64,000 nucleotides of DNA, from contig NC_014962.1 in assembly GCF_000186345.1 (NCBI RefSeq), forward strand, positions 3,066,450-3,130,449, in the 5' to 3' direction. The notes under the pieces are model-generated. The model saw nothing but the letters and a program-made list of their open reading frames with translations. It did no database searches and was not told the DNA's origin. Made by a program: the position numbers and the translations under genes. The stretch's first letter is position 1. Each line of letters begins with the position of its first letter. This document shows, piece after piece, positions 1-64,000 of the stretch. Source of the stretch: Isosphaera pallida ATCC 43644. GTDB taxonomy: Bacteria; Planctomycetota; Planctomycetia; Isosphaerales; Isosphaeraceae.

Positions 1-74
1 CCGACTTGGTTCGGGCGGAACCGATTGTGCCGTCTGGGCGGGGGTCAGACGAGAGAGCACGACTTGGAATCCGT

Positions 75-662
75 TCAGCGGGGTTGGAAGTTCAGCGAGG
101 CGGAGTTGACGCAGTAACGCAGGCCGGTAGGGGGCGGACCGTCCTCAAAGACGTGACCGAGGTGAGATCCGCAGTTAGAGCAGAGAATCTCGGTGCGGAC
201 CATGAAGTAGCTGCGATCTTCCTCGGTGACGACGGCGGCCGGGTCGATCGCCTGGAAGAAGCTGGGCCAGCCGGTGCCAGAGTCGAACTTATGATCGGAG
301 GAAAAAAGTGGTTGACCGCAGCAGACGCAGAGATAGGTGCCGGGGGTCTTGGTGTTCCAGTACGCGCCGGTGAAGGCACGCTCGGTCCCCTTGCGGCGGG
401 TAATCTGGAATTGGGTTGAAGAGAGGAGTTGGGCCCATTCCTCGTCAGTCTTGGAGACGGGGAAGCGGGTCGTGGCGGACGAGGAGTCAGACATCGCAGC
501 GGAACTCCCTGGAGGTAGAGCAGTGGTGAGAACCAGGCGCGTCGGGAGCTGGCTCACGATCAAGAGCATGAGCGCCGCGGCCCCAACGGCAACCCATGTT
601 CTTCTCCCCACGTCCAGCCTAACCAGACCCTGAAACAACGATCGCCTTAAATCGCTCGTCAC
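75..662 (-). CDS. msrB: Peptide-methionine (R)-S-oxide reductase with N-terminal membrane anchor
   Basis: Reduces the R-epimer of methionine sulfoxide in proteins. The catalytic domain covers about residues 70-193. It shows both zinc-binding Cys pairs (C112/C115 in CVCCG and C161/C164 in CSNCGSHLGH) and the nucleophile C184 in RYCVNSASLNF. Residues 24-37 are a hydrophobic stretch with no obvious signal-peptidase site, so I infer an N-terminal anchor that places the domain outside the cytoplasmic membrane. The start used is GTG. An internal Met57 (MSDSSS) would give a soluble cytoplasmic enzyme of about 139 aa, nearer the usual length for the family. No msrA is next to it, and the 74 bases between its stop and the window edge hold no gene. 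Confidence 0.93.
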   Translation of the reverse strand: MTSDLRRSLFQGLVRLDVGRRTWVAVGAAALMLLIVSQLPTRLVLTTALPPGSSAAMSDSSSATTRFPVSKTDEEWAQLLSSTQFQITRRKGTERAFTGAYWNTKTPGTYLCVCCGQPLFSSDHKFDSGTGWPSFFQAIDPAAVVTEEDRSYFMVRTEILCSNCGSHLGHVFEDGPPPTGLRYCVNSASLNFQPR

Positions 663-1073
663 GTCAACCTCGGATAATGGCAGAGTGGAGAGGGTGAAGC
701 GAATCGGGGGATTCTCAAACCATTTGCAAGAACTTGTTCTCGTTTTTCCGATTCATGGTAGAGTGAAGGTCGAGGAGGGCTGGGAAAACTCTACGCGAAA
801 AATCCCCCAAGCTCCTCTTCTTCTCTTGACCTTCGGAATACATCGGTGCGATATTGTGAGCGATGTACTCGGACGGGTCGCCAAACGTCACGCTGACGTC
901 AGGAATCCGTTAAAAGAGGGTCGCTTCTTCTTTCTTTCTTGCGACTCTATCAGACCGCGACCGCGACCACCTCTTGTGGCGCGGAAGATTATTCATTCCG
1001 TCCTCAGGTTTACTCAGTCGGACGGCGTTGATCGAGCTGCTATTTCCTGGAACTATACGGGAGTGATTGCTCC
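663..1073. other. Intergenic region between divergent msrB and PEP-CTERM genes
   Basis: No convincing gene is present. A short palindrome (AGAAC-TT-GTTCT, near 730) is a possible operator. A weak promoter-like pair lies near 827-856: TTGACC, an 18-base gap, then GATATT, reading towards the PEP-CTERM gene. Neither can be confirmed by eye. Confidence 0.4.
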
Positions 1074-1826
1074 ATGATCCGTTTCGCCTTCGGTCTGACC
1101 GTCCTTTCGTTGTGCGTTCCCGCTGCGCATGCCGATTTGGTGTTGGACGATTTTTCGACCGCCTTGGCAGGTTTGACCGCGTCAGGCGTTGGCAGCAGCA
1201 ACACCCTGAGCGCCTCCGCCAGCGTGGTTGGCGGGATTCGCGATGCTCGGGTGACGGTCTTGAATAGTTCCTCTGGATTCCCGGTTCCTTCAGGAACTCT
1301 GACTATCGATTCCAGCAGCTCCCCCAGGTTCGCCGATTTCCAAAGCAACTCCAGCGCCGACGCGATTTTCGCCTTGGAGTATGACGGGACTTCTGGATTC
1401 AATACTGGTCCGCTGCCCAGCGCTGGTTTGAATCTGAACCTGGCCGGCGCGACGGGCTTTTCGTTCAGCTACATCACGTCGAGCAACTTCACTGTCACAA
1501 TCGCGGTGGTGGACAGCACTGGCACGACCAACGATTCGGGAACATTCAACCTGCCGGGCGTGACCAACCTAACCAACGCCTTCTTGCCGATCAGTGGTTT
1601 TTCGGGTGGCGGCTCGATCTTCAACAATAGCAATATCGGCGGGTTTCGCCTTACGTTTTCCGCTGGCCGCGACTTCGACGTGACGATCGCCGACGGCATT
1701 CTTCTCGTCATCCCTGCCAACGGCAACGGCGACGTGATTCCCGAGCCAGGCACGTTGGTTCTGGCGGGTGTGCTAGGCGCGGTCGGCGTGGGCCTGGGGT
1801 TGGCTCGTCGTCGCCGAGTTGCTTGA
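1074..1826 (+). CDS. PEP-CTERM sorting-domain exported protein
   Basis: A secreted or surface protein of 250 aa. Residues 1-20 form a signal peptide ending in AHA. The middle is rich in Ser, Thr, Asn and Gly and looks like a beta-sandwich. The C-terminus has the three-part PEP-CTERM signal: VIPEPG, a hydrophobic helix and a basic RRRR tail. In this family an exosortase recognises and removes the tail; no exosortase gene is in the window. I do not recognise the core domain, so its ligand or role is unknown. Such proteins are commonly linked to extracellular matrix in Gram-negative bacteria, including planctomycetes. Confidence 0.9.
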   Translation: MIRFAFGLTVLSLCVPAAHADLVLDDFSTALAGLTASGVGSSNTLSASASVVGGIRDARVTVLNSSSGFPVPSGTLTIDSSSSPRFADFQSNSSADAIFALEYDGTSGFNTGPLPSAGLNLNLAGATGFSFSYITSSNFTVTIAVVDSTGTTNDSGTFNLPGVTNLTNAFLPISGFSGGGSIFNNSNIGGFRLTFSAGRDFDVTIADGILLVIPANGNGDVIPEPGTLVLAGVLGAVGVGLGLARRRRVA

Positions 1827-2165
1827 CTCCCTCAACGCATCGTAATGCCTCTCGTCCGAGGGATCTCTCATTTCATACCATACCCACCGCGCCGCGACAC
1901 TTGGCTCCAAATGGAGTGAGGTCGCGGCTACCTTTTGAAATCTTCCTACACACTTCCAGTACGCGGGGGTCGGGAGCGTCGAATCTCTCTTGCGCGGTGA
2001 GTCCCTCCTCAAGCGGTCTCCGCTTTTGGAGACACCTTATCAACGGATTCAACTCACTTGAGAGCGGGGGTTCCAACTGTAGGGATCCCGAGCAACCTGG
2101 TTTGTTTGGTTCAAACGCGGTGACACGCCGTTTCGTGAGGTTTTCCGAGAGATTGACCCGCCCCG
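1827..2165. other. Intergenic spacer
   Basis: No gene, RNA or clear terminator was recognised. Short reading frames here are overlapping and low in coding character. Confidence 0.4.
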
Positions 2166-4262
2166 ATGTCTTCGTTCAACTCCGCATCGGCCGCTGACTG
2201 GGTTGACGACGACCTGAACGATCCAGGTTCGGAGGGCGGAGGTTCACCCCACCCGATTGAAGCGTGGTCCCACCTGACCGATTTCCCACTCCAAGGCATG
2301 GCGTTCGCGCCGGAGCCGGAGCGTTTGCTGGTCTGGGACGAGTCGGGCCTGGTTATTTTGCTCAACGCGCATGGCCAGCGGCTCGCCCAAGTTCGCGCGC
2401 CCGAACCGATCGCGGCGGCGTCCATCAGCGGCGACGGCTCCCGGATCGCGGTGGTTATGCGAGGAGCGCGGTTTCAACTCCTCGATGAAGGGCTGGGACT
2501 CGTCAAGGATCGCGCCTGCGTGTTCGACCCGGTCGCCGTGGCTCTGGACGCGCACGGCCGCTACACGGCGATCAGCTCGCGAAGCTGTCGCATCGCGTTT
2601 TACTCGCGCTACGGCGTCGCGGCGGGCACCCATGATGGCCACCAACCACCAACGCAACTGACATTCATCCCGGGGCGGGCCGCGCTAGTGGCCGCCACCA
2701 GCGCAGGAACCCTGCTGGAACTGGACCTGAACGAGCCTCAAGCGGGTCGATTGGCCGCGTCGGTGCGGTGGCAGACCTTTTCCACAGCGCGGGTGGGCCG
2801 AATTGCGGTGGATGGAGATGGCGATCTGATTCTGGCAAGCTGTCACAACCTGGGGGTTCAGCGCTACGACGGGCGGGGCCGCAACGACGGGGCCTACCAA
2901 GTGGGCGGAACCGTCACCCACGCGGTGTGCGACATGCCAGGCCGTTGCCTGGCGGCGGCAACTCACGAAGGAGAGTTGATCGTTCTGAGTCGAGCCGGCA
3001 GTATTCGCACACGCTTGCGTCTTGATGGTTCGATCCAGGCGTTGGAGATGGATGGTCTGGGACGTTACGTCATTTACGGAACCCCTCAGGGAGAGTTGAC
3101 CCGGCTGAACCTCAATGGTCGCGCGCCCATCTCCCGGGCGCTTCGTCCCAGGGTTGCCGGCCGCGCGGAGACATCCGCTTTGGCGACTTCAGCCCCCGTC
3201 GGCTCTGGACCGGTTCGTGGTCGCTCCGCCTCCAGGCTGAATGCAGCGACCGAACCCCGGATGAGGCGTCCCGCCTGGCGGGTGCCGGTCGCCACCGACG
3301 ACCTTCAGGCCGAAACCGCCGTGCTGGCGGTGTTGGACCAACCGCCGCGGATTGGTCTGATGAGCCGTTCGAATCGTTTGGAGCTGTTCGACTTCACTGG
3401 CAAACGTCGGGGCCGCACCCCGGAACTGCATGGGTCGGGCCGACTTCTCCAGGCGTGTCCTCACTGGATGGCCGCGGCGACCGACCGCTCCCTGGCGCTG
3501 GTGGACCTCAAACGGGGCACGGTTCACCCCCTCGATCTGGACCTGGTGCAACTCAGCCACCTGGCGATTCAACCCGACTCCTACGGCGTCGCGGTGGTCA
3601 TGGAGTGCGACCGAATCGGACGAGCCACTACGGCGGGCCGTTGGGTCTGGCGTACCGAGCTCCACCACCGAGTTGAGGACTTGGCGATCGCCGCCGACGG
3701 CCTGACCGCCTGGACCGGCGACGATGGCCTCCTCCGGGTGACGGGACCGGGAGGCAACCGGGTTGGCGAGTTCCGCGACGACCAGGGCGAACCCCTGGCG
3801 CTCGTCGCCGCCCCTGGCATGCACCAACTCGGCGCGACCACCGCTTCCTCGGTGGCCTGGATCACTTTGGCTCGACGTGGGCAGGTGGCTAGAGGGCACG
3901 CTGCGGATGGTTCGGTGGTCTGGCAAACTCCCCTTCCCTGGGAATCCTGGGGCCTTCACGTCGCCGGCCATCATTTGATCGTGGTTGGTCTCGACGGACG
4001 CCTGATCGCGCTAGACCTCAAAGGACGCCCCCTCACCCAATCCGCCGGACACCGTCACCGTGTCTTGAGATTCGTCGAAGTCGCTGGCGGCGAGATTCGG
4101 CGAATCACCCTCAGCGATCAGCACCTGTTTTGTTCCACTCTGACGGGCGAGACGATCTGGCGCGCTCTGGTCGAATCAGCCACCGGCGCGCTTGCGGTAG
4201 GTCGAGACGGCGTGGCGCTGATGCTGGGACGCGACCTGGCTTGGTTCCCCTTCGAGGAATGA
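2166..4262 (+). CDS. Beta-propeller (WD40/PQQ-like repeat) protein
   Basis: A 698-aa protein made of repeated units of about 40-45 aa with small-residue turns followed by strand patterns (for example LLVWDESGLVILLNAHGQR and LLRVTGPGGNRVGEF). This is typical of WD40/PQQ-like propellers. The repeats suggest two propellers split by a basic, low-complexity linker around residues 320-375. No signal peptide is visible, so it is probably cytoplasmic. Propellers serve as binding scaffolds; no partner or substrate can be named. The stop codon is followed with no gap by an array of G-rich heptamers. The gene converges on the TolC-like gene. Confidence 0.75.
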   Translation: MSSFNSASAADWVDDDLNDPGSEGGGSPHPIEAWSHLTDFPLQGMAFAPEPERLLVWDESGLVILLNAHGQRLAQVRAPEPIAAASISGDGSRIAVVMRGARFQLLDEGLGLVKDRACVFDPVAVALDAHGRYTAISSRSCRIAFYSRYGVAAGTHDGHQPPTQLTFIPGRAALVAATSAGTLLELDLNEPQAGRLAASVRWQTFSTARVGRIAVDGDGDLILASCHNLGVQRYDGRGRNDGAYQVGGTVTHAVCDMPGRCLAAATHEGELIVLSRAGSIRTRLRLDGSIQALEMDGLGRYVIYGTPQGELTRLNLNGRAPISRALRPRVAGRAETSALATSAPVGSGPVRGRSASRLNAATEPRMRRPAWRVPVATDDLQAETAVLAVLDQPPRIGLMSRSNRLELFDFTGKRRGRTPELHGSGRLLQACPHWMAAATDRSLALVDLKRGTVHPLDLDLVQLSHLAIQPDSYGVAVVMECDRIGRATTAGRWVWRTELHHRVEDLAIAADGLTAWTGDDGLLRVTGPGGNRVGEFRDDQGEPLALVAAPGMHQLGATTASSVAWITLARRGQVARGHAADGSVVWQTPLPWESWGLHVAGHHLIVVGLDGRLIALDLKGRPLTQSAGHRHRVLRFVEVAGGEIRRITLSDQHLFCSTLTGETIWRALVESATGALAVGRDGVALMLGRDLAWFPFEE

Positions 4263-4339
4263 GTGGGGTGTGGGGTGTGGGGTGTGGGGTGTGGGGTGTG
4301 GGGTGTGGGGTGTGGGGTGTGGGGTGTGGGGTGTGGGGT
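4263..4339 (+). repeat. Tandem heptamer array, (GTGGGGT)x11
   Basis: Eleven perfect copies of GTGGGGT start on the base directly after the TGA of the beta-propeller gene. Each unit holds a run of four G on the coding strand, so the array could form G-quadruplexes in DNA or in the mRNA tail. A second array of the same class lies inverted at 4662-4710. Confidence 0.97.
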
Positions 4340-4661
4340 GTAGAAACTTGTATGGGGAGTTTCGAGTTGAGACGGAAGAAGTGAGTTGAGAAAAACCAAA
4401 ACAAGCTGTTGGTGATCGTAGGGCGAAGTGACATCAGCATTCCAGTTTGCAAAAGTCTCAATAACACCTTAGCATTCTTGATTGTTTTCGATATTGATAC
4501 AAACATGCCATATGACGTTTTCCTATCAGTTGTGGTCATCAATGATCGATGTAACAGCCATAACGTTTTATTCTATTCCGACCAAATCTTACCCTCAATC
4601 TTCTCGCGTTTTCCTTATCATCCTACAGCTCGAACTCCCTGCTCTCTACGCTCTACTCGAA
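4340..4661. other. AT-rich spacer between inverted heptamer arrays
   Basis: About 320 bases that are visibly richer in A and T than everything around them. I find no convincing gene, RNA or terminator. Reading frames crossing it run into the repeats and look non-coding. The base composition and the flanking inverted arrays set it apart from the local chromosome. Confidence 0.6.
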
Positions 4662-4710
4662 CACCCCACTCCCCACACCCCACACCCCACTCCCCACTCC
4701 CCACTCCCCA
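4662..4710 (-). repeat. Tandem heptamer array, (TGGGG[A/T]G)x7
   Basis: Read on the minus strand, seven units of TGGGGAG or TGGGGTG begin three bases after the TGA of the TolC-like gene. It is the inverted counterpart of the array at 4263. The two arrays are largely complementary and could pair across the AT-rich spacer. Confidence 0.95.
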
Positions 4711-4713
4711 CTC

Positions 4714-6420
4714 TCACCAGCTTCCGGTGACAGTGAACACCCTGATGAGGGCCAGACGCTGGCGAAGGACCGCGCGGCGTGTCTGCTCGGCGACATCGGC
4801 GAAGTTGCGCAGGGTGGCCAAATAGCTCAAGGGGTCGCGCTCGCCGTCAATCACGAGGCGAAGCACGTCGCGGCGCGCTAGATCAAGCTCCCCTAATCCA
4901 TCGAGCAGTTCCTGGGCAACTGAGACCGCCACGTTGTATTCACGGAAGGCTTGTTCGACTTCCAGGTCAACCTGACGCTCCAGCGCGACCAACTCGGCGC
5001 GTGCTTGGTCCAAGGTTGTCAGAGCGCGGGAAATGTTGCCCTGGTTGCGGTTGAAGAGAGGCAGTGGAATCGACAACCCTAATAGAAACGATCGGGCACT
5101 GAGATCACCGAAGGGAGCGTTGTCCTGATAGACGAGCGGATCATAGGCGAATTCCCAGTTGGGCACCCCGTTGGCGCGTTCCAGATCCACCTGAGCGCGA
5201 GCCTGCTCCACGGCGATCCGCCGGGCGATCAGGTCGGGGCGTCGCTCGGCGGCCAGAGCCCGAAGGGTGGCGAGATCGGCGATGGGGGTTGGTTCCACCA
5301 AGAGGGGACCCCGCGGGGTGGTCAGTGGATCCAGCGCGTCGGGATCGGCGTTCGGATTAGAATCACTCGGCCGACCGAGCAATCGATTGAGGCGGCGCTG
5401 GGTTTGAATCAACTCCACGCGACTGGATTCCCGGGCAGCCTCGGCGGCGCGACGATCGACTCGCGCGGCCAGACGGTCGGCCCGCGTCGCTTCGCCTTGT
5501 TCGAATTGAATCTCAAGCAGACGTTCGGCTTGCATGGTCTGATCGAATCGAACTTGGGCCAGATTGGCCGCCGCGCGCGCTCCCAACACCTCGACGAAAG
5601 CGGTCGCGGTTTGATCCAAGGTCAAGCGAACCCGATCGAAATAGACCGCCTCGGCCAGTCGCACCCCCTCTTGAGCCACGCCGATGCGAGCGAACCGCTT
5701 GCCGGAGGGGTCCAGAGGCAACCGCAACCCCAGACGATACTCCGTCTGACCGCCGGGCCTTTGGTCGCTGAAACGTTCGTAGGGAATCAGATCGGTCTGA
5801 AATCCCAAAGTCGGGTTGAGTCGCAGCGAGGCGGTCACCAGATCGGCTTGGGCACGCGGCAATTCCAGACGAGCCGCCGCCAGATCGGGGTTGAAATTGC
5901 CCGCCCACTCCAACGCCTGATCCAACGTCAAACCGACTTCCGGGCCAGGATCCTCCAGAGCCTGTCGGGGATCTTCGAACCGTTCGAGCAAAACGCCCCG
6001 CGACGATCGAGCCTGACGTGGCGATTCGGCAACCACGATGGGAGGCTCGTCCTCGATCGCCAACGCTTCGGGCGGCGACTCGCTTCCCAAAAGCGACGGC
6101 GGAAGCGACGCAACCTCCTCGCATGGCTCTTGGCGATCGGCTTCGCCCACTCCGATCTCCTGCCCCACCGAATCGTCCACACTCTCGAACGCCTTGGCGT
6201 GCCCTTCAGCCAACCGGGAATGAAACACCGGGGGAGCCGCCAACACCGTTCGTTCGACTCGACGATCCCCCGCCGACCCTCCCAGACACCAAGTCAACAT
6301 CCACCCCAAGCCAATCCCCGCCAGACCTATGAGGCGGCCCATCCGCACCAGGCGCTTGGTTCGCGGTCGCTCGAAACCAGATTCCAGCTGAGCGTGAAAC
6401 TCCCTGAGTGAAGCGACCAT
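4714..6420 (-). CDS. TolC/CzcC-type outer-membrane efflux protein
   Basis: Forms the outer-membrane channel and periplasmic tunnel of tripartite efflux pumps. The C-terminal about 420 residues have the twin outer-membrane-efflux repeats: LDQALEWAGNFNPDLAAARL opens the first, and heptad-rich helices with QARAQVDLERANG and a membrane strand near FLLGLSIPLPLFNRNQGN lie in the second. A hydrophobic segment follows a basic N-terminus. The ATG at 6420 is chosen because AAGGGA lies upstream; a TTG at 6546 would add 42 unconvincing residues. A 100-residue acidic linker between anchor and channel is unusual. No adaptor or pump gene is adjacent; HlyD-type proteins occur 47-50 kb away. Confidence 0.88.
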   Translation of the reverse strand: MVASLREFHAQLESGFERPRTKRLVRMGRLIGLAGIGLGWMLTWCLGGSAGDRRVERTVLAAPPVFHSRLAEGHAKAFESVDDSVGQEIGVGEADRQEPCEEVASLPPSLLGSESPPEALAIEDEPPIVVAESPRQARSSRGVLLERFEDPRQALEDPGPEVGLTLDQALEWAGNFNPDLAAARLELPRAQADLVTASLRLNPTLGFQTDLIPYERFSDQRPGGQTEYRLGLRLPLDPSGKRFARIGVAQEGVRLAEAVYFDRVRLTLDQTATAFVEVLGARAAANLAQVRFDQTMQAERLLEIQFEQGEATRADRLAARVDRRAAEAARESSRVELIQTQRRLNRLLGRPSDSNPNADPDALDPLTTPRGPLLVEPTPIADLATLRALAAERRPDLIARRIAVEQARAQVDLERANGVPNWEFAYDPLVYQDNAPFGDLSARSFLLGLSIPLPLFNRNQGNISRALTTLDQARAELVALERQVDLEVEQAFREYNVAVSVAQELLDGLGELDLARRDVLRLVIDGERDPLSYLATLRNFADVAEQTRRAVLRQRLALIRVFTVTGSW

Positions 6421-6620
6421 TCGTAAAGTCCCTTGAAACCCTGTCTCAACCCACGATGCGACACGCCAGCCTAATCTCAGCCCAAGCTCGAACACAACGA
6501 GGCAGGAACGCTCGCCGTGCGGCCACCTATTTGGTGTTGTCGGCAAAATTCAACCAACCGCTTCAACTAAACCTCATCGGTGTCGGTTCGACATTTCGTT
6601 TCTTACTTCGAGTGAACCCC

Positions 6621-6664
6621 AAAAACTCAAACCGGACTTCCACGCGACTGGCGTGGAAATCCGG
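6621..6664 (-). terminator. Rho-independent terminator downstream of tRNA-Gln
   Basis: On the minus strand a 14-bp stem with one mismatch (CCGGATTTCCACGC pairing with GCGTGGAAGTCCGG) and a 5-base loop is followed by a T-rich tract (TTTGAGTTTTT). It lies about 40 bases past the 3' end of tRNA-Gln and is orientated to stop it. Confidence 0.8.
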
Positions 6665-6705
6665 CTTCGTTCCAAAAACATATTCAGCTCTTCAGACTAC
6701 CGAAG

Positions 6706-6776
6706 CTACCCGGCTAGGATTCGAACCTAGAACGAGAGGACCAAAACCTCTTGTGTTACCGTTACACCACCGGGTA
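6706..6776 (-). tRNA. tRNA-Gln (UUG anticodon)
   Basis: A cloverleaf can be drawn on the minus strand. The acceptor is TACCCGG/CCGGGTA, the anticodon stem AGAGG/CCTCT encloses the loop TTTTGGT with anticodon TTG, and the T arm is CTAGG-TTCGAAT-CCTAG. The discriminator base is G and the CCA end is not encoded (CTT follows). It stands alone, with a terminator about 40 bases downstream. Confidence 0.95.
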
Positions 6777-7154
6777 AACCGCTCGAAGGGGATGAATCAG
6801 TCATCGCCTCCGAACACCAGGATTCTACTCCCCTGGTCCAGACCCGGCAAGAGGAATTCGCGCGAAAACTGGGCGAACCACGCCGATCGACCCACCCCAT
6901 CCAAACCAGGTTTCACCAAGAGGTCTCTCCTGTATTGGCCGTTCCCGATCCGGTCCAACGATTGGCTGCCCACTAATTATTTTTTATTATCAATGGGAGG
7001 CACATCCGCGTTGCGAACGGAATTCCCTCGTCTTCATCGGAAACTCATGGTGGGCGAGCGTGGGTGGACTGGCAAACCAGGCATTCACTGTCCGGGTAGA
7101 ATCTCGTGGGTGATCGAGTCAGCTTGACGCGCGAGGTTCAGAGGGGGCGAGTCG
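6777..7154. other. Intergenic region with AT-rich patch
   Basis: Upstream region of both tRNA-Gln (minus) and the cysteine desulfurase (plus). An AT-rich stretch near 6974-6993 (TAATTATTTTTTATTATC) stands out and may be part of a promoter. No gene was seen. Confidence 0.4.
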
Positions 7155-8357
7155 ATGAGGAGGGTCGATGAGGAACGGTGCGAGACCAAAGCCGTGATCG
7201 ACCTGGACCAGAATGCCACCACACCGCTCGACCCGGCGGTTGCCGAGGCGATGATTCCCTGGTTTGTGGCGGGAGGGAATCCCGAGAGCCGTCATGGATT
7301 GGGAAGACGAGCGCGACGGGCGCTGGAGGAGGCACGCGAGCGGATCGCCGCGCAACTTCACGCAGAGCCATCTGAATTGATTTTTACTTCTGGAGGCACC
7401 GAAGCCAACAATCTTGCGATTGTGGGTCTGGCGAGTCTGGCGGAGGAAACCGGCGCGAACGATCCCGTGGTGGCCACGCCAATAGAGCATCCGGCCGTAA
7501 CCCAGCCACTGGCGCGGTTGGCCGACGAGGGCCGCCTCAAGTTGGACCTGCGAACCGAGTGGGTCGGGCGCGACGGCGTGGCCGACGTCGAGGCGATGGC
7601 CGCAGCGTTGACCCCGCGTACCGCCTTCACCACCTTGATTTTGGCCCACAACGAGACCGGGGTGATTCAGCCGGTAGGACGCCTAGCCCAAGAGGCCCGC
7701 AAGCCAGGGGTTCCCGTCCACACCGACGCCGTGCAGGCGGTAGGCCGGATTCCGGTTGATTTCGCGGGGCTCGGGGTCCAAACCTTGGCCTTCAGCGCCC
7801 ACAAGTTTCACGGCCCCGCCGGGATTGGCGGTCTGCTCATCCAGCGGGGTCTGACCCTCAAGCCGTTGTTGTTCGGCGGCGGTCAGCAACGGGGAATCCG
7901 CCCTGGCACCCCGCCGGTGGCGCTAGCGGTGGGCATGGCCGAGGCTCTGGAGCGGGCCGAACGCCAGGGGGAAGCCCGCCGCATGCGTTGGAAGGCGCAA
8001 CGCGATCGGTTCGAAGCCCTGCTCCGACGCGAACTTGGCGACCACGCCGTGGTGCGAATCGGTCCCGACGACCCCGAAGCGCGGTTGCCCCAAACGCTCA
8101 ACCTGGCCTTCCCCGGACTCAAAGGGGAGTTGATCCTGCTGGGTCTGGACTTGGAAGGGGTCGCCGTCTCGCTCGGATCGGCCTGCGCCAGCGGAGCCAT
8201 GACCCCCTCGAAAACCCTAGAGGCGATGGGCCTGCCCCCGGAAGTCAGACACTCCGCCGTCCGGTTTTCCTGGGGCGCGTTCCTGGACGACGCCGACCTC
8301 GACGACGCGGCCCACCGCGTCGTCCAGGTGATCCGCAACGCCCGCGAGGAGCAGTGA
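7155..8357 (+). CDS. Cysteine desulfurase (NifS/IscS family)
   Basis: PLP enzyme that takes sulfur from cysteine for Fe-S cluster or thio-cofactor assembly. Family signs are IDLDQNATTPLDP near the N-terminus, H112 in EHPAV, the PLP-lysine K217 in SAHKFHGPAG and the persulfide cysteine C344 in GSACASG. The 400-aa length is normal for the class-I NifS/IscS group. A GAGGGGG tract about 14 bases upstream supports the chosen ATG. No iscU, nifU or other Fe-S scaffold gene is next to it. The tRNA-Sec gene 3.3 kb away raises the possibility of a role as selenocysteine lyase or selenium donor, but nothing in the sequence proves that. Confidence 0.93.
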   Translation: MRRVDEERCETKAVIDLDQNATTPLDPAVAEAMIPWFVAGGNPESRHGLGRRARRALEEARERIAAQLHAEPSELIFTSGGTEANNLAIVGLASLAEETGANDPVVATPIEHPAVTQPLARLADEGRLKLDLRTEWVGRDGVADVEAMAAALTPRTAFTTLILAHNETGVIQPVGRLAQEARKPGVPVHTDAVQAVGRIPVDFAGLGVQTLAFSAHKFHGPAGIGGLLIQRGLTLKPLLFGGGQQRGIRPGTPPVALAVGMAEALERAERQGEARRMRWKAQRDRFEALLRRELGDHAVVRIGPDDPEARLPQTLNLAFPGLKGELILLGLDLEGVAVSLGSACASGAMTPSKTLEAMGLPPEVRHSAVRFSWGAFLDDADLDDAAHRVVQVIRNAREEQ

Positions 8358-8450
8358 GCGACACGGGCCCTCCCAGCCCTCGCCCCGTGGATTTTTTGGG
8401 ATTTGATTGCGCTAGCGGGTCTGATTCCACGTCGCTCCACATGAGCTTGT

Positions 8451-9803
8451 TTACACTTGTAAAGTGACACGACCTTGGATGGAAACCGCCTGATGGCCGG
8501 GGGAATTGTCCTCGTCCGCAGGGATACCGGGCACGGGGTAGGCGCGGAGGAATTCGGCGACCTCGCGGGCGATCCGGGCGGCGCGATCGTGATCCTCGGG
8601 GGCGTCGAGGGTCTGGACGATCCAGTGGGCGACTTGGCGGAATTCGTCGGGGCCCAGGCCGCGGGTGGTTAGCGCGGGGGTACCCAGACGGATGCCGCTG
8701 GGGTCCATTGGCTTGCGGGTGTCGAAGGGGATCAGGTTTTTATTGACGGTGATGCCCGCGCGTCCCAGGGCCTGTTCGGCGAGTTTGCCGCCGAGTCCCT
8801 TGGAGGCGACGTTGAGCAGCACGAGGTGGTTGTCGGTGCCGCCGGAGACCAGTTTGAAGCCGGCCTGGAGCAGTTCCTCGGCCAACACTTGGGCGTTCTC
8901 CACAACCCGCCGGGCGTAAACGGCAAAGGAGGGCTGGAGCGCTTCGTGGAGGCAAACCGCCTTGCCGGCGATGACGTGCATCAGCGGCCCGCCCTGGAGG
9001 CCGGGGAACACGGCTGAGTCGATCTTTTTGGCCCAGTCCGCCTTGCAGAAGGCCAGACCGCCTCGGGGTCCCCGCAGGGTCTTGTGGGTGGTGGTGGTGA
9101 CGAAATCGGCCAGAGGGAACGGGCTGGGGTGGACCTTGCCCGCCACGAGTCCGGCGATGTGGGCCATGTCCACCATGAATAGCGCCCCGACGTCGTCGGC
9201 GATTTGTCGAAGGGTGGGAAAGTCAATGACGCGGGAATAGGCGCTGGCTCCGGCGAGCAGTAACCGGGGCTTGATCTCGCGGGCGACGCGGGCGATCTGG
9301 TCGTAGTCGATTCGCTCGGTGGCCGGATCGACGCCGTACCCCGTGGTGGGGTACCAACGTCCCGAGTAGTTGAGCTTCATGCCGTGGGTGAGGTGACCGC
9401 CGTGGGCAAGGTCCATCGCCAACACCGAGTCGCCGTGTTCGAGGGCGGCGAAGTAAACCGCTTGGTTGGCCGAGGCACCCGAGTGGGGTTGAACGTTGAC
9501 ATGGTCGGCCCCGAACAGCCGCTTGGCCCGCTCGATCGCCAGCGACTCGGCGGTGTCCACATGCTCGCAACCCCCGTAATACCGCTTGCCCGGCAACCCC
9601 TCGGCGTACTTGTTGGTCAGCACCGAGCCGACCGCCTCCATGACCGCGGCGCTGGTGTAGTTTTCCGAGGCGATTAACTCCAACTCGTCGCGCTGGCGAA
9701 CCCGTTCGGCGGCGATGGCCGCGGCGAGTTCGGGATCGACCCGACTCAACGACGGGGCGAACGAAGCAGACTTGGAGGCGTTGGCAGGGTCGTGATCGAA
9801 CAT
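8451..9803 (-). CDS. glyA: Serine hydroxymethyltransferase
   Basis: Interconverts serine and glycine with tetrahydrofolate, feeding one-carbon metabolism. It matches the family along its length: [26 protein letters not shown], the PLP-lysine K241 within [14 protein letters not shown], and [10 protein letters not shown]. From the ATG chosen here it is 450 aa, with about 20 extra N-terminal residues compared with the usual 415-430. A GGGAGT tract about 12 bases upstream favours this start over a longer frame that would begin at 9929. It converges on the cysteine desulfurase with a 93-base gap. No glycine riboswitch was recognised upstream. Confidence 0.96.
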
Positions 9804-10209
9804 GAGGACGCGGACTCCCAAAAGCGGAGCGAAGCCGACGACTTGGGCGGAGTCAGGCGGAGTCAAGGCTAGACCGCAACCAATCTCATCTCTCCCGGAT
9901 CGGCGCGGTGGAGAGGAAACACGATCCAAGCTCGCGCCACGAACCGGACCAGACCTCCTCTCTGATGATCATACCGGAAACCAGACGAGGGGGAATGGTC
10001 GCAAGAGCAAACTTCATCTGACCCAATCCCGAGCCACCGACTCAAAGCGGTCTGCCAGAGTATGAGCAAGGCCCGGTTCGAGCGATGGTTGGAGCGGGTT
10101 GAAGAGCTGAGTTGCGCCGGATCGCGCCCCGGTCTGACGAGCGAACGTGGATGGGTCCGAGTTGGCCGCCTTCGGTGTGGGGATTCCGAGCGACGGGATC
10201 AACTCAACG
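9804..10209. other. Intergenic spacer upstream of glyA
   Basis: No gene or RNA was recognised. It should hold the glyA promoter. Confidence 0.4.
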
Positions 10210-11583
10210 TCACGGGAGCGGGTCGTTGAGGTCGTAGAGATCGCGCGGGGTGTTGTGGAGGATTTGTTGAAGCAGGGCGGGCGTATCCTCTTCGTCGAGG
10301 AATCGCGATTCAATCAGACGGCAAAGCGCGTTGGTCAATCCTAGTTTGACGAGTTCGAGTTTGCCATAGGTCCACTCAGCGGTGTAGGCGTCGCAGAGGA
10401 ACCCGCCCACCTTCATGGCGGGGGCCAGTTCCAGGCGGGTAGCGATGATCGACTCGATGGCGGCCGGGTGGAAGTTGTGCCACCAATAACCGGACAGATA
10501 CACATTGGGGAATTGACGCGCCAGCACTGCAAGGTCGTGGGTCATAACCGCCGAGGCCATCATGAGGTCGAACCGCGCGTGACCGAAATGGTGGAACACC
10601 CGCGCCATTTCGGTGGTCCAGGTGGGGTCGAAACGGGGAATGCTCTTGCCGTCACAGATGAAATATTCCGCGCCCACTGCGATTTGGAACGCCTTGGAGC
10701 GCTCGTGGTGCCAGCCTAGGACCGCCCAGGAGACCGCCGCGATCAATTCGTCAAGGTCGGACGCGCTCAGCGATTGGCCACGCGCTGCGCGACCCAAGGC
10801 GGCGTCGGCCGCGACAACGTCGGGGGGGCGGAAGCGGGTTTCGATCGGGATAAAGACGTTGCTGAATCGGGTAGGTCCCGTGATGACCCGCTCCAGCCAG
10901 TCGCCCACTGCGCGGTCTAGGCGGGCGGTCGAGTCAGGACGTTGGCCGATCGCCTCGCACAAGGCGTCGTAGTAGCCGATCTTCTCGGTGCGTCCAGGGA
11001 AGAACGGGGTCAAATCGGTGGCCACGCCGGGACAAAACAAGTAATGGGCGTCGAGCATATATCGAACTTTAATTGTGCCGATTGTCCGACTCGGGATCGG
11101 CCCGCCTCCGCCGCGAACCGCCTGGGCGTCGGACTCGGCCGCGTTGCCCAGACTGGTGACGTAGGTGTGCAGACGACAACGACGCTCCAGCACCTCGACT
11201 GCCCAAGAGGGGTCGCGTCCAGTGGTCTGGACCTGGTCCTCCAGACGTTCCAGGATCGACTCATCCAAGTCGGGTTCGAGGACATCGTAAAGATCGCGGA
11301 GCATCTTGCGCAGGGTCCAGCCCATCGCGGTGGAGCGCATCCGCTTGAGGTAGGGCAACATGACCCGTAACCGGTCGGGGCCGTTCAAGCTCGGGTCGCT
11401 CCAGGTCGTCGGACTCATTCCTACCGCGATGAGTTCCGAGCGCACCCAATGATAGCTCAGCAACGCGTCCAAGTCGCGGGCTTGGGGACCGACTGCACGA
11501 AGGTGGGTATGGGGATCGACGATCGGCACGTCGTCGATCATGCGGCGGACCCGTTGCGGCAGGGGCGGGGTGTCGGTGAACAT
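10210..11583 (-). CDS. UxaC-like (glucuronate isomerase family) metal-dependent amidohydrolase
   Basis: A 457-aa TIM-barrel protein of the amidohydrolase superfamily. The metal-binding start IVDPHTHL follows the first strand, and the SGYWWHNFHP and GGFLCDAYTAEWTYGK segments resemble uronate isomerase (UxaC) regions. UxaC interconverts uronates and keto-uronates, but identity looks low and no other hexuronate gene is adjacent, so the substrate is uncertain. Start: the ATG at 11583 is preferred. A TTG at 11652 would run almost into the tRNA-Sec gene. Its lone position beside tRNA-Sec gives no functional hint. Confidence 0.7.
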   Translation of the reverse strand: MFTDTPPLPQRVRRMIDDVPIVDPHTHLRAVGPQARDLDALLSYHWVRSELIAVGMSPTTWSDPSLNGPDRLRVMLPYLKRMRSTAMGWTLRKMLRDLYDVLEPDLDESILERLEDQVQTTGRDPSWAVEVLERRCRLHTYVTSLGNAAESDAQAVRGGGGPIPSRTIGTIKVRYMLDAHYLFCPGVATDLTPFFPGRTEKIGYYDALCEAIGQRPDSTARLDRAVGDWLERVITGPTRFSNVFIPIETRFRPPDVVAADAALGRAARGQSLSASDLDELIAAVSWAVLGWHHERSKAFQIAVGAEYFICDGKSIPRFDPTWTTEMARVFHHFGHARFDLMMASAVMTHDLAVLARQFPNVYLSGYWWHNFHPAAIESIIATRLELAPAMKVGGFLCDAYTAEWTYGKLELVKLGLTNALCRLIESRFLDEEDTPALLQQILHNTPRDLYDLNDPLP

Positions 11584-11656
11584 CTGGAATACGGTTCCGA
11601 GTGAATCGAAACGGAGGCTCAACGTTTCAAAGGGGAAGCGGTCTCGACGCAATCAA

Positions 11657-11751
11657 CGGGAGCGGATGGGAATCGAACCCACCGGCGACGTGTCGCCACG
11701 CCGCCCGACGGTTTTGAAGACCGCGCCCGGCACCAGCCGGAAAACACTCCC
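11657..11751 (-). tRNA. selC: tRNA-Sec (UCA anticodon), selenocysteine tRNA
   Basis: The minus strand folds into the special tRNA-Sec shape, 95 nt long. The acceptor stem GGGAGTG/CGCTCCC plus a six-pair T stem gives the 13-bp stack typical of this tRNA. The D arm has six pairs and a tetraloop (TCCGGC-TGGT-GCCGGG). The anticodon loop CTTCAAA carries TCA, which reads UGA. The long variable arm has an 8-bp stem (GGCGGCGT/ACGTCGCC). The T loop is TTCGATT and the discriminator is G, with CCA not encoded. This shows that the organism can decode UGA as selenocysteine, provided SelA, SelB and SelD are encoded elsewhere. Confidence 0.93.
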
Positions 11752-11810
11752 GGGGTCGCAAGACAGTCTCAAGTCTTCAGAAGGGATGGAATGATGACGA
11801 AACGAGGGGA

Positions 11811-12644
11811 TCAGGGAAACCCGCAGGATCGCAGGTGGCGGACGCTGGCAGCAACTCGGCGGTGTCGTTCCTCCAGGCCGGGTTCCGGCTCGCCGCCGAT
11901 CCCTTCGATCTCGATGACGCAAGCTCCCGTGAAGTTCACGGAGTCCAGCACCTGCTTGACGGCGCGGAAGTCCACCGCGCCGCCCTCGCCGGCGGCAGGA
12001 AAGAACCAGTCCTCAAAGCCGCCCCGGTTGTCCTTGAGGTGGACGTTGGCCACCAGATGCTTGACCCGTTCCAGTTCGGCCACCGGGTCCAAGCCGCGGT
12101 TGTAGTAGGCGATGTTACCCGTGTCGAAATTCAAACGGATGTAGGGATGATCGACCTCCGCCATGAGTTGGAGCATGGCGTCGGCGTTCTGGGTTGGACC
12201 GCCGTGGGTCTCCAACGCCACGACGAGGCCGGCTTCGCGGGCGGCCTCGCCGATGGCCTGGAGATTTTCGATCACACAGGCGCGTTCCTGGTTGGTTTGG
12301 GGGCGTCCCGCTCCAGAGACCACAACGGAAACGCCGAACCAGCGGGCGGCGAAGCGGAGACGGCGGATGGTCAGATCGCGGCCCTCGGCAGTGGCAGGAT
12401 CGCCCCCCCCCACATTGCAGCCGGACACGCGCACCTCATAGCGTTTGAGATGATCAACAAACGCAGAAGCGGTCACGTCGTCGGCCTTCTCGGTAATGAC
12501 GACCGACTCGGGAATCACCAGGCCGCCCAGGTTGTGGCCCCGCAGCGCCAGTTCAAGGTGGTTGATTCCGGCCTCGCGGATTTTCTCGACGGCGACACGC
12601 ACACCGGCAGGACCATAACAGTTGGTGAAACAGCTGAGAAACAT
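11811..12644 (-). CDS. Sugar phosphate isomerase/epimerase (AP-endonuclease-2-like TIM barrel)
   Basis: A 277-aa protein of the xylose-isomerase-like TIM-barrel family. Visible features are ALETHGGPTQNA (metal-ligand Glu and a His), LNFDTGNIAYY, VHLKDNRGG and a C-terminal CVIEIEGIG with the second acidic ligand. These match the spacing of metal ligands in the family. In planctomycetes such proteins are abundant and act on sugars, inositols or hydroxypyruvate; the substrate is not determinable here. The ATG at 12644 begins directly at the first strand (MFLSCFTNCYG). The longer frame to 12869 adds 75 residues lacking family character. Confidence 0.8.
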   Translation of the reverse strand: MFLSCFTNCYGPAGVRVAVEKIREAGINHLELALRGHNLGGLVIPESVVITEKADDVTASAFVDHLKRYEVRVSGCNVGGGDPATAEGRDLTIRRLRFAARWFGVSVVVSGAGRPQTNQERACVIENLQAIGEAAREAGLVVALETHGGPTQNADAMLQLMAEVDHPYIRLNFDTGNIAYYNRGLDPVAELERVKHLVANVHLKDNRGGFEDWFFPAAGEGGAVDFRAVKQVLDSVNFTGACVIEIEGIGGEPEPGLEERHRRVAASVRHLRSCGFP

Positions 12645-12865
12645 AAGGCATGGTCCGTCCGGGGCGCGCGCTGTTGAGGCGGGTGGGGCAGGGTCGGTGT
12701 GATGTCCATTCTTATCTTGATTCGAGCGGCGGAATTCTCTGAAGCGGGTCCCAGCCGCGTGTGATCTTTTCAGTCTGCCAAACCCGACGCCGAAGCGGAA
12801 GCCTTCGGTGTCGGGGGTCGGCGATCGGACAGGCGGTCGATGCGGGTCGAATCCGAGTGAGTGGG

Positions 12866-14299
12866 TCACTTGCTGAAGAAGCGGGAGAAGAGGCCGCCTT
12901 TGCTGGGGGATTCGCCCTGGGCAGGACCATTAGGCGGCGGGGTGGCGCGGCTGAGGCTCGATTTGGCGGCGACAGTGGAGCGGCTGCGGGGCGAATGTTT
13001 GCCGCCATGGGGTTGAAGGATGGAGCGGAAACGCTGGGCGATCTCCTGGGCGAGGACGCGGGCGTTAGGGGGACGCAGATCGGCCCGGGATTGAAAGCAG
13101 CTGGAAATGAGTTCCAGTTGTTCCCGGTTGAAACCATGGTGCGCTAGGTCCTCGATCCAGTCCAAGCCAGTGGGGGCGGGCAGTCTCAGGTCGTTCATAA
13201 GGAGTTGGAACCAGATGACCCCCAGAGCGTGGACGTCGTCGCGGGGGTCGGGGGGACCGCCCTTGATCTGTTGAGGCGAGGCGTAATCCTTGGTGTGGTA
13301 ACCTTTCATCGCCGAACGTTTGATGAGTCGGCGTGAGGTGATCTCCTCCATGACTCCGGAGGGTTCGGACGAGGCGAGGCCGCCGATGCCAAAGTCGCAG
13401 ATTTTGAACTCCATGCGGCGGCCGACCCGCCGGACCAGGATGTTGGCCGGTTTGAGGTCGCGGTGGACAATCGGCGGCTTGCGGGTGTGAAAGTAGCCGA
13501 CGATGCGGGCGAGGCGGTGGACGATCCAGGTGGCCTTGCGGGCGTCGAGCGGGCCGTGTTCCCGCTTCCGACCTTTGAACCACTGAATCAGATCCCCGCC
13601 GGAGATGTATTCGAACTCTAAACACGGGGGGTTGTGGTTCATGTAGGTGGCGCGTAACTCGACAATCCCCGGGTGGGGCTTGTTGGGCATCGCCTGGGTA
13701 AGAATCGCTGCCTCGTGACGGAAGGCGCGGTTGCTGCCCTTGGGGTCCAGACAGAACTTCAATACCACCGGCGGCACGCTGGAGAACGTTGGATTTTGGG
13801 CCTTCCAGACTTCGCCGAAGCCGCCGACGCCCAGCAGGTCGGTCAACTCCCAATCCACATCCGGCAGCGGTTTGGCACCCGGCTCGAACACTGGGACCGA
13901 GCTGGGCATGAAGATTAGCAAATCGTCGGCCTCACGCGGCACCAGCCAGTGGGGCACTGACAATCCTTTGGGGTCGTTGGGACGACGTAGCGCAATCCGA
14001 ATCGAGGAGGGAATCACGCTCAGATACGTCAGCAGCGGCTTGCGCACGGTTTCCGGCTGGTTGGGCGCAATGTCGTCCACCACCATCTCGACGTAGGGGC
14101 GGATTTTGCCCATCGCCCGCGCAGTGGCCGACAGGGTCTGAATCCGCGTCTCCTCATCGACCCGTTGGCCCCATTCGTTCCAAACGGTTTGGGCCACCTC
14201 GGGAAGGACGCGGTGAAGATAGCGCTTGGGAAGCTGGTCGCGACCATGCTGGAGAACCGCCGCTCCGATGATGCGTAAAAACTGCCATGCGGGTTGCAT
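12866..14299 (-). CDS. Ser/Thr protein kinase with N-terminal accessory domain
   Basis: A Hanks-type kinase of 477 aa. The kinase domain covers about residues 150-395: glycine loop LGVGGFGEVWKA at 156, ATP-lysine in VVLKF (K181), catalytic loop HRDLKPAN at 279 and a standard DFG at 302. The activation segment ends in YASPQQIKGG. The N-terminal 150 residues form a helical domain I do not recognise. The C-terminal 80 are Ser/Pro-rich and basic with no transmembrane helix, so it is probably cytosolic. It is followed by the sugar isomerase and preceded by a 547-base spacer. Its target is unknown. Confidence 0.9.
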   Translation of the reverse strand: MQPAWQFLRIIGAAVLQHGRDQLPKRYLHRVLPEVAQTVWNEWGQRVDEETRIQTLSATARAMGKIRPYVEMVVDDIAPNQPETVRKPLLTYLSVIPSSIRIALRRPNDPKGLSVPHWLVPREADDLLIFMPSSVPVFEPGAKPLPDVDWELTDLLGVGGFGEVWKAQNPTFSSVPPVVLKFCLDPKGSNRAFRHEAAILTQAMPNKPHPGIVELRATYMNHNPPCLEFEYISGGDLIQWFKGRKREHGPLDARKATWIVHRLARIVGYFHTRKPPIVHRDLKPANILVRRVGRRMEFKICDFGIGGLASSEPSGVMEEITSRRLIKRSAMKGYHTKDYASPQQIKGGPPDPRDDVHALGVIWFQLLMNDLRLPAPTGLDWIEDLAHHGFNREQLELISSCFQSRADLRPPNARVLAQEIAQRFRSILQPHGGKHSPRSRSTVAAKSSLSRATPPPNGPAQGESPSKGGLFSRFFSK

Positions 14300-14846
14300 C
14301 CGAACACCTCGTCGGGCGGGTGAGTGGACGGTGAATCAACCGAATCAGATCCACGCGATCTTGGGAACGTGACGTGCCTCCATCTTCCGGCGTGACACGG
14401 TATCGGTCTGGCTCGGCAATGAACTCGCTCCAGTTGGGTCCCAACCGCGGCCAGTTCCCGGCGGAGCGAAACCGTCTCCCAGACATGAAAACGCGGTGAT
14501 GGCAGATTCGGTGAAAGGGCTTGGGGGAATGACTCCTCACGACCAAACGGGCCTTCGGAGTCGGGAAGGGATGGCAACAGCGCGGAATGAAAACCAAAAA
14601 TGATCACCAACAAAAAAACCAGTCGCGCCGCAGCCTCCTTGTCAATCTTAGATGATAGTCGGCGTATTCCACAAAACCAACGCGCTTCTTTTCCAATTTC
14701 ACGGACTTTTGGTGCTTCAACCAATCAAATCGGGATAGAGTTTTCAAAAAACGGTACTGAATCCCAATTCATCCCCGAAAGGGAAAGGCCATTTGTCCTA
14801 GGATGCCGAAACCGACGCGGTGCGGATCGTTGACGGCGCGGAGCGG
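14300..14846. other. Intergenic spacer between two kinase genes
   Basis: No coding region was accepted. The part from about 14580 to 14790 is richer in A and T than its surroundings and may hold regulatory sequence. No RNA was recognised. Confidence 0.4.
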
Positions 14847-17800
14847 TCACGGTTGGCAGTCGAGGATGCGACGGATTCGTTCGATTTCCTGACGATCCTG
14901 TTCGGAAGGATTTGCTTTCAAGGCGTCATCGAGTTGGCGGCGTGCTTCGTCGTCTTCATTGATCGCTCCGAAGACGATAGCCAGAGTGATCCGGGCTTGG
15001 TAGAGGTTGGGGTTAAGGTTGAGCGCGTCGTTCAGCGCGTGGTAGGCGCGTTCGAGATCGGCGTCACGCCTGACGGCAAGGGTGGAGAGGGTGGAGCGGT
15101 TGGTGTAAACCCCTCCGAGATTGCAGAGCCAGAGGGCTTTGCGCTGGGGGTCGGGGGCGTGTTGGATGGCTCGGTGGTAAAGGACGATCGCGTCGTCGTA
15201 GTCTCGAAGTTGGTCGTTGGGGTCTTGGCGGTGTGAGGAGGAGGTGGCGATCAGATTGGCGAGGTTGCCGCAGGCGGCCGACAGGATGGAGTGGCGTTGG
15301 GTGGGGGCAAGTGGGTTCGCGTCAAAAAAGGTGAGGATCTTGTGATAGAGTCGCTTTTCTTCAAGGGGATTTCCCAGCGCTTTGTGGATCAAGGCGGAGT
15401 TGTAGAGAATGAGCAGGGATTGGTCGTGAGACATTTGAACTGATCGATATGTGTCGTCAAGTTCACGAAGGGCGGCTTCGGGATCGCCTTGACGTTCCAA
15501 TTCGCGGGCTACCAGGATGCGGGACAGCAGGTCGCCTTGGCGAAGCGCCCGGAGTTGTCCAGCCAGGAGCATCCGTTGGCGCTCTAGGTGAGGGAACTTG
15601 GGGGAAGCGGGGACGGCATCGCTGTCGAGCGTTTCGTAGCAGACCAGAACTAGGGTGCCGTGATCCGGGAAGGTTTGGGCGGCTTCTAGAGCGATTTGAA
15701 TCGTCGGGGGGGAAGCCAGCATGCCGTTGGGACGGAGCGCGTTGAGGAATCGAAGCGCCAACTCCAGTGCCTCGATTTCGCCGGGCGGTGGTTCGGAGGA
15801 GGACGCAGGGGAATAAACCCGGTTGCGCAAGGCCTCAAGCGATTCGCGGGCGAACTGAATGAGACGGGGTTGAACGGAAGCGGCCTCGAGGTTCAGCAAC
15901 ACGTGGCGCAGGGCCAATCGGCTCACGTCGGCAACGGGTTGGTCGGGGTCGGGACATTCGACGGCCTGGGCCGTTTGCAGCAGGGCGTGAGTGAGCGTAG
16001 GGTTACGGGAGAGGGAGGCCCAATGGTCCAACGACGCGAGGATGAACGGGCGGGCGGGGTGATTGCGGAGAAGCTCGGCGCGGTTCTGGAGCGTCTCGAC
16101 GAGTTCGAGCGGGTCGGCGAACCGTTGTCCCAGGAGATGCTGGAACCGTTCCTGGTAGGCGTTGAGGGTGCGGGCTGGTTCAATGGGCGCGGTTTGGAGC
16201 AGAAGTTCGCTGGCGTCCACTAATTGGCGGGCAGTCTCGAAGGCGTCTTGACGCTGGTTGGCGAGAACGCGGGCTTGGGTGAGTTCATGATCGAGCCACC
16301 AGCGGGCTAGGGAGGGGATGGTTCGACCTTCGGCGAGGTCGTAGGCCTCGTCCCTCAACAACCGGTAGGGTTCCAAACTGGTTCCCGCTTGGTCGCGCAA
16401 CGCCAAACCACGGGCGGTCAACTCGTTGAGACGAGCGCGCAGGGGTTGGCGGATCTGGTCAAGTTGATGGATCGCCAAAGCCGCGCTGCTTCCAAAGGCC
16501 ACCACCAGCGCGGCCACGATCAGGGTCAAGCGGCGGCGGCGGCGTTCGGCGTCGGCTCGGGTTTGGGCGGCGATCCGATCTAACTCCGCCTGATGCAGAC
16601 GCTGGCGGCGTTGGTCTTCGATACGGGACAATTCCCGGCTCAGCGCCGTGCCGTCGGGGGGGCGGTTGGCGGGGTTGGGGTCCAGGCAGCGCAGGGTGAG
16701 GTCGATGAGGTCCGGCTCAACCCCGACGGCCCGCAACCGAACGGTCAGTTGCTCGGGATGACGGCGGGGCCCGGCGCCGGGAAACTCGCCGGTCAGGACG
16801 CGATAAAGAATCACTCCCAAGGCGTGGACATCGGCGCTGAAGGTGATGGGTTCGCCCTGCAGCTGTTCAGGGGCAGCGTAGCTTGGGGTTCCCATCACCA
16901 CCCGGCCCTCGGTAATTCTCAGATCCGAATCGTCATCGTGCAGCGGGTGGGGCCAGCGGGATCGGACTGCCTGGTTGGGTGAGACGGCGGTGCGGTCGGG
17001 GTCCCAAACCGACAAGGCTCGCCGCTCCGACGAACCCAGGAATGGCAGCGAGTGTTGCGGGGGGGCGACCTCCCCGGGAGGCGACTCCTCAAGCGAGTCC
17101 CAGCTGGAGTCTCCCGAAACGCGGTGGTGATGGCCGGTATTCAAGTCGTCGCCGGAGGATGAGGATTCGGCCTGGTTGGCGAAGCGGGCCAGGCCGTAGT
17201 CCATCACCTGAACCTCGCCGAACCGGCCCACCATGATGTTGCCCGGCTTAAGATCCCGATGGATCAAACCAACATGGTGCAGGTAGCCGACGGTTTCGGC
17301 GGTCTTACGCAGGATGTCGAGCAATTCGGCCCGATGCTCGCCCGGTTTGAGGCGCTCTTTCAGCAGATTCGACAGGGTTTTGCCCTCGATGTACCGCATC
17401 ACCAAATAGGGACCGTGTTCGGACGACACGCCAAAGTCGTACACCGTGACCACGCCAGGATGTTGCAAGCGGGCGTGAATCGCCGCTTCCCGATTGAACC
17501 GGCGAACCAAAGAGCTGTTGCAACGATTCTCGGGAAGGATGAACTTGATGGCGACTCGTCGTTTGAGTTTGCGGTCATATCCTTTGTGGACCACCCCCAT
17601 GCCACCCCGGTTGACCTCTGCTCCCAGTTCGATCCCCAGCTCGCTCAACGAGACTACCCCTTGCCGCATCCGAGCACCTTGGGACGCCGACGCCGCGGCC
17701 GACGTGACGTCGCCGTCGTCGGACTCTCGGGCGTTCGGTGCCGCGGGGGCGAACACCGTCGTGCTTGAGGACACGTCCGTCTCCGACGATAGGGCCGTCG

Positions 17801-17951
17801 GTGAGACTTTGAGCGCCAGTTGGGTGAGGAAGCGTGTTTCCCGCTCAATATCCTCGGGGGTCATGAGAGGCGACGCGGGAGGGATCGCTGTGGAACGCTC
17901 CGGCGGTGGAGTGGGTTCGATCAGATGCGGGGCGCGCGAGTCGGTCGCCAT
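14847..17951 (-). CDS. Transmembrane Ser/Thr protein kinase with C-terminal TPR-like domain
   Basis: A 1034-aa receptor-like kinase. The kinase domain is at about residues 105-430: NRGGMGVVHKG loop, lysine K136 in VAIKF, HRDLKPGN at 231. The metal-binding DFG is replaced by DYG (VMDYGLARF, 251-253), a substitution often seen in planctomycete kinases that keeps the Asp. An activation-segment insert of about 80 residues is rich in Ser, Pro and His. A coiled-coil linker rich in Arg and Gln leads to one TM helix at about 474-494. The remaining 540 residues are helical repeats of TPR type (for example LERAYHALNDALNLNPNLYQA), presumably periplasmic. A ligand or partner is not known. Confidence 0.92.
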   Translation of the reverse strand: MATDSRAPHLIEPTPPPERSTAIPPASPLMTPEDIERETRFLTQLALKVSPTALSSETDVSSSTTVFAPAAPNARESDDGDVTSAAASASQGARMRQGVVSLSELGIELGAEVNRGGMGVVHKGYDRKLKRRVAIKFILPENRCNSSLVRRFNREAAIHARLQHPGVVTVYDFGVSSEHGPYLVMRYIEGKTLSNLLKERLKPGEHRAELLDILRKTAETVGYLHHVGLIHRDLKPGNIMVGRFGEVQVMDYGLARFANQAESSSSGDDLNTGHHHRVSGDSSWDSLEESPPGEVAPPQHSLPFLGSSERRALSVWDPDRTAVSPNQAVRSRWPHPLHDDDSDLRITEGRVVMGTPSYAAPEQLQGEPITFSADVHALGVILYRVLTGEFPGAGPRRHPEQLTVRLRAVGVEPDLIDLTLRCLDPNPANRPPDGTALSRELSRIEDQRRQRLHQAELDRIAAQTRADAERRRRRLTLIVAALVVAFGSSAALAIHQLDQIRQPLRARLNELTARGLALRDQAGTSLEPYRLLRDEAYDLAEGRTIPSLARWWLDHELTQARVLANQRQDAFETARQLVDASELLLQTAPIEPARTLNAYQERFQHLLGQRFADPLELVETLQNRAELLRNHPARPFILASLDHWASLSRNPTLTHALLQTAQAVECPDPDQPVADVSRLALRHVLLNLEAASVQPRLIQFARESLEALRNRVYSPASSSEPPPGEIEALELALRFLNALRPNGMLASPPTIQIALEAAQTFPDHGTLVLVCYETLDSDAVPASPKFPHLERQRMLLAGQLRALRQGDLLSRILVARELERQGDPEAALRELDDTYRSVQMSHDQSLLILYNSALIHKALGNPLEEKRLYHKILTFFDANPLAPTQRHSILSAACGNLANLIATSSSHRQDPNDQLRDYDDAIVLYHRAIQHAPDPQRKALWLCNLGGVYTNRSTLSTLAVRRDADLERAYHALNDALNLNPNLYQARITLAIVFGAINEDDEARRQLDDALKANPSEQDRQEIERIRRILDCQP

Positions 17952-18494
17952 GAGCGATCAGTCCCTTTGAGAGAGGTTCTGATTGATGAATGACGGATGG
18001 AACTCTCGATCAAAACAACGTGTTGACGCTCCCTGTTGCGTCCTCACAGGAATCGAGCTCACGCAACCAAGCAAGTCCAAGTGCCTCGGGCTGACCTCGT
18101 TTTAACTCGGCCTGCAACCACGCGGAACGCCGCGGTCCCGCGTTGGTTTCAAGTAATCAGTTATAAGTGACGGATTCCACAAAAGCCAAGAGGCAAACTT
18201 GTTTTTCGCGGACGATATTCATGTGCCCCCCTCCCCGACGGGACGCGGGCGGCGACGCCTGAAGGGATCAAAGGAACCGATTCATTCGGACCAAACATAC
18301 CAAACGAGCAGCGGTTCGGGATCAAACTAGGCGGGGCGAGGCAATGGGACGAACCACCACGTCCACGTCACGCCCCAGAGGTCGAGCGACGCGGAAACCC
18401 ACGACAAAGCCAAGTCCAACGCCGCGACCCGCGCTCAAGCGTCCCACGGCCAGAGAACCCCCTCAGCCTCAGCATCAGCGCCGGCAATCGGCAA
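17952..18494. other. Intergenic spacer
   Basis: Spacer between the GH3-family gene (its 3' side) and the start of the kinase gene. It includes an AT-richer patch near 18150-18220. No gene, terminator or RNA was recognised; a basic reading frame at 18344-18550 is low-complexity and not supported. Confidence 0.4.
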
Positions 18495-20069
18495 TCAGCT
18501 CGGGACCACCGATCGGCGTTGCTCGTGGAAGGCAACGATCTCCTGGGTGAGTTGGCCGGAGTTGTCCATCCGGGGCACCTTGTGCTGCCCCCCCAGCTTG
18601 CCCTTGGAACGCATCCAGTCCCGGAAGAACCCTTGAGGCGCGACCACGATTTCGGGCGCGGGCATCCCGGCCCGGTCGTCGCGGTGGGCGGCGTAATCGG
18701 CGTTGCGACGCTGCAGATCGGCGTCCAAATCCAGGCGGAACCGGTCCAACACCGCGGCCTCCGGACGCGATGGATGATCAAACTCAATGATATAACGGTG
18801 AAATCCCATTGGTTCGGCGAAGACCGGCCCAACGTGCCAATCCTGCACTCGGAGTCCGTTGGCCTTAGCGGCATGCGCAATGGCCGCCTCAATTTCTTCA
18901 CTAATCAAATGCTCACCAAAGGCGGACAGACTGTATTTGGTGCGTCCGGTGAAGACGATCCGCGGGGGTTTGAGCGACTCGAACCGTACAGTGTCGCCCA
19001 CCAGGTGGCTCCACATCCCAGCGCAAGTGGAGACGACGAGGGCGTAGTTGACCCCAAGCTCGACGTTGCCCAGCCAATGGCGTTGGGGGTGATCGGAGTT
19101 GAGTTGATCGACCGGGATGAATTCATAAAAGATGCCGTGATCGACGATCAGACGGAGCGAACCGGTATCGGGGTCGCCGTAGGCGAAGAACCCTTCGGAG
19201 GCGGGGTAGGACTCCTGCAGACGGATCGCCGGGTTGCCCAACACCGCCTCGAAGGCCGGGCGGTAGGGGTCGAACTTGACTCCGCCATGGACGACCACTT
19301 CCAGACCGGGCCACACCTCAGCCAGCGACCCTTTGCCGCTGACCTCCAAAACCCGCCGAAACAGGATCAGCAGCCAACTGGGCACCCCTGAGACCAGGGT
19401 GATCGGTTCGGACACTGCGTGTTCGGCCATCAGGGCGAGTTTGCGGTCCCAGTCGCTTATCAACGCCAACTCCAGGGGAGGGAACGAGTAGGGGCGAATC
19501 CACTCGCCCGCCTCTAAAACCGCGATGGCCGACAGGTCGCCCTGAGCCACGCCCGCTGCCGGGCGCTCTAGCGCCGTCGAGCCACCGAGGAAGAACAGCT
19601 TGCCGTGGAACAGTTTGGAGTCGGGACGCTGCCGCATGTGGTGGGCAATCATCGTCTTGGCCGCCTTGGCGTTGGACTTGATCATCGCCCGACTCACGGG
19701 GATCGCCTTGGTGTTGCCCAGGGTCGTCCCACTGGTCAAAGCCCAATAAGGCACTTGACCGGGCCAGGTCAGGTCGCGGGCCGCGGGGTAACCCGTTTTC
19801 AGATAGGCGTTCCAGAGCGCCTCGAAGTCCCGAATCGGCACCCGCGTCTGAAAGCCGGCCACCGAGTCGATCTGATCGAAGCGGTGGTCTTGTCCGAAGC
19901 GGGTTGATCCGGCGCGTCGCACCAATCGTTTGAGAACCCGCTGTTGAACCTGGACGGCGTTCTGGCGGTCCAGATGGGCCGCCCGGCCCAGGGCGTAGGC
20001 GTGAAACCCAGCGTTGACCGCACTGCGGACAGCGGAAAACCCAGTCATTAAATGCAGAGGATTCGACAT
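18495..20069 (-). CDS. GH3-family acyl-adenylate/acid-amido synthetase-like protein
   Basis: A 524-aa member of the GH3 superfamily, named after plant auxin-conjugating enzymes. It shows the nucleotide-binding YWALTSGTTLGNTKAIPVS motif near residue 110, the VVHGGVKFDPY segment and the YPASEGFFAYGDPDTGSLRL region in the middle. The C-terminal part holds the RTKYSLSAFGEHLISEEIE hinge. GH3 enzymes adenylate a carboxylic acid and join it to an amino acid. Bacterial members are poorly characterised, so the acid is unknown. Downstream codons end in a hydrophilic tail. The methyltransferase and hydrolase genes upstream read in the same direction, which hints at a shared pathway. Confidence 0.88.
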   Translation of the reverse strand: MSNPLHLMTGFSAVRSAVNAGFHAYALGRAAHLDRQNAVQVQQRVLKRLVRRAGSTRFGQDHRFDQIDSVAGFQTRVPIRDFEALWNAYLKTGYPAARDLTWPGQVPYWALTSGTTLGNTKAIPVSRAMIKSNAKAAKTMIAHHMRQRPDSKLFHGKLFFLGGSTALERPAAGVAQGDLSAIAVLEAGEWIRPYSFPPLELALISDWDRKLALMAEHAVSEPITLVSGVPSWLLILFRRVLEVSGKGSLAEVWPGLEVVVHGGVKFDPYRPAFEAVLGNPAIRLQESYPASEGFFAYGDPDTGSLRLIVDHGIFYEFIPVDQLNSDHPQRHWLGNVELGVNYALVVSTCAGMWSHLVGDTVRFESLKPPRIVFTGRTKYSLSAFGEHLISEEIEAAIAHAAKANGLRVQDWHVGPVFAEPMGFHRYIIEFDHPSRPEAAVLDRFRLDLDADLQRRNADYAAHRDDRAGMPAPEIVVAPQGFFRDWMRSKGKLGGQHKVPRMDNSGQLTQEIVAFHEQRRSVVPS

Positions 20070-20424
20070 CTCGGAAGCCGCATCCAGGAGGTGTTTGAAC
20101 GTTGGGGCCAGCGACCTTGCTTGAACACGCGCCGCGGAATCCCGGCGGCATCCAACCAGGCCGGGTCACCTTTGCTTCAATCCGCAACCCTTGTCCCCTC
20201 AGCGACTTGGAGCGCCGCCAACCAAACGGGAGGGAGCCGGGGAGGCGAGGCGGGGTCGGTTTCAAGGCCAGTCAGGGTGCGACCTTAATGGGCCGCCGCA
20301 CCCCGTTTCCTCGAATTGGATCGACCGACCTAGAACGCAACCCATCGCACCTAATCCGGTCCAAACGGATCGAACTGGATCGCCATCCGACCCCGCGCCG
20401 AGCATCACTCGCTGGTCCTCATCC
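20070..20424. other. Intergenic spacer
   Basis: Spacer between the methyltransferase stop and the GH3-family start. No gene or RNA was recognised. Confidence 0.4.
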
Positions 20425-21009
20425 TCACTCGCCGGGCTGGGTTTTGAGACCGCGGCAGAAGTAGGCTCCGGCGGGGGGAAGGTTGCGAGGCTCGAACACG
20501 AAGCGGACCTCGTTGAAGTAGCGACGATACAATCCGCGGTAGACCCAGGGCAACTCGGTAATTTGGTGGTAGGTGCCATCGGGCTCCAGGATGCGGCCCA
20601 CCGCCGCGAAGAGGTCGCGTCTGAGGTCGCGGGGGAAGGAGGGCACGGGCAACCCGGAAATCACGTGGCGGACCCGGTTCATGCCGTGGTGGTTGAGGAT
20701 CGCCTCTAGGTCGCGCACATCCCCTTCGACAATCCGAATGTGGGGCTGGTTGGCGAAGCGTCGCCGCAACCGAGCGCAAAAATCTGGATCTCGCTCAATG
20801 GCGATGACCAAACAATCGGGCCGGGCCCGCTCGGCGATCGCCTGGGTGATCGGCCCGGTTCCCGCACCGAGTTCAACCAGCCCCTCCACCGTGTCCCAGT
20901 CGATGCCGGAGACGCTCAACCGGGACAAGGCGGGGCTGGAGGGAGCAATCGAGGCGATCTTGGTCCCGTGGCGGAGGAACTTACCTAGAAACAGCGTGAA
21001 GTCGTTCAT
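20425..21009 (-). CDS. PmtA-like phospholipid N-methyltransferase (class I SAM-dependent)
   Basis: A 194-aa SAM methyltransferase. The SAM-binding motif VELGAGTGPITQAI is followed by an acidic strand end (VIAIERDPDFC) and a motif with VEGDVRD. The overall pattern FLGKFLRHGTKIASIAPSS at the N-terminus and VISGLPVPSFP in the middle match the PmtA/rRNA-dimethylase-like family that methylates phosphatidylethanolamine. The methyl acceptor is inferred, not seen. The ATG at 21009 starts directly at MNDFTLFLGK; a longer frame from 21072 adds 21 residues without family likeness. It lies 74 bases after the alpha/beta hydrolase on the same strand. Confidence 0.82.
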   Translation of the reverse strand: MNDFTLFLGKFLRHGTKIASIAPSSPALSRLSVSGIDWDTVEGLVELGAGTGPITQAIAERARPDCLVIAIERDPDFCARLRRRFANQPHIRIVEGDVRDLEAILNHHGMNRVRHVISGLPVPSFPRDLRRDLFAAVGRILEPDGTYHQITELPWVYRGLYRRYFNEVRFVFEPRNLPPAGAYFCRGLKTQPGE

Positions 21010-21083
21010 GGATCGCGGATGCTGGGTCGGGTGGTCCAGGGGTTGGATCGGGACGGTGCGGGGCCAAAGCAAAGCCGGCCGGC

Positions 21084-22058
21084 TCAGAACATCACGGGAG
21101 GATGTGGAACGGGGTTGTTGGAGCGATGATGACCGTCGCGCTGGAGACGTCCCGCGGACCGCTCGACCTGATGAAGATAACGTTCAGCCTGAAGGGTCGG
21201 GGGAATCGACTTGAGCCCCCCTTTGAGGAACTGCGTGACCAGTTTGTTGACCAGCCGGGCCTTCTCGATCTGAGGGGCGTGACCGCAGTGGGGGATCACC
21301 ACTTGCAGGGCGCGCTTCATGCGGGCGGCGGCTCGAATCGAGCCGGGCACGTCGGCGATGATCTGATCCTCGCCGCCCCATAGGATCAGCGCGGGGTGGC
21401 TCACTTCGGGTAGAAGGTCCGCCACCGAGTGACCAATGGTGCCCCGCAGGGTCGCCAATACCCCCTTTTTCCAGCGGCGGTCTTGGAACTTGGCTTCGAT
21501 GGCGGCGATCAGTTCCTTGTTGGCGAACCGGCGCGAGTGGAACACCGAACCCACCAGCGCCCGGTAGTCGCTGCGGCGAATCCCCTCCATGACCGGCAGG
21601 TGTTCCTCACCGTGAAATCCTGAAGGGGCCAACAACACCAGCGAGCGGACCCGTTCGGGGCGGGACACCGCGTACTTGAGGATGATCTGACCGCCTAGGC
21701 TGGACCCCACCAGATCGTAGGGCGGACGCTGGACATACTCCTCTAGATAGTGGTCCAGCCGACCGACCAGATAATCGACCGTCACCGCGCCTCCCTGGGC
21801 GACATGGCGATGAAGCGGTTCACCGTTGTAAACCAGCAACTCGGGCACTTTCAGGTCGAACGAACGAGCCCAGGCCGCGCGGTTGCGGAACCAACTTTCA
21901 GACTGTTCCGCCAAACCATTGACCAACACCAGAGGCGGACGGCGATGGTACCCCCCCTGGGTTAGCATCTCAAACCAAGAAAGCGCCGGGTTTGATCTGG
22001 AGGAACTCAGGTTCGACACGGCTGGAGAATCACCAGGGAGGGAACCAAGACGGGTCAT
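21084..22058 (-). CDS. Alpha/beta hydrolase
   Basis: A 324-aa hydrolase of the alpha/beta fold. The oxyanion-hole region is PLVLVNGLAEQSESW, the nucleophile elbow is VGSSLGGQI (GxSxG), the acid is the Asp in ILWGGEDQII and the catalytic His is in PHCGHAPQIEKA. The catalytic set is therefore complete. The ATG at 22058 is preferred; a frame to 22334 would add 92 residues with no match to the fold. A basic, His-rich tail of about 40 residues follows the domain. The substrate is unknown; the same-strand neighbours (methyltransferase, GH3-like) suggest small-molecule or lipid metabolism. Confidence 0.85.
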   Translation of the reverse strand: MTRLGSLPGDSPAVSNLSSSRSNPALSWFEMLTQGGYHRRPPLVLVNGLAEQSESWFRNRAAWARSFDLKVPELLVYNGEPLHRHVAQGGAVTVDYLVGRLDHYLEEYVQRPPYDLVGSSLGGQIILKYAVSRPERVRSLVLLAPSGFHGEEHLPVMEGIRRSDYRALVGSVFHSRRFANKELIAAIEAKFQDRRWKKGVLATLRGTIGHSVADLLPEVSHPALILWGGEDQIIADVPGSIRAAARMKRALQVVIPHCGHAPQIEKARLVNKLVTQFLKGGLKSIPPTLQAERYLHQVERSAGRLQRDGHHRSNNPVPHPPVMF

Positions 22059-22536
22059 GGTACGAATCCTTGCCCGCGCGCGAACTCGCCAAACGAAGCC
22101 GCGCCGCTGGAAGAGAGTGCGACGAGGAGTCTCGATCCATGAGAAGCGAACCGGTTCCAATCCGGAAGGACCGACTCGAACGAAGTCACCAAACCAACCC
22201 AAAGCGAGCGAGATCTGCTGTCCTGCCTCGAATGAACCGACCAACTCGACTCGACCACACTCACACGACCGCGAACCTAACCCATTCCTCATCGATCCTT
22301 GATTCAGTGGCGACGGCCGATTCATTCTCTTCACAAACCGACCCGATCGGGTTGAAGCCGACCTCGACGGCTATCCATCCCGGTCCAAACGTCGCGTCCA
22401 ACACGATTCGACGTGACCCCGCCCGCGTTCGTCACAGTGAAAATACCATCGCCATCCCACCACTCCAACGCTCCAACGACCCGCCCCCCTGATTTTCACC
22501 AAATCATAACAATCCGCCTCGCTCAGGGTTTCCTCT
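22059..22536. other. Intergenic spacer upstream of the hydrolase
   Basis: No gene, RNA or terminator was recognised. It should contain the promoter of the hydrolase-methyltransferase group. Confidence 0.4.
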
Positions 22537-25218
22537 CTACCGGCCGACTCCCACCTTGCCGATCGCGTCGATCCCCGCGCCCCAGGTAAAACGGTGCCAA
22601 CTCCCCGACCATCGCTCTTGGATCGCCGGCGTGCCGTCGCGCCAGGTCACCAGCGAACCTACCAAAATGACGAGCAACATCCCCGCCGCGAACCGCGATG
22701 CCCCGCGCGTCATGGGTTCCAATTCGGGATCGAATGTCTGGGATGGAACCGTGGCGACCACATTGGAAGATTCCGACAACCGGCCATTTCCCTTCCGCCC
22801 AGGCGCACGACGAGGCCAAGGCCAAACCAACAAACCCACGCTCACCAACACGCCAAATCCAGTCAACCTCAACCCGAGCCGCCAGTGAGCCGGTTCGTAG
22901 GTCATCACGACTTCATGCGAACCTTGAGGCACGAAGATGGCCCGTTGGGCCACATACGCGGGCAAAATCGGCACCGGAAGGCCGTCCAACGTCGCCGACC
23001 AGCCTGGATCGTGGGCATCGGCCACCACGAGATAAGCCGGCCGTGCAGCCTTCACACGCACCACCAACCGCTCCGGTTCCTCAGCCACGACCTCCACGTC
23101 ACCTGGCGTCCCCCCCTGGTGCTCCTCAGCGGGATCCAATGGCAACGGCCGCGACCGGTCCTCGACCACCACGCGGATTCGCGTCTGGGGCCCCAGCGCG
23201 TTGAGCTTCGTCAGCGCCTCCTCCATTGAATCGGCGTATGCCACCCGCTCGATCAAACGGACTCGCGGCAAGACCGTTTCGTTTTTCCAAAGATAGCAAT
23301 TCGCCACCCGCGACCAGCCGGGGGTTGTGGGCGTCAAATCAGTCACAACATGACTGACCCCTTCTAAATCGAGTCCCCAAGGCTTGCCCCGGGTCGCTTC
23401 TTCAAAAAGGTGCTTGCGCAACGGGATGATGGGAGTGATTCCAGAGTTGCTCCGCAGCCCAAAAAGGGGGGGAAGGCTCCAGGACAGCGGGTCGCGGATC
23501 GACGCGAGGTCCAGCGCAGGCGCGTTGGGATCGAACCGAGGCGCGGCGTGGCCGGGAGGACCGGACGGGGCCACGCCCGCAACGCCGAAGACCCGTTGGT
23601 GGGCGGGATCAGCCAGGATCGCCCGAGCCGTGGGCGGAGGGTCGGACCAGTAGGACGGGTCGATGGTGGGCGCGTCGTACCAATGGGCCGACAGCAGGTC
23701 GGCCAGGATCACCACGGGCAGCGCAGCGACCGCCGCTCGACGACGCCAACCCTCCCCAGCGCGGGCGGCGGTGACGATCAACCACCATCCGACAATCGCC
23801 AAAATCAACGTGCGCCCTCCCGACCAGGCGAGTTCGGCGTACAGCCATCGGGTTCGCAGCTTCTGGGCTTCGGACCCGAAACGGTCGGGATTGGACCAGA
23901 GAGGCTGATACGACCAGATCATCAAGCCCACCGCCGCGATGATTCCGAGAATCGTCGCCAGCACGGCCCAGCGTAAACGCGGCGGTTTGACTGATCCAGT
24001 CCGCGCCAGGTGTTCGATCCCCAGCGCCGTCAGCGCGGCCAGGGCGAACTGAACCCACAAATCGAAACGGGCTGGAATCCGTCCCAGCACCGACACCCTC
24101 CAAAGCACATCATAAAGCGCCGTGAACCGACCCAGCATCAGCAGAACGCCCAACCCCACCACCAAGGGCCACAGCCCCCCCCAGCGACGTCGGCGGTCAG
24201 CCAGACCTAGGATCGCCAGGGCGAACACGGTCAACCCCACATAGGCGTTCATCTCATGATAGGGATAGTATCCGTCCATCCAATCGGTATCGACCGCGCG
24301 GGTGCCGTGCGCCTCGCGCCAAATCACCGTGGGCCAAAGTTCGGGGTGCCACGATCCATAGGTAACTTGTTCATATGTCAAACCTTCAGCACGCGGGGAA
24401 CGGTCGAGCAGTTCCTTGGAGGGAATCCACTGGACGGAGGCCAAGGTCAGGCCCAACACGACCGCTCCCCCGGTCATCAGCAGAGGCGTAGCGCGCCGCC
24501 AAGCCAGGGTGTTCCACAGGCCAATCAGCCCTAGCAAACCGGCGGTCAACACCACGTCCTGATTGTGTCCGCAAAAGACCTGGGCGGCGATCGCCAGCGC
24601 CGCCAGCGTCATCCCCCAACGAGCGCGGCGACTGCCATCAATCCAATGACGTTTGCCTTGATGGGGATTCGATGGGGATTCTGACCATCCCCACTCCAGC
24701 GCCCAGACCGCCAGGGGGAGGCTGATCATGGCGTTGACCATGCTGGTGTGGACCAGATGGGCCCAGAGGTAGCCGCCCAGGGCGAAGACCGCTGCCCCCC
24801 CAAGCGCTGCGGGCGGTCCCACTCGTCGGCGAAGCCAACCATAGGTCGCCAGTCCGGTCAGCCAAATCGAGCCGATCACGTCGAGGTTGAATGCCGCCCA
24901 GGTCGGCAGGAATGACCAACCGTAAAGCAACGGCTTGAACGGATGAAAATAGCCCGCTTGGCTTTCGGCGAACAGGGGTAAACCGTTGTAAAGTCCTGGA
25001 TGCCAGCGCGACCAGCGGCCCTGGGCGATCTCGTCGGCCAGAAACGAGCGATAGGGATAATTCAGTTCGGTGACATCAAAGTAGAAGAACGACTCCTGAA
25101 GGGTGGCGGCCTGGAAGAATCCGGTCAGGACCGCCAACGTCCAAACCGTCAACGCCACCGCGTCACCCCACCCCAGGACGGGCGATGGCGGAGAGTCGCC
25201 CTGAGAGACACTGATCAT
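22537..25218 (-). CDS. YfhO-like multi-pass membrane protein
   Basis: A large integral membrane protein of 893 aa with about a dozen TM helices and a C-terminal soluble domain. The first helix is followed by an extracytoplasmic loop with the acidic DVTELNYPYRSFLADEI and the WSRWHPGLYNGLPLFAESQ segment, typical of the YfhO/GT-C-like family. In Bacillus YfhO is linked to glycosylation of lipoteichoic acid. In planctomycetes the role is unknown. It is probably a GT-C-fold glycosyltransferase using a lipid-linked sugar. The start at 25218 lies 14 bases after ettA ends, so the two are probably co-transcribed; a longer frame would overlap ettA by about 100 bases. Confidence 0.8.
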   Translation of the reverse strand: MISVSQGDSPPSPVLGWGDAVALTVWTLAVLTGFFQAATLQESFFYFDVTELNYPYRSFLADEIAQGRWSRWHPGLYNGLPLFAESQAGYFHPFKPLLYGWSFLPTWAAFNLDVIGSIWLTGLATYGWLRRRVGPPAALGGAAVFALGGYLWAHLVHTSMVNAMISLPLAVWALEWGWSESPSNPHQGKRHWIDGSRRARWGMTLAALAIAAQVFCGHNQDVVLTAGLLGLIGLWNTLAWRRATPLLMTGGAVVLGLTLASVQWIPSKELLDRSPRAEGLTYEQVTYGSWHPELWPTVIWREAHGTRAVDTDWMDGYYPYHEMNAYVGLTVFALAILGLADRRRRWGGLWPLVVGLGVLLMLGRFTALYDVLWRVSVLGRIPARFDLWVQFALAALTALGIEHLARTGSVKPPRLRWAVLATILGIIAAVGLMIWSYQPLWSNPDRFGSEAQKLRTRWLYAELAWSGGRTLILAIVGWWLIVTAARAGEGWRRRAAVAALPVVILADLLSAHWYDAPTIDPSYWSDPPPTARAILADPAHQRVFGVAGVAPSGPPGHAAPRFDPNAPALDLASIRDPLSWSLPPLFGLRSNSGITPIIPLRKHLFEEATRGKPWGLDLEGVSHVVTDLTPTTPGWSRVANCYLWKNETVLPRVRLIERVAYADSMEEALTKLNALGPQTRIRVVVEDRSRPLPLDPAEEHQGGTPGDVEVVAEEPERLVVRVKAARPAYLVVADAHDPGWSATLDGLPVPILPAYVAQRAIFVPQGSHEVVMTYEPAHWRLGLRLTGFGVLVSVGLLVWPWPRRAPGRKGNGRLSESSNVVATVPSQTFDPELEPMTRGASRFAAGMLLVILVGSLVTWRDGTPAIQERWSGSWHRFTWGAGIDAIGKVGVGR

Positions 25219-25232
25219 CCAACCTGTTCCAA

Positions 25233-26906
<1,674 letters not shown>

Positions 26907-27389
26907 GAGTCGTCATATCCGCGAAGAAGTAAGATCGTCCGGTTCGCGTCATCCAAGGCGGGAGTTCACCAACCGCGCCGGGGGACCACTCACCGGCCAT
27001 TCCGCGATCCGTCCCAAAAGACTCGGGAATTTCCTCTGCGCGGCACCACCGCTTTGCTCCAGAGCGTTTCCCGTTGGCTCATCCTATCCCATTGCTCCGG
27101 GGTTCGGCAAATCGCCCCGGACGTTTTCCCCCAAACAGTTCCCCTTGAAACCTTGGCCGCGAAGCCTAGACTGCCGGCACCCCCCCCGCGCCCATCCTCA
27201 CAACCCCGACGCGGCCCCGTTCCAAAGCGCTCCGGCAGCCTAGCGTCGCTCTCGATGGACTCGACCGGCAGGACGCGGGGGAAGTCGCCTTGTTCTTGCT
27301 TGACTTGATCCGTTCTACGAAAGCATGGTCGAACCCAATTGAGCCAATTTAGGCCATCACACGCCATCAACAGGGAGCGTCGTGGATCG
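26907..27389. other. Intergenic region between divergent genes
   Basis: Upstream region of both ettA (minus) and the small membrane protein (plus). No RNA or gene was recognised; a TTG-started extension of the plus-strand gene begins at 27339. Confidence 0.4.
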
Positions 27390-27893
27390 ATGAGCGCACC
27401 GTCGCATCGGGCAAAGGAGAACCGCACTGGAGCGCCCCGTTGGGCCTCGCTTTGGTTGCGGGCCGCCGGGGTGTACAACCTCGTCTGGGGCGCGCTGGTC
27501 ATCATCTTCCCGCACGCCCTCTTCGACCTCACCGGCATCGAGCGGATGCGCTACCCGGAGATTTGGCAGTGCGTTGGCATGATCGTGGGGGTTTACGGTG
27601 TTGGCTATTGGATCGCCGCCAGCGACCCTAGACGGCATTGGCCGATCGTGCTGGTCGGCTTCCTTGGCAAAATCTTCGGACCAATCGGGTTCGTCGGCGC
27701 GTTGGTCAACGGCGTCTTCCCGCCCACCTTCGGCCTCACGATCCTCACCAACGACCTGATCTGGTGGATTCCCTTCGGCCTGATCCTCCACGACGCCGCC
27801 CGCAACGCGCGATGCGTGGCAAGCGAACGCGAAAAGGAGCGTAGCGGCGGTCAAGCGACTGCCGCCCGGCCTCCCCAACCCGCGCCGGAGTGA
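27390..27893 (+). CDS. Small multi-pass membrane protein of unknown function
   Basis: A 167-aa protein with about four predicted TM segments (ASLWLRAAGVYNLVWGALVI, WQCVGMIVGVYGVGYWIAA, IVLVGFLGKIFGPIGFVGAL and a helix near IWWIPFGLILHD). The N-terminus is basic and cytoplasmic, and the C-terminal tail is charged and Pro-rich. I do not recognise the family and no catalytic motif stands out. Start: the ATG at 27390 is preferred over a TTG at 27339. It converges on the adenine methyltransferase with a 43-base gap. Confidence 0.7.
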   Translation: MSAPSHRAKENRTGAPRWASLWLRAAGVYNLVWGALVIIFPHALFDLTGIERMRYPEIWQCVGMIVGVYGVGYWIAASDPRRHWPIVLVGFLGKIFGPIGFVGALVNGVFPPTFGLTILTNDLIWWIPFGLILHDAARNARCVASEREKERSGGQATAARPPQPAPE

Positions 27894-27936
27894 ACAGCTA
27901 CCCATCCGACCGGTTCATGCTCATGTTCACTTTGTC

Positions 27937-28539
27937 TCATCGCGTCGTGCCGTCTCCCGTTCCGCTCGTGTCGCCGAGCCGTCCCTGCTCCACCACGATT
28001 CTGGGTCTTCGAACCGCCACAACCGCGCCGAACGGGTTGAAGACGGTCTCGAAGGTATCGAAATCGTCGCCCCAGTAGATCATGGCGCAGGCCATGGGCG
28101 CGCCCTTGCCGCCGTCGTGGCCTTCGACCCAGAACCGCAACCGGGTGTCGTACAGGAAGGCGATGCCATCGGCCTCGCTCCAGACCGATTGTTTCCAATG
28201 GCCGGTGTTGGTGGCCACCGGCACCAGGGCCAGGACTTGGGCATGGTAATCGCGGCGGGCTTGGACGCAACGCTTCAGCCAATCGGCGATTGAGGTGCCC
28301 CGCCGCCGATCCCGTCCATAGGGCGGGTTGACGTAGATCGTCGCCGCGTCCCAGGGAGCGGTCAGGCCGTCGATGTCCGGCAGGCGGTATTCCCGTTCGG
28401 CATGAACGACGGCATGCTCGTTGGAACACGGGTCCAGACCGATGACGCCGCCGAAACACCGTCGCACCGCTTCGACATAATGGGGCGGCGTACACCAGTG
28501 TTGACTCAACGACCAGGCGTTGGTGCGTCCGGCGGTCAT
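27937..28539 (-). CDS. Phage-type DNA N6-adenine methyltransferase
   Basis: A 200-aa protein of the phage N6-adenine-methyltransferase (Dam-like, PF05869-type) family, which methylates adenine in DNA. It has the WCTPPHYVEAV N-terminal motif, an acidic GLDPCSN segment that should bind SAM, and the catalytic NPPY motif at 71-74 in YVNPPYGRD. The FWVEGHDGGK region is typical of this family. No restriction endonuclease gene is adjacent, so it is a solitary methyltransferase. A TTG at 28584 would extend it by 15 residues. It follows dnaN on the same strand. Such enzymes usually sit in prophages, and no other phage gene is seen here. Confidence 0.88.
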   Translation of the reverse strand: MTAGRTNAWSLSQHWCTPPHYVEAVRRCFGGVIGLDPCSNEHAVVHAEREYRLPDIDGLTAPWDAATIYVNPPYGRDRRRGTSIADWLKRCVQARRDYHAQVLALVPVATNTGHWKQSVWSEADGIAFLYDTRLRFWVEGHDGGKGAPMACAMIYWGDDFDTFETVFNPFGAVVAVRRPRIVVEQGRLGDTSGTGDGTTR

Positions 28540-28588
28540 CTTCGGCGGGGAGACAGAGAACGGGTTGGGGATCAACCGCGTCAACCGC

Positions 28589-29725
28589 TCACTCGTCGCG
28601 CGAGCGGTCGCGGCTCAAAGGCATGAGGATGTACGAGTAGCGATCAGCATGGCGGATCACCGCGGCGTTCTTGTCATCGATGAGTTCGATGACGATTTCC
28701 TCCTCCTCAGGCAGCACTTTGAGCATCTCCAGCAAATACGTCGGATCGAAGGTAATCTCGATGGTCGCGCCGGAGTAACGAATCGGCATCTCGACCTGCG
28801 ACTCACCCGAGTCGGCAGCCCGGGCGGCCAAGGTCAACTTGCCGTCGGCGAAGGTGAAATCCACCCCGCGCGACTCGTCGGAGGTGACGATCGCGGCTTG
28901 CTCGACCCGCGACCTCAACAGGCCGGCCTCGATCGGAATCCGCGCTTCGCACGAGGTGGGGAACACGTCCCGATAGCGTGGGAACCGCCCCTCGACCAGG
29001 CGCGACCAGATCACCGAGCGATCGGTGCGAATCACCACCGCGTTGGGCGAGGGGAAGGCGATGTGGACCGGCGGATCGTCGTCGTCAAGGTTGCGGTCGA
29101 GCAACTTGAGCGCCTTGACCGGGATGACCGGCTGACCCGCCGGCGGCGTCACCCCTCCCTCGGGTTCGGCGGGCACCTGCGTGTGCGCCAACCGACGACC
29201 ATCGGTCCCCACCCCGGTCAGCAGGTTGCCCTCGGGGCTGAACTCGAACAGCACCCCACCCAAGGCAAACCGGGTGCTTTCCAACTCGGTGGCAAAGATT
29301 GTCCGTTTGATCAGCTTCTTCAGATCGGCTGCGGCCACCACGTGATACGCCGACGCCGTGAAGTCGTCGAACACCGGGAACAGATCCGGGTCCTCGCCCG
29401 GGAGCTTGAACCGGGCGTTGAGCCCCCGCACCAGAATGGAACCGCCGTCGTCGGTCTCCAACGCGAGTTCGCTGTCACGCGAGGTTTTCAAAATCTGAGC
29501 CATCTTCTGGGTCGGCAGGATCGCCGCGCCCGGTTGATCAACCTTGACCCCCAGGACCCGAAACCGAATCCCCACCTCCTGATCGGTCGCCAGCAACAGA
29601 CTGCCATCGGGGTCGGCCACGAACTTGAGATTCTGAAGGATCGGTCGGGGACTCCGCGCCGGGGCGACGCTGGAGACCATCGTGAACCCCACCAGCAACC
29701 CATCGCGGTCGCAAAGCGTTCTCAT
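28589..29725 (-). CDS. dnaN: DNA polymerase III subunit beta (sliding clamp)
   Basis: Ring-forming processivity factor of the replicative polymerase. The three clamp domains are in order: ARSPRPILQNLKFVADPDG in domain 1, AAADLKKLIKRTIFATELES in the second and ILPTQ/VIPVKALKLLD-type strand starts in the second and third. The C-terminus ends VIRHADRYSYILMPLSRDR, where the client-binding pocket lies in this family. The 378 aa length is normal. No dnaA, recF or gyrB is next to it, so this is not a classical dnaA-dnaN origin locus. A methyltransferase gene follows. Confidence 0.96.
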   Translation of the reverse strand: MRTLCDRDGLLVGFTMVSSVAPARSPRPILQNLKFVADPDGSLLLATDQEVGIRFRVLGVKVDQPGAAILPTQKMAQILKTSRDSELALETDDGGSILVRGLNARFKLPGEDPDLFPVFDDFTASAYHVVAAADLKKLIKRTIFATELESTRFALGGVLFEFSPEGNLLTGVGTDGRRLAHTQVPAEPEGGVTPPAGQPVIPVKALKLLDRNLDDDDPPVHIAFPSPNAVVIRTDRSVIWSRLVEGRFPRYRDVFPTSCEARIPIEAGLLRSRVEQAAIVTSDESRGVDFTFADGKLTLAARAADSGESQVEMPIRYSGATIEITFDPTYLLEMLKVLPEEEEIVIELIDDKNAAVIRHADRYSYILMPLSRDRSRDE

Positions 29726-30720
29726 CGCGCTCCCTCATCCACCCGGACGTCGCCCGGGTTTTGACGCCGACGTTGTGGTTCGTCCGGGTCTACGTCACCC
29801 TCTGGACGCTCCAAACGTCCCGCCGATCCTTCCACCCGCCTGGACGTTCCATCCGCCCAACCTACCGCCCTGGGAATCCCGTCGTCAACGGTGGCCGATC
29901 AGAACCTCCGGCCTGATTGAGAGTCGAGAGAGCCCCCACGCGGAATTCTTCGGGGTGACGGAACAAACCGTGGACACGGGCGGTCGCGCCCGCGCTGTTT
30001 TGCGATGCTAACGCTTGGTTCGCCGTGGTCAAGACCGCTTTCGTCGGGGCAACGATCGTCCCCTGACTCCTAGGGAGAAGCTGTTGAAAACCCTGGCGCG
30101 CTGCAGGCGCGCTTGTGGCGCGCCAAGTGGATGTCAACGGCGATCATCCGCGATCCGCGCGTCAAAGCGCCTCGCCGCGCGCCAGCGGCGCGTCGCCAAC
30201 CTCGACAGGTTTTCCCCGGTTCATCCCCAAGACCGTCACGTCAGCCCCCGCCAATCGCCTTTGGTTGTTCGTTCAGGATAGAGCGAACCAGTTGAATTAT
30301 TCGTTCGTTCGGACGCTGATTGTAGGTTCGTCCGAAACGTCCCTAGGCAGGCTTCCTACCCGATGCGTGTGATGGGAACCGCGAGATCCAAAGCGAAATT
30401 TTTGGCCAATCTAGGGGCTTGATCGACGCGCCGTTGGTCTTCAAAGTGTCGTCGAGTCATCGGCTCGAAGTCTGGCGAGGTATCCATCGTCAGGTCCGAG
30501 CGGCGTTGCAACCCTGTAAGGACCGAGCCCCAATCCACGACCCAAATCATTTCGCCATCTTGCGAACATAGAGCATGCTGACCACGGACGATCGGGAATC
30601 GAGTCGTGTCATACCCACGAAGCCAAGCGCATTTCTACATTCAACCGGCGACCCGCAGCAATGGGACGGATGAGTTCGTGAACTAGGACGATGATCGAGC
30701 CAATGGGCGGAGTTTCCTCG
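29726..30720. other. 1-kb non-coding region upstream of the Cmr operon
   Basis: A long spacer between divergent dnaN and the Cmr operon. It holds G/C-rich inverted repeats near 30088-30122 (TGGCGCGC...GCGCGCCA) and 30165-30193, then an AT-richer stretch. No CRISPR repeats, no DnaA-box cluster and no tRNA were found. Two short minus-strand frames (30356-30550 and 30547-30729, the ends overlapping by 4 bases) have no recognisable product. Confidence 0.6.
30308..30336. repeat. Inverted repeat upstream of the Cmr operon
   Basis: TTCGGACG and CGTCCGAA form perfect 8-base arms separated by 13 bases, about 385 bases before the cmr2 start. It could be an operator or the stem of a transcript structure. 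No U-tract follows. Confidence 0.55.
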
Positions 30721-33159
30721 ATGAACCATTCAAATGCCTCTCCACTCAACAACACAACGCGTTATCTCATTGGGCTGACCGTGGCACCAGTTCAGGACTT
30801 CATTAGAGAGGCCCGCAAAGCCCAGGACATCTGGAGCGGTAGCCTCACCCTCTCCCTCATGATGCGGGCCGGGTTGCTCTTGCTGCGCAAGCGCGACGCC
30901 GAGGTGATTTCGCCCTACTTTCATGAAGAAGACGAGACACCCAACGAGCGCGCCCGGCCCAAGTTGACCAACGAGCTCAAGGCTGTGGTCCACGGCGACG
31001 AACACCAAGCCCGCGAATTAGCCAAGGAAGTTTGTGACGCGATTCTCAAGTACTGGCGCAAGGAGATGGCGGCGGAGACTAGGAACCAGTTGATTAAGGC
31101 CGAAATTCTCAAGGAGAGTGAATGCGAGTTGTGGGACAAGCAAATCGATGCCCAATTCCAAGCAACCTGGGCCGTCGCGCCGATCGTTGGGGAAGGTTTC
31201 AAGGCTGAACGGGAGGCGATCGTTCAAGTTCAACGCCTGCTGGGCGCGGCCAAGCTGGCAAATCGCTTCGAATCGTATTTGGGCGATTCCCGGCTCAAGT
31301 GTTCGCTCAGTGGTCAATGGGAGGCGCTGGGCGAGCCGGGCGACGGTCCCCAACGGCTCTGGGGGCATCCCGGTCGTCGGGAACGCGGCGAGTTGGCTCA
31401 TCGGATGCATAGGCTCAAATTCGCAAAGAGGGAACTTTACTGGAACCTTCTCTCCCGGTTGGAGTTCGATGGCCGCGAAAAACTCTGTTCGAGCTTTGTG
31501 GTCAAACGTCTCGCTCCGGTCCTGGTGCTGACCAGAGGCGAAGAGGGGTTTCCAAATCCCAAAGACGATCTCAAATCACCGTTGCGGTTCCCCTCCACTC
31601 TCTCGGTGGCCTGGGTCGAACAGAAACAGCGGCTAGCCCGTTGGGTGGTGCAGTTTCCTGGTGAGCTGAAAGAACCGTTGCAAAACGTCCTTGACGCGAT
31701 CGAAGCCTACTGTAACGCGAGCGACGCCCCCCAGGGCCGTCATTGGTTGCCATGTCACGACGAGATTCTGAAGGAAGTCAAGGAGAACTCCCCAGACCTT
31801 CACCCGACTATCGAGAAGCTTCTTCGGATCGAAGGCACCTTTCTCAACGACCCCGCGGGTCAGGATCGGGACGACATCCGGCTGGACCAAATGGGTCTGC
31901 AATTGAATCGGCAAGACAATCCCGAACTGAAAGACAAGCTCAAAGGTTTGAAAAACTCGTTTCACGAACTCAAATGTGCGTTGGACAAAGTTCAGAACCG
32001 AGCCAACCCGGAACTCGCCATTGGCGAGGTTCGCCTGGGCCGCACGCCGCCGCTGGCTCTGATCCGAGCCGACGCCGACCGTTTGGGTGAACTCCAGGAC
32101 AAACTGGTTAAAGAGGGCGGCTTCGAACGGGTGCGGTTGCTGAGCAAGTTCCTCGCCACCAAGGTCATGCCCAAAGCGTGCGACGCGGTGGAACGGGACT
32201 GCATGGGCAAAGTCATCTTCGCCGGTGGCGACGAACTGGTGGCGATGGTTCCAGCGCGTCTCGCACTCAAAGCGGTGGAGGCAATCGCTTCAGCTTATGA
32301 GATGTCATTTGGCAACGGTGAGTTCCAAGACCTGAAATCCCACTGCATCACCGCTAGCATCGCCGTGAGTGTGATCGATCCGACTGGCCCCCTACGCGCG
32401 GCGATCGAGCATGTGAGCGAACTGCTCGACGGCCCAACCAAGAACCACGCTCGACCCAACCCCTTAGACTCCACGAAGATCAAAACCCGTCATGCTCTGG
32501 GTTTGACGATCATCCCTGGCTCGGGCAACGTTCGCCAAGGGGTGATCGGGTTGACAATCCCCTGCCCCGAACAACCCAAGATCAAGTCAGATTGTAAACA
32601 GCATACGGAGCAAGCCAAACAAATCAAAGCCACCTGGCGCGTCGTGGCCGACGTTCTGGAACCGCTGGCCGACGCCTTGAGTCTGCCCGAAGGCTGCGGC
32701 ATCGAGATTTCCCCCAAGATCTATCGTCAATGGGTCGCGGAGTTCGATGAACTCCAACGCGAAGCCAATCTGGAAACGGAAGCCAACGATCGTTGCCCCT
32801 CCCTGCCCGAGAACCTGCTGCCCAAAGGGGATGACCCCGGCGTGGCACTAGGTGAGTTTGCACGAATGGCGGAGCGTCATATCCAAATCAATGCAATCGA
32901 AATTAAGAATCTGATTAAGTTTCAAGTGGTCACAAAATGGCTTGAACATCTTAGTGTCACCCTGCCGAACGGTTCGGACCTCGATTCTTTTAAGAACAAC
33001 CTGATTAGGGCGTTGACCTGGCGTCTCCGCGCGTTGCTGGAGGCGGGGTCGGTGGTGAAGAAAAATGGCGAGTCGCAGCCCAGTCGGTGGGCCGAGTGGG
33101 AGCAGACACGGGGGTTGTTGCTCAGTATAGTGTCGTTGGCCACACGGGAGAGTCGGTGA
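30721..33159 (+). CDS. cmr2: Type III-B CRISPR-associated Cas10/Cmr2, HD-less, GGDE palm
   Basis: Large subunit of the Cmr complex. In the family it holds two palm domains that make cyclic oligoadenylate, usually behind an N-terminal HD nuclease. Here the family motif LTVAPVQDFIREARKAQDIWSGS begins at about residue 17, so the roughly 230-residue HD domain found before it in Pyrococcus Cmr2 is absent. The first palm has a D-x-D motif (D451-A-D453 in RADADRLGE). The second palm reads FAGGDELVAM at 500: GGDE (502-505) replaces GGDD. The ATG at 30721 has GGAG upstream; an alternative ATG at 30691 adds 10 residues. The 812-aa length is in the family range because of internal insertions. It is the first gene of the operon, 2 bases before cmr3. 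Confidence 0.92.
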   Translation: MNHSNASPLNNTTRYLIGLTVAPVQDFIREARKAQDIWSGSLTLSLMMRAGLLLLRKRDAEVISPYFHEEDETPNERARPKLTNELKAVVHGDEHQARELAKEVCDAILKYWRKEMAAETRNQLIKAEILKESECELWDKQIDAQFQATWAVAPIVGEGFKAEREAIVQVQRLLGAAKLANRFESYLGDSRLKCSLSGQWEALGEPGDGPQRLWGHPGRRERGELAHRMHRLKFAKRELYWNLLSRLEFDGREKLCSSFVVKRLAPVLVLTRGEEGFPNPKDDLKSPLRFPSTLSVAWVEQKQRLARWVVQFPGELKEPLQNVLDAIEAYCNASDAPQGRHWLPCHDEILKEVKENSPDLHPTIEKLLRIEGTFLNDPAGQDRDDIRLDQMGLQLNRQDNPELKDKLKGLKNSFHELKCALDKVQNRANPELAIGEVRLGRTPPLALIRADADRLGELQDKLVKEGGFERVRLLSKFLATKVMPKACDAVERDCMGKVIFAGGDELVAMVPARLALKAVEAIASAYEMSFGNGEFQDLKSHCITASIAVSVIDPTGPLRAAIEHVSELLDGPTKNHARPNPLDSTKIKTRHALGLTIIPGSGNVRQGVIGLTIPCPEQPKIKSDCKQHTEQAKQIKATWRVVADVLEPLADALSLPEGCGIEISPKIYRQWVAEFDELQREANLETEANDRCPSLPENLLPKGDDPGVALGEFARMAERHIQINAIEIKNLIKFQVVTKWLEHLSVTLPNGSDLDSFKNNLIRALTWRLRALLEAGSVVKKNGESQPSRWAEWEQTRGLLLSIVSLATRESR

Positions 33160-33161
33160 GC

Positions 33162-34547
33162 ATGAGTGCGTCTTCCACTTCGTCACAAACAACGGCGTCT
33201 CTGGTGACCCTCAAGGCGCACGATGTTTGGTTTTTCCGCAACTCCAAGCCGTTTGGTTCGGGCGCGGCGACCTCGGCGTTGGCCGAGACCACCAAGTTGC
33301 CGATGCCCTCGGTCGTCTTCGGCGCGGCTCGCACCGCGCTGGGCGAAACTCTAGAAGGCGACTGGAGCCACTACTACGACGGCAGTCTCGCCGGGGCGGT
33401 CAAGCGGCAACGTCTAGGGCCACCCGAGATCGATCCTTCAGACGGTTCCGCCTGGCCCGCCTCAGCGGTTCGGTTGAGCGGTGTGTTGCCAGCGCGTTGG
33501 TTCGGGGATTGGACGAGAGCGGAACCACTCTTTCCCGTACCTATGTTCGTCACCGTGCGCAAAGCGGCGACGTTTGAGACCTCCAGCGACGCCTCCGACA
33601 ACGTTCGTCTCGCACAACCATCAGACCACGATGTGATAGGATTCGTTGGCGACGACCAAGGGTTGAGGCCGGTGCTCACCCCAATCACATCCAGGGACAC
33701 CCTAGAATCTCCTTTTGTCGGCAAACCAGCGACCGGCTGGTTGCAACGAGATGATTTTGTGGCTCTGGCGTGTGGCCAGTCGCCTCATGGCGACTTGACC
33801 GAACGTCTCATTGATGAGTCCGAGTTTGCAGAGACAGAAACCCGCGTGGGAATTGCCCGTGACAACCACCGCCGGACGGTTCAGCAAGGCATGTTGTATC
33901 AAATCCAGGTCGATCGTTGGCGAACGCTCTCCCAGAGCGGCAACGCGTCCGGCTACGGCTTGATGGCGCGGGTTGAGAACGCCGACGCCGACGAACTGGC
34001 GACCTCTTCAGCGTGGCGGCTGGGCGGCGAATCGCGCTGGGCCTGGGCTGCAGTCGCTCGGGACGACTCGGAGCAACCCTGGCTAAACGCTAAGGTACGC
34101 GGCCTGATTCTCGACGCGATCCGCGCCCATCGCCGTTGGTGGATGACCCTGGCCTCGCCTGCGGTCTTCGATCACGGTTGGCGTCCTTCCTGGATACAGA
34201 TACGTCCCGGCGAGGACCGATCCTCACTGGAGGCGATCTGGCCCAACGACGCCGACGGTACGCCATTGGGACAATTGGTTGGCCTTTTGCTCAAGGCTCC
34301 TCAGACCCAAAGCGGTTGGGATATCGCCCACAAGCGTCCTAAGCGAATTTGCCGGATGGCCCCCATCGGCGCGGTTTGGTTCTTCGAGTTCAACGACGCC
34401 ATGAGCGATCAGGTGGTCGAGTCGGCCTTGACCGTGCTCGACCGCCATCTTCAAGGCCGCTGCATCGCCGACCGCCAGGCTCACGCAGGCTACGGTCTGG
34501 CGTTTGTAGGAGCCTGGTCCAGCTCATCGGCTCGATCGACCAATTGA
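33162..34547 (+). CDS. cmr3: Type III-B RAMP protein Cmr3
   Basis: A RAMP (repeat-associated mysterious protein) with ferredoxin-like folds that binds the 5' handle of the crRNA and contacts Cas10 at the base of the Cmr complex. The family motif DVWFFRNSKPFGSG near residue 24 is the typical W-F-R-D/N-x-x-P-F of Cmr3. The C-terminal GYGLAFVGAW carries the glycine-rich loop of RAMP proteins. The 461 aa length is fully compatible. Start: ATG at 33162 after GGGAG; an upstream GTG-type frame would overlap cmr2. It lies 2 bases from the cmr2 stop, consistent with translational coupling. Confidence 0.9.
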   Translation: MSASSTSSQTTASLVTLKAHDVWFFRNSKPFGSGAATSALAETTKLPMPSVVFGAARTALGETLEGDWSHYYDGSLAGAVKRQRLGPPEIDPSDGSAWPASAVRLSGVLPARWFGDWTRAEPLFPVPMFVTVRKAATFETSSDASDNVRLAQPSDHDVIGFVGDDQGLRPVLTPITSRDTLESPFVGKPATGWLQRDDFVALACGQSPHGDLTERLIDESEFAETETRVGIARDNHRRTVQQGMLYQIQVDRWRTLSQSGNASGYGLMARVENADADELATSSAWRLGGESRWAWAAVARDDSEQPWLNAKVRGLILDAIRAHRRWWMTLASPAVFDHGWRPSWIQIRPGEDRSSLEAIWPNDADGTPLGQLVGLLLKAPQTQSGWDIAHKRPKRICRMAPIGAVWFFEFNDAMSDQVVESALTVLDRHLQGRCIADRQAHAGYGLAFVGAWSSSSARSTN

Positions 34548-34667
34548 CGCAAGGTCGCGTCACATCGTCCTTCCCTGGCGCATGGTCAACTTGACGGCGT
34601 TCTGCTTCGGTTTCCTCTCGCATCGTGTTGCCGACTTCCCCACCCCAACTTCATCGGAAGCCTCGCC

Positions 34668-35633
34668 ATGTCCGAAAAAACCTCCCCTCGTTCGTCGAAA
34701 GCCGCCGCGCTGTTGATTCTCCACGCCCACTCGGGTATCCATGCCGGAACAGGTCAGGAACTTGGGACCGTCGATTTGCCAATTCAGCGCGAACGAGTCA
34801 CCAACTTCCCGGTCATCCGAGGCTCCTCACTCAAGGGAGCTTTGCGGCAGGCGCTGTTCGATCGGGGTATGGACTCCAACACAATCACAACCATTTTCGG
34901 TCCCGAGTCCAACAACGCCTCCGACCACGCCGGGGCCATCGTGGTGGGCGACGCGCGTCTGGTGCTGTTTCCGATGCGCAGTCTCAGAGGCACCTTCGCC
35001 TGGACTACCTGTCCCCTGGCACTAAACCGTCTTCAGCGCGACCTCAAGGACGCTGGACTGCCAGGCGAGATTCCTTCGCCTCCCAAGTTCACCAACGATC
35101 AGATTTTGGTAGCTAACGGCGAGAACGAACTCGCGTTTGAAACGAATCGAGCCGGAACATCCACCCCCGGCACGGCTCAACCCAAGCCGGAAATGGTGGT
35201 TCTCGAGGAATATGGCTTCAAAGTGGCAATTCAACCTAAATACATGCTCGAAGAGCTCCCGTCCAAGCTCGCCAAGGGATTGGGTGACGTGATCGCGCTG
35301 GACGAACTCAAGAAGCGGCTCGCCGTGTTGAAGGATGATCTGTTCACCAACTTTGTCAGCTTTTGCACCGAGGTGGTGACGCGCGTGCATCTCGACGACA
35401 TGACCAAGACGGTCAAGAAGGGTCAACTCTGGACCGAGGAGTTGCTACCTGCGGAAACCGTGCTGGCGGCGGTGGTGATGTGTTCCGGTTCGCGCCGTTT
35501 GGAAAACAACCCCAGCGGTGTCGAGCTGCTCAGACAACTTAAGCAAACCTTGGGCTCCGTTCTGCAAATCGGCGGCAAGGAAACCGTGGGTTACGGCCTT
35601 TGTCGGGTGGCCTGGGTAGGCCTGGATGGATGA
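34668..35633 (+). CDS. cmr4: Type III-B RAMP protein Cmr4 (target-RNA nuclease)
   Basis: Backbone subunit that stacks along the crRNA and cuts the target RNA at 6-nt intervals. The motif GTVDLPIQRERVTNFPVIRG is followed by SSLKGALR, the hallmark of Cmr4/Csm3. The Asp in VDLPIQRE (residue 36) aligns by motif with the catalytic Asp of the family, so RNA cleavage should be intact. The C-terminal QIGGKETVGYGLCRV holds the RAMP glycine-rich loop. The 321 aa length is normal. An SD-like GGAAG precedes the ATG. It is separated from cmr3 by 120 bases, the largest gap inside the operon. Confidence 0.94.
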   Translation: MSEKTSPRSSKAAALLILHAHSGIHAGTGQELGTVDLPIQRERVTNFPVIRGSSLKGALRQALFDRGMDSNTITTIFGPESNNASDHAGAIVVGDARLVLFPMRSLRGTFAWTTCPLALNRLQRDLKDAGLPGEIPSPPKFTNDQILVANGENELAFETNRAGTSTPGTAQPKPEMVVLEEYGFKVAIQPKYMLEELPSKLAKGLGDVIALDELKKRLAVLKDDLFTNFVSFCTEVVTRVHLDDMTKTVKKGQLWTEELLPAETVLAAVVMCSGSRRLENNPSGVELLRQLKQTLGSVLQIGGKETVGYGLCRVAWVGLDG

Positions 35634-35712
35634 TCGGAGGCGCGGCGACTTAAGTTTAGTCAAGACATTCGGATTTTTTCAAAACTGACAACTCCGTGGG
35701 AGTTTCAACGAT

Positions 35713-36186
35713 ATGGCTATCATGTACGACAAGGATCGCGCTGCCGACGCCTGGAAACGGGTGCGGGAGATCGCTAGCAAAGACGAGGAGTTGCAGAAGC
35801 GCTACCGCAGCCAGGTCCGCTCCGGCCCGGCGATGATCCAGCGCAGTGGTCTGGGCCAATTTCTGGCGTTCCTAGCCTCCAAGGGGTTTGAGAATGGCGA
35901 TCAGGAAGTCAAGGGCAAGGAGGGAGCGAACGCACAGCTTTATCGGCATCTCACCTGCTGGGTGGCCAAGGCGTTGGGACACGACCCCGACAACAGACTT
36001 AGACCCGAGAACATCGCGCCGGGACGCAGCCAAAACGGGCAATTCGACTTGCTGGCGTTTCTACTGAATTCCAGCACGACGCTCGAACAGACGATGCACG
36101 CCACAACCGAAGCGCTGGCCTGGATGCGCTGGGCGCGACGGTTCGCCGATTCGCAACTCACGATGCCCGAAGCCAACGACGAATGA
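35713..36186 (+). CDS. cmr5: Type III-B small subunit Cmr5
   Basis: Small helical subunit (157 aa) that forms the second filament of the Cmr complex. The sequence KDRAADAWKRVREIASKDEELQKRYRSQVRSGP with the following MIQRSGLGQFLAFLASKG is typical of Cmr5, whose helices carry the conserved R-S-x-x-M/x-Q-x-x-GLxQ motif. Placement between cmr4 and cmr6 supports the call. GGGAG is found upstream of the ATG; another in-frame ATG lies 9 bases later. Confidence 0.92.
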   Translation: MAIMYDKDRAADAWKRVREIASKDEELQKRYRSQVRSGPAMIQRSGLGQFLAFLASKGFENGDQEVKGKEGANAQLYRHLTCWVAKALGHDPDNRLRPENIAPGRSQNGQFDLLAFLLNSSTTLEQTMHATTEALAWMRWARRFADSQLTMPEANDE

Positions 36187-36238
36187 CTGTTTTACCCCTT
36201 GCGGCGTCGCTCGACGCCCTGACCAGGAGTAGTTCTTG

Positions 36239-37255
36239 ATGAGCGCCTTCGTTCCGATCAATGGACAGACGGCGGAACAGCTTGAGGTTGGCCAACCAAC
36301 GAACGCTGGTCGAAAAGCTCACGAAGTTCTTAAAAGGCTGGTCGGTTCGCCCGCTCTCCAAGGCGAGTCGCGTCCGCACATCGGGTTGGTCGTCGATCGG
36401 TATTTGCCCATCAACGCCGATCCGGTTGGAAGGGCCGGAGGCGCATGGCAGGTCTCCGCCTACAAGTCGGAGGACAAAGCGCCGATCTTGCGGTCGCTGG
36501 TGGAATGCGCCAATCGTTCTTGGGAGCGTAACGACGCCCCCTGGCGACGTTGGGGCCGGAACTTCGAGCAGTTGGCGACCGAGGGGAACGGGGTCGGGTT
36601 CACCGTCAAACCGTCCTGGCGATGGATCATCGGGCTGGGCAACCAAACGGTGCTGGAAACGGGGATCACGCTTCATCATACTTACGGTGTTCCCTACCTT
36701 CCCGGCTCGGCGCTCAAGGGGCTGACTCAGGCGCTGGTCGAGCGCGAGGAGGAACTGCCCGAACTCGCTCGCCGGATTGACGAACTGGGTGACACGCTCA
36801 AAAATGCGTATCCCGAGGAGCATTGGCGGTCGATGGGGAACACTCCGCGCGAGCGGATCGTCAACCTGATGTTCGGACACAAGACCGAGGCCCGCGACCA
36901 GTCCACCAACGAGACGGCTCAGGCCGCCGGCGAGGTCGTCTTTCTGGGCGGCGTGCCGGTCGAGAGTCGGGATCGGAAGGATGTACCCCGGTTGGTCGTC
37001 GATGTGATGACTCCCCACTTCATCAACTATTACCGTGACCCCGACCATGCGGCTCCGCTGGAGTGCGACAACCCCATCCCAGTCCCGTTTCTGGCGGTCG
37101 CGGGCGGACGCTATCGGGTCGCTCTGCGGCCCCGTCGCGGCCGCACCCCGCGCGACCTCGTTCAACTTGCGGCCGATCTTTGCAAAGACGCGCTGGATAA
37201 CCTAGGCGTTGGCGGCAAGACTGCCAAAGGGTATGGTTATTTCCTAGAGCGTTGA
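36239..37255 (+). CDS. cmr6: Type III-B RAMP protein Cmr6
   Basis: RAMP subunit (338 aa) that caps the Cmr complex near the 3' end of the crRNA. The signature is TVLETGITLHHTYGVPYLPGSALKG, split as the H-x-Y-G-x-P-Y-x-P-G-S-x-x-K-G motif of Cmr6, followed by a conserved helical insert and, at the C-terminus, GGKTAKGYGYF with the glycine-rich loop. The start ATG lies 9 bases after AGGAG; a TTG directly before it is less likely. About 50 bases separate it from the genes on either side. Confidence 0.94.
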   Translation: MSAFVPINGQTAEQLEVGQPTNAGRKAHEVLKRLVGSPALQGESRPHIGLVVDRYLPINADPVGRAGGAWQVSAYKSEDKAPILRSLVECANRSWERNDAPWRRWGRNFEQLATEGNGVGFTVKPSWRWIIGLGNQTVLETGITLHHTYGVPYLPGSALKGLTQALVEREEELPELARRIDELGDTLKNAYPEEHWRSMGNTPRERIVNLMFGHKTEARDQSTNETAQAAGEVVFLGGVPVESRDRKDVPRLVVDVMTPHFINYYRDPDHAAPLECDNPIPVPFLAVAGGRYRVALRPRRGRTPRDLVQLAADLCKDALDNLGVGGKTAKGYGYFLER

Positions 37256-37307
37256 TCTGTTTTGTTCACGTCGCTTCGATTGGATCCCTGCGCATGAGGA
37301 TGTTCCC

Positions 37308-39002
37308 ATGAGTCGCTGGCTCAAGCTCAAGGTCGAGTTGGTCACCCCCTGCTTTCTGGCCGGTTCGCAAGGCAGTGACACCACGGACAAGGAGTTGATG
37401 CAGGAAGGGCTGCGGGTTCCCAGCCTCATTGGTTCCTGGCGATCCTGGCTGCGTGCCGATCTCGGCGCGCGGATGCCACCAAACGCGATGCGTCGTCGTG
37501 AGGATTTGCTCTTCGTGCGTCGCCGCGAGGATTTGCTCTTCGGCAGTCAGCATAGACGCGACCTTTTCCGTCATCAAGAAGGCCCAGGGATTCAGGCACG
37601 CTTGCGGGTGCGAATATCCCACACGTTGACTCAAAATCAGATCGTGTCGCAGGGCCAGAAGGCTGGATTCGGCATTCCCTACGACCACTTTCGAGCCGAA
37701 GGGGGAAGTGCGGTGGATTCCCTCGGCTATCTTCTGGGGCAAGGTTTGTACAATTTCAGAGATGGAACGACCCGGCCCGCGATCAAAGCCGGAACATCGT
37801 TTGAAGTCGAGGTGACGATTGGTCGCACACGTGACAATAAGGACAACGTGACCGAAGCACAACTCTGGGCCGACCTGCGCCGGACGTTGTGGCTCTGGTC
37901 CAACTTCGGCGGAGTCGGTTCGCGGTCGAGGCGCGGTTGGGGCAGCGTTCAGATCATGGGGATCGAAAACGTCGAAGCGATTGCCGACGCCGCCGAACGC
38001 CAAGCCTGGCAAGAGTGGTTCCCCTCCTTCGAGACCACCACCTGGAACGAGCAATCGCGTTCGGGGTTGCTCAATCGTCTGGCCGAGATGGCGGGGGTTT
38101 CCAAGGAGAACATCACGCAGTCGATTCTCTATTCCGGTCCCGAAACCGATTTGGACAATCCTCAGAGTTGCGACACTCCTCAAGGGGAAACCGCGTTCGC
38201 CCATCTCCGGTCTTTCGTGGCGGTCGTCCCGATTCGGACCGCGCACAATGAAACCTGGGCCGAAGCGTTGGCCGATCTCGCCAATGAAATGCTGGCGGTT
38301 CGCAGCAACATCGACCATAAGTCCGAAAAAGTTCGCTCCCTGCCACGCTTGCAGGATCATGATACTGTTTACCAGTACACATGCGGTCACACTCTCGATG
38401 TGGCTCCCTATCGAGCTGCGTTTGGATTGCCTCATCCCTATTACTTCGCAAGCTCAGAAGCCAAAGCCTTGTTCAACACGAGAACGGGGCGTCGCGCCTC
38501 GCCGGTGTTGCTTCATGTGGCCAAGGTTCCGGGCGATACGGCCAATCGGCCTCGGTATGTGGGCCGCGCGATCTGGTTCAAGGCGCGGCTGGTCCCTGGA
38601 GATCGTCAAGAGATCATTGAGGAAAGAGACAGGAATCGCGTCATTCCGTTTCGGAATGACAAGTGGGCTGTGGTTCGGATGTTCCTCAAAGGAATGTCCC
38701 GGGTCAATGCCGGAATGGCTCCCGGCTCGAAACCACCTTTGGTGCCTGAGCCGGTCGTCAGAGCTCCAGAGAAACCGGCGGCCATTCTTCCCTTCACGCT
38801 TCGTCCCGGTAACCGCTACGATGCGACGTTGGTTCGACTGGAGAATGGTGAATGGGGAGCGTTAATCAGGTCGAATCCCCAACCCGTCCCGCTCGTGTCC
38901 AAAGAGCCAATCACCTTAGACGAGGGGCATCGAATCGAGGTCGAATATCCCAAGGATGCCAAGGAATACAAAGTTCGGTTCAAGAAGCCATTGCGCTCTT
39001 GA
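37308..39002 (+). CDS. cmr1: Type III-B RAMP protein Cmr1 with C-terminal extension
   Basis: RAMP subunit at the head of the Cmr complex. The family features are VELVTPCFLAGSQGSD near the start, LRVPSLIGSWRSWLRADLG (R-x-P-S-x-x-G-x-x-R-x-W-x-R-A) and the FGGVGSRSRRGWGSVQI glycine-rich loop near residue 205. At 564 aa it is longer than most Cmr1 proteins. The last about 80 residues (from PEKPAAILPF) look like a compact beta domain joined by a Pro-rich linker. Residues 62-79 are a tandem copy of a 9-aa unit. Last gene of the operon; a converging oxidoreductase follows after 21 bases. Confidence 0.9.
   Translation: MSRWLKLKVELVTPCFLAGSQGSDTTDKELMQEGLRVPSLIGSWRSWLRADLGARMPPNAMRRREDLLFVRRREDLLFGSQHRRDLFRHQEGPGIQARLRVRISHTLTQNQIVSQGQKAGFGIPYDHFRAEGGSAVDSLGYLLGQGLYNFRDGTTRPAIKAGTSFEVEVTIGRTRDNKDNVTEAQLWADLRRTLWLWSNFGGVGSRSRRGWGSVQIMGIENVEAIADAAERQAWQEWFPSFETTTWNEQSRSGLLNRLAEMAGVSKENITQSILYSGPETDLDNPQSCDTPQGETAFAHLRSFVAVVPIRTAHNETWAEALADLANEMLAVRSNIDHKSEKVRSLPRLQDHDTVYQYTCGHTLDVAPYRAAFGLPHPYYFASSEAKALFNTRTGRRASPVLLHVAKVPGDTANRPRYVGRAIWFKARLVPGDRQEIIEERDRNRVIPFRNDKWAVVRMFLKGMSRVNAGMAPGSKPPLVPEPVVRAPEKPAAILPFTLRPGNRYDATLVRLENGEWGALIRSNPQPVPLVSKEPITLDEGHRIEVEYPKDAKEYKVRFKKPLRS
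37491..37544 (+). repeat. 27-bp tandem duplication inside cmr1
   Basis: Two adjacent 27-bp units, nearly identical, encode RRREDLLFV and RRREDLLFG at residues 62-79. It keeps the reading frame. The few differences lie at the start and the last codon, which suggests a fairly recent duplication. Confidence 0.9.
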
Positions 39003-39023
39003 CCGAAGTTGTCCTCGCCATCC

Positions 39024-40082
39024 TCACCGCTCCATCTCGACCACAACCTTGCCCAGGTGCGTGCCGGAGGCCAGCAGGTCATAGGCGTCGGCAAGCCGGG
39101 AGGCGGGCAGGATCGCCGAGGGTTCGATCACCGGAACGAGGCGATGGGTGTGCAAAAAGGCGTTCATCGCCTCGAAGTCGGCGGTGGAGCCGACGTAGAC
39201 GCCGTGCAGGGTGGCGTTGCGCATCGCCAACACAAACGGGTTGCCGGTCGGTTCCAGACCAGCGAGGACGCCAATCAACGCGATGTGACCGTTGTAAGCG
39301 GTCGCTTTGTAGCTTCGGGCCAGGGTACCTGGTCCACCAAGCTCGATGATCCGATCGGCCCCTCGGCCATTGGTCAGGTCACGGACGGCGCGTTCCCATT
39401 CGGGTTGGGTGGTGGTGTCGATGAGGTGGAGACGATCGGTCGCGCCTCCCCAGCTTTGCCAGAGGTCGCGGACCTTCTCCAGCTTGGCGGCCGAGCGACT
39501 GGTCAGAATCGCCCGAGCGCCCACGGCGCGGGTCATTGCCAGGGCGAACAAAGAGACGCCGCCGGTACCCATCGTCAACACGGTGTCGGCTTGGGTGGGA
39601 GCCGGTCCGCGTTGGAACAGACCATTCCAAGCGGTCACGCCAGCGCAGGGGAGGCAGGCGGCCTGGTTAAAGTCGAGATGTTCAGGGATGGTCACCCAAG
39701 CCGATTCGGGTAAGACGACGTGTTCGGCCATCATACCATCCCGCGCGCCTCCCAGGGCGGAATCGGCCGCCTCTTGGGAGAAGGGGCCACCCGGCCAGTT
39801 GGCGAAGAAGTTGGCCGCGACCCGGTCGCCGGGACGGAACCGGGTCACCTCCGCGCCGACCTCGACCACCTCGCCGGCCCCGTCGGAAAGGGGAACGAGG
39901 CCGTCGGGGTCGCCTCCATAGGTTCCCTTGCGTACCAGGAGATCCCGATAGTTGAGGGAGCAGGCCCGGATCGTGGTTCGCACGTCGCGGGGACCGACCT
40001 TGGGCGTTGGTTCGTCGGTGGCGACCGGGTCGAACGGGAACCGCGACACCGACGAGGCAGGGCGAAGGCGGTGGACCAACAT
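39024..40082 (-). CDS. MDR-family NAD(P)-dependent oxidoreductase (quinone oxidoreductase-like)
   Basis: A 352-aa medium-chain dehydrogenase/reductase. The N-terminal GroES-like domain shows SLNYRDLLVRKGTYGG and GAGEVVEVGAEVTRFRPGDRV. The Rossmann part shows LTMGTGGVSLFALAMTRAVGARAI. The usual catalytic-zinc Cys of alcohol dehydrogenases is replaced (NYRD at that place), so it belongs to the zinc-free quinone or enoyl reductase branch. The ATG at 40082 starts at MLVHRLRPASS; the frame continuing to 40277 does not look coding. It converges on cmr1 and is unrelated to the CRISPR locus by function. Confidence 0.9.
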   Translation of the reverse strand: MLVHRLRPASSVSRFPFDPVATDEPTPKVGPRDVRTTIRACSLNYRDLLVRKGTYGGDPDGLVPLSDGAGEVVEVGAEVTRFRPGDRVAANFFANWPGGPFSQEAADSALGGARDGMMAEHVVLPESAWVTIPEHLDFNQAACLPCAGVTAWNGLFQRGPAPTQADTVLTMGTGGVSLFALAMTRAVGARAILTSRSAAKLEKVRDLWQSWGGATDRLHLIDTTTQPEWERAVRDLTNGRGADRIIELGGPGTLARSYKATAYNGHIALIGVLAGLEPTGNPFVLAMRNATLHGVYVGSTADFEAMNAFLHTHRLVPVIEPSAILPASRLADAYDLLASGTHLGKVVVEMER

Positions 40083-40317
40083 GAGTTGAGGCCCTTTTTC
40101 CAGGAGAGACGACCGGGGAACGGGCGCGCCATTCCCCAGGTTATCAAATCCGTGAGGGCCGAGCAGTAGGGCGAGGCGGCGATTCGAGAGGAAGCCGGGC
40201 CTGGTTGGAGAGTCGGCTCCGGCCGGGTGGCGTCTCGAGGACTGTGAGTGACGGCTTGGGGTCGGATTCCCTCTCACTCCTCACATTTTTGCTTTTTCCG
40301 CCCTCACGGCTTTGGCC

Positions 40318-40833
40318 TCAACGCTCGTCGGTGGCGGGTGGTTGGTTCTGGGGCGGGATGGCGGCTGCGGCGGCTCGAAACTCTTTGACGAGGGTCGTTT
40401 TGGTGGTCGAATCGAGGTCAGACGATTCGATACGGGCGATCACGGCGTTCAACGCCTGGTCGCGCGGGGTGCCTTCCACCCGGTTGAGCTTGGGTGCGAG
40501 TTCCTTGGCGAGTCCTTCCAGGTTGTTAGCGGGAGTGCGTTGTCCTTTGATGCGGAGTTCTTCGCCCAGGTCGCGGCCTTCTTCGGAGAGCGAGGGATCG
40601 TCGGGGTTGAGTTCGGCGACCTTGCGTTGGAACTGAACCGACTTGGCGCGGGCGATCAACTCATCGGCCAAGGTGTCGGGGGTGATGCGGGCTAGGTCTT
40701 GGCGGTACGCCGCGTCGTCGTCGCCGCCGCATCCGGCAGGCAGGATCAAAAGGCCCAAGCAGAGCAGAGTCGAAGAGGCCAGGCCGACTGTCAAGCGGGT
40801 GAACGCGCGCAAATTGGACGGGGTCGAGTTCAT
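40318..40833 (-). CDS. Putative lipoprotein of unknown function
   Basis: A 171-aa exported protein. The signal peptide ends in the lipobox LPAGC (cleavage before the Cys), followed by an acidic GGDDDAA tether. The mature part is charged and helical with two short charged repeats, and it ends in a Pro-rich tail. I do not recognise the family. Start: the ATG at 40833 gives a normal signal peptide; the frame could extend to 40917. Confidence 0.72.
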   Translation of the reverse strand: MNSTPSNLRAFTRLTVGLASSTLLCLGLLILPAGCGGDDDAAYRQDLARITPDTLADELIARAKSVQFQRKVAELNPDDPSLSEEGRDLGEELRIKGQRTPANNLEGLAKELAPKLNRVEGTPRDQALNAVIARIESSDLDSTTKTTLVKEFRAAAAAIPPQNQPPATDER

Positions 40834-41076
40834 ACGAAACTCACTTCGGAAAGGGACCCAATGAGGTTCGGTTCGGGACACGATAGGATGGCCGAGGAGT
40901 CGCGGTGTCAATGTCAAAGCGTGCGACGACTCGGTGCCAAACGACGCCCTAGGGTGTTTGCAAGGGCGGCTAACGACTTAAGCCGCGCCGGGAGCCGCGA
41001 GTGAAGCCAAGCGGACGACCCCAGCGCGGCCATGACGATACGATGACCAGGCAGCGGAGCGTGTCACGTCAAGGGA

Positions 41077-42243
41077 TTAGAGGGCGTCGGAGGAAATGAT
41101 CTCGTTGCCCGAGGTGGTGCCGAGATACCACCAGACTTCCAGGTTGATGGTGTTCTTGATGAACCGCACGGAGCCGTCCACCATAGCGACGTTGACCCCG
41201 CCTGGATGTTCGGAGGTGGGGTTGATGAACTGATCCGACTCCATGCAACGGAAGGTGTTGGTGAAGTAGCAGGCGACGGTCGGCGAGTTAGGCGGTAGAA
41301 CATGGGTGTGGACGTGACGCTGCCAAGCGTCGGAGAAGGCCCAGAAGTCGCCCTTCTCTTCGCTCCAGGCGGGCCAGTTGACCGACAAGGTCCGGTCCAG
41401 ACCGGCGCGGACGGCCACCAGGGCGGGCAGATCGAGCGCCTCCAGGGCCATGTTTTCGGCGATGTTGCGTCGGGGATCGCGATGGTTGCCCGAGCCGTCG
41501 TTCTTGAGCGATTCGGAGTAGGCCACGGTATTAGAGGTGCCGTCGGTGATCGAGGCGATGGTCACCATGAACGTGTTGGGGGTGGCGTAAGCCAAGTTGC
41601 GGCAGGGGCCCTGGGTGGAACTCATCCGCGACATCGAGATCGAACCCATGTATTTGCCCGGCGAGGCCCCGCGGGGCGACTCGTTGGGCAGCAACACGTT
41701 GCGGGGCCGCCCGCCGTTGGCCGTGTAGTTGAAGTTGGCCATGCCCCAGTTAGCGTAGCGGTTCACCACCCCGTCGGACGGACACAGGAACGATTGAACC
41801 ACCGTGCGGTGAACCGTGTGGTTGATCCCCGTGGGAATCGCGTTGAAGCCATCGGAAACGTTGTAGTTCAGCGCGTTGAACAGCGCTTGCTGCTCCATGA
41901 ACGGCAGAATCGAGCAGTACCAGCTGCGGTTGCCCGAGAACCCCCCGGGGCTGCCCCACTCGTTGGTCCGCCGCACGTTGTGGAACGGCATCGTGCCGTT
42001 GGCCGATTCGTAGTTCATCCCCGCCAGCGCGATCTGCTTGAGGTTGTTGACGCACTGCGCTCGCCGGGCCGCCTCACGCGCGGCCTGCACCGCCGGCAGC
42101 AGCAGCGCAATCAGTACCGCGATGATGGCAATGACCACCAGAAGCTCGATCAGAGTGAAGCCCGCGCGACGACGCATCATCATCGGGAACGGGAACCGAC
42201 TTTGAGTCCACGATCGCATGGAAACGCTTTCCTTCATAGACAT
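41077..42243 (-). CDS. DUF1559 prepilin-like protein (N-terminal methylation motif)
   Basis: A 388-aa member of the large DUF1559 family that is expanded in planctomycetes. After a short basic leader, RRRAGFTLIELLVVIAIIAV is the type IV pilin-like cleavage and methylation site, cut between G and F. EARRAQCVNNLKQIALAGMNYE and the C-terminal NVAMVDGSVRFI (the H-x-G-G-x-N-x-x-x-x-D-G motif, HPGGVNVAMVDG) are the standard DUF1559 features. Family members are thought to be surface pseudopilins; the exact role is not known. No pilus assembly gene is adjacent. Confidence 0.94.
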   Translation of the reverse strand: MSMKESVSMRSWTQSRFPFPMMMRRRAGFTLIELLVVIAIIAVLIALLLPAVQAAREAARRAQCVNNLKQIALAGMNYESANGTMPFHNVRRTNEWGSPGGFSGNRSWYCSILPFMEQQALFNALNYNVSDGFNAIPTGINHTVHRTVVQSFLCPSDGVVNRYANWGMANFNYTANGGRPRNVLLPNESPRGASPGKYMGSISMSRMSSTQGPCRNLAYATPNTFMVTIASITDGTSNTVAYSESLKNDGSGNHRDPRRNIAENMALEALDLPALVAVRAGLDRTLSVNWPAWSEEKGDFWAFSDAWQRHVHTHVLPPNSPTVACYFTNTFRCMESDQFINPTSEHPGGVNVAMVDGSVRFIKNTINLEVWWYLGTTSGNEIISSDAL

Positions 42244-42660
42244 AGGTGCCGAGAATGGAAAAAAGGAAACGGGGCTCGACTCAATGGAATGTCGAGCGTC
42301 ATCAGTTTATCAGGTCCAACGTCTCTTTTTCCGATGCTGACGGCAATTTTTTGATGAATCTTTTTTGAAGATCGAGTGGATTGAGTTGGGTTGGTCTCTC
42401 GTTCCGGTGCATTCCAATACGGGAAAGGGGCGGGAGGAACGCTCATAAGTGATCGGGATTTCCTCCGAAACGCCGGTTGAAGCTGTCCGGTTGATTTGCC
42501 TTCGAGGAGTGGATCTTGCCGGGCGGGAATCTGTCGGGTGGTTGGGGAGGCGAGGCGATCTTCCAATCAGTGAGCTGGATTTGCGCAAGGCTTGTGGCAA
42601 GTCGATCACGTTGCCGGGTCGAATGGAGGACTCGAATGGCTCGAACGCTCTAGAGGGAGA
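42244..42660. other. Intergenic region upstream of the DUF1559 gene
   Basis: Partly AT-rich (42320-42380, with runs of T). It probably holds the promoter of the DUF1559 gene. No gene or RNA was recognised. Confidence 0.45.
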
Positions 42661-43932
42661 TCAGACCCGACGGTTGCTCCGGACCCGAGCCAGCGATACG
42701 GTGCCGAGGGTCATTAGGGCGGCGGCCAGGCCGAAGGCGAGGAGGGGCGAAACGACGGTCCAGAGGGTGCCGACTAAGGCGCTGGAGAGGAATTTGGCGA
42801 CGCCGTTGACCGTGCCCAGCGTTCCCAGACCGGTGCCGAGCCGATCCGCGGCGACCAGTTCGGTCGTCACCGCCGACTCCAAGGTGTCTTGAGCGGCGAC
42901 ATACAACCCGGCGGCGAGGAAGATGGTGCCCCAAACGGCCACCTGGTCGAGGTGGAAGAGAAACGCTAGAGCCGTCAGCGCGGCCGTCAGCGCGCCCAGC
43001 GCGTAGCCGACCACCAGCACGGGCAACGAGCCATGACGATCCGCTAACGCGCCGATGGGATAGGAGGCCAGCGCCTGCGTGAGGTTGCGCCCGACATAAA
43101 GCAAGCCGGCGACCTGAGCCGCCTGGACCGTCCCCATCGAGGGCGTCAGCGAGACGGTCGCGGCGAGGATCAGCAAACCGTGCGAGAAATCGCCCACGCC
43201 GAACACGCCGACCGCCCCAACGTACCTTTTGAACGAAGCGGGCAGGCCGCCGATCGTGGTGAAGAAGCTTAACGCCGGGTTGGGCGAGGATTCCGGGTCG
43301 TGGACCAATGCGAGGAAGGTGAGGACGGCCAGAACGCCGGGAACAACGCTCAACCAAAGCACCAACCGGAATGGATCGGCCGGGTTGGACCCCGACGCCT
43401 CTCCCGCCCAGGCCAAAAGAGCCACCCCAAGCAGAGGCCCGACCACCGCCCCCAGGGTGTCCATCGCGCGATGGAATCCCAACGCCCGCCCACGTGTTGG
43501 CGGGGTGATCGCCTGGACCACAATGGCGTCGCGCAACGGACCCCGCAACCCCTTCCCAAACCAGGAAACCACTCGTCCCGCCAGAACGAGCGGCCAGCCC
43601 AACGCCATAGCGATCAACGCCTGACCCAACGGCGTGAAGGCGTAACCCAGCAGCACCAGCGCCTTGCGGTGGCCGAATTTGTCGGAGAGGTAGCCCGAGA
43701 CCATCTTGGTGAAGCTGGCCACCGCGTCGGCGACGCCTTCGACGATGCCTAACACCGCCGCGGGAAGGCCAAGGACCGCGAGGAAGCCCGGCAGGATCAC
43801 CGTCGTTGTTTCGTAACAGAGGTCGCCCAGCGCGCTGGTCAAACCCGCGCCGACCACGGTGCGATTCAACCAAGAGCGATCCTGTTCATCCCGCGCGTCG
43901 GTGGCGTTGTGGTCGTTCATCGGCGTCGGCAT
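42661..43932 (-). CDS. Major facilitator superfamily transporter
   Basis: About 423 aa with 12 hydrophobic helices. MFS motif A is visible as GYLSDKFGHRKA between helices 2 and 3, and a similar GALADRHGSLP lies at the start of the second half. The segment WFGKGLRGPLRDAIV and TRGRALGFHRAMDTLGAVVGP between helices 4 and 5 are also seen in drug/H+ antiporters and in YfkF/YnfM-like carriers. The substrate is unknown. Start: ATG at 43932 is used; an ATG at 43920 (MNDHNAT) is possible. An alternative frame of 407 aa on the same strand is a shadow. Confidence 0.9.
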   Translation of the reverse strand: MPTPMNDHNATDARDEQDRSWLNRTVVGAGLTSALGDLCYETTTVILPGFLAVLGLPAAVLGIVEGVADAVASFTKMVSGYLSDKFGHRKALVLLGYAFTPLGQALIAMALGWPLVLAGRVVSWFGKGLRGPLRDAIVVQAITPPTRGRALGFHRAMDTLGAVVGPLLGVALLAWAGEASGSNPADPFRLVLWLSVVPGVLAVLTFLALVHDPESSPNPALSFFTTIGGLPASFKRYVGAVGVFGVGDFSHGLLILAATVSLTPSMGTVQAAQVAGLLYVGRNLTQALASYPIGALADRHGSLPVLVVGYALGALTAALTALAFLFHLDQVAVWGTIFLAAGLYVAAQDTLESAVTTELVAADRLGTGLGTLGTVNGVAKFLSSALVGTLWTVVSPLLAFGLAAALMTLGTVSLARVRSNRRV

Positions 43933-44506
43933 CAACCACCCTTCCCTCCCCGGCGTCGCGTCACGTCAGCCGAATGAGACCCTCAACGAGCGGCCCGTCA
44001 TTGTAGCGGATTGGAGCGCGACGCTTCCCTTGCCCTCCCTGCTCACCATGCCGTTTGATTGGCCCGTTTGCCCAACCCCGATGGGGTCGTCCCCAAGCCC
44101 TGGGCTTGGCCCTGGGAGACAACTCCGCCAAATCTCATTAAACCATCCCGGTTCCTGGCGTGGGTTCCCTGACCCCAAGGGGTCGGGGAATCAGGGTGAA
44201 GGGAAATGAACCGGCATCGTGAAAAGGGGAGGTCACACGCTGGTCGGTTTCCCAGGGCATTTAACGACCCCTTTATCAATCGAGAGGTAAGGACCCCGCA
44301 ATCGGTTGGAAACGAGTCACGCCCCCAACATCGGACTTCAGTTGGAATGACCCGGGTGATGGTTGGGAGAACCTGGTCGAGCAAGTCCTCGTTGGATTAA
44401 GAGTCCGCCAGACCGACCGTTGACAAGATGGGCGTCGAGAACGAGACGTTGTTGCCAGTCTGTTGGATGTTTAAGGATGAATCAGATTCCTCACAATAAG
44501 GAACGA
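43933..44506. other. Intergenic region with hairpin cluster
   Basis: Holds no supported gene. Between 44075 and 44190 three inverted repeats occur within 116 bases (see separate entry). The remainder is unremarkable. Confidence 0.5.
44075..44190. repeat. Cluster of three palindromic hairpins
   Basis: Three stems follow one another: ACCCC-gat-GGGGT (44075-44087), CCAAGCCC-T-GGGCTTGG (44093-44109) and TTCCCTGACCCC-AA-GGGGTCGGGGAA (44165-44190, one U-G wobble). None is followed by a U-run, so they are not plain terminators. They could mark a structured RNA or a repetitive extragenic palindrome. Confidence 0.55.
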
Positions 44507-44719
44507 ATGATGAGTTTCGATGAAACAAACGCCTCCCTGACTTCAGACAGCCATCCCAGCGCCACGGTTCCCGATGGGCGGATGCGGAGCCGTTTGGGCA
44601 GATGGGTCGTCGGGTTGGTCATGGTGCTGGCTTTGGTTGGCTTGCTCGCGTTGGTGATCAACTTTGGCGCGAGGCTGCCGATTTCCGTGATCGAGGCGCG
44701 GGAGATCACCGAAGTTTAG
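44507..44719 (+). CDS. Small single-TM membrane protein
   Basis: A 70-aa protein with a short hydrophilic N-terminus, one hydrophobic helix (WVVGLVMVLALVGLLALVINF) and a short outside tail. AAGGA lies just upstream of the double ATG (44507/44510), which supports translation here rather than from the longer frame at 44363. I do not recognise it. Positive charges before the helix (RMRSRLGR) place the N-terminus in the cytoplasm. Confidence 0.6.
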   Translation: MMSFDETNASLTSDSHPSATVPDGRMRSRLGRWVVGLVMVLALVGLLALVINFGARLPISVIEAREITEV

Positions 44720-44798
44720 CCGCCGGTCGAGTCGGATCAATGGACGTTGGCTGACGACCGCTTCCTCCGATCACCTCCCACCCCCCACCCCACCTCTT

Positions 44799-45224
44799 CT
44801 ACATGGTTTGAGCGTGGAGAGGCTGAACGACCACGGTGATCTGTCCACCCCAGGGGGCTTCGGGGTCGGGCCACTGGCGGGGGTCGGTAACCAGTTCCAG
44901 GACGTTGCGGGGTCGCCAGGGACCTTCGAGGATGGGGCGGTCGCGGGAGTCGGTGGTCGGTTCGACGATTCGACCGTTGAGGCGAACTTCCAGTAGGCCG
45001 GGGGTTGACTCCAGACGCACGATCACCCGTTGATGTTCGGGTTCGTGGGGTGGCGCGCCGAAGCGACGCCGCATCCGCAGTGGCTTGACCCGCTTTTGGG
45101 GTTCCAGGTCGGTCCAACGCAACGGCAGCGCGAAGCGTTCGGCGGGGCGGGGCGAATTGGTTTCGTCCAGCGCCTCGACCCACTCCCAGGCGCTCCGGAG
45201 ACGAATGACGTGTTCTTCGACCAT
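44799..45224 (-). CDS. Conserved-looking hypothetical protein, beta-sandwich type
   Basis: A 141-aa protein without signal peptide or TM segment. The pattern RVIVRLESTPGLLEVRLNGRIVEP followed by RPRNVLELVTDPRQW alternates strand and turn and resembles the jelly-roll modules of glycosidases, but this is a resemblance only. No catalytic residues are evident. Immediately after its stop codon the coding strand is G-rich (GGTGGGGTGGGGGGTGGG). Confidence 0.62.
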   Translation of the reverse strand: MVEEHVIRLRSAWEWVEALDETNSPRPAERFALPLRWTDLEPQKRVKPLRMRRRFGAPPHEPEHQRVIVRLESTPGLLEVRLNGRIVEPTTDSRDRPILEGPWRPRNVLELVTDPRQWPDPEAPWGGQITVVVQPLHAQTM

Positions 45225-45571
45225 GGCGCGTGCGGTCCCATCCTTGGAGTCGGAATCCAGACGAGTCGAAAAGCGTTTGAATCAAGAAGAGGAGGTCGTC
45301 AACCGGGTTGCGGGGACGAATCGAACTTCCACGCCTTAGTGGGGAGCCGCATTCCGTCCCTTCGGCGCGGGAAGGGTTTCGGACACCCTTGGTTTACGCT
45401 GACCTCGAAGGGTATGATAGCAAGTCCGCCGATTTTGCCCACCCCAGCTTGCCGCCTAGCGAGTCGATGTCTGACCTGATCGCGGCCATCCACGCTTTGG
45501 CCCTTGGCCCTCGTTTCTGGATGGTTTGATCTTCCTTTCTTCGCCGTGCTTCCGGCCGGAGAGCTGCGCCG
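45225..45571. other. Intergenic spacer
   Basis: Lies between two divergent genes. A tRNA-like T-arm (GAATCGAACTTCC near 45315) was checked and does not extend to a cloverleaf. Nothing else was recognised. Confidence 0.4.
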
Positions 45572-48070
45572 ATGCGTCATGTGATGGTTCAAACGCTCGA
45601 TTTGCGTGGTGGTTGTGATTGGCGTTGGTGGGAGATGGGATCGTCTCCTCGGCGTTTTTCATGGTGGGTGATTTCCACGGTGCTGATGGTTGGAGTGGGG
45701 GCGGGGGTGACGTTGCCGGTTGGTGCTCAAGAACAACCCGCGCTGGAACCAACCAAGACACGCGACGAAGCGACCCCCGAGCAAAAAGCCGAGGAGGCGC
45801 TGCGGGCCGGTCACTCGATCCACGGCGAGGTCTTCAACGCTGGCCCGCGCCGGGCGGCCCGACTCATGGAGGGTCAGGGGACCGTCGAATTCGACCGCGA
45901 CACGCCCGCCGATGCCGCTCATCCCGAAATCAAGGCATTCATCAATCAGGGGGTGGCTCAGCTTCACACCTTCTTCTATTTGGAAGCGGAGCGTTCGTTT
46001 CGCCAGGCGGCCAAGCTTGATCCCGACCGCGCGATCGCCTATTGGGGGATGGCGATGGCCAACATCGAGAACCCTGACCGAGCCCGCGGGTTTCTGGAAC
46101 AGGCCCGCCGTCCTGAGCGTTGGAACAAGGCGTCAAAACGCGAGCAAATGCACATTGAGGCCTTTGCTGCTCGGATGGACAAGGACCTAGCGAACAATCC
46201 CAAGGAGGCGCATCGGCGTTGGATCAAGGGGTTGGAGGCGATCGTCGAGGCGTACCCCGACGACCTGGACGCGCTAAGTTGGATCGCGCTAGCGGTCTGG
46301 CGGGGCGAGTCGTCCGACGGGGTCGGCAGCCGCCACGCGGTCGATCGCTTGCTGGAGGAGGTGTTGGAGGCTCGTCCCGACCATCCCGGCGCGTTGCATT
46401 ATCGAATCCATTTGTGGGACGAAGCCAAACCCGAGCGAGCGTTGTCAGCCGCGCCGCGCTATGGTCCGGCGGCCCCGGGGATCGCCCACGCCTGGCACAT
46501 GCCCGGCCACATTTACTCGAAGTTGCACCGTTATGACGACGCGACGTTTCAGCAGGAAGCCTCAGCGCGGGTCGATCACGCCTACATGATCCGCGACCGA
46601 GTGATGCCGTTCGAGATTCATAACTACGCGCACAACAATGAATGGTTGGCAAAAAACCTGTTGTTCCAGGGGCGGACGCGGGAGGCGATCGCGGTGGCGC
46701 GCGACCTGTTCGACCAGCCCCGCGACCCTGAGCTCAACCATCCCGGCAAAGCCTACTGCGCTCGCAACCTGGGCCAGACCCGCTGGCTTCAAGCGTTGTC
46801 CTGGTTTGGTCTTTGGGACCAGTTCCGAGCCGCGGACGCCCAGGGACTCTTCGAGTGGTCCGACACGCCGGAGGACCGTCTCAAGCGGCTGTCGCACCGG
46901 GGCCGCGCCGCAGCGGCGCTGGGCGACGCGACCGAGCTTGATCGACAGATCGACGAAGTGAAAAGCGAACTGATTCGGACGCTGGACGAGGAACTGGCCA
47001 AGGCGCGACGGGAGAAGGAGGCGGCCGAGGCCGAGGCTCAGGGTGTGGACAAGCCGCCCCCGTCGGCTCCCGAAGTCCGGGCGGAGGGACTCAAGCCGAT
47101 CCCGCGGGCGAGCCTGGAGGGGTTGCTCGCCGAGTTGGAGGGGTGGCGGTGGTTGGCTCGGGGCGACCGCGCCGCGGCGTTGGCGCGGTTCGAGGCGGCC
47201 AGCGAGATGAGGTCGGTCGAGAAAGCCCGGGCGTTGGCGGCTTGCGGAGCGGTCGAACGGGCGATCGAGACGATCGGCCACACGGTGGCCACGTCGCCCA
47301 ACGAAGTGGTCCCTCTGGCGGCTCAAGTCGAGCTTCTGGCCGACGCTGGGCGGATCGACGAGGCGAAACAGGCCTGCGCCGCCCTGCTCGCGCTGGCTCG
47401 GCGCGCCGACGAGGATTGGCCGGCGTTGATTCGTATTCGTCGGATGGCCCAGACCTGGGGGGTCGAGGTTGGCCCAACGCCTTCGGGTCCCTACCCGCCC
47501 GAGCGGTTCGACCTCAACCAGCTGGGGCCGCTGACCTGGCAACCATTCCCCGCCGAAGAGATCGCGCTGCCCGACACCGAAGGCGTCACCTGGAGGTTGT
47601 CCGACCACCGGGGGCGGTTCTTGGTTCTGTTGTTTTACCTGGGCATGGACTGCGCCCATTGCATGGAGCAATTGCGGCTCTTCGGTCAGCACCACGAGGC
47701 GTTACGCGAATTGGGGGCCGACGTGGTAGGAATCTCCACCGACGACACGGCCCGCACCCGAGCACTCAAGCACAACAAAGATGGCGTGGCCTTTCCCATG
47801 ACCTTGTTGGCCGACCCGGAGTTGAAGACGTTTCGGGCCTTGACGGCCTATGATGATTTCGAAGACCAACCGTTGCACGCGATTGTTTTGGTGGACCCTC
47901 ACGGCGCGGTGCGTTACCTGAAGGTGTCGGCCGATCCGTTCCTCGACGTCGCATTCGTCAAGCGAGAACTTGAGCGGTTGGCTCGCTTGGAGCGAGTCCG
48001 AAACGCCGACCACGCAGCCTCCGCAACTCCCCCGGCCGCCTTGGGCCAAGTGGCAGGCTGCGGTAAGTGA
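45572..48070 (+). CDS. Exported TPR protein with C-terminal redoxin (AhpC/TSA-like) domain
   Basis: An 832-aa protein. A signal peptide near residues 22-52 (MGSSPRRFSWWVISTVLMVG...) puts it in the periplasm; translation may really begin at this Met22. Residues about 110-600 are TPR-like helical repeats (FINQGVAQLHTFFYLEAERS, FRQAAKLDPDRAIAYWGMA). The C-terminal about 160 residues form a thioredoxin-fold domain with LFYLGMDCAHCMEQLRLFG, in the place where peroxiredoxins have the active Cys, here as C-x-x-C. A thiol-disulfide or peroxide role is likely. The pairing of TPR and redoxin is a planctomycete-type fusion; the substrate is not known. A helical, charged insert (KARREKEAAEAEAQG) lies between the parts. 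Confidence 0.86.
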   Translation: MRHVMVQTLDLRGGCDWRWWEMGSSPRRFSWWVISTVLMVGVGAGVTLPVGAQEQPALEPTKTRDEATPEQKAEEALRAGHSIHGEVFNAGPRRAARLMEGQGTVEFDRDTPADAAHPEIKAFINQGVAQLHTFFYLEAERSFRQAAKLDPDRAIAYWGMAMANIENPDRARGFLEQARRPERWNKASKREQMHIEAFAARMDKDLANNPKEAHRRWIKGLEAIVEAYPDDLDALSWIALAVWRGESSDGVGSRHAVDRLLEEVLEARPDHPGALHYRIHLWDEAKPERALSAAPRYGPAAPGIAHAWHMPGHIYSKLHRYDDATFQQEASARVDHAYMIRDRVMPFEIHNYAHNNEWLAKNLLFQGRTREAIAVARDLFDQPRDPELNHPGKAYCARNLGQTRWLQALSWFGLWDQFRAADAQGLFEWSDTPEDRLKRLSHRGRAAAALGDATELDRQIDEVKSELIRTLDEELAKARREKEAAEAEAQGVDKPPPSAPEVRAEGLKPIPRASLEGLLAELEGWRWLARGDRAAALARFEAASEMRSVEKARALAACGAVERAIETIGHTVATSPNEVVPLAAQVELLADAGRIDEAKQACAALLALARRADEDWPALIRIRRMAQTWGVEVGPTPSGPYPPERFDLNQLGPLTWQPFPAEEIALPDTEGVTWRLSDHRGRFLVLLFYLGMDCAHCMEQLRLFGQHHEALRELGADVVGISTDDTARTRALKHNKDGVAFPMTLLADPELKTFRALTAYDDFEDQPLHAIVLVDPHGAVRYLKVSADPFLDVAFVKRELERLARLERVRNADHAASATPPAALGQVAGCGK

Positions 48071-48411
48071 AGCAAAGCCAGCGCAGGAAGCCGCTCGGGT
48101 TGTGAAGAATGCGGCTGTGAATCGACATCGCGACGGTCGGGAGACTTCGACTCGGATCGCTGTTCCGATTCGGACGTTCCGTCGCCATATTGAAAGGGAG
48201 GTTTTGGAGACGTCGGCTTCAACCCCATGACCCGAAAAGGCGAGAGAGCATTCCAGGACGCTGTTGCGGAGCAGGTTTCCAAGGCGGGAGGTGGTGAAGA
48301 CCAAGACGGCCGTTTACAATCGAACCAAGCGGAAAACGGAGTCAGGTGGGGTGGCTTTCCGAGGCGGTTCGAATTCACGTCGAGAGGGGACGGTGGATTT
48401 CCCCGGCATCA
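48071..48411. other. Intergenic spacer
   Basis: No gene was accepted. The kinase gene frame is open into this spacer but lacks family character before the triple ATG at 48412. Confidence 0.4.
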
Positions 48412-50655
48412 ATGATGATGGACGCAGCGGAAGCGAAGCGGACGATTGCCGCGCTGCCGCACCCTGGCGAGGTTCCCCCGCGCAGTGGGTTGGGTATGAC
48501 CTGCGACGAGCTGGTTGAGTCACTGGAGCGATTGGGTCTGGCCCCCGGCGGCGCGGCGCGGGCGGCATGGGAGGATGTCCGTATCCGTTTAGCGAGTTCG
48601 CGGCTTCGAGAAGAGGCCGGCACTGATTCCGACCTTCCCCCCGCCCACACCGACCCAAGCGACGACCCGCTTGAGGCCACTTTACGCGAGTTGCAACGCC
48701 GAGGCTGGCTAACGCCGTATCAAGCCCGTTTGATCGTCGAAGGTCGGATGAGCGAACTTGCGCTGGATGACTACATCATCCTCGACGAGTTGGGCCGCGG
48801 CGGCATGGGACGGGTTTACAAGGCCCAGCACCGTCTGATGAAGCGGGTGGTGGCGCTCAAGACCTTGTATTCGAATTTGTTCGAGTCCGAGTTGGCCGTC
48901 CGCCGCTTCCTCACTGAGGTCGAGGCCCTGAGCCGGATTCAGCACCCCAACGTGGTGACCGCCTTCGATGCCCGTCGTCATGGCGAGTCGTTTTATTTGG
49001 TCATGGAGTACGTGGACGGGATCAACCTTCAGGATCTGGTCAAATCCCAGGGGCCCCGTCGCGCTCCCCAGGCGGTTCATTTCCTGCTCCAGGCAGCGCG
49101 GGGATTGGACCAGGCTCACCAACTTGGGATCATTCACCGCGACGTGAAGCCGGGCAACCTGTTGGTGAATCGGGAAGGGGTGGTCAAGATTCTCGACCTC
49201 GGGTTGGCGCGAATGACCCAGAATGCCTCGGGAACAATGACCCATCCCTCAACCTCGCATCTGGGTACCCCCGACTACAGCGCGCCGGAACAATTTAGCG
49301 ACCCTCGGGGCGTGGACGAACGCTCCGACGTGTACAGTCTGGGCTGCACGTTGTATTACCTGACCACCGGGTTGCATCCTTACGGCGACCGCGAGACGGT
49401 GATGCTCAAGATGTACGCCCACTGCTCGGCTCCGATCCCTTCGATCCGGGCGGTGTCACCCGGAGCGCCGGCGGCGTTGGATGAGCTGCTCAAGACGATG
49501 ATGGCCAAAGATCCCGCGGACCGCCCGCCGTCGATGGCGGCGTTGATCCCTCGTTTGGAGGCGATTCTCGACGAACTGTCGGCGACCGACACGGGGGTGC
49601 GTCCGCTGCTTTCCAGCGGCTCGGGCGAATCGGCGGCGATTGGGACGTTGGGCACTGGCGGCGAGGGTGCGGCGGTCGGCGGCGGGGTGGTGGGAGGCGG
49701 TTTCAAGTCGGCGGCCTCCTCAGGGATCGTCCGAGCGCTTTCTTCTCAAACGCCCCCCCGCAAGCCGCGAACCGAGCGTCCCACCTCGCCCGCCACCGCC
49801 TCGCAAGCCACCTCTTCAGGCGGAGGCGGCGGCCCCTCCTCGCCGCGCACGCCCCCCAAACTGGAGACCCGGACCAACAGCCTGGGTCAGACGCTCGCCC
49901 GCGTCGAACCTCGGATGTTCACCTTCGGCGCGTGTCCAACCGATCGTCAGGCTCAGCCCGAGGAAAAGCCGCCCCACCCGATCTTGATCCTCCAGCCCTT
50001 CGAGGTGGCTCAGACTCCGGTGACCCAAGCGCAGTTTCGCCACGTGATGGGAAGCGACCCGGTGCCGTCCGGGTTGCGTTGCGACGAGGCTCCGGTGGTG
50101 GGCGTCACCTGGTGGGATGCCGTCGAGTTTTGCAACGCCCTCAGTCGGATCGAGGGACTGACTCCGTTTTACACCTTCACCGAGGATGGCCGCTGTCGGA
50201 TCATGGACTTCTCGGCCAATGGCTACCGTCTGCCCACCGAGGCGGAGTGGGAGTTCGTGGCTCGGGCCGGGCGTCAGACGATCTACATCTGGGGAGGTTC
50301 GCCCGAACCGGCGCTCGCCGACGCGCATTGCTGGCACGCGGGCAACACCGCCTCCGATCCCCGTCCCCATCCGGTCGGCCACAAGGCTCCCAATCTCTGG
50401 AGCCTCTTCGACCTTTGCGGCAACACCTGGGAGTGGTGTTGGGATCTGTTCGACCCGACCTGGTTCGCCCGTCGCGCAGCCGACCGGGCCTACCACGACA
50501 CGGGCGGCCCCCGTCAAGGGACGCATCGGGTGACCCGGGGCGGCTCGTTTCGCTCGCTCATGGATGATCTGCGTCTGAGCCGCCGCGAGCCACGCGACCC
50601 CAACAACGCCTTTGACGATGTTGGGTTCCGGGTGGTTCGTAACCTGGGTACCTGA
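48412..50655 (+). CDS. Ser/Thr kinase fused to a formylglycine-generating-enzyme (FGE/SUMF1) domain
   Basis: A 747-aa fusion. The kinase domain lies in about residues 115-385: LGRGGMGRVYKA, lysine in VVALKTL, HRDVKPGN, and DLG in place of DFG (KILDLGLARM). A disordered Ser/Pro/Gly linker follows. The C-terminal about 230 residues form an FGE-sulfatase-type fold: GVTWWDAVEFCNAL, NGYRLPTEAEWEFVARAG, LWSLFDLCGNTWEWCWD, RGGSFRS and DVGFRVVR. FGE-fold proteins include formylglycine-generating enzymes and many non-catalytic ligand-binding domains; here the active Cys pair is not evident, so ligand binding is more likely. No TM helix. Begins the same-strand cluster that ends at 57.9 kb. Confidence 0.92.
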   Translation: MMMDAAEAKRTIAALPHPGEVPPRSGLGMTCDELVESLERLGLAPGGAARAAWEDVRIRLASSRLREEAGTDSDLPPAHTDPSDDPLEATLRELQRRGWLTPYQARLIVEGRMSELALDDYIILDELGRGGMGRVYKAQHRLMKRVVALKTLYSNLFESELAVRRFLTEVEALSRIQHPNVVTAFDARRHGESFYLVMEYVDGINLQDLVKSQGPRRAPQAVHFLLQAARGLDQAHQLGIIHRDVKPGNLLVNREGVVKILDLGLARMTQNASGTMTHPSTSHLGTPDYSAPEQFSDPRGVDERSDVYSLGCTLYYLTTGLHPYGDRETVMLKMYAHCSAPIPSIRAVSPGAPAALDELLKTMMAKDPADRPPSMAALIPRLEAILDELSATDTGVRPLLSSGSGESAAIGTLGTGGEGAAVGGGVVGGGFKSAASSGIVRALSSQTPPRKPRTERPTSPATASQATSSGGGGGPSSPRTPPKLETRTNSLGQTLARVEPRMFTFGACPTDRQAQPEEKPPHPILILQPFEVAQTPVTQAQFRHVMGSDPVPSGLRCDEAPVVGVTWWDAVEFCNALSRIEGLTPFYTFTEDGRCRIMDFSANGYRLPTEAEWEFVARAGRQTIYIWGGSPEPALADAHCWHAGNTASDPRPHPVGHKAPNLWSLFDLCGNTWEWCWDLFDPTWFARRAADRAYHDTGGPRQGTHRVTRGGSFRSLMDDLRLSRREPRDPNNAFDDVGFRVVRNLGT

Positions 50656-50941
50656 CGCAGCTGGCCCACGGCGGGTTTCCACCAGGAGCTGGGCCAGACG
50701 CCGTAGGGTCTGAAGCCGCCTGATCCGGGAATTCCGCCGATCTGAATCCGATCGGCAAGAGACCAGCCGAAAAACGGTCGGGAACTCACCGCGTCGAGCC
50801 GTCCCGATTGAAAATGAGGAGAGCCGAGGCCGCTCTCTTGCCCGCCCGCGCGACCCGGACCATGAATCGCGGTTCCGACGGAGGCGGGGAGGCGGCTCCA
50901 TCCCCGGCCCAGCCCCATTCCGTCGGCGGAGCGACCCAGTC
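50656..50941. other. Intergenic spacer
   Basis: Just under 300 bases between the kinase-FGE and GAF-HlyD genes; no gene, repeat or terminator was recognised. Confidence 0.4.
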
Positions 50942-53191
50942 ATGGCCGAAGACACGATCGACAAGAATCTGCTTGAGGAAACCAAGAGCCGCATCCGGAC
51001 GCTCGTGGCCGAGATCGCCGCCTTGGCCGAGGAGGATATTCAGCCCAGCGAATTCCACCCCGAGTTCCTCAGCCGGGTGGTCGAGTCGTTGGCCGCGACC
51101 GCCGGGGCCATCTGGATGCTCGATGGTCGGGGCGGTCTGCGGCTCCAGCACCATCACCAGTTCGAGGTCACCGGTCTGCTCAGCGGGCGGGGCCGCACTC
51201 CAGAACACAATGCGCTTTTAACCTGCCTGTTGCAATCCAACCAGGCGTTGGCGGTTCCTCCGGGGGCGACGGTCGAGGGTCAGCCCAACGCCGCTAATCC
51301 CACCGGCTTTGTGTTGATCATCGCCCCCTTGATTGTGGATCGTCAGGTGGTCGGGCTGGTCGAAGTGGTCATGGACCCCAACCGCAAGGCCGCCACTCAG
51401 AAAAGCACCCTGCGGTTCGTCTCGGACCTGTGCGACCTAGCGGCCAAGTACCTCCGCAACCGCCAGATTCGCCAAATCATGCTCCAGCAACAGACCTGGA
51501 GCCAACTGGAGGCATTCACCCAGTCGATCCACCAGTCGCTCGACCTCAAGGAAACCGCCTACGCCGTGGTCAACGACGGCAAGCGGCTCATCGGCTGCGA
51601 CCGGGTCAGCGTCGCGCTCAAACTGGCCGGCCGCGTCGCGGTCGAAGCGGTCAGCGGTCAAGAAGTCGTTGAACAACGCTCCAACCAGATCCGCGAACTC
51701 AACAAACTTTGCAAAGCGGTCATCGCCTCCGGCGAAGACCTGGTTTACACCGGCGAAACCGAAGGCTTCCCGCCCGAGGTCCGTGACGCTCTGGAAGTCT
51801 ACGTGGACGAATCCGGCTCCAAGGGCCTGGTCATGGTCCTGCTTTACAAGCCGGAGACCGACAAGACCAAGGATAAAGTCCCCTTCGGCGTCGTCATCGC
51901 CGAACAAATTGGCGACCACGGCCCGCTCACCGAGATTCAGGCCAAGCTCGAAGTGGTGGCCCGCCACGCCTCCTCCGCACTTTGGAATGCCCAGGAATAT
52001 GATAAGATTTTCCTGCGTCCTATGCTCAAGTCGCTGGGGGCGCAAGCCCGGTTACTCCGAGGCCGCACCTGGGCCAAGATCGGCGTGGCAGTGGGAATGG
52101 TGATCGCTGCCATCCTAGCCATGGCGTTGGTGCCGTGGACGCTGACGGTGCAAGGCGATGGCTCGCTCCTGCCCGAAATTCGCCGCACCCTGCACGCTCC
52201 GCTGCAAGGCATTGTGTCGGAGGTGTTGGTCGAACACGGTCAAGAAGTCAAAGCCGGCGATGTGGTGCTTCGGATGTTCAACCGAGAACTCGACAAGGAG
52301 TCCAAACGGCTGATCGCCGAAAAGAACTCCGCCGATGCTGACCAGTTGCGGTTGTCCCGCCAGGTCAGTGACCCTTCGGTGCGTCCCGAAGAGCGACGCC
52401 GCATCCAGGCCGAACTTGAAGAGGCCAAGATTCGCTCCGAAGGAGCGGCCCGTCAGTTGGAGGTGATCGCCGAGCAGGAGGAGTCGTTGACGATCCGGTC
52501 ACCGATCGACGGCATCGTGACTACCTGGGAAGTCAAGAAGACCCTGCTCAACCGCCCGGTGGACATCGGCCAGGAACTCATCCAGATCGCCGACAAAGGC
52601 GGCCCGATCAACCTGGAGGTCCAGATTCCCGACGACGACATGGCCCCGGTCCTGGAAGCCCGCAACCGTCTCTTGACGCAGATGGCCACTCGTTTGGAGG
52701 AGCTGCGTGCCGCCTTCCAACGCGGCGCGCTCAGCGGTGAGGATCTGGAGGCAGCCCGTCTGGAGGCCGACATCCTGGAGCGCGAGATCCGGCTCAATCA
52801 GGGAGGGCTGTCTGACGAGGAGCTCGAAGGGATTCTGGAGATGTCCCAACAGGCCCGCGCTCGCCTCCGGGAGATGGGCCGCACCCCGCCCTCGACTCGC
52901 CTGCCGGCCTACTTCGTCACCGCGACCGACCCCTCGCACCGTTATCAGGGCGAAGTGGTCCGCATCGCCTCGCGGGCCGAACTGGTTGACCAAACCCACA
53001 TGGTCAAGGTCACCGTCGGCTTCAGTCCCGAGGTCCGCGCCGAGTTTCTCGAACTCAACCAGGACTTCCGTCCCGGCGCAGGGGTCCGCGCGGGCATCAA
53101 GTGCGGCAAGGCGCGGTTGGCCTACTGCCTGTTCCGCGATGTGGTCCACCTCTGGTACGAGACGGTGTTGTTCCGCTGGCCGTTCCTCTGA
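50942..53191 (+). CDS. GAF-GAF-TM-HlyD membrane protein
   Basis: A 749-aa fusion of unusual make-up. The cytoplasmic N-terminus has two GAF-like domains (about 40-170, with TGFVLIIAPLIVDRQVVGLVEV; about 195-355, with LIGCDRVSVALKLAG and PFGVVIAEQIGDHG). One TM helix (378-398) precedes a periplasmic HlyD-type membrane-fusion part: lipoyl-like half HAPLQGIVSEVLVEHGQEVK, a coiled-coil hairpin, and SPIDGIVTTWEVKK. The shape suggests a sensor (GAF) coupled through the membrane to an adaptor that docks on an exporter. It is followed by an HlyD protein and an M50-HlyD fusion; no ABC ATPase or TolC is nearby. Start: ATG with no strong SD. Confidence 0.86.
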   Translation: MAEDTIDKNLLEETKSRIRTLVAEIAALAEEDIQPSEFHPEFLSRVVESLAATAGAIWMLDGRGGLRLQHHHQFEVTGLLSGRGRTPEHNALLTCLLQSNQALAVPPGATVEGQPNAANPTGFVLIIAPLIVDRQVVGLVEVVMDPNRKAATQKSTLRFVSDLCDLAAKYLRNRQIRQIMLQQQTWSQLEAFTQSIHQSLDLKETAYAVVNDGKRLIGCDRVSVALKLAGRVAVEAVSGQEVVEQRSNQIRELNKLCKAVIASGEDLVYTGETEGFPPEVRDALEVYVDESGSKGLVMVLLYKPETDKTKDKVPFGVVIAEQIGDHGPLTEIQAKLEVVARHASSALWNAQEYDKIFLRPMLKSLGAQARLLRGRTWAKIGVAVGMVIAAILAMALVPWTLTVQGDGSLLPEIRRTLHAPLQGIVSEVLVEHGQEVKAGDVVLRMFNRELDKESKRLIAEKNSADADQLRLSRQVSDPSVRPEERRRIQAELEEAKIRSEGAARQLEVIAEQEESLTIRSPIDGIVTTWEVKKTLLNRPVDIGQELIQIADKGGPINLEVQIPDDDMAPVLEARNRLLTQMATRLEELRAAFQRGALSGEDLEAARLEADILEREIRLNQGGLSDEELEGILEMSQQARARLREMGRTPPSTRLPAYFVTATDPSHRYQGEVVRIASRAELVDQTHMVKVTVGFSPEVRAEFLELNQDFRPGAGVRAGIKCGKARLAYCLFRDVVHLWYETVLFRWPFL

Positions 53192-53255
53192 TCCCCAGCG
53201 CGACCCCGACCCGCGTTCGATTGGACCGACCCGCTCGAACCAGTCGCGCCGCGTC

Positions 53256-53305
53256 CAACTCAACGCAACTCAACCTAACCTAAACCAAGCTAACCCAACC
53301 CAATC
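53256..53305. repeat. Degenerate pentamer repeat, CAAC(T/G/C)
   Basis: Five tandem units CAACT-CAACG-CAACT-CAACC-TAACC run into imperfect copies up to about 53305, in the spacer before the HlyD gene. They occur about 100-150 bases before that gene's start codon. Confidence 0.7.
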
Positions 53306-53402
53306 CAGTCGAATCGTGTGGAATCCGACCCCGGCACTACGCCCCGCCTCTCTTCTTGAACTCCATCGCTTCCTCTTCCTCCAGCCGCGAGGTTGAACCG
53401 CC

Positions 53403-54551
53403 ATGAAGACACGTCCCGCCATGTGGACGTCGCGGGTTGCGACCCGACCGCTCCCGACTGTTGTCCCAACGACGGCCCGGTTGATCCCAACGCGGCCGGT
53501 TGGTGCCGTGGTCCTGGTGTTGACGCTGGCCGCGGCCACGACGGTTTCGGCTCAGGACCGCACGGCGGGACGTCCGTCGTCCCCCGCTCCATCCCGCTCG
53601 GACCCCTCGTCCGCGAAGATTGTCGAGGTGCGCGACGCCCAAATCGAATACCTGTTGGTCTCCAATGTCGCGGCCCGCCGCGACGGGGTGGTCGAGTCGA
53701 TCGAGTTGAGCGAAGGAGCCGAGGTCAAGAAAGGGGAACCGATCGGCTATCTGTACAGCGACCTCGCTCGCCTGGCCCGCGATCGCGCTAAGATTCAGGC
53801 CGAAAGCGAAGTGCCCCGCTACAAGGCCGCGGCCAAATACCGCTTCGCCAAGGCCGAACTCGACCGCACCCGCGAACTGGCCCGCATCCGCCCCGACGCG
53901 GTCCCCAAGGCCGAACTCGAAGAAAAGCAGGCCAGCGTCGATATCGCCACCGCCGAGACCTACGAAGCCGAGGAAACCATCAAGATCGCCAAGAAGGAAT
54001 ACGAGTTGGCTGAAAAGACGCTGGAGGAACACATCATCATCGCGCCCTTCGACGGATTCATCGTCGAACGACTCAAGAAGCCCGGCGAACAGGTTCACGC
54101 CAACGAACCGCTGGTGAAACTGGCCAACCGAGACAAACTGCGCGTCTTCGCCTACGTCCCACTGGAAAGCTCCTACAAAATCCGTCTGGGCGACACGGTC
54201 GAAATCAAGGTCAACCTCCCCGAGGGAGTCGGGCCCGGCGGCCGAGTTTTCCCAGGCAAAATCACATTCATTGATGAAGAGGTCGTCACCGTGGGTGAGA
54301 GGAGCCGACGAATTTACGCCGAGGTGGATAATCGCTCAACCAACTATCAGCTGAGCCCTGGTTTACCCATCTCGATGATCATTCGGCCCGGCACCGCCCA
54401 GTTGGGCCAAACAACCGTGTTGGAGCGTCCCGACTTGGACGAGGCCACGCGTGCGGCCTCGGTTGAAGCCCAAGTCAAGCCGACCGCGGCCGAATCATCG
54501 AAACCAACGACGATTCCGCCCCCGGTGCGCAACCGTCCTCGGGGAGGCTGA
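53403..54551 (+). CDS. HlyD-family periplasmic adaptor (membrane fusion protein)
   Basis: A 382-aa periplasmic adaptor. An N-terminal signal or anchor runs to about residue 44 (VLVLTLAAATTVSA). The lipoyl-like half motif is RRDGVVESIELSEGAEVKKG, then a coiled-coil hairpin rich in Lys, Glu and Ala, then IIAPFDGFIVERLKKPGEQV and a beta-barrel part with FAYVPLESSYKIRLGD. This is the RND/HlyD adaptor pattern. It is expected to bridge an inner-membrane component to an outer-membrane channel. It lies between the GAF-HlyD and M50-HlyD genes on the same strand, so all three may form one machine. Confidence 0.9.
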   Translation: MKTRPAMWTSRVATRPLPTVVPTTARLIPTRPVGAVVLVLTLAAATTVSAQDRTAGRPSSPAPSRSDPSSAKIVEVRDAQIEYLLVSNVAARRDGVVESIELSEGAEVKKGEPIGYLYSDLARLARDRAKIQAESEVPRYKAAAKYRFAKAELDRTRELARIRPDAVPKAELEEKQASVDIATAETYEAEETIKIAKKEYELAEKTLEEHIIIAPFDGFIVERLKKPGEQVHANEPLVKLANRDKLRVFAYVPLESSYKIRLGDTVEIKVNLPEGVGPGGRVFPGKITFIDEEVVTVGERSRRIYAEVDNRSTNYQLSPGLPISMIIRPGTAQLGQTTVLERPDLDEATRAASVEAQVKPTAAESSKPTTIPPPVRNRPRGG

Positions 54552-54760
54552 GCGGGGACGACTACGCTTCGCCGCCCGAGGGGGGGCGATTATTCAAGAC
54601 GACAAAGCTCCGCTTCGTTCCGCATGGGTTGGCGTGGGGATTTGCTTCGGCTCGTGCGACATCCTGGAGGCGGTTCCCATGATCCTCCGCCGGGCCGGGG
54701 GAATACCAGTCCAGTTTGTTTTGATTCACCTTTTGATCGCTGTGGCATGGAGTGGTGCGG

Positions 54761-54785
54761 CGTGACGTAGCGTAGCGTGGCGTGG
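54761..54785. repeat. Pentamer repeat, CGT(G/A)(A/G)x5
   Basis: Five units (CGTGA, CGTAG, CGTAG, CGTGG, CGTGG) lie about 65 bases before the M50-HlyD start codon. A poly-G run of 8 follows. Confidence 0.8.
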
Positions 54786-54850
54786 GGGGGTGCCGACCCG
54801 CGCGCCAGGGCCACCGATCCCGCCGCGACCCCGTGTGAGGTCCTGACTCA

Positions 54851-57034
54851 ATGAGCGGATTCCCAACCCAGGCTCCCGCCGGCGGTCAGGCCGCCGAACA
54901 TCTGGTTCTCAAATTGCGCAAGGATCTCGTGATCCGTCCGGTCGCCTACGAGGGGGTCACCCACCAGGTGGTCAAGGATCCGATCGCTCTGAAATATTTT
55001 CGGTTCAAGCAGGAGGAGTTTTTCCTGCTGGAACAGATGGACGGCCAACAGACCCTTCAGGACATCAAGAGGGCCTTCGAGTCCAAATACAAGCCGCAAA
55101 CGATCTCGATGGAGGACCTGGTCCGGTTTGCCTCTCAGCTTCACGAAGCCGGGCTGGTCCAGGTGGACACCGAGGAGCAAGCTCAGGTTCTCATCAAACG
55201 CCGCCGCAAACGGCTCTGGAAGAAGTTGGGCCAGTTCTTCGCCAACATCCTGTTCGTCAAGATTCCGCTCATCGACCCCGAGCGGTTGCTGACCTGGATG
55301 TACCCGTATTTCCGCTGGATGTTCACCACCTGGTTCGTCACCTTCTCCGTCGGCTTGATGTTGGCGGCCCTGACGCTGGTGGTCACCCAGTATCACACCT
55401 TCTACGCGAAGCTGCCGACCTTCGAGAGCTTCTTCAATTGGTGGACGCTTTTCTATTTTTGGATCAGCCTAGCGGTGGTTAAGGTGATCCACGAGTTCGG
55501 CCACGGCCTGACCGCCAAACACTTCGGCGGTGAAGTCCATGAAATGGGTGCGTTGCTCTTGGTCTTTACCCCCGCGCTGTATTGCGACGTGACCGACAGC
55601 TGGCTGTTGCCCAACAAATGGCACCGGATTTGGATCTCCGCGGCCGGCATCTTTGTGGAACTCTTGCTGGCCTCGATCGCCACCTTCGTCTGGTGGAACG
55701 CCTCGGAAGGCCTGGTGAAATCGTTGGCGATGTCCACGATGTTCATCTGTTCGATCAACACGATTCTCTTCAATGCCAATCCGTTGCTCCGGTACGACGG
55801 CTACTACGTCCTGTCGGATTGGCTGGAGATTCCCAACCTGCGGATCAAGGCGACCCAGTTCTTCGCCTACCTGATTCAGGATAAGGTGCTGGGGTTGGAG
55901 ATTCCGGTGCAAAGCTACCTGCCCCGGTCGAGGCGGGCGCTGTTCGTCTCGTATGCGGTGTTGAGCTATCTGTACCGCTGGTTCATCACCTTCAGCATCC
56001 TGTTCTTCCTCTACCAATTCTTGAAGCCCTACGGTCTTCAGTCGATTAGCGCGACGCTAGCGGTGCTGTCGTTGATCCCGCTGTTGGGGCTGCCGCTTTA
56101 CAAAATCATCAAGTGGGCGATCACGCCGGGGAGGCTGCGGAAGATGAAAAAGAAACGGGCCGCTGCCTACGCGGGCGGCTTGGTGGCGATCGTCACCCTA
56201 ATCCTGCTGATTCCCACCCCCTTGCGGGTCTCAGGCACCTTCGTGTTGACGCCGGCCAACCCCACCCGGGTTTACGTCGAGGTCCCCGGCCGTCTCGAAT
56301 CCCTCGAGGCGCGCGACGGTGATTACGTCGAGGAGGGACAGCTTTTGGCCCGGCTCTCCAACAAGGAAAAGCTCAAAGACCTGCTCGACCTTCAACTTCA
56401 ACATGACATTCAGTTGGTTCGCTATAACGCCAACAGCCGGATCAACGACAACATCTCCCGCGCCTTGGCGATCCAAGCCCAGCAATACGCCATCGACCTG
56501 GAGCGTCCCTTGGAGCGGATCACCGAGGAACTCGGCAAACTCCAGATCGTCGCGCCGACCTCCGGTGTGGTGATGGGGCTGCCCCACCGGGAAATCACCG
56601 GGCCTTACGGCAGGTATCTCGAACCCGGCCCGTTTTGCGAGATCGGCGACCCCAAACACTTGGAAGCCCGCCTGATCCTGGACCAGTCCGACCTGGAACT
56701 CATCCGCAAGGGCAACCGCGCCTGGGTCAAAGTTTACGGCAAGTCGCATGTCACCTACGTGAGTCAGGTCAAAGACATCACGGAACGCAACCTCGACGAG
56801 ATTCCCCCCGAACTCTCCAACCTGGCCGGAGGCGAGGTGGCCACCGAGATCAATCCCGAGACCGGCCAGGCTAAGCCGATCAGCGCTGTGTTCGAGGTGG
56901 TCATTCCCGTTGATAACCAGGATCTGAGCCTTCAGGTCAACTCGCGGGGCTTCGCCAAGATCGACGCCGGCTACGCGCCACTTTACTGGTGGCTGTATCG
57001 GGTCATCGCCCAAACCTTCAACTTCACCTTATAA
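54851..57034 (+). CDS. PqqD-like/M50 metalloprotease/HlyD fusion protein
   Basis: A 727-aa fusion in three parts. Residues 25-105 are a PqqD-like winged-helix domain (HQVVKDPIALKYFRFKQEEF). Residues 130-455 hold several TM helices with the zinc motif HEFGH (214-218) of the site-2-protease (M50) family and the downstream NPLLRYDGYYVLSDWL, where the Asp completes the zinc site. The last 270 residues are an HlyD-type hairpin and lipoyl-like region (PGRLESLEARDGDYVEEG). Related proteins are annotated as putative peptide zinc metalloproteases and are linked to RiPP-like peptides. No precursor peptide, radical-SAM enzyme or ABC ATPase was found here. The chosen ATG follows the previous gene by 299 bases. 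Confidence 0.9.
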   Translation: MSGFPTQAPAGGQAAEHLVLKLRKDLVIRPVAYEGVTHQVVKDPIALKYFRFKQEEFFLLEQMDGQQTLQDIKRAFESKYKPQTISMEDLVRFASQLHEAGLVQVDTEEQAQVLIKRRRKRLWKKLGQFFANILFVKIPLIDPERLLTWMYPYFRWMFTTWFVTFSVGLMLAALTLVVTQYHTFYAKLPTFESFFNWWTLFYFWISLAVVKVIHEFGHGLTAKHFGGEVHEMGALLLVFTPALYCDVTDSWLLPNKWHRIWISAAGIFVELLLASIATFVWWNASEGLVKSLAMSTMFICSINTILFNANPLLRYDGYYVLSDWLEIPNLRIKATQFFAYLIQDKVLGLEIPVQSYLPRSRRALFVSYAVLSYLYRWFITFSILFFLYQFLKPYGLQSISATLAVLSLIPLLGLPLYKIIKWAITPGRLRKMKKKRAAAYAGGLVAIVTLILLIPTPLRVSGTFVLTPANPTRVYVEVPGRLESLEARDGDYVEEGQLLARLSNKEKLKDLLDLQLQHDIQLVRYNANSRINDNISRALAIQAQQYAIDLERPLERITEELGKLQIVAPTSGVVMGLPHREITGPYGRYLEPGPFCEIGDPKHLEARLILDQSDLELIRKGNRAWVKVYGKSHVTYVSQVKDITERNLDEIPPELSNLAGGEVATEINPETGQAKPISAVFEVVIPVDNQDLSLQVNSRGFAKIDAGYAPLYWWLYRVIAQTFNFTL

Positions 57035-57148
57035 TCCGACGCTCGACGCTCTTGTGAGCTAAGGAGGAAGGGCCTGGTTCCATCGGGTGGGATCGCTCTC
57101 CCTCTTTCGTCCCCATGACGCCGTCCTCGTCGGTGCCTTGCGCGTTCC

Positions 57149-57170
57149 GAGAAGAGAAGAGAAGAGAAGA
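57149..57170. repeat. Pentamer repeat, (GAGAA)x4
   Basis: Four perfect GAGAA units plus GA, 15 bases before the start codon of the next gene. Because they are purine-rich they overlap the region where a ribosome-binding site would lie. Confidence 0.85.
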
Positions 57171-57184
57171 CGAGTTCCCACCCC

Positions 57185-57880
57185 ATGAGTGATTCTCCGT
57201 CCGCGAGTCGCTCCCGCTTGGAATTGACCCGCGCCGGCTGGCCGGTCCTGGTGGCGCTTGAGCCAGCGAAGTCAGGGTCGGTCCGCCGCTTGGAGTGGAA
57301 CGGGCGATCACTAGCTTGGTCGCTGACTCCACCGGAGACCTCCGACAATGAGCCGGTTCCTGTGATCCAGGAGGCTCGGCTGGAACACATGGGCGAAGAT
57401 TGCCCGGTCCTGCTCGGTTTGGGGGTCTCCGCCCGTCGCCATTACTCGCTGAGTATCGAAGCCCGACTCGATTCGACTGACGGCCACGCCGCGGTGTTCG
57501 AGTGCGACCTAGCGGCGCGGGGTGCCTCGGGACCCCTGGCCGACACCTGGGTCTGCGGTCTGAATCCCACCGACTTGATCGAGACCGGATCTTCACGGAT
57601 CGCCTGGCGGCTCGCCGAAGGAGCCGAAGTCGTTCTGGAGGTGGAGGAGACCGACGACCCCAAGGCGACGCTCGCCATCGGCGAGGCCGGCCGCACCGGC
57701 TGGTTGATTCAGGTGACGCGGTTTGGCGAAGTCGCCTCAGTTGGCACCCGCCCCGTCACCACCCGTCTGCGTTACCGCTGGCGTGTGATCCTCTCACAAG
57801 CGCGCTCTTGGAAGGTCTTCCATCCCAATCCAATGCGGGATCGAATCTGTTTCGGCAATTCCGATTCGACCCGATCCTGA
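57185..57880 (+). CDS. Hypothetical protein downstream of the M50-HlyD gene
   Basis: A 231-aa protein with no signal peptide or TM helix. The chain alternates strands and turns (RRHYSLSIEARLDSTDG, GWLIQVTRFGEVASVGTRP), which suggests a beta-sandwich. I do not recognise the family and see no catalytic motif. It follows the M50-HlyD fusion by 150 bases on the same strand and converges on the NYN gene. A repeat of GAGAA units lies where its ribosome-binding site should be, so its translation may be variable. Confidence 0.65.
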   Translation: MSDSPSASRSRLELTRAGWPVLVALEPAKSGSVRRLEWNGRSLAWSLTPPETSDNEPVPVIQEARLEHMGEDCPVLLGLGVSARRHYSLSIEARLDSTDGHAAVFECDLAARGASGPLADTWVCGLNPTDLIETGSSRIAWRLAEGAEVVLEVEETDDPKATLAIGEAGRTGWLIQVTRFGEVASVGTRPVTTRLRYRWRVILSQARSWKVFHPNPMRDRICFGNSDSTRS

Positions 57881-57900
57881 CCGGCTGGGCTGGCTTCAGC

Positions 57901-58785
57901 TCACCGTGGCGACCGTCCCCCGCGGCGATGTGGGGAAATGGAGGCCGCGTCGGCGGTTGCGTCCGCCACGGCGCGTGTTCGGGTCAATCGGGTGGATTTT
58001 CCCTGACCCTCCTCCAACGGGCCGAACCGGGTCACCATGTAGGTGCCGCTGCGGGGGTTACGCTCGATGTCCACCACCGAATTGTCGTCGGCGTCCTCCA
58101 GCAAGTGGGTGAAGCTCCGATAACCGTAATACGATTCGTCGAACGACGGCTTCTTGCGTTTCATGGTGTCCTTGATCATCGAGGCGTACAGCACTTCGTG
58201 ATTTTCGCGCCGCAGCGCCGCACAAGCCTCGATAAGGAGAATGAACGCCTCGCGTTTGCGTTCGGGCAAATCGGCGAACAGTTCGGTGACGAGTTGTTCA
58301 TCCTGTTCTTGACGTTCGAGGTCTTCGTAATAGATAAATTCGTCGCAATTGTCGCGGAGCAGTTCGGAGGTGGAGCCTTTCATGCCCAGGCCAATGACGT
58401 GCTTGCCGTTTTCTTTGAGTTTGGAAACCAGGGGGGAGAAGTCGGAGTCTCCCGAGACAATAACGAAGGTGTCGACATGGGGCTTGGACCAGGCGAGGTC
58501 CATCGCGTCGACGACCAGGCGGATGTCGGCGGAGTTCTTGCCGGTCTGGCTGCGTCGGGGGATTTCGATGAGTTCGATGGCCGCCTCGTGAAATGGGGCG
58601 GTGTAGGCTTGGTAGCGGTTCCAGTCGGCGTAGGCTTTCTTGACGATCAGCTTGCCCTTCTCGACCAGACGTTCCAACACCTTGTGGATTTCGAAGCGGG
58701 CCTTCTTCTGGTTTTGGAACCCCATAGCGAGGTTTTCCAGATCGACGAAGACAGCGAGGTTGCGGTCGTGTTCGGGCTTGGTCAT
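57901..58785 (-). CDS. NYN-domain (LabA/DUF88-type) protein with OST-HTH/LOTUS-like domain
   Basis: A 294-aa protein of the PIN-like NYN family, predicted ribonucleases. The acidic residues are in AVFVDLENLAMG, in the VVDAMDLAW strand and in IVSGDSDFSPLVSKLKENGK, followed by GKHVIGLGMKGSTSELL. The C-terminal third (IKDTMKRKKPSFDESYYGYRSFTHLLEDA) fits the winged-helix OST-HTH/LOTUS fold that binds RNA. Start: the ATG at 58785 is preferred over the one at 58836. The tail is Arg-rich and disordered. An RNA-processing role is inferred, and no partner is visible. Confidence 0.85.
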   Translation of the reverse strand: MTKPEHDRNLAVFVDLENLAMGFQNQKKARFEIHKVLERLVEKGKLIVKKAYADWNRYQAYTAPFHEAAIELIEIPRRSQTGKNSADIRLVVDAMDLAWSKPHVDTFVIVSGDSDFSPLVSKLKENGKHVIGLGMKGSTSELLRDNCDEFIYYEDLERQEQDEQLVTELFADLPERKREAFILLIEACAALRRENHEVLYASMIKDTMKRKKPSFDESYYGYRSFTHLLEDADDNSVVDIERNPRSGTYMVTRFGPLEEGQGKSTRLTRTRAVADATADAASISPHRRGGRSPR

Positions 58786-59114
58786 CGGGGGCGTTCCATC
58801 GCTTCGATGTGTTGCGGGATGAAGGTCCGCAGTCATAACATGAAGCGGTTGGATAGGTTGGGGCGCGGCGAGCCGTGTTCATTGGCGGCTCGGAGCGAGC
58901 GCGCGCTCACACCGGGGACTCTACCAGCCCCGCAATGTTCCGGCAATGTTCCAGGCCGTCAACCCCGGTCATGGAGCACACGCCGGAACCCCTGCCATCC
59001 TGATGCCGAAACGCAGTGGTTGGGTTAAAATCTCCCGCTGGAGTCGATCCCTTCTCTTGATCTCGAATCGCGGACCCAGCGGCCTCCCTAACGCGGTTCC
59101 ATCCATCCCAAAGC

Positions 59115-59978
59115 GTGAGACCCCCGCCGTTGCCCAACGAGACCCGCATCGTCTGGACCACCGACATCCACTTGAACTTCGTGGACGCCGAGACCCTGTT
59201 GGGGTTCTGTCAGTCGCTGCGCGACGCCCAGGCCGCCGCGGTGGTGATCTCGGGCGATATCTCCGAAGGCAACCGCGTCACCCGCGACCTCGCCGAATTG
59301 TCCCGGCTGATCGAGCGCCCCATCCTGTTCGTGCTGGGTAACCACGACTTCTATCGCGCCGGTCTGGACCAGGTCCGCCGCGAAGTAGGATACTTCACCC
59401 GCGACCATCGTGGGCTGCGCTGGTTGACCGACTTCGGCCCGGTCGGCCTGGGACCTGACGTGGCGGTCATTGGCCACGACGGTTGGGCCGACGGCCGATT
59501 GGGCGATTACAACCGATCCAAGTTGATGCTTAATGATTATCTTCTGATACAAGAGTTCTCCGACTTGTACATCAACCGTGGCATCGACGCTGAGGATCAG
59601 GTCAAGCGGGATCGTTTGGAGTTGCTGCATCGTCTGGGCGATCAGGCGGCCGCGGCGTTGGAGACCAAGCTGCACGACGCTTTGGATCATTTCCGTCGGA
59701 TCGTGCTGGTCACCCATGTTCCTCCCTACCGTCAAGCGTGTTGGCATCGGGGCCGGATCGCCGAGGAGGAATGGCTGCCCCATTTCGGTTGCCGCGCCGT
59801 GGGCGACATGATCGACCGGGTCATGGCCGATCATCCTGACCATCGTTTGACCGTGTTGTGCGGTCATGTGCATTCGGAAGGGGAATACCGTCCTCGGCCT
59901 AACGTCCGTGTTCTCACCGGCGGGGCGACCTATGGAGCGCCTCGGATCAACGGCCTCTTCGACCTCAGCGGATTCTAA
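59115..59978 (+). CDS. Calcineurin-like metallophosphoesterase
   Basis: A 287-aa phosphoesterase with all the metal-site motifs: TDIHLN (D17, H19), SGDISEGN (D48), GNHDFY (N76, H77), VTHVPPY, and CGHVHSEG near the C-terminus. The substrate class is not fixed by these motifs; family members act on nucleotides, phosphodiesters or proteins. There is no signal peptide. The start is GTG. The next gene begins 4 bases after its stop and is probably co-transcribed with it. Confidence 0.9.
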   Translation: MRPPPLPNETRIVWTTDIHLNFVDAETLLGFCQSLRDAQAAAVVISGDISEGNRVTRDLAELSRLIERPILFVLGNHDFYRAGLDQVRREVGYFTRDHRGLRWLTDFGPVGLGPDVAVIGHDGWADGRLGDYNRSKLMLNDYLLIQEFSDLYINRGIDAEDQVKRDRLELLHRLGDQAAAALETKLHDALDHFRRIVLVTHVPPYRQACWHRGRIAEEEWLPHFGCRAVGDMIDRVMADHPDHRLTVLCGHVHSEGEYRPRPNVRVLTGGATYGAPRINGLFDLSGF

Positions 59979-59982
59979 TCGC

Positions 59983-61215
59983 GTGACCCTCTCACCCCTC
60001 CCTCCCTCGCCCGCCTCTGGCTTGCCCGCCGCGGCCTCCACTTGTTCCTCGTCGTCCGGCGATCCCGCCCGGTTTGCTGCGCGTCGTCAGCGTGCCTGGC
60101 GATCGTTACGCACGCTGCTCGACGAGCGGGGCGGCGCGGCTTGGGGCGCGATCGACGCGCTGGTGATCAGCGATCCGGTTCATGTATCCTACCTCACCGG
60201 CTTTAGCGGCGACTCGTCATATTTAGTTCTCACCGCCGAGCGCAGCCTAATGGTCAGCGACGGCCGCTACGTCGAGCAGATCGCGCGGGAATGTCCCGAT
60301 CTCGAGGCGGTGATTCGTCCCCAAGGGGCGACCACGATCGGCACCCTGGCCAGTGTTCTGGAAATGTTGGGAGTGAAGTCGGTCGGGGTCGAGGGTCGTC
60401 TGACTCTGGAGAACCATCATGCGTTGATGGAGGCGGCTCCGGCATCGATGAGCTTTCCGATGGTCGCGGGGATTGTCGAGGAGCTGAGGGCGGTCAAGGA
60501 GGCCGAAGAGATCGCCCGCATTGAAACGGCGGTCGCTCTAGCCCGCGCCGCGTTTAGGGTGTGGTTGGCGGGTTTGAATCCCGACTGGGACGAGGTGACC
60601 GCCGCTCGTCGCTTGGAAGAAGCGTTGAGGGATCAAGGTGCGATCGGTTCGAGTTTTCCGATCATCGTGGCTGCTGGCGCTCACGCTGCCCTGCCCCACG
60701 CTCGTCCCCGCGCCGGCGCGGTTCTGAGCCGCGAGGAGGGCGAATCCGGGCTGTTGCTGGTTGATTGGGGAGCCGACTTGCCTCCCCCCTCCTACAAAAG
60801 CGACTTGACGAGGATGGTTCGTCTGAGTAGGTTGACCGACCAATTCCGCGCGGTTTATCAGGTGGTCCATGCCGCTCACGCCGCCGCGGTCGCCGCGATT
60901 CGTCCCGGCGTAGAGGGTCGCGTGGTCGATCAGGCCGCCCGGGCGGTGATTGAGGCGGCCGGTTACGGTTCCGCGTTCCTTCACGCCGTTGGTCACGGGA
61001 TTGGCCTGGAGATCCATGAGCGTCCCGGCCTTCGCGCTGAGTCGCGGACCCTCCTGATGCCGGGCATGGTCGTGACCGTCGAACCTGGCATCTACCTGCC
61101 CGGCTGGGGTGGTGTTCGTTTGGAGGACGACGTTCTGGTCACTGAGGAGGGTTCCCGCCTCCTCTGCGACTCGGGGCTCGATCCCGAGCCGTTGACGCCG
61201 CCCCACCTGGCTTAA
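59983..61215 (+). CDS. Xaa-Pro aminopeptidase (M24 family)
   Basis: A 410-aa metallopeptidase that removes the N-terminal residue before proline. The C-terminal pita-bread domain shows all five metal ligands: Asp in VDWGAD, Asp in DLTRMV, His in HAVGHGIGLEIHE, Glu in TVEPGIY and Glu in RLEDDVLV. The N-terminal creatinase-like domain is present (DPVHVSYLTGFSGDSSYLVL). Start: GTG at 59983, 4 bases after the preceding stop; the frame opens earlier but would overlap the phosphoesterase. In many bacteria this type of gene precedes efp-accB-accC; here accB-accC follow without efp. Confidence 0.92.
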   Translation: MTLSPLPPSPASGLPAAASTCSSSSGDPARFAARRQRAWRSLRTLLDERGGAAWGAIDALVISDPVHVSYLTGFSGDSSYLVLTAERSLMVSDGRYVEQIARECPDLEAVIRPQGATTIGTLASVLEMLGVKSVGVEGRLTLENHHALMEAAPASMSFPMVAGIVEELRAVKEAEEIARIETAVALARAAFRVWLAGLNPDWDEVTAARRLEEALRDQGAIGSSFPIIVAAGAHAALPHARPRAGAVLSREEGESGLLLVDWGADLPPPSYKSDLTRMVRLSRLTDQFRAVYQVVHAAHAAAVAAIRPGVEGRVVDQAARAVIEAAGYGSAFLHAVGHGIGLEIHERPGLRAESRTLLMPGMVVTVEPGIYLPGWGGVRLEDDVLVTEEGSRLLCDSGLDPEPLTPPHLA

Positions 61216-61305
61216 TCCGCTGTGTCCGCGTTGTGTTTGTCTTATTTCCTCCCCTGCGACCCGATCCCCGACCCGCTCTGCCGAAAGACGAAAGCGACTT
61301 TCCTC

Positions 61306-61884
61306 ATGGCCGACCACGATCCGAACCACCCGGCCCCGACGGGTTCGGAGCCTCCCCCGACCTCTTCGTCCGCCGCCGCCGCGACCGGTTGCGGCTCCCG
61401 AGTCCTCGGCGGCATCGAGACCAACGTCGAAACGCTCAACCAACTCATGCGGATGATGAGCGAGTTCGAGGTCACCGCGCTGGACCTGGTGGAGAACGGC
61501 CGGGAGATTCGTCTGCGTCGCCAAAAGCAGACCGTCGCCGCCGCGATGCCGACACCTGCGGCCGTTGTTGCACCCGCCCCGACCAGCCCCGTCGCGCCGC
61601 CGGTGGCGTCGGCCCCCGAGCCTGCTCCGCTGTCCAAACCGACTCTCCTAACGATCGAAAGCCCCACCGTCGGCACGTTCTACGTCGCTCCCTCTCCCGA
61701 ATCGCCCCCGTTCGTCCAAGTGGGGTCGATCGTTCACGAAAAAACCATCGTCGGCATCATCGAAGCCATGAAAGTCTTCACCGAAATTCCCGCCGGGGTC
61801 TCCGGGCGGATCGTCGAAGTGCTGGTCAAGAACAAACAGCCGGTTGAATTTGGCCAGGTCCTCTTCCGAGTCGAACCCTCCTGA
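61306..61884 (+). CDS. accB: Biotin carboxyl carrier protein of acetyl-CoA carboxylase
   Basis: Carries biotin for the first step of fatty-acid synthesis. A 192-aa chain with a helical N-terminus ([20 protein letters not shown]), a Pro/Ala-rich linker and a C-terminal biotinyl domain ([20 protein letters not shown]) with the target lysine K156 in EAMKVF. Length and order are typical. The ATG at 61306 is used; the frame could start at 61222 but that would add residues without family likeness. Followed by accC after 76 bases. Confidence 0.95.
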
Positions 61885-61960
61885 GTCGGACGAACCGCGC
61901 CTTTTCCCCCGGTTCGGCCTCGAATTTCGACACGACCGAGGATCACGAGACCCGATCATC

Positions 61961-63316
61961 ATGTTTCAACGGATTCTGATTGCCAATCGCGGCGAAATTG
62001 CGCTGAGGGTCATCCGAGCCTGCCGCGATCTAGGTATCGAAGCGGTCGCGGTTTACTCCCAGGCCGACCGCGATGCACCCTATGTCCAGCTGGCCGACCG
62101 CGCCTTGTGCATCGGTCCGGCGTCGGGCCTGGAAAGCTATCTCAACATCCCTCGAATTATTGCCGCGGCTGAGTTGGCCGACGTGCAGGCGATCCATCCT
62201 GGTTACGGCTTTTTGTCAGAGAACCCCGACTTCGCCGAGATCTGTCGCGCCTCGAACTTCGAGTTCATCGGCCCGCCCCACGAGGCGATCCGCAAAATGG
62301 GCCTCAAGACCGAGGCCAAAGCAGTCGCCAAGGCGGCCAAGGTCGATTGCGTGCCTGGCTCCGATGGGCCGGTCGATTCGGACGAAGAGGCGGTCCACCT
62401 GGCCCGCCAGATCCGTTACCCAGTGCTGATCAAGGCCGCAGCCGGTGGCGGCGGCAAGGGGATGCGGGTCTGCCAGGACGAATCCCAACTCCTGGCCAAC
62501 CTCAAAGCCGCCCGCGCCGAGGCCGAGGCCGCCTTCAAAAACCCCAGCGTCTATCTCGAGAAGTTCATCGATCGGCCCCGCCACGTCGAAGTGCAGATCC
62601 TGGCCGACAATCACGGCAACTGTGTTCATCTCTTTGAGCGTGAATGCTCGGTCCAGCGCCGGCACCAGAAACTCATCGAGGAGGCTCCCGCTGCCTCGTT
62701 GCCCGCCAGGGCCCGCGACCGGATGTGCGACGCGGCGGTGCGGTTGGCCAAAGCCGCCGGCTACGTCAACGCCGGAACCATTGAGTTCCTGGTTGATCAG
62801 GAGTTCAACACCTATTTCATCGAGGTCAACGCCCGCATCCAGGTCGAGCATCCGGTCACCGAACTGGTGACAGGCATCGACCTGGTGAAGCAGCAGATTC
62901 TCGTGGCGGCCGGCCAGCCGTTGCCGTTCAAACAGAAGGACATCGCCATCCGGGGCCACGCCTTCCAGTGTCGGATTAACGCTGAGGATTCCGATCACGG
63001 CTTCCGGCCTTCGCCGGGGCGGATTACCCACCTACGTGTTCCTGGGGGCTATGGAGTTCGTTGGGATTCACAGATCGTGTCGGGTTACGTCGTGCCGCCC
63101 CATTATGACTCGCTCGTGGCCAAACTGCTGGTGCATGGTATGGACCGCGACCAAGCCGCGGCCATCATGCGCCGAGCACTAGACGAGCTGGAGGTCGAGG
63201 GGATTGCCACCACCACCCCCCTACACCGACGGATTTTCCGCAATCCCGACTTTCTGGCCGGACGAGTCGACACCACCTGGGTTGAACGGGTGTTGCTGGC
63301 GTCCAAGGGCGAGTGA
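61961..63316 (+). CDS. accC: Acetyl-CoA carboxylase biotin carboxylase subunit
   Basis: Carboxylates the biotin on AccB using ATP and bicarbonate. 451 aa, normal length. It begins [20 protein letters not shown] and shows [10 protein letters not shown], the ATP-grasp glycine loop [45 protein letters not shown] and [16 protein letters not shown]. The catalytic residues of the ATP-grasp fold are therefore in place. The ATG at 61961 fits the family start exactly. Confidence 0.97.
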
Positions 63317-63357
63317 GGCCGCCAACCACGACTTCAAGGAGGAAAGGAAGCTGGGTC

Positions 63358-64000
63358 ATGGCCCGATCCCGCAACGAGGATTCCCGCGACATGCCGCTTT
63401 TCGGCAAGTTCGACCCGTCTCCATCTCCCGTGCACGCGCCGCCCGCGGCGCCTCCGGTTCGAGTCGAGCCGATCGCGCAACCGAGTCAGGTCCAACCGCT
63501 ACCGTTGGTTCCTGGCCTGCCGCCGTTGCCATTAGCTTGGCGGATCGCGTTGGGGAGGCGAGTGGAACAATCCAAGTATGAAGAAATTGGCGCATTTGTG
63601 GCCGCCGAGCGTCGGATTGGGACAGTCTACCCGCCCCATGACCAGGTCTTTGCCGCCTTCGAGGCGACCCCGCCCGACCAGGTCAAGGCAGTTTTGCTGG
63701 GTCAGGATCCCTACCACGGGCCGGGCCAGGCTCACGGTCTTTGCTTCTCGGTGCGTCCAGGGGTGCCGATTCCGCCCTCTTTGGTGAACATCCTCCAGGA
63801 ACTTCAGAACGACCTGGGCTTTCCACCGCCCCGTCATGGCGATTTGCGGTCTTGGGCGAATCAAGGAGTGTTGATGTTGAACACCGTGCTCACGGTTCGC
63901 TCTGGTCAGGCCAACTCGCATCGTGGGCGGGGCTGGGAGGAGTTCACCGACGCGGTCATCGCCGAAATCAGCGCCGGGCCTCATCCCGTGGTGTTCATTC
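63358..64000 (+). CDS. ung: Uracil-DNA glycosylase, family 1 (truncated by window end)
   Basis: Removes uracil from DNA in base-excision repair. The reading frame is open to the end of the window, so the C-terminus is missing. Visible family features are GQDPYHGPGQAHGLCFSV (catalytic Asp D117), PPSLVNILQEL, GVLMLNTVLTV and the following GQANSHRGRGWEEFT. A Pro-rich N-terminal extension of about 60 residues is longer than in most Ung proteins. The ATG at 63358 follows a strong GGAGGAAAGGAAG region. The final HPSP-type uracil-recognition loop would lie beyond the window. Confidence 0.95.
   Translation, partial: MARSRNEDSRDMPLFGKFDPSPSPVHAPPAAPPVRVEPIAQPSQVQPLPLVPGLPPLPLAWRIALGRRVEQSKYEEIGAFVAAERRIGTVYPPHDQVFAAFEATPPDQVKAVLLGQDPYHGPGQAHGLCFSVRPGVPIPPSLVNILQELQNDLGFPPPRHGDLRSWANQGVLMLNTVLTVRSGQANSHRGRGWEEFTDAVIAEISAGPHPVVFI

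Follow-up and report, generated by a model that had tools for sequence, protein, structure and literature searches.

A conserved planctomycete module of three HlyD-domain proteins, one fused to an M50 protease domain, as the possible core of a SecA-driven exporter

Genes and domains at the locus

The window, the whole stretch of 64,000 nucleotides analysed from Isosphaera pallida ATCC 43644, contains five open reading frames that the first-pass annotation had described as a possible cluster for sensing, proteolysis and export. All five were recovered at their assigned positions on the plus strand, and position 48412 was found to be an in-frame ATG within an open reading frame starting at 48346. 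Positions given without a contig or locus refer to the window.

48346-50655, plus strand: kinase-FGE gene (Pfam kinase, E 5.9e-51; FGE, E 1.3e-45)
50942..53191, plus strand: GAF-GAF-TM-HlyD protein, 749 aa (Pfam, two GAF stretches and HlyD)
53403..54551, plus strand: HlyD/RND-type periplasmic adaptor, 382 aa (Pfam HlyD; TIGR01730)
54851..57034, plus strand: fusion of a predicted RRE/PqqD-like domain, an M50 protease and HlyD, 727 aa (Pfam M50, 1e-8; HlyD, 2e-5)
57185-57880, plus strand: uncharacterised 231-aa protein, zero Pfam matches

Positions 45572-48070, upstream of the kinase-FGE gene, encode a protein of 832 aa that combines TPR-like repeats with an AhpC/TSA redoxin domain at its C-terminus.

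The three central genes are referred to here as GAF-HlyD, HlyD and M50-HlyD. In an AlphaFold2 model of the GAF-HlyD protein (mean pLDDT, 86.8), residues 16-365 resembled the PDE5A tandem GAF domains (Z 19.6), with a MacA-like region at residues 392-727 (Z 15.1). Hydropathy analysis placed a single transmembrane segment at residues 380-398, and hence the GAF domains would be cytoplasmic and the HlyD domain periplasmic. The tandem GAF domains are the one feature that would suggest the coupling to intracellular signals proposed in the first-pass annotation. The HlyD protein passed the RND adaptor model TIGR01730 (110.6 bits against a cut-off of 94.9) and has an N-terminal signal or anchor segment at residues 27-45, as judged from hydropathy. 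PADLOC and PHROGs searches of the three central genes returned nothing beyond a weak match in the HlyD region.

Conservation and linkage of the three genes

Of 149 genomes sampled across the phylum, 32 had a relative of the M50-HlyD protein; within the family itself the figure was 43 of 45 genomes, with mostly 58-66% identity and usually a single copy. Singulisphaera and Tautonia are among the named relatives closest in sequence, which places the window in or near the Isosphaeraceae. Gene neighbourhoods were surveyed at 100 loci (80 named and 20 others). The order GAF-HlyD, HlyD, M50-HlyD on one strand was observed in most of these loci and recurs across planctomycetes, and all three genes were present together in 59 of the 77 loci having at least 4 kb of upstream sequence. 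The concern that the genes might not be neighbours in relatives was thus not borne out, and the three genes with HlyD domains belong together as a conserved module rather than a chance grouping.

Two flanking genes had also been put forward as possible members, and both were excluded. Homologues of the kinase-FGE gene matched through the kinase domain alone, and in no other genome of the family did one adjoin the module. Kinases near the module at other loci were scattered in position and strand, as would be expected because kinases are common (three in the window). The open reading frame at 57185 encodes a real protein, present in 30 of the 45 family genomes, yet it lies away from the module in relatives (for example, 7 Mb from it in genome G149).

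As a genomic observation, the module has been known since 2015, when Kamneva, Poudel and Ward described the same three proteins (M50-HlyD, HlyD/biotin_lipoyl and GAF-HlyD) beside a secondary SecA_DEAD protein without wing and scaffold and, sometimes, a TolC-type channel; in some genomes the partner genes were encoded elsewhere (PMC4452313). The module was read as secretion-related, and it was proposed that SecA supplied the ATPase activity and the M50 protein the pore (PMC4452313). The main text of that paper makes no mention of Isosphaera, of a PqqD or RRE domain or of DUF3467 (PMC4452313). The Isosphaera pallida genome shares with the described module the three genes side by side (here 50942-57034) and a secondary SecA without wing and scaffold that is akin to the module SecAs; an OEP gene is an occasional feature of the loci in both descriptions. 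The locus is a further member of the group in which motor, DUF3467 and channel are unlinked.

The M50-HlyD fusion protein

An AlphaFold2 model of the M50-HlyD protein (mean pLDDT, 82.6) contained, in order, an RRE-like, an RseP-like and a MacA-like domain. The following features were assigned.

54902..55165, plus strand: RRE/PqqD-like domain, residues 18-105 (predicted model against 5v1v and 6jx3)
55490..55504, plus strand: HEFGH zinc/catalytic motif, M50 residues 214-218 (alignments)
55796..55798, plus strand: D316 in the NPLLRYDGY motif, putative third zinc ligand (alignments; site-2 proteases)
56150..57004, plus strand: C-terminal HlyD/MacA-like adaptor domain, residues 434-718 (predicted model against MacA)

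Residues 18-105 of the model matched 5v1v (leader-peptide complex of TbiB1; Z 10.7 over 84 residues, 2.5 A), 6jx3 (lasso B1 protein with leader; Z 10.6) and 5v1u (Z about 10.6). The strand-plus-winged-helix fold of leader-binding domains was found in this predicted model, which supports the presence of an RRE/PqqD-like domain. The Pfam PqqD score was low (16.9 bits, under the cut-off of 23.4). The assignment was retained because of the leader-bound RRE matches and because the NCBIfam daptide protease model NF041824 spans residues 44-408 with an E value of 8.6e-54, at a score (183.1 bits) that is under its cut-off of 300. The YydH/LiaK model NF058609 gave 49.7 bits, under a cut-off of 225.

Residues 192-326 of the model resembled RseP (7w6y; Z 10.2), and both motifs of an M50 site-2 protease, HExxH and NPxxxxDG, were located in membrane helices. 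H214, E215, H218 and D316 were invariant in two alignments (20 and 40 homologues), and D316 may, by analogy with site-2 proteases, be the third zinc ligand. Among 100 M50-HlyD homologues, HExxH was kept in all and NPLxxxDG in 99. The PqqD-like and M50 reading of the first-pass annotation was therefore upheld, with an RRE-like fold in the predicted model and an intact HExxH motif. Residues 434-727 matched MacA chain 9qgy_G (Z 16.9), and the domain also matched 3fpp_A (Z 16.2).

The 2015 proposal has the M50 protein as a pore, whereas retention of the catalytic motif by every homologue points to a functional protease. As a mere pore would not need an invariant catalytic motif, cleavage is likely to be part of the function of the M50-HlyD protein.

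Candidate motor and channel

No ABC ATPase, RND pump or outer-membrane channel was detected by Pfam among the genes between 45572 and 61215, as had been claimed from the sequence. The system is not devoid of a candidate ATPase and channel: the genome has a short SecA and a TolC-type gene outside the cluster, and a secondary SecA and, in some cases, a TolC-type gene occur at homologous loci. No ABC transporter or RND pump occupied a fixed place near the module in the neighbourhoods of relatives; an ABC exporter beside the homologues, which had been raised as a competing explanation of their role, was thus not found as a constant neighbour. The RND pump that stands beside the adaptor in tripartite efflux systems was absent from positions 45572-61215 and had no fixed place in relatives.

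At several homologous loci, the strand of the module also encodes a SecA-type protein of about 650 aa. Fourteen of the 100 loci contained a secondary SecA, and 8 a TolC-type gene. The candidate counterparts in the Isosphaera pallida genome were as follows.

C2:4566350-4568458, minus strand: short SecA, 702 aa, without SecA_SW and SEC-C (domain search)
4714..6546, minus strand: TolC-type outer-membrane factor (OEP, two stretches, E 7e-37)

Two SecA genes are present in this genome, a canonical one with the SecA_SW wing/scaffold and SEC-C domains and the short one, which retains the TGEGKT and DEAD motifs and is situated approximately 1.4 Mb from the three genes rather than in the same locus. 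SecA linkage was not treated as defining for the module because it is variable in the family (PMC4452313). A tree built from 46 SecA rows grouped the short SecA with SecAs linked to the module and further short forms (support 97/87), separate from the canonical clade (96/95); only the split between short and canonical forms is relied upon, since some rows have long branches or odd composition and some module SecAs fall outside the clade. The TolC-type gene at 4714-6546 is unlinked to the module and is one of several candidates for its channel, with several further OEP genes elsewhere in the genome.

A secondary SecA was detected in at least 21 of the 32 genomes with M50-HlyD compared to at least 1 of the 117 without (Fisher p 1e-16, a value that ignores shared ancestry). 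By taxonomic family, the figures were at least 15 of 20 with M50-HlyD and 0 of 57 without among the matches listed. Short SecAs were called by hand, as an open frame of up to about 760 aa with most of the query covered; the 21 genomes comprise 19 found by this rule and two (G030 and G004) recognised by the adjoining module. The rule and these two genomes tilt the counts, which are lower bounds, slightly towards an association; such counting biases are far smaller than the effect itself. In 11 of the 32 genomes with M50-HlyD, several of the genomes being incomplete, there was no secondary SecA by the hand rule among the matches listed.

As a secondary SecA ATPase lies beside the same three proteins (PMC4452313), the energy source of the module is probably the short SecA and not an ABC ATPase. 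Counting against SecA as the motor, the short form is without the part that is thought to engage SecYEG. HlyD-type adaptors and a TolC-type channel as probable partner are shared with type I secretion (HlyB-HlyD-TolC), from which the module differs in that the place of an ABC transporter of the HlyB type is taken by an M50 membrane protein together with a SecA-type ATPase. Peptidase-containing ABC transporters (C39-ABC) combine leader clipping and export in one machine. Their likeness to the module is by analogy alone, as the module has a metallo-M50 and not a C39 peptidase, and a SecA and not an ABC ATPase.

These data bear on two readings that involve no polypeptide export. The adaptors could be an accessory set for RND or ABC pumps encoded elsewhere, for small molecules or metal, with the M50 part a bystander. 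The plain HlyD protein does pass the RND adaptor model, but the neighbourhoods show no pump gene in a constant position, the M50 motif is retained by all homologues and the association is with SecA, a mover of polypeptides; we consider a role in efflux quite improbable. Alternatively, the M50 domain could, as a site-2 protease, cleave a membrane-bound regulator while the HlyD domains merely sense the state of the envelope, with no export. Such a signalling device would be in keeping with the intact HExxH and DG motifs, the RseP-like fold of the predicted model, the GAF sensor domains of the partner protein and the presence of TolC-type genes in just 8 of 100 loci. It would not account for the MacA-like or RND-type adaptor domains of three proteins or for the co-occurrence with a SecA-type ATPase, and no regulator gene recurred at a fixed place by the module among the clustered neighbours. 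Signalling is accordingly rated as unlikely.

DUF3467 as a recurrent neighbour

All open reading frames of at least 60 aa around the module were clustered for the 100 loci. DUF3467 (PF11950), a family of about 120-140 aa, was the sole family to rank ahead of SecA. Of the 100 loci, 29 carried it, and in 28 of these it lay beside the module, within 431 bp and on the same strand, mostly directly after M50-HlyD or directly before GAF-HlyD. Genome-wide, DUF3467 was present in 21 of the 32 genomes with M50-HlyD compared to 7 of the 117 without. The Isosphaera pallida copy is apart from the module, at about C2:4996839-4997273. A relationship to SecB was not supported (hhalign probability of 0.2%, with E. 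coli SecB alone compared), and a PDB profile search with DUF3467 gave a chance match only. The literature searched mentions DUF3467 only in passing, and no link to secretion was found there.

Other than DUF3467, no modifying enzyme or small precursor of at least 60 aa recurred by the module in this clustering. This result concerns the earlier suggestion of a peptide-processing and export system, of which the PqqD-like and M50 reading holds; neither a precursor nor a modifying enzyme for a RiPP pathway was found. In a RiPP system, a small modified peptide would be bound by the RRE, cut by the M50 domain and exported via the adaptors. The relationship of the M50 region to the daptide and YydH/LiaK proteases, with which the module shares an aligned PqqD-like and M50 region (44-408 for daptide) and a leader-binding fold, and the match of the RRE-like N-terminal domain to leader-bound lasso proteins both point in this direction. 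The scores, however, fall short of both cut-offs, at 183 against 300 bits and 49.7 against 225 bits, and the module differs from these proteases in its fused C-terminal HlyD domain and in having adaptors and SecA as partners. Most RiPP clusters are not found in essentially every genome of a family, whereas the module is present in single copy in essentially every genome of this one. RiPP maturation and export is, on this evidence, not a likely function.

A proposed SecA-driven exporter

We lean towards reading the three genes, with modest confidence, as the envelope-spanning core of a SecA-driven, type-I-like exporter of proteins or peptides, in which the substrate would be read and clipped in the membrane. 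The domain make-up, the intact protease and SecA ATPase motifs, the conserved linkage and the genome-wide co-occurrence were established by sequence. Around this core we infer a substrate class and a series of steps. The shortened SecA would push a cytoplasmic substrate to the M50-HlyD protein in the inner membrane, where the RRE/PqqD-like domain would bind its leader and the M50 site would clip it within the membrane. The three HlyD-type adaptors would build a periplasmic duct up to a TolC-type channel, and the tandem-GAF adaptor could gate this duct on a cytoplasmic small ligand. DUF3467 may work at the cytoplasmic face, where it could chaperone the substrate.

Counting against the exporter, SecA, DUF3467 and the channel are all unlinked to the three genes in the Isosphaera pallida genome, and three different adaptors in one system would be unusual for a tripartite duct. 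No experiments on any module member were found in the literature searched. We raise more tentatively, and with some doubt, the suggestion that a SecA without wing and scaffold, a leader-reading protease-adaptor, a ligand-gated adaptor and DUF3467 as a new cytoplasmic subunit make up a distinct secretion system for proteins or peptides.

To the 2015 description, this analysis adds the leader-binding-like domain, the intact protease, the DUF3467 link, the near-universal presence in the family and the exclusion of two flanking genes. If the proposed exporter is correct, a SecA working with type-I-type adaptors and a duct-forming intramembrane protease would be a new route for polypeptides across two membranes. 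Almost all genomes of the family carry the module, which is also widespread in planctomycetes, and the DUF3467 association and the intact protease provide direct, testable handles on its function.

Search for substrates

No substrate or precursor for the module was found, and the output of a tblastx comparison of the window with relatives, run for precursors, was swamped by GC-rich noise. RTX and giant repeat proteins were rejected as substrates: RTX proteins were near the module only in L053 and L157 of the 100 loci, a level close to background, as expected from the RTX genes of the Isosphaera pallida genome. The two RTX-repeat proteins lie by the module at L053:3-6140, with 23 repeats, and at L157:13338-16967. 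Giant open reading frames near other module loci were unrelated or without assignment and were likewise rejected. Putative open reading frames of 2000-2900 aa with zero Pfam matches adjoin the module or a short SecA at L168 (1407-7430), L132 (13467-22181) and L118 (10033-17193).

On the plus strand at L071:3590-8098 (about C2:4561589-4566097), the Isosphaera pallida genome encodes a protein of 1502 aa that has six Calx-beta domains and matches LapA weakly. Its gene and that of the short SecA are convergent neighbours, and the protein could be a substrate, as a single case. In two related genomes, a protein of roughly 1600 aa is encoded beside an unlinked short SecA (L161:11531-16318 and L163:3576-8369); the L161 protein has cyclophilin, cadherin-like, cohesin and matrixin-like matches.
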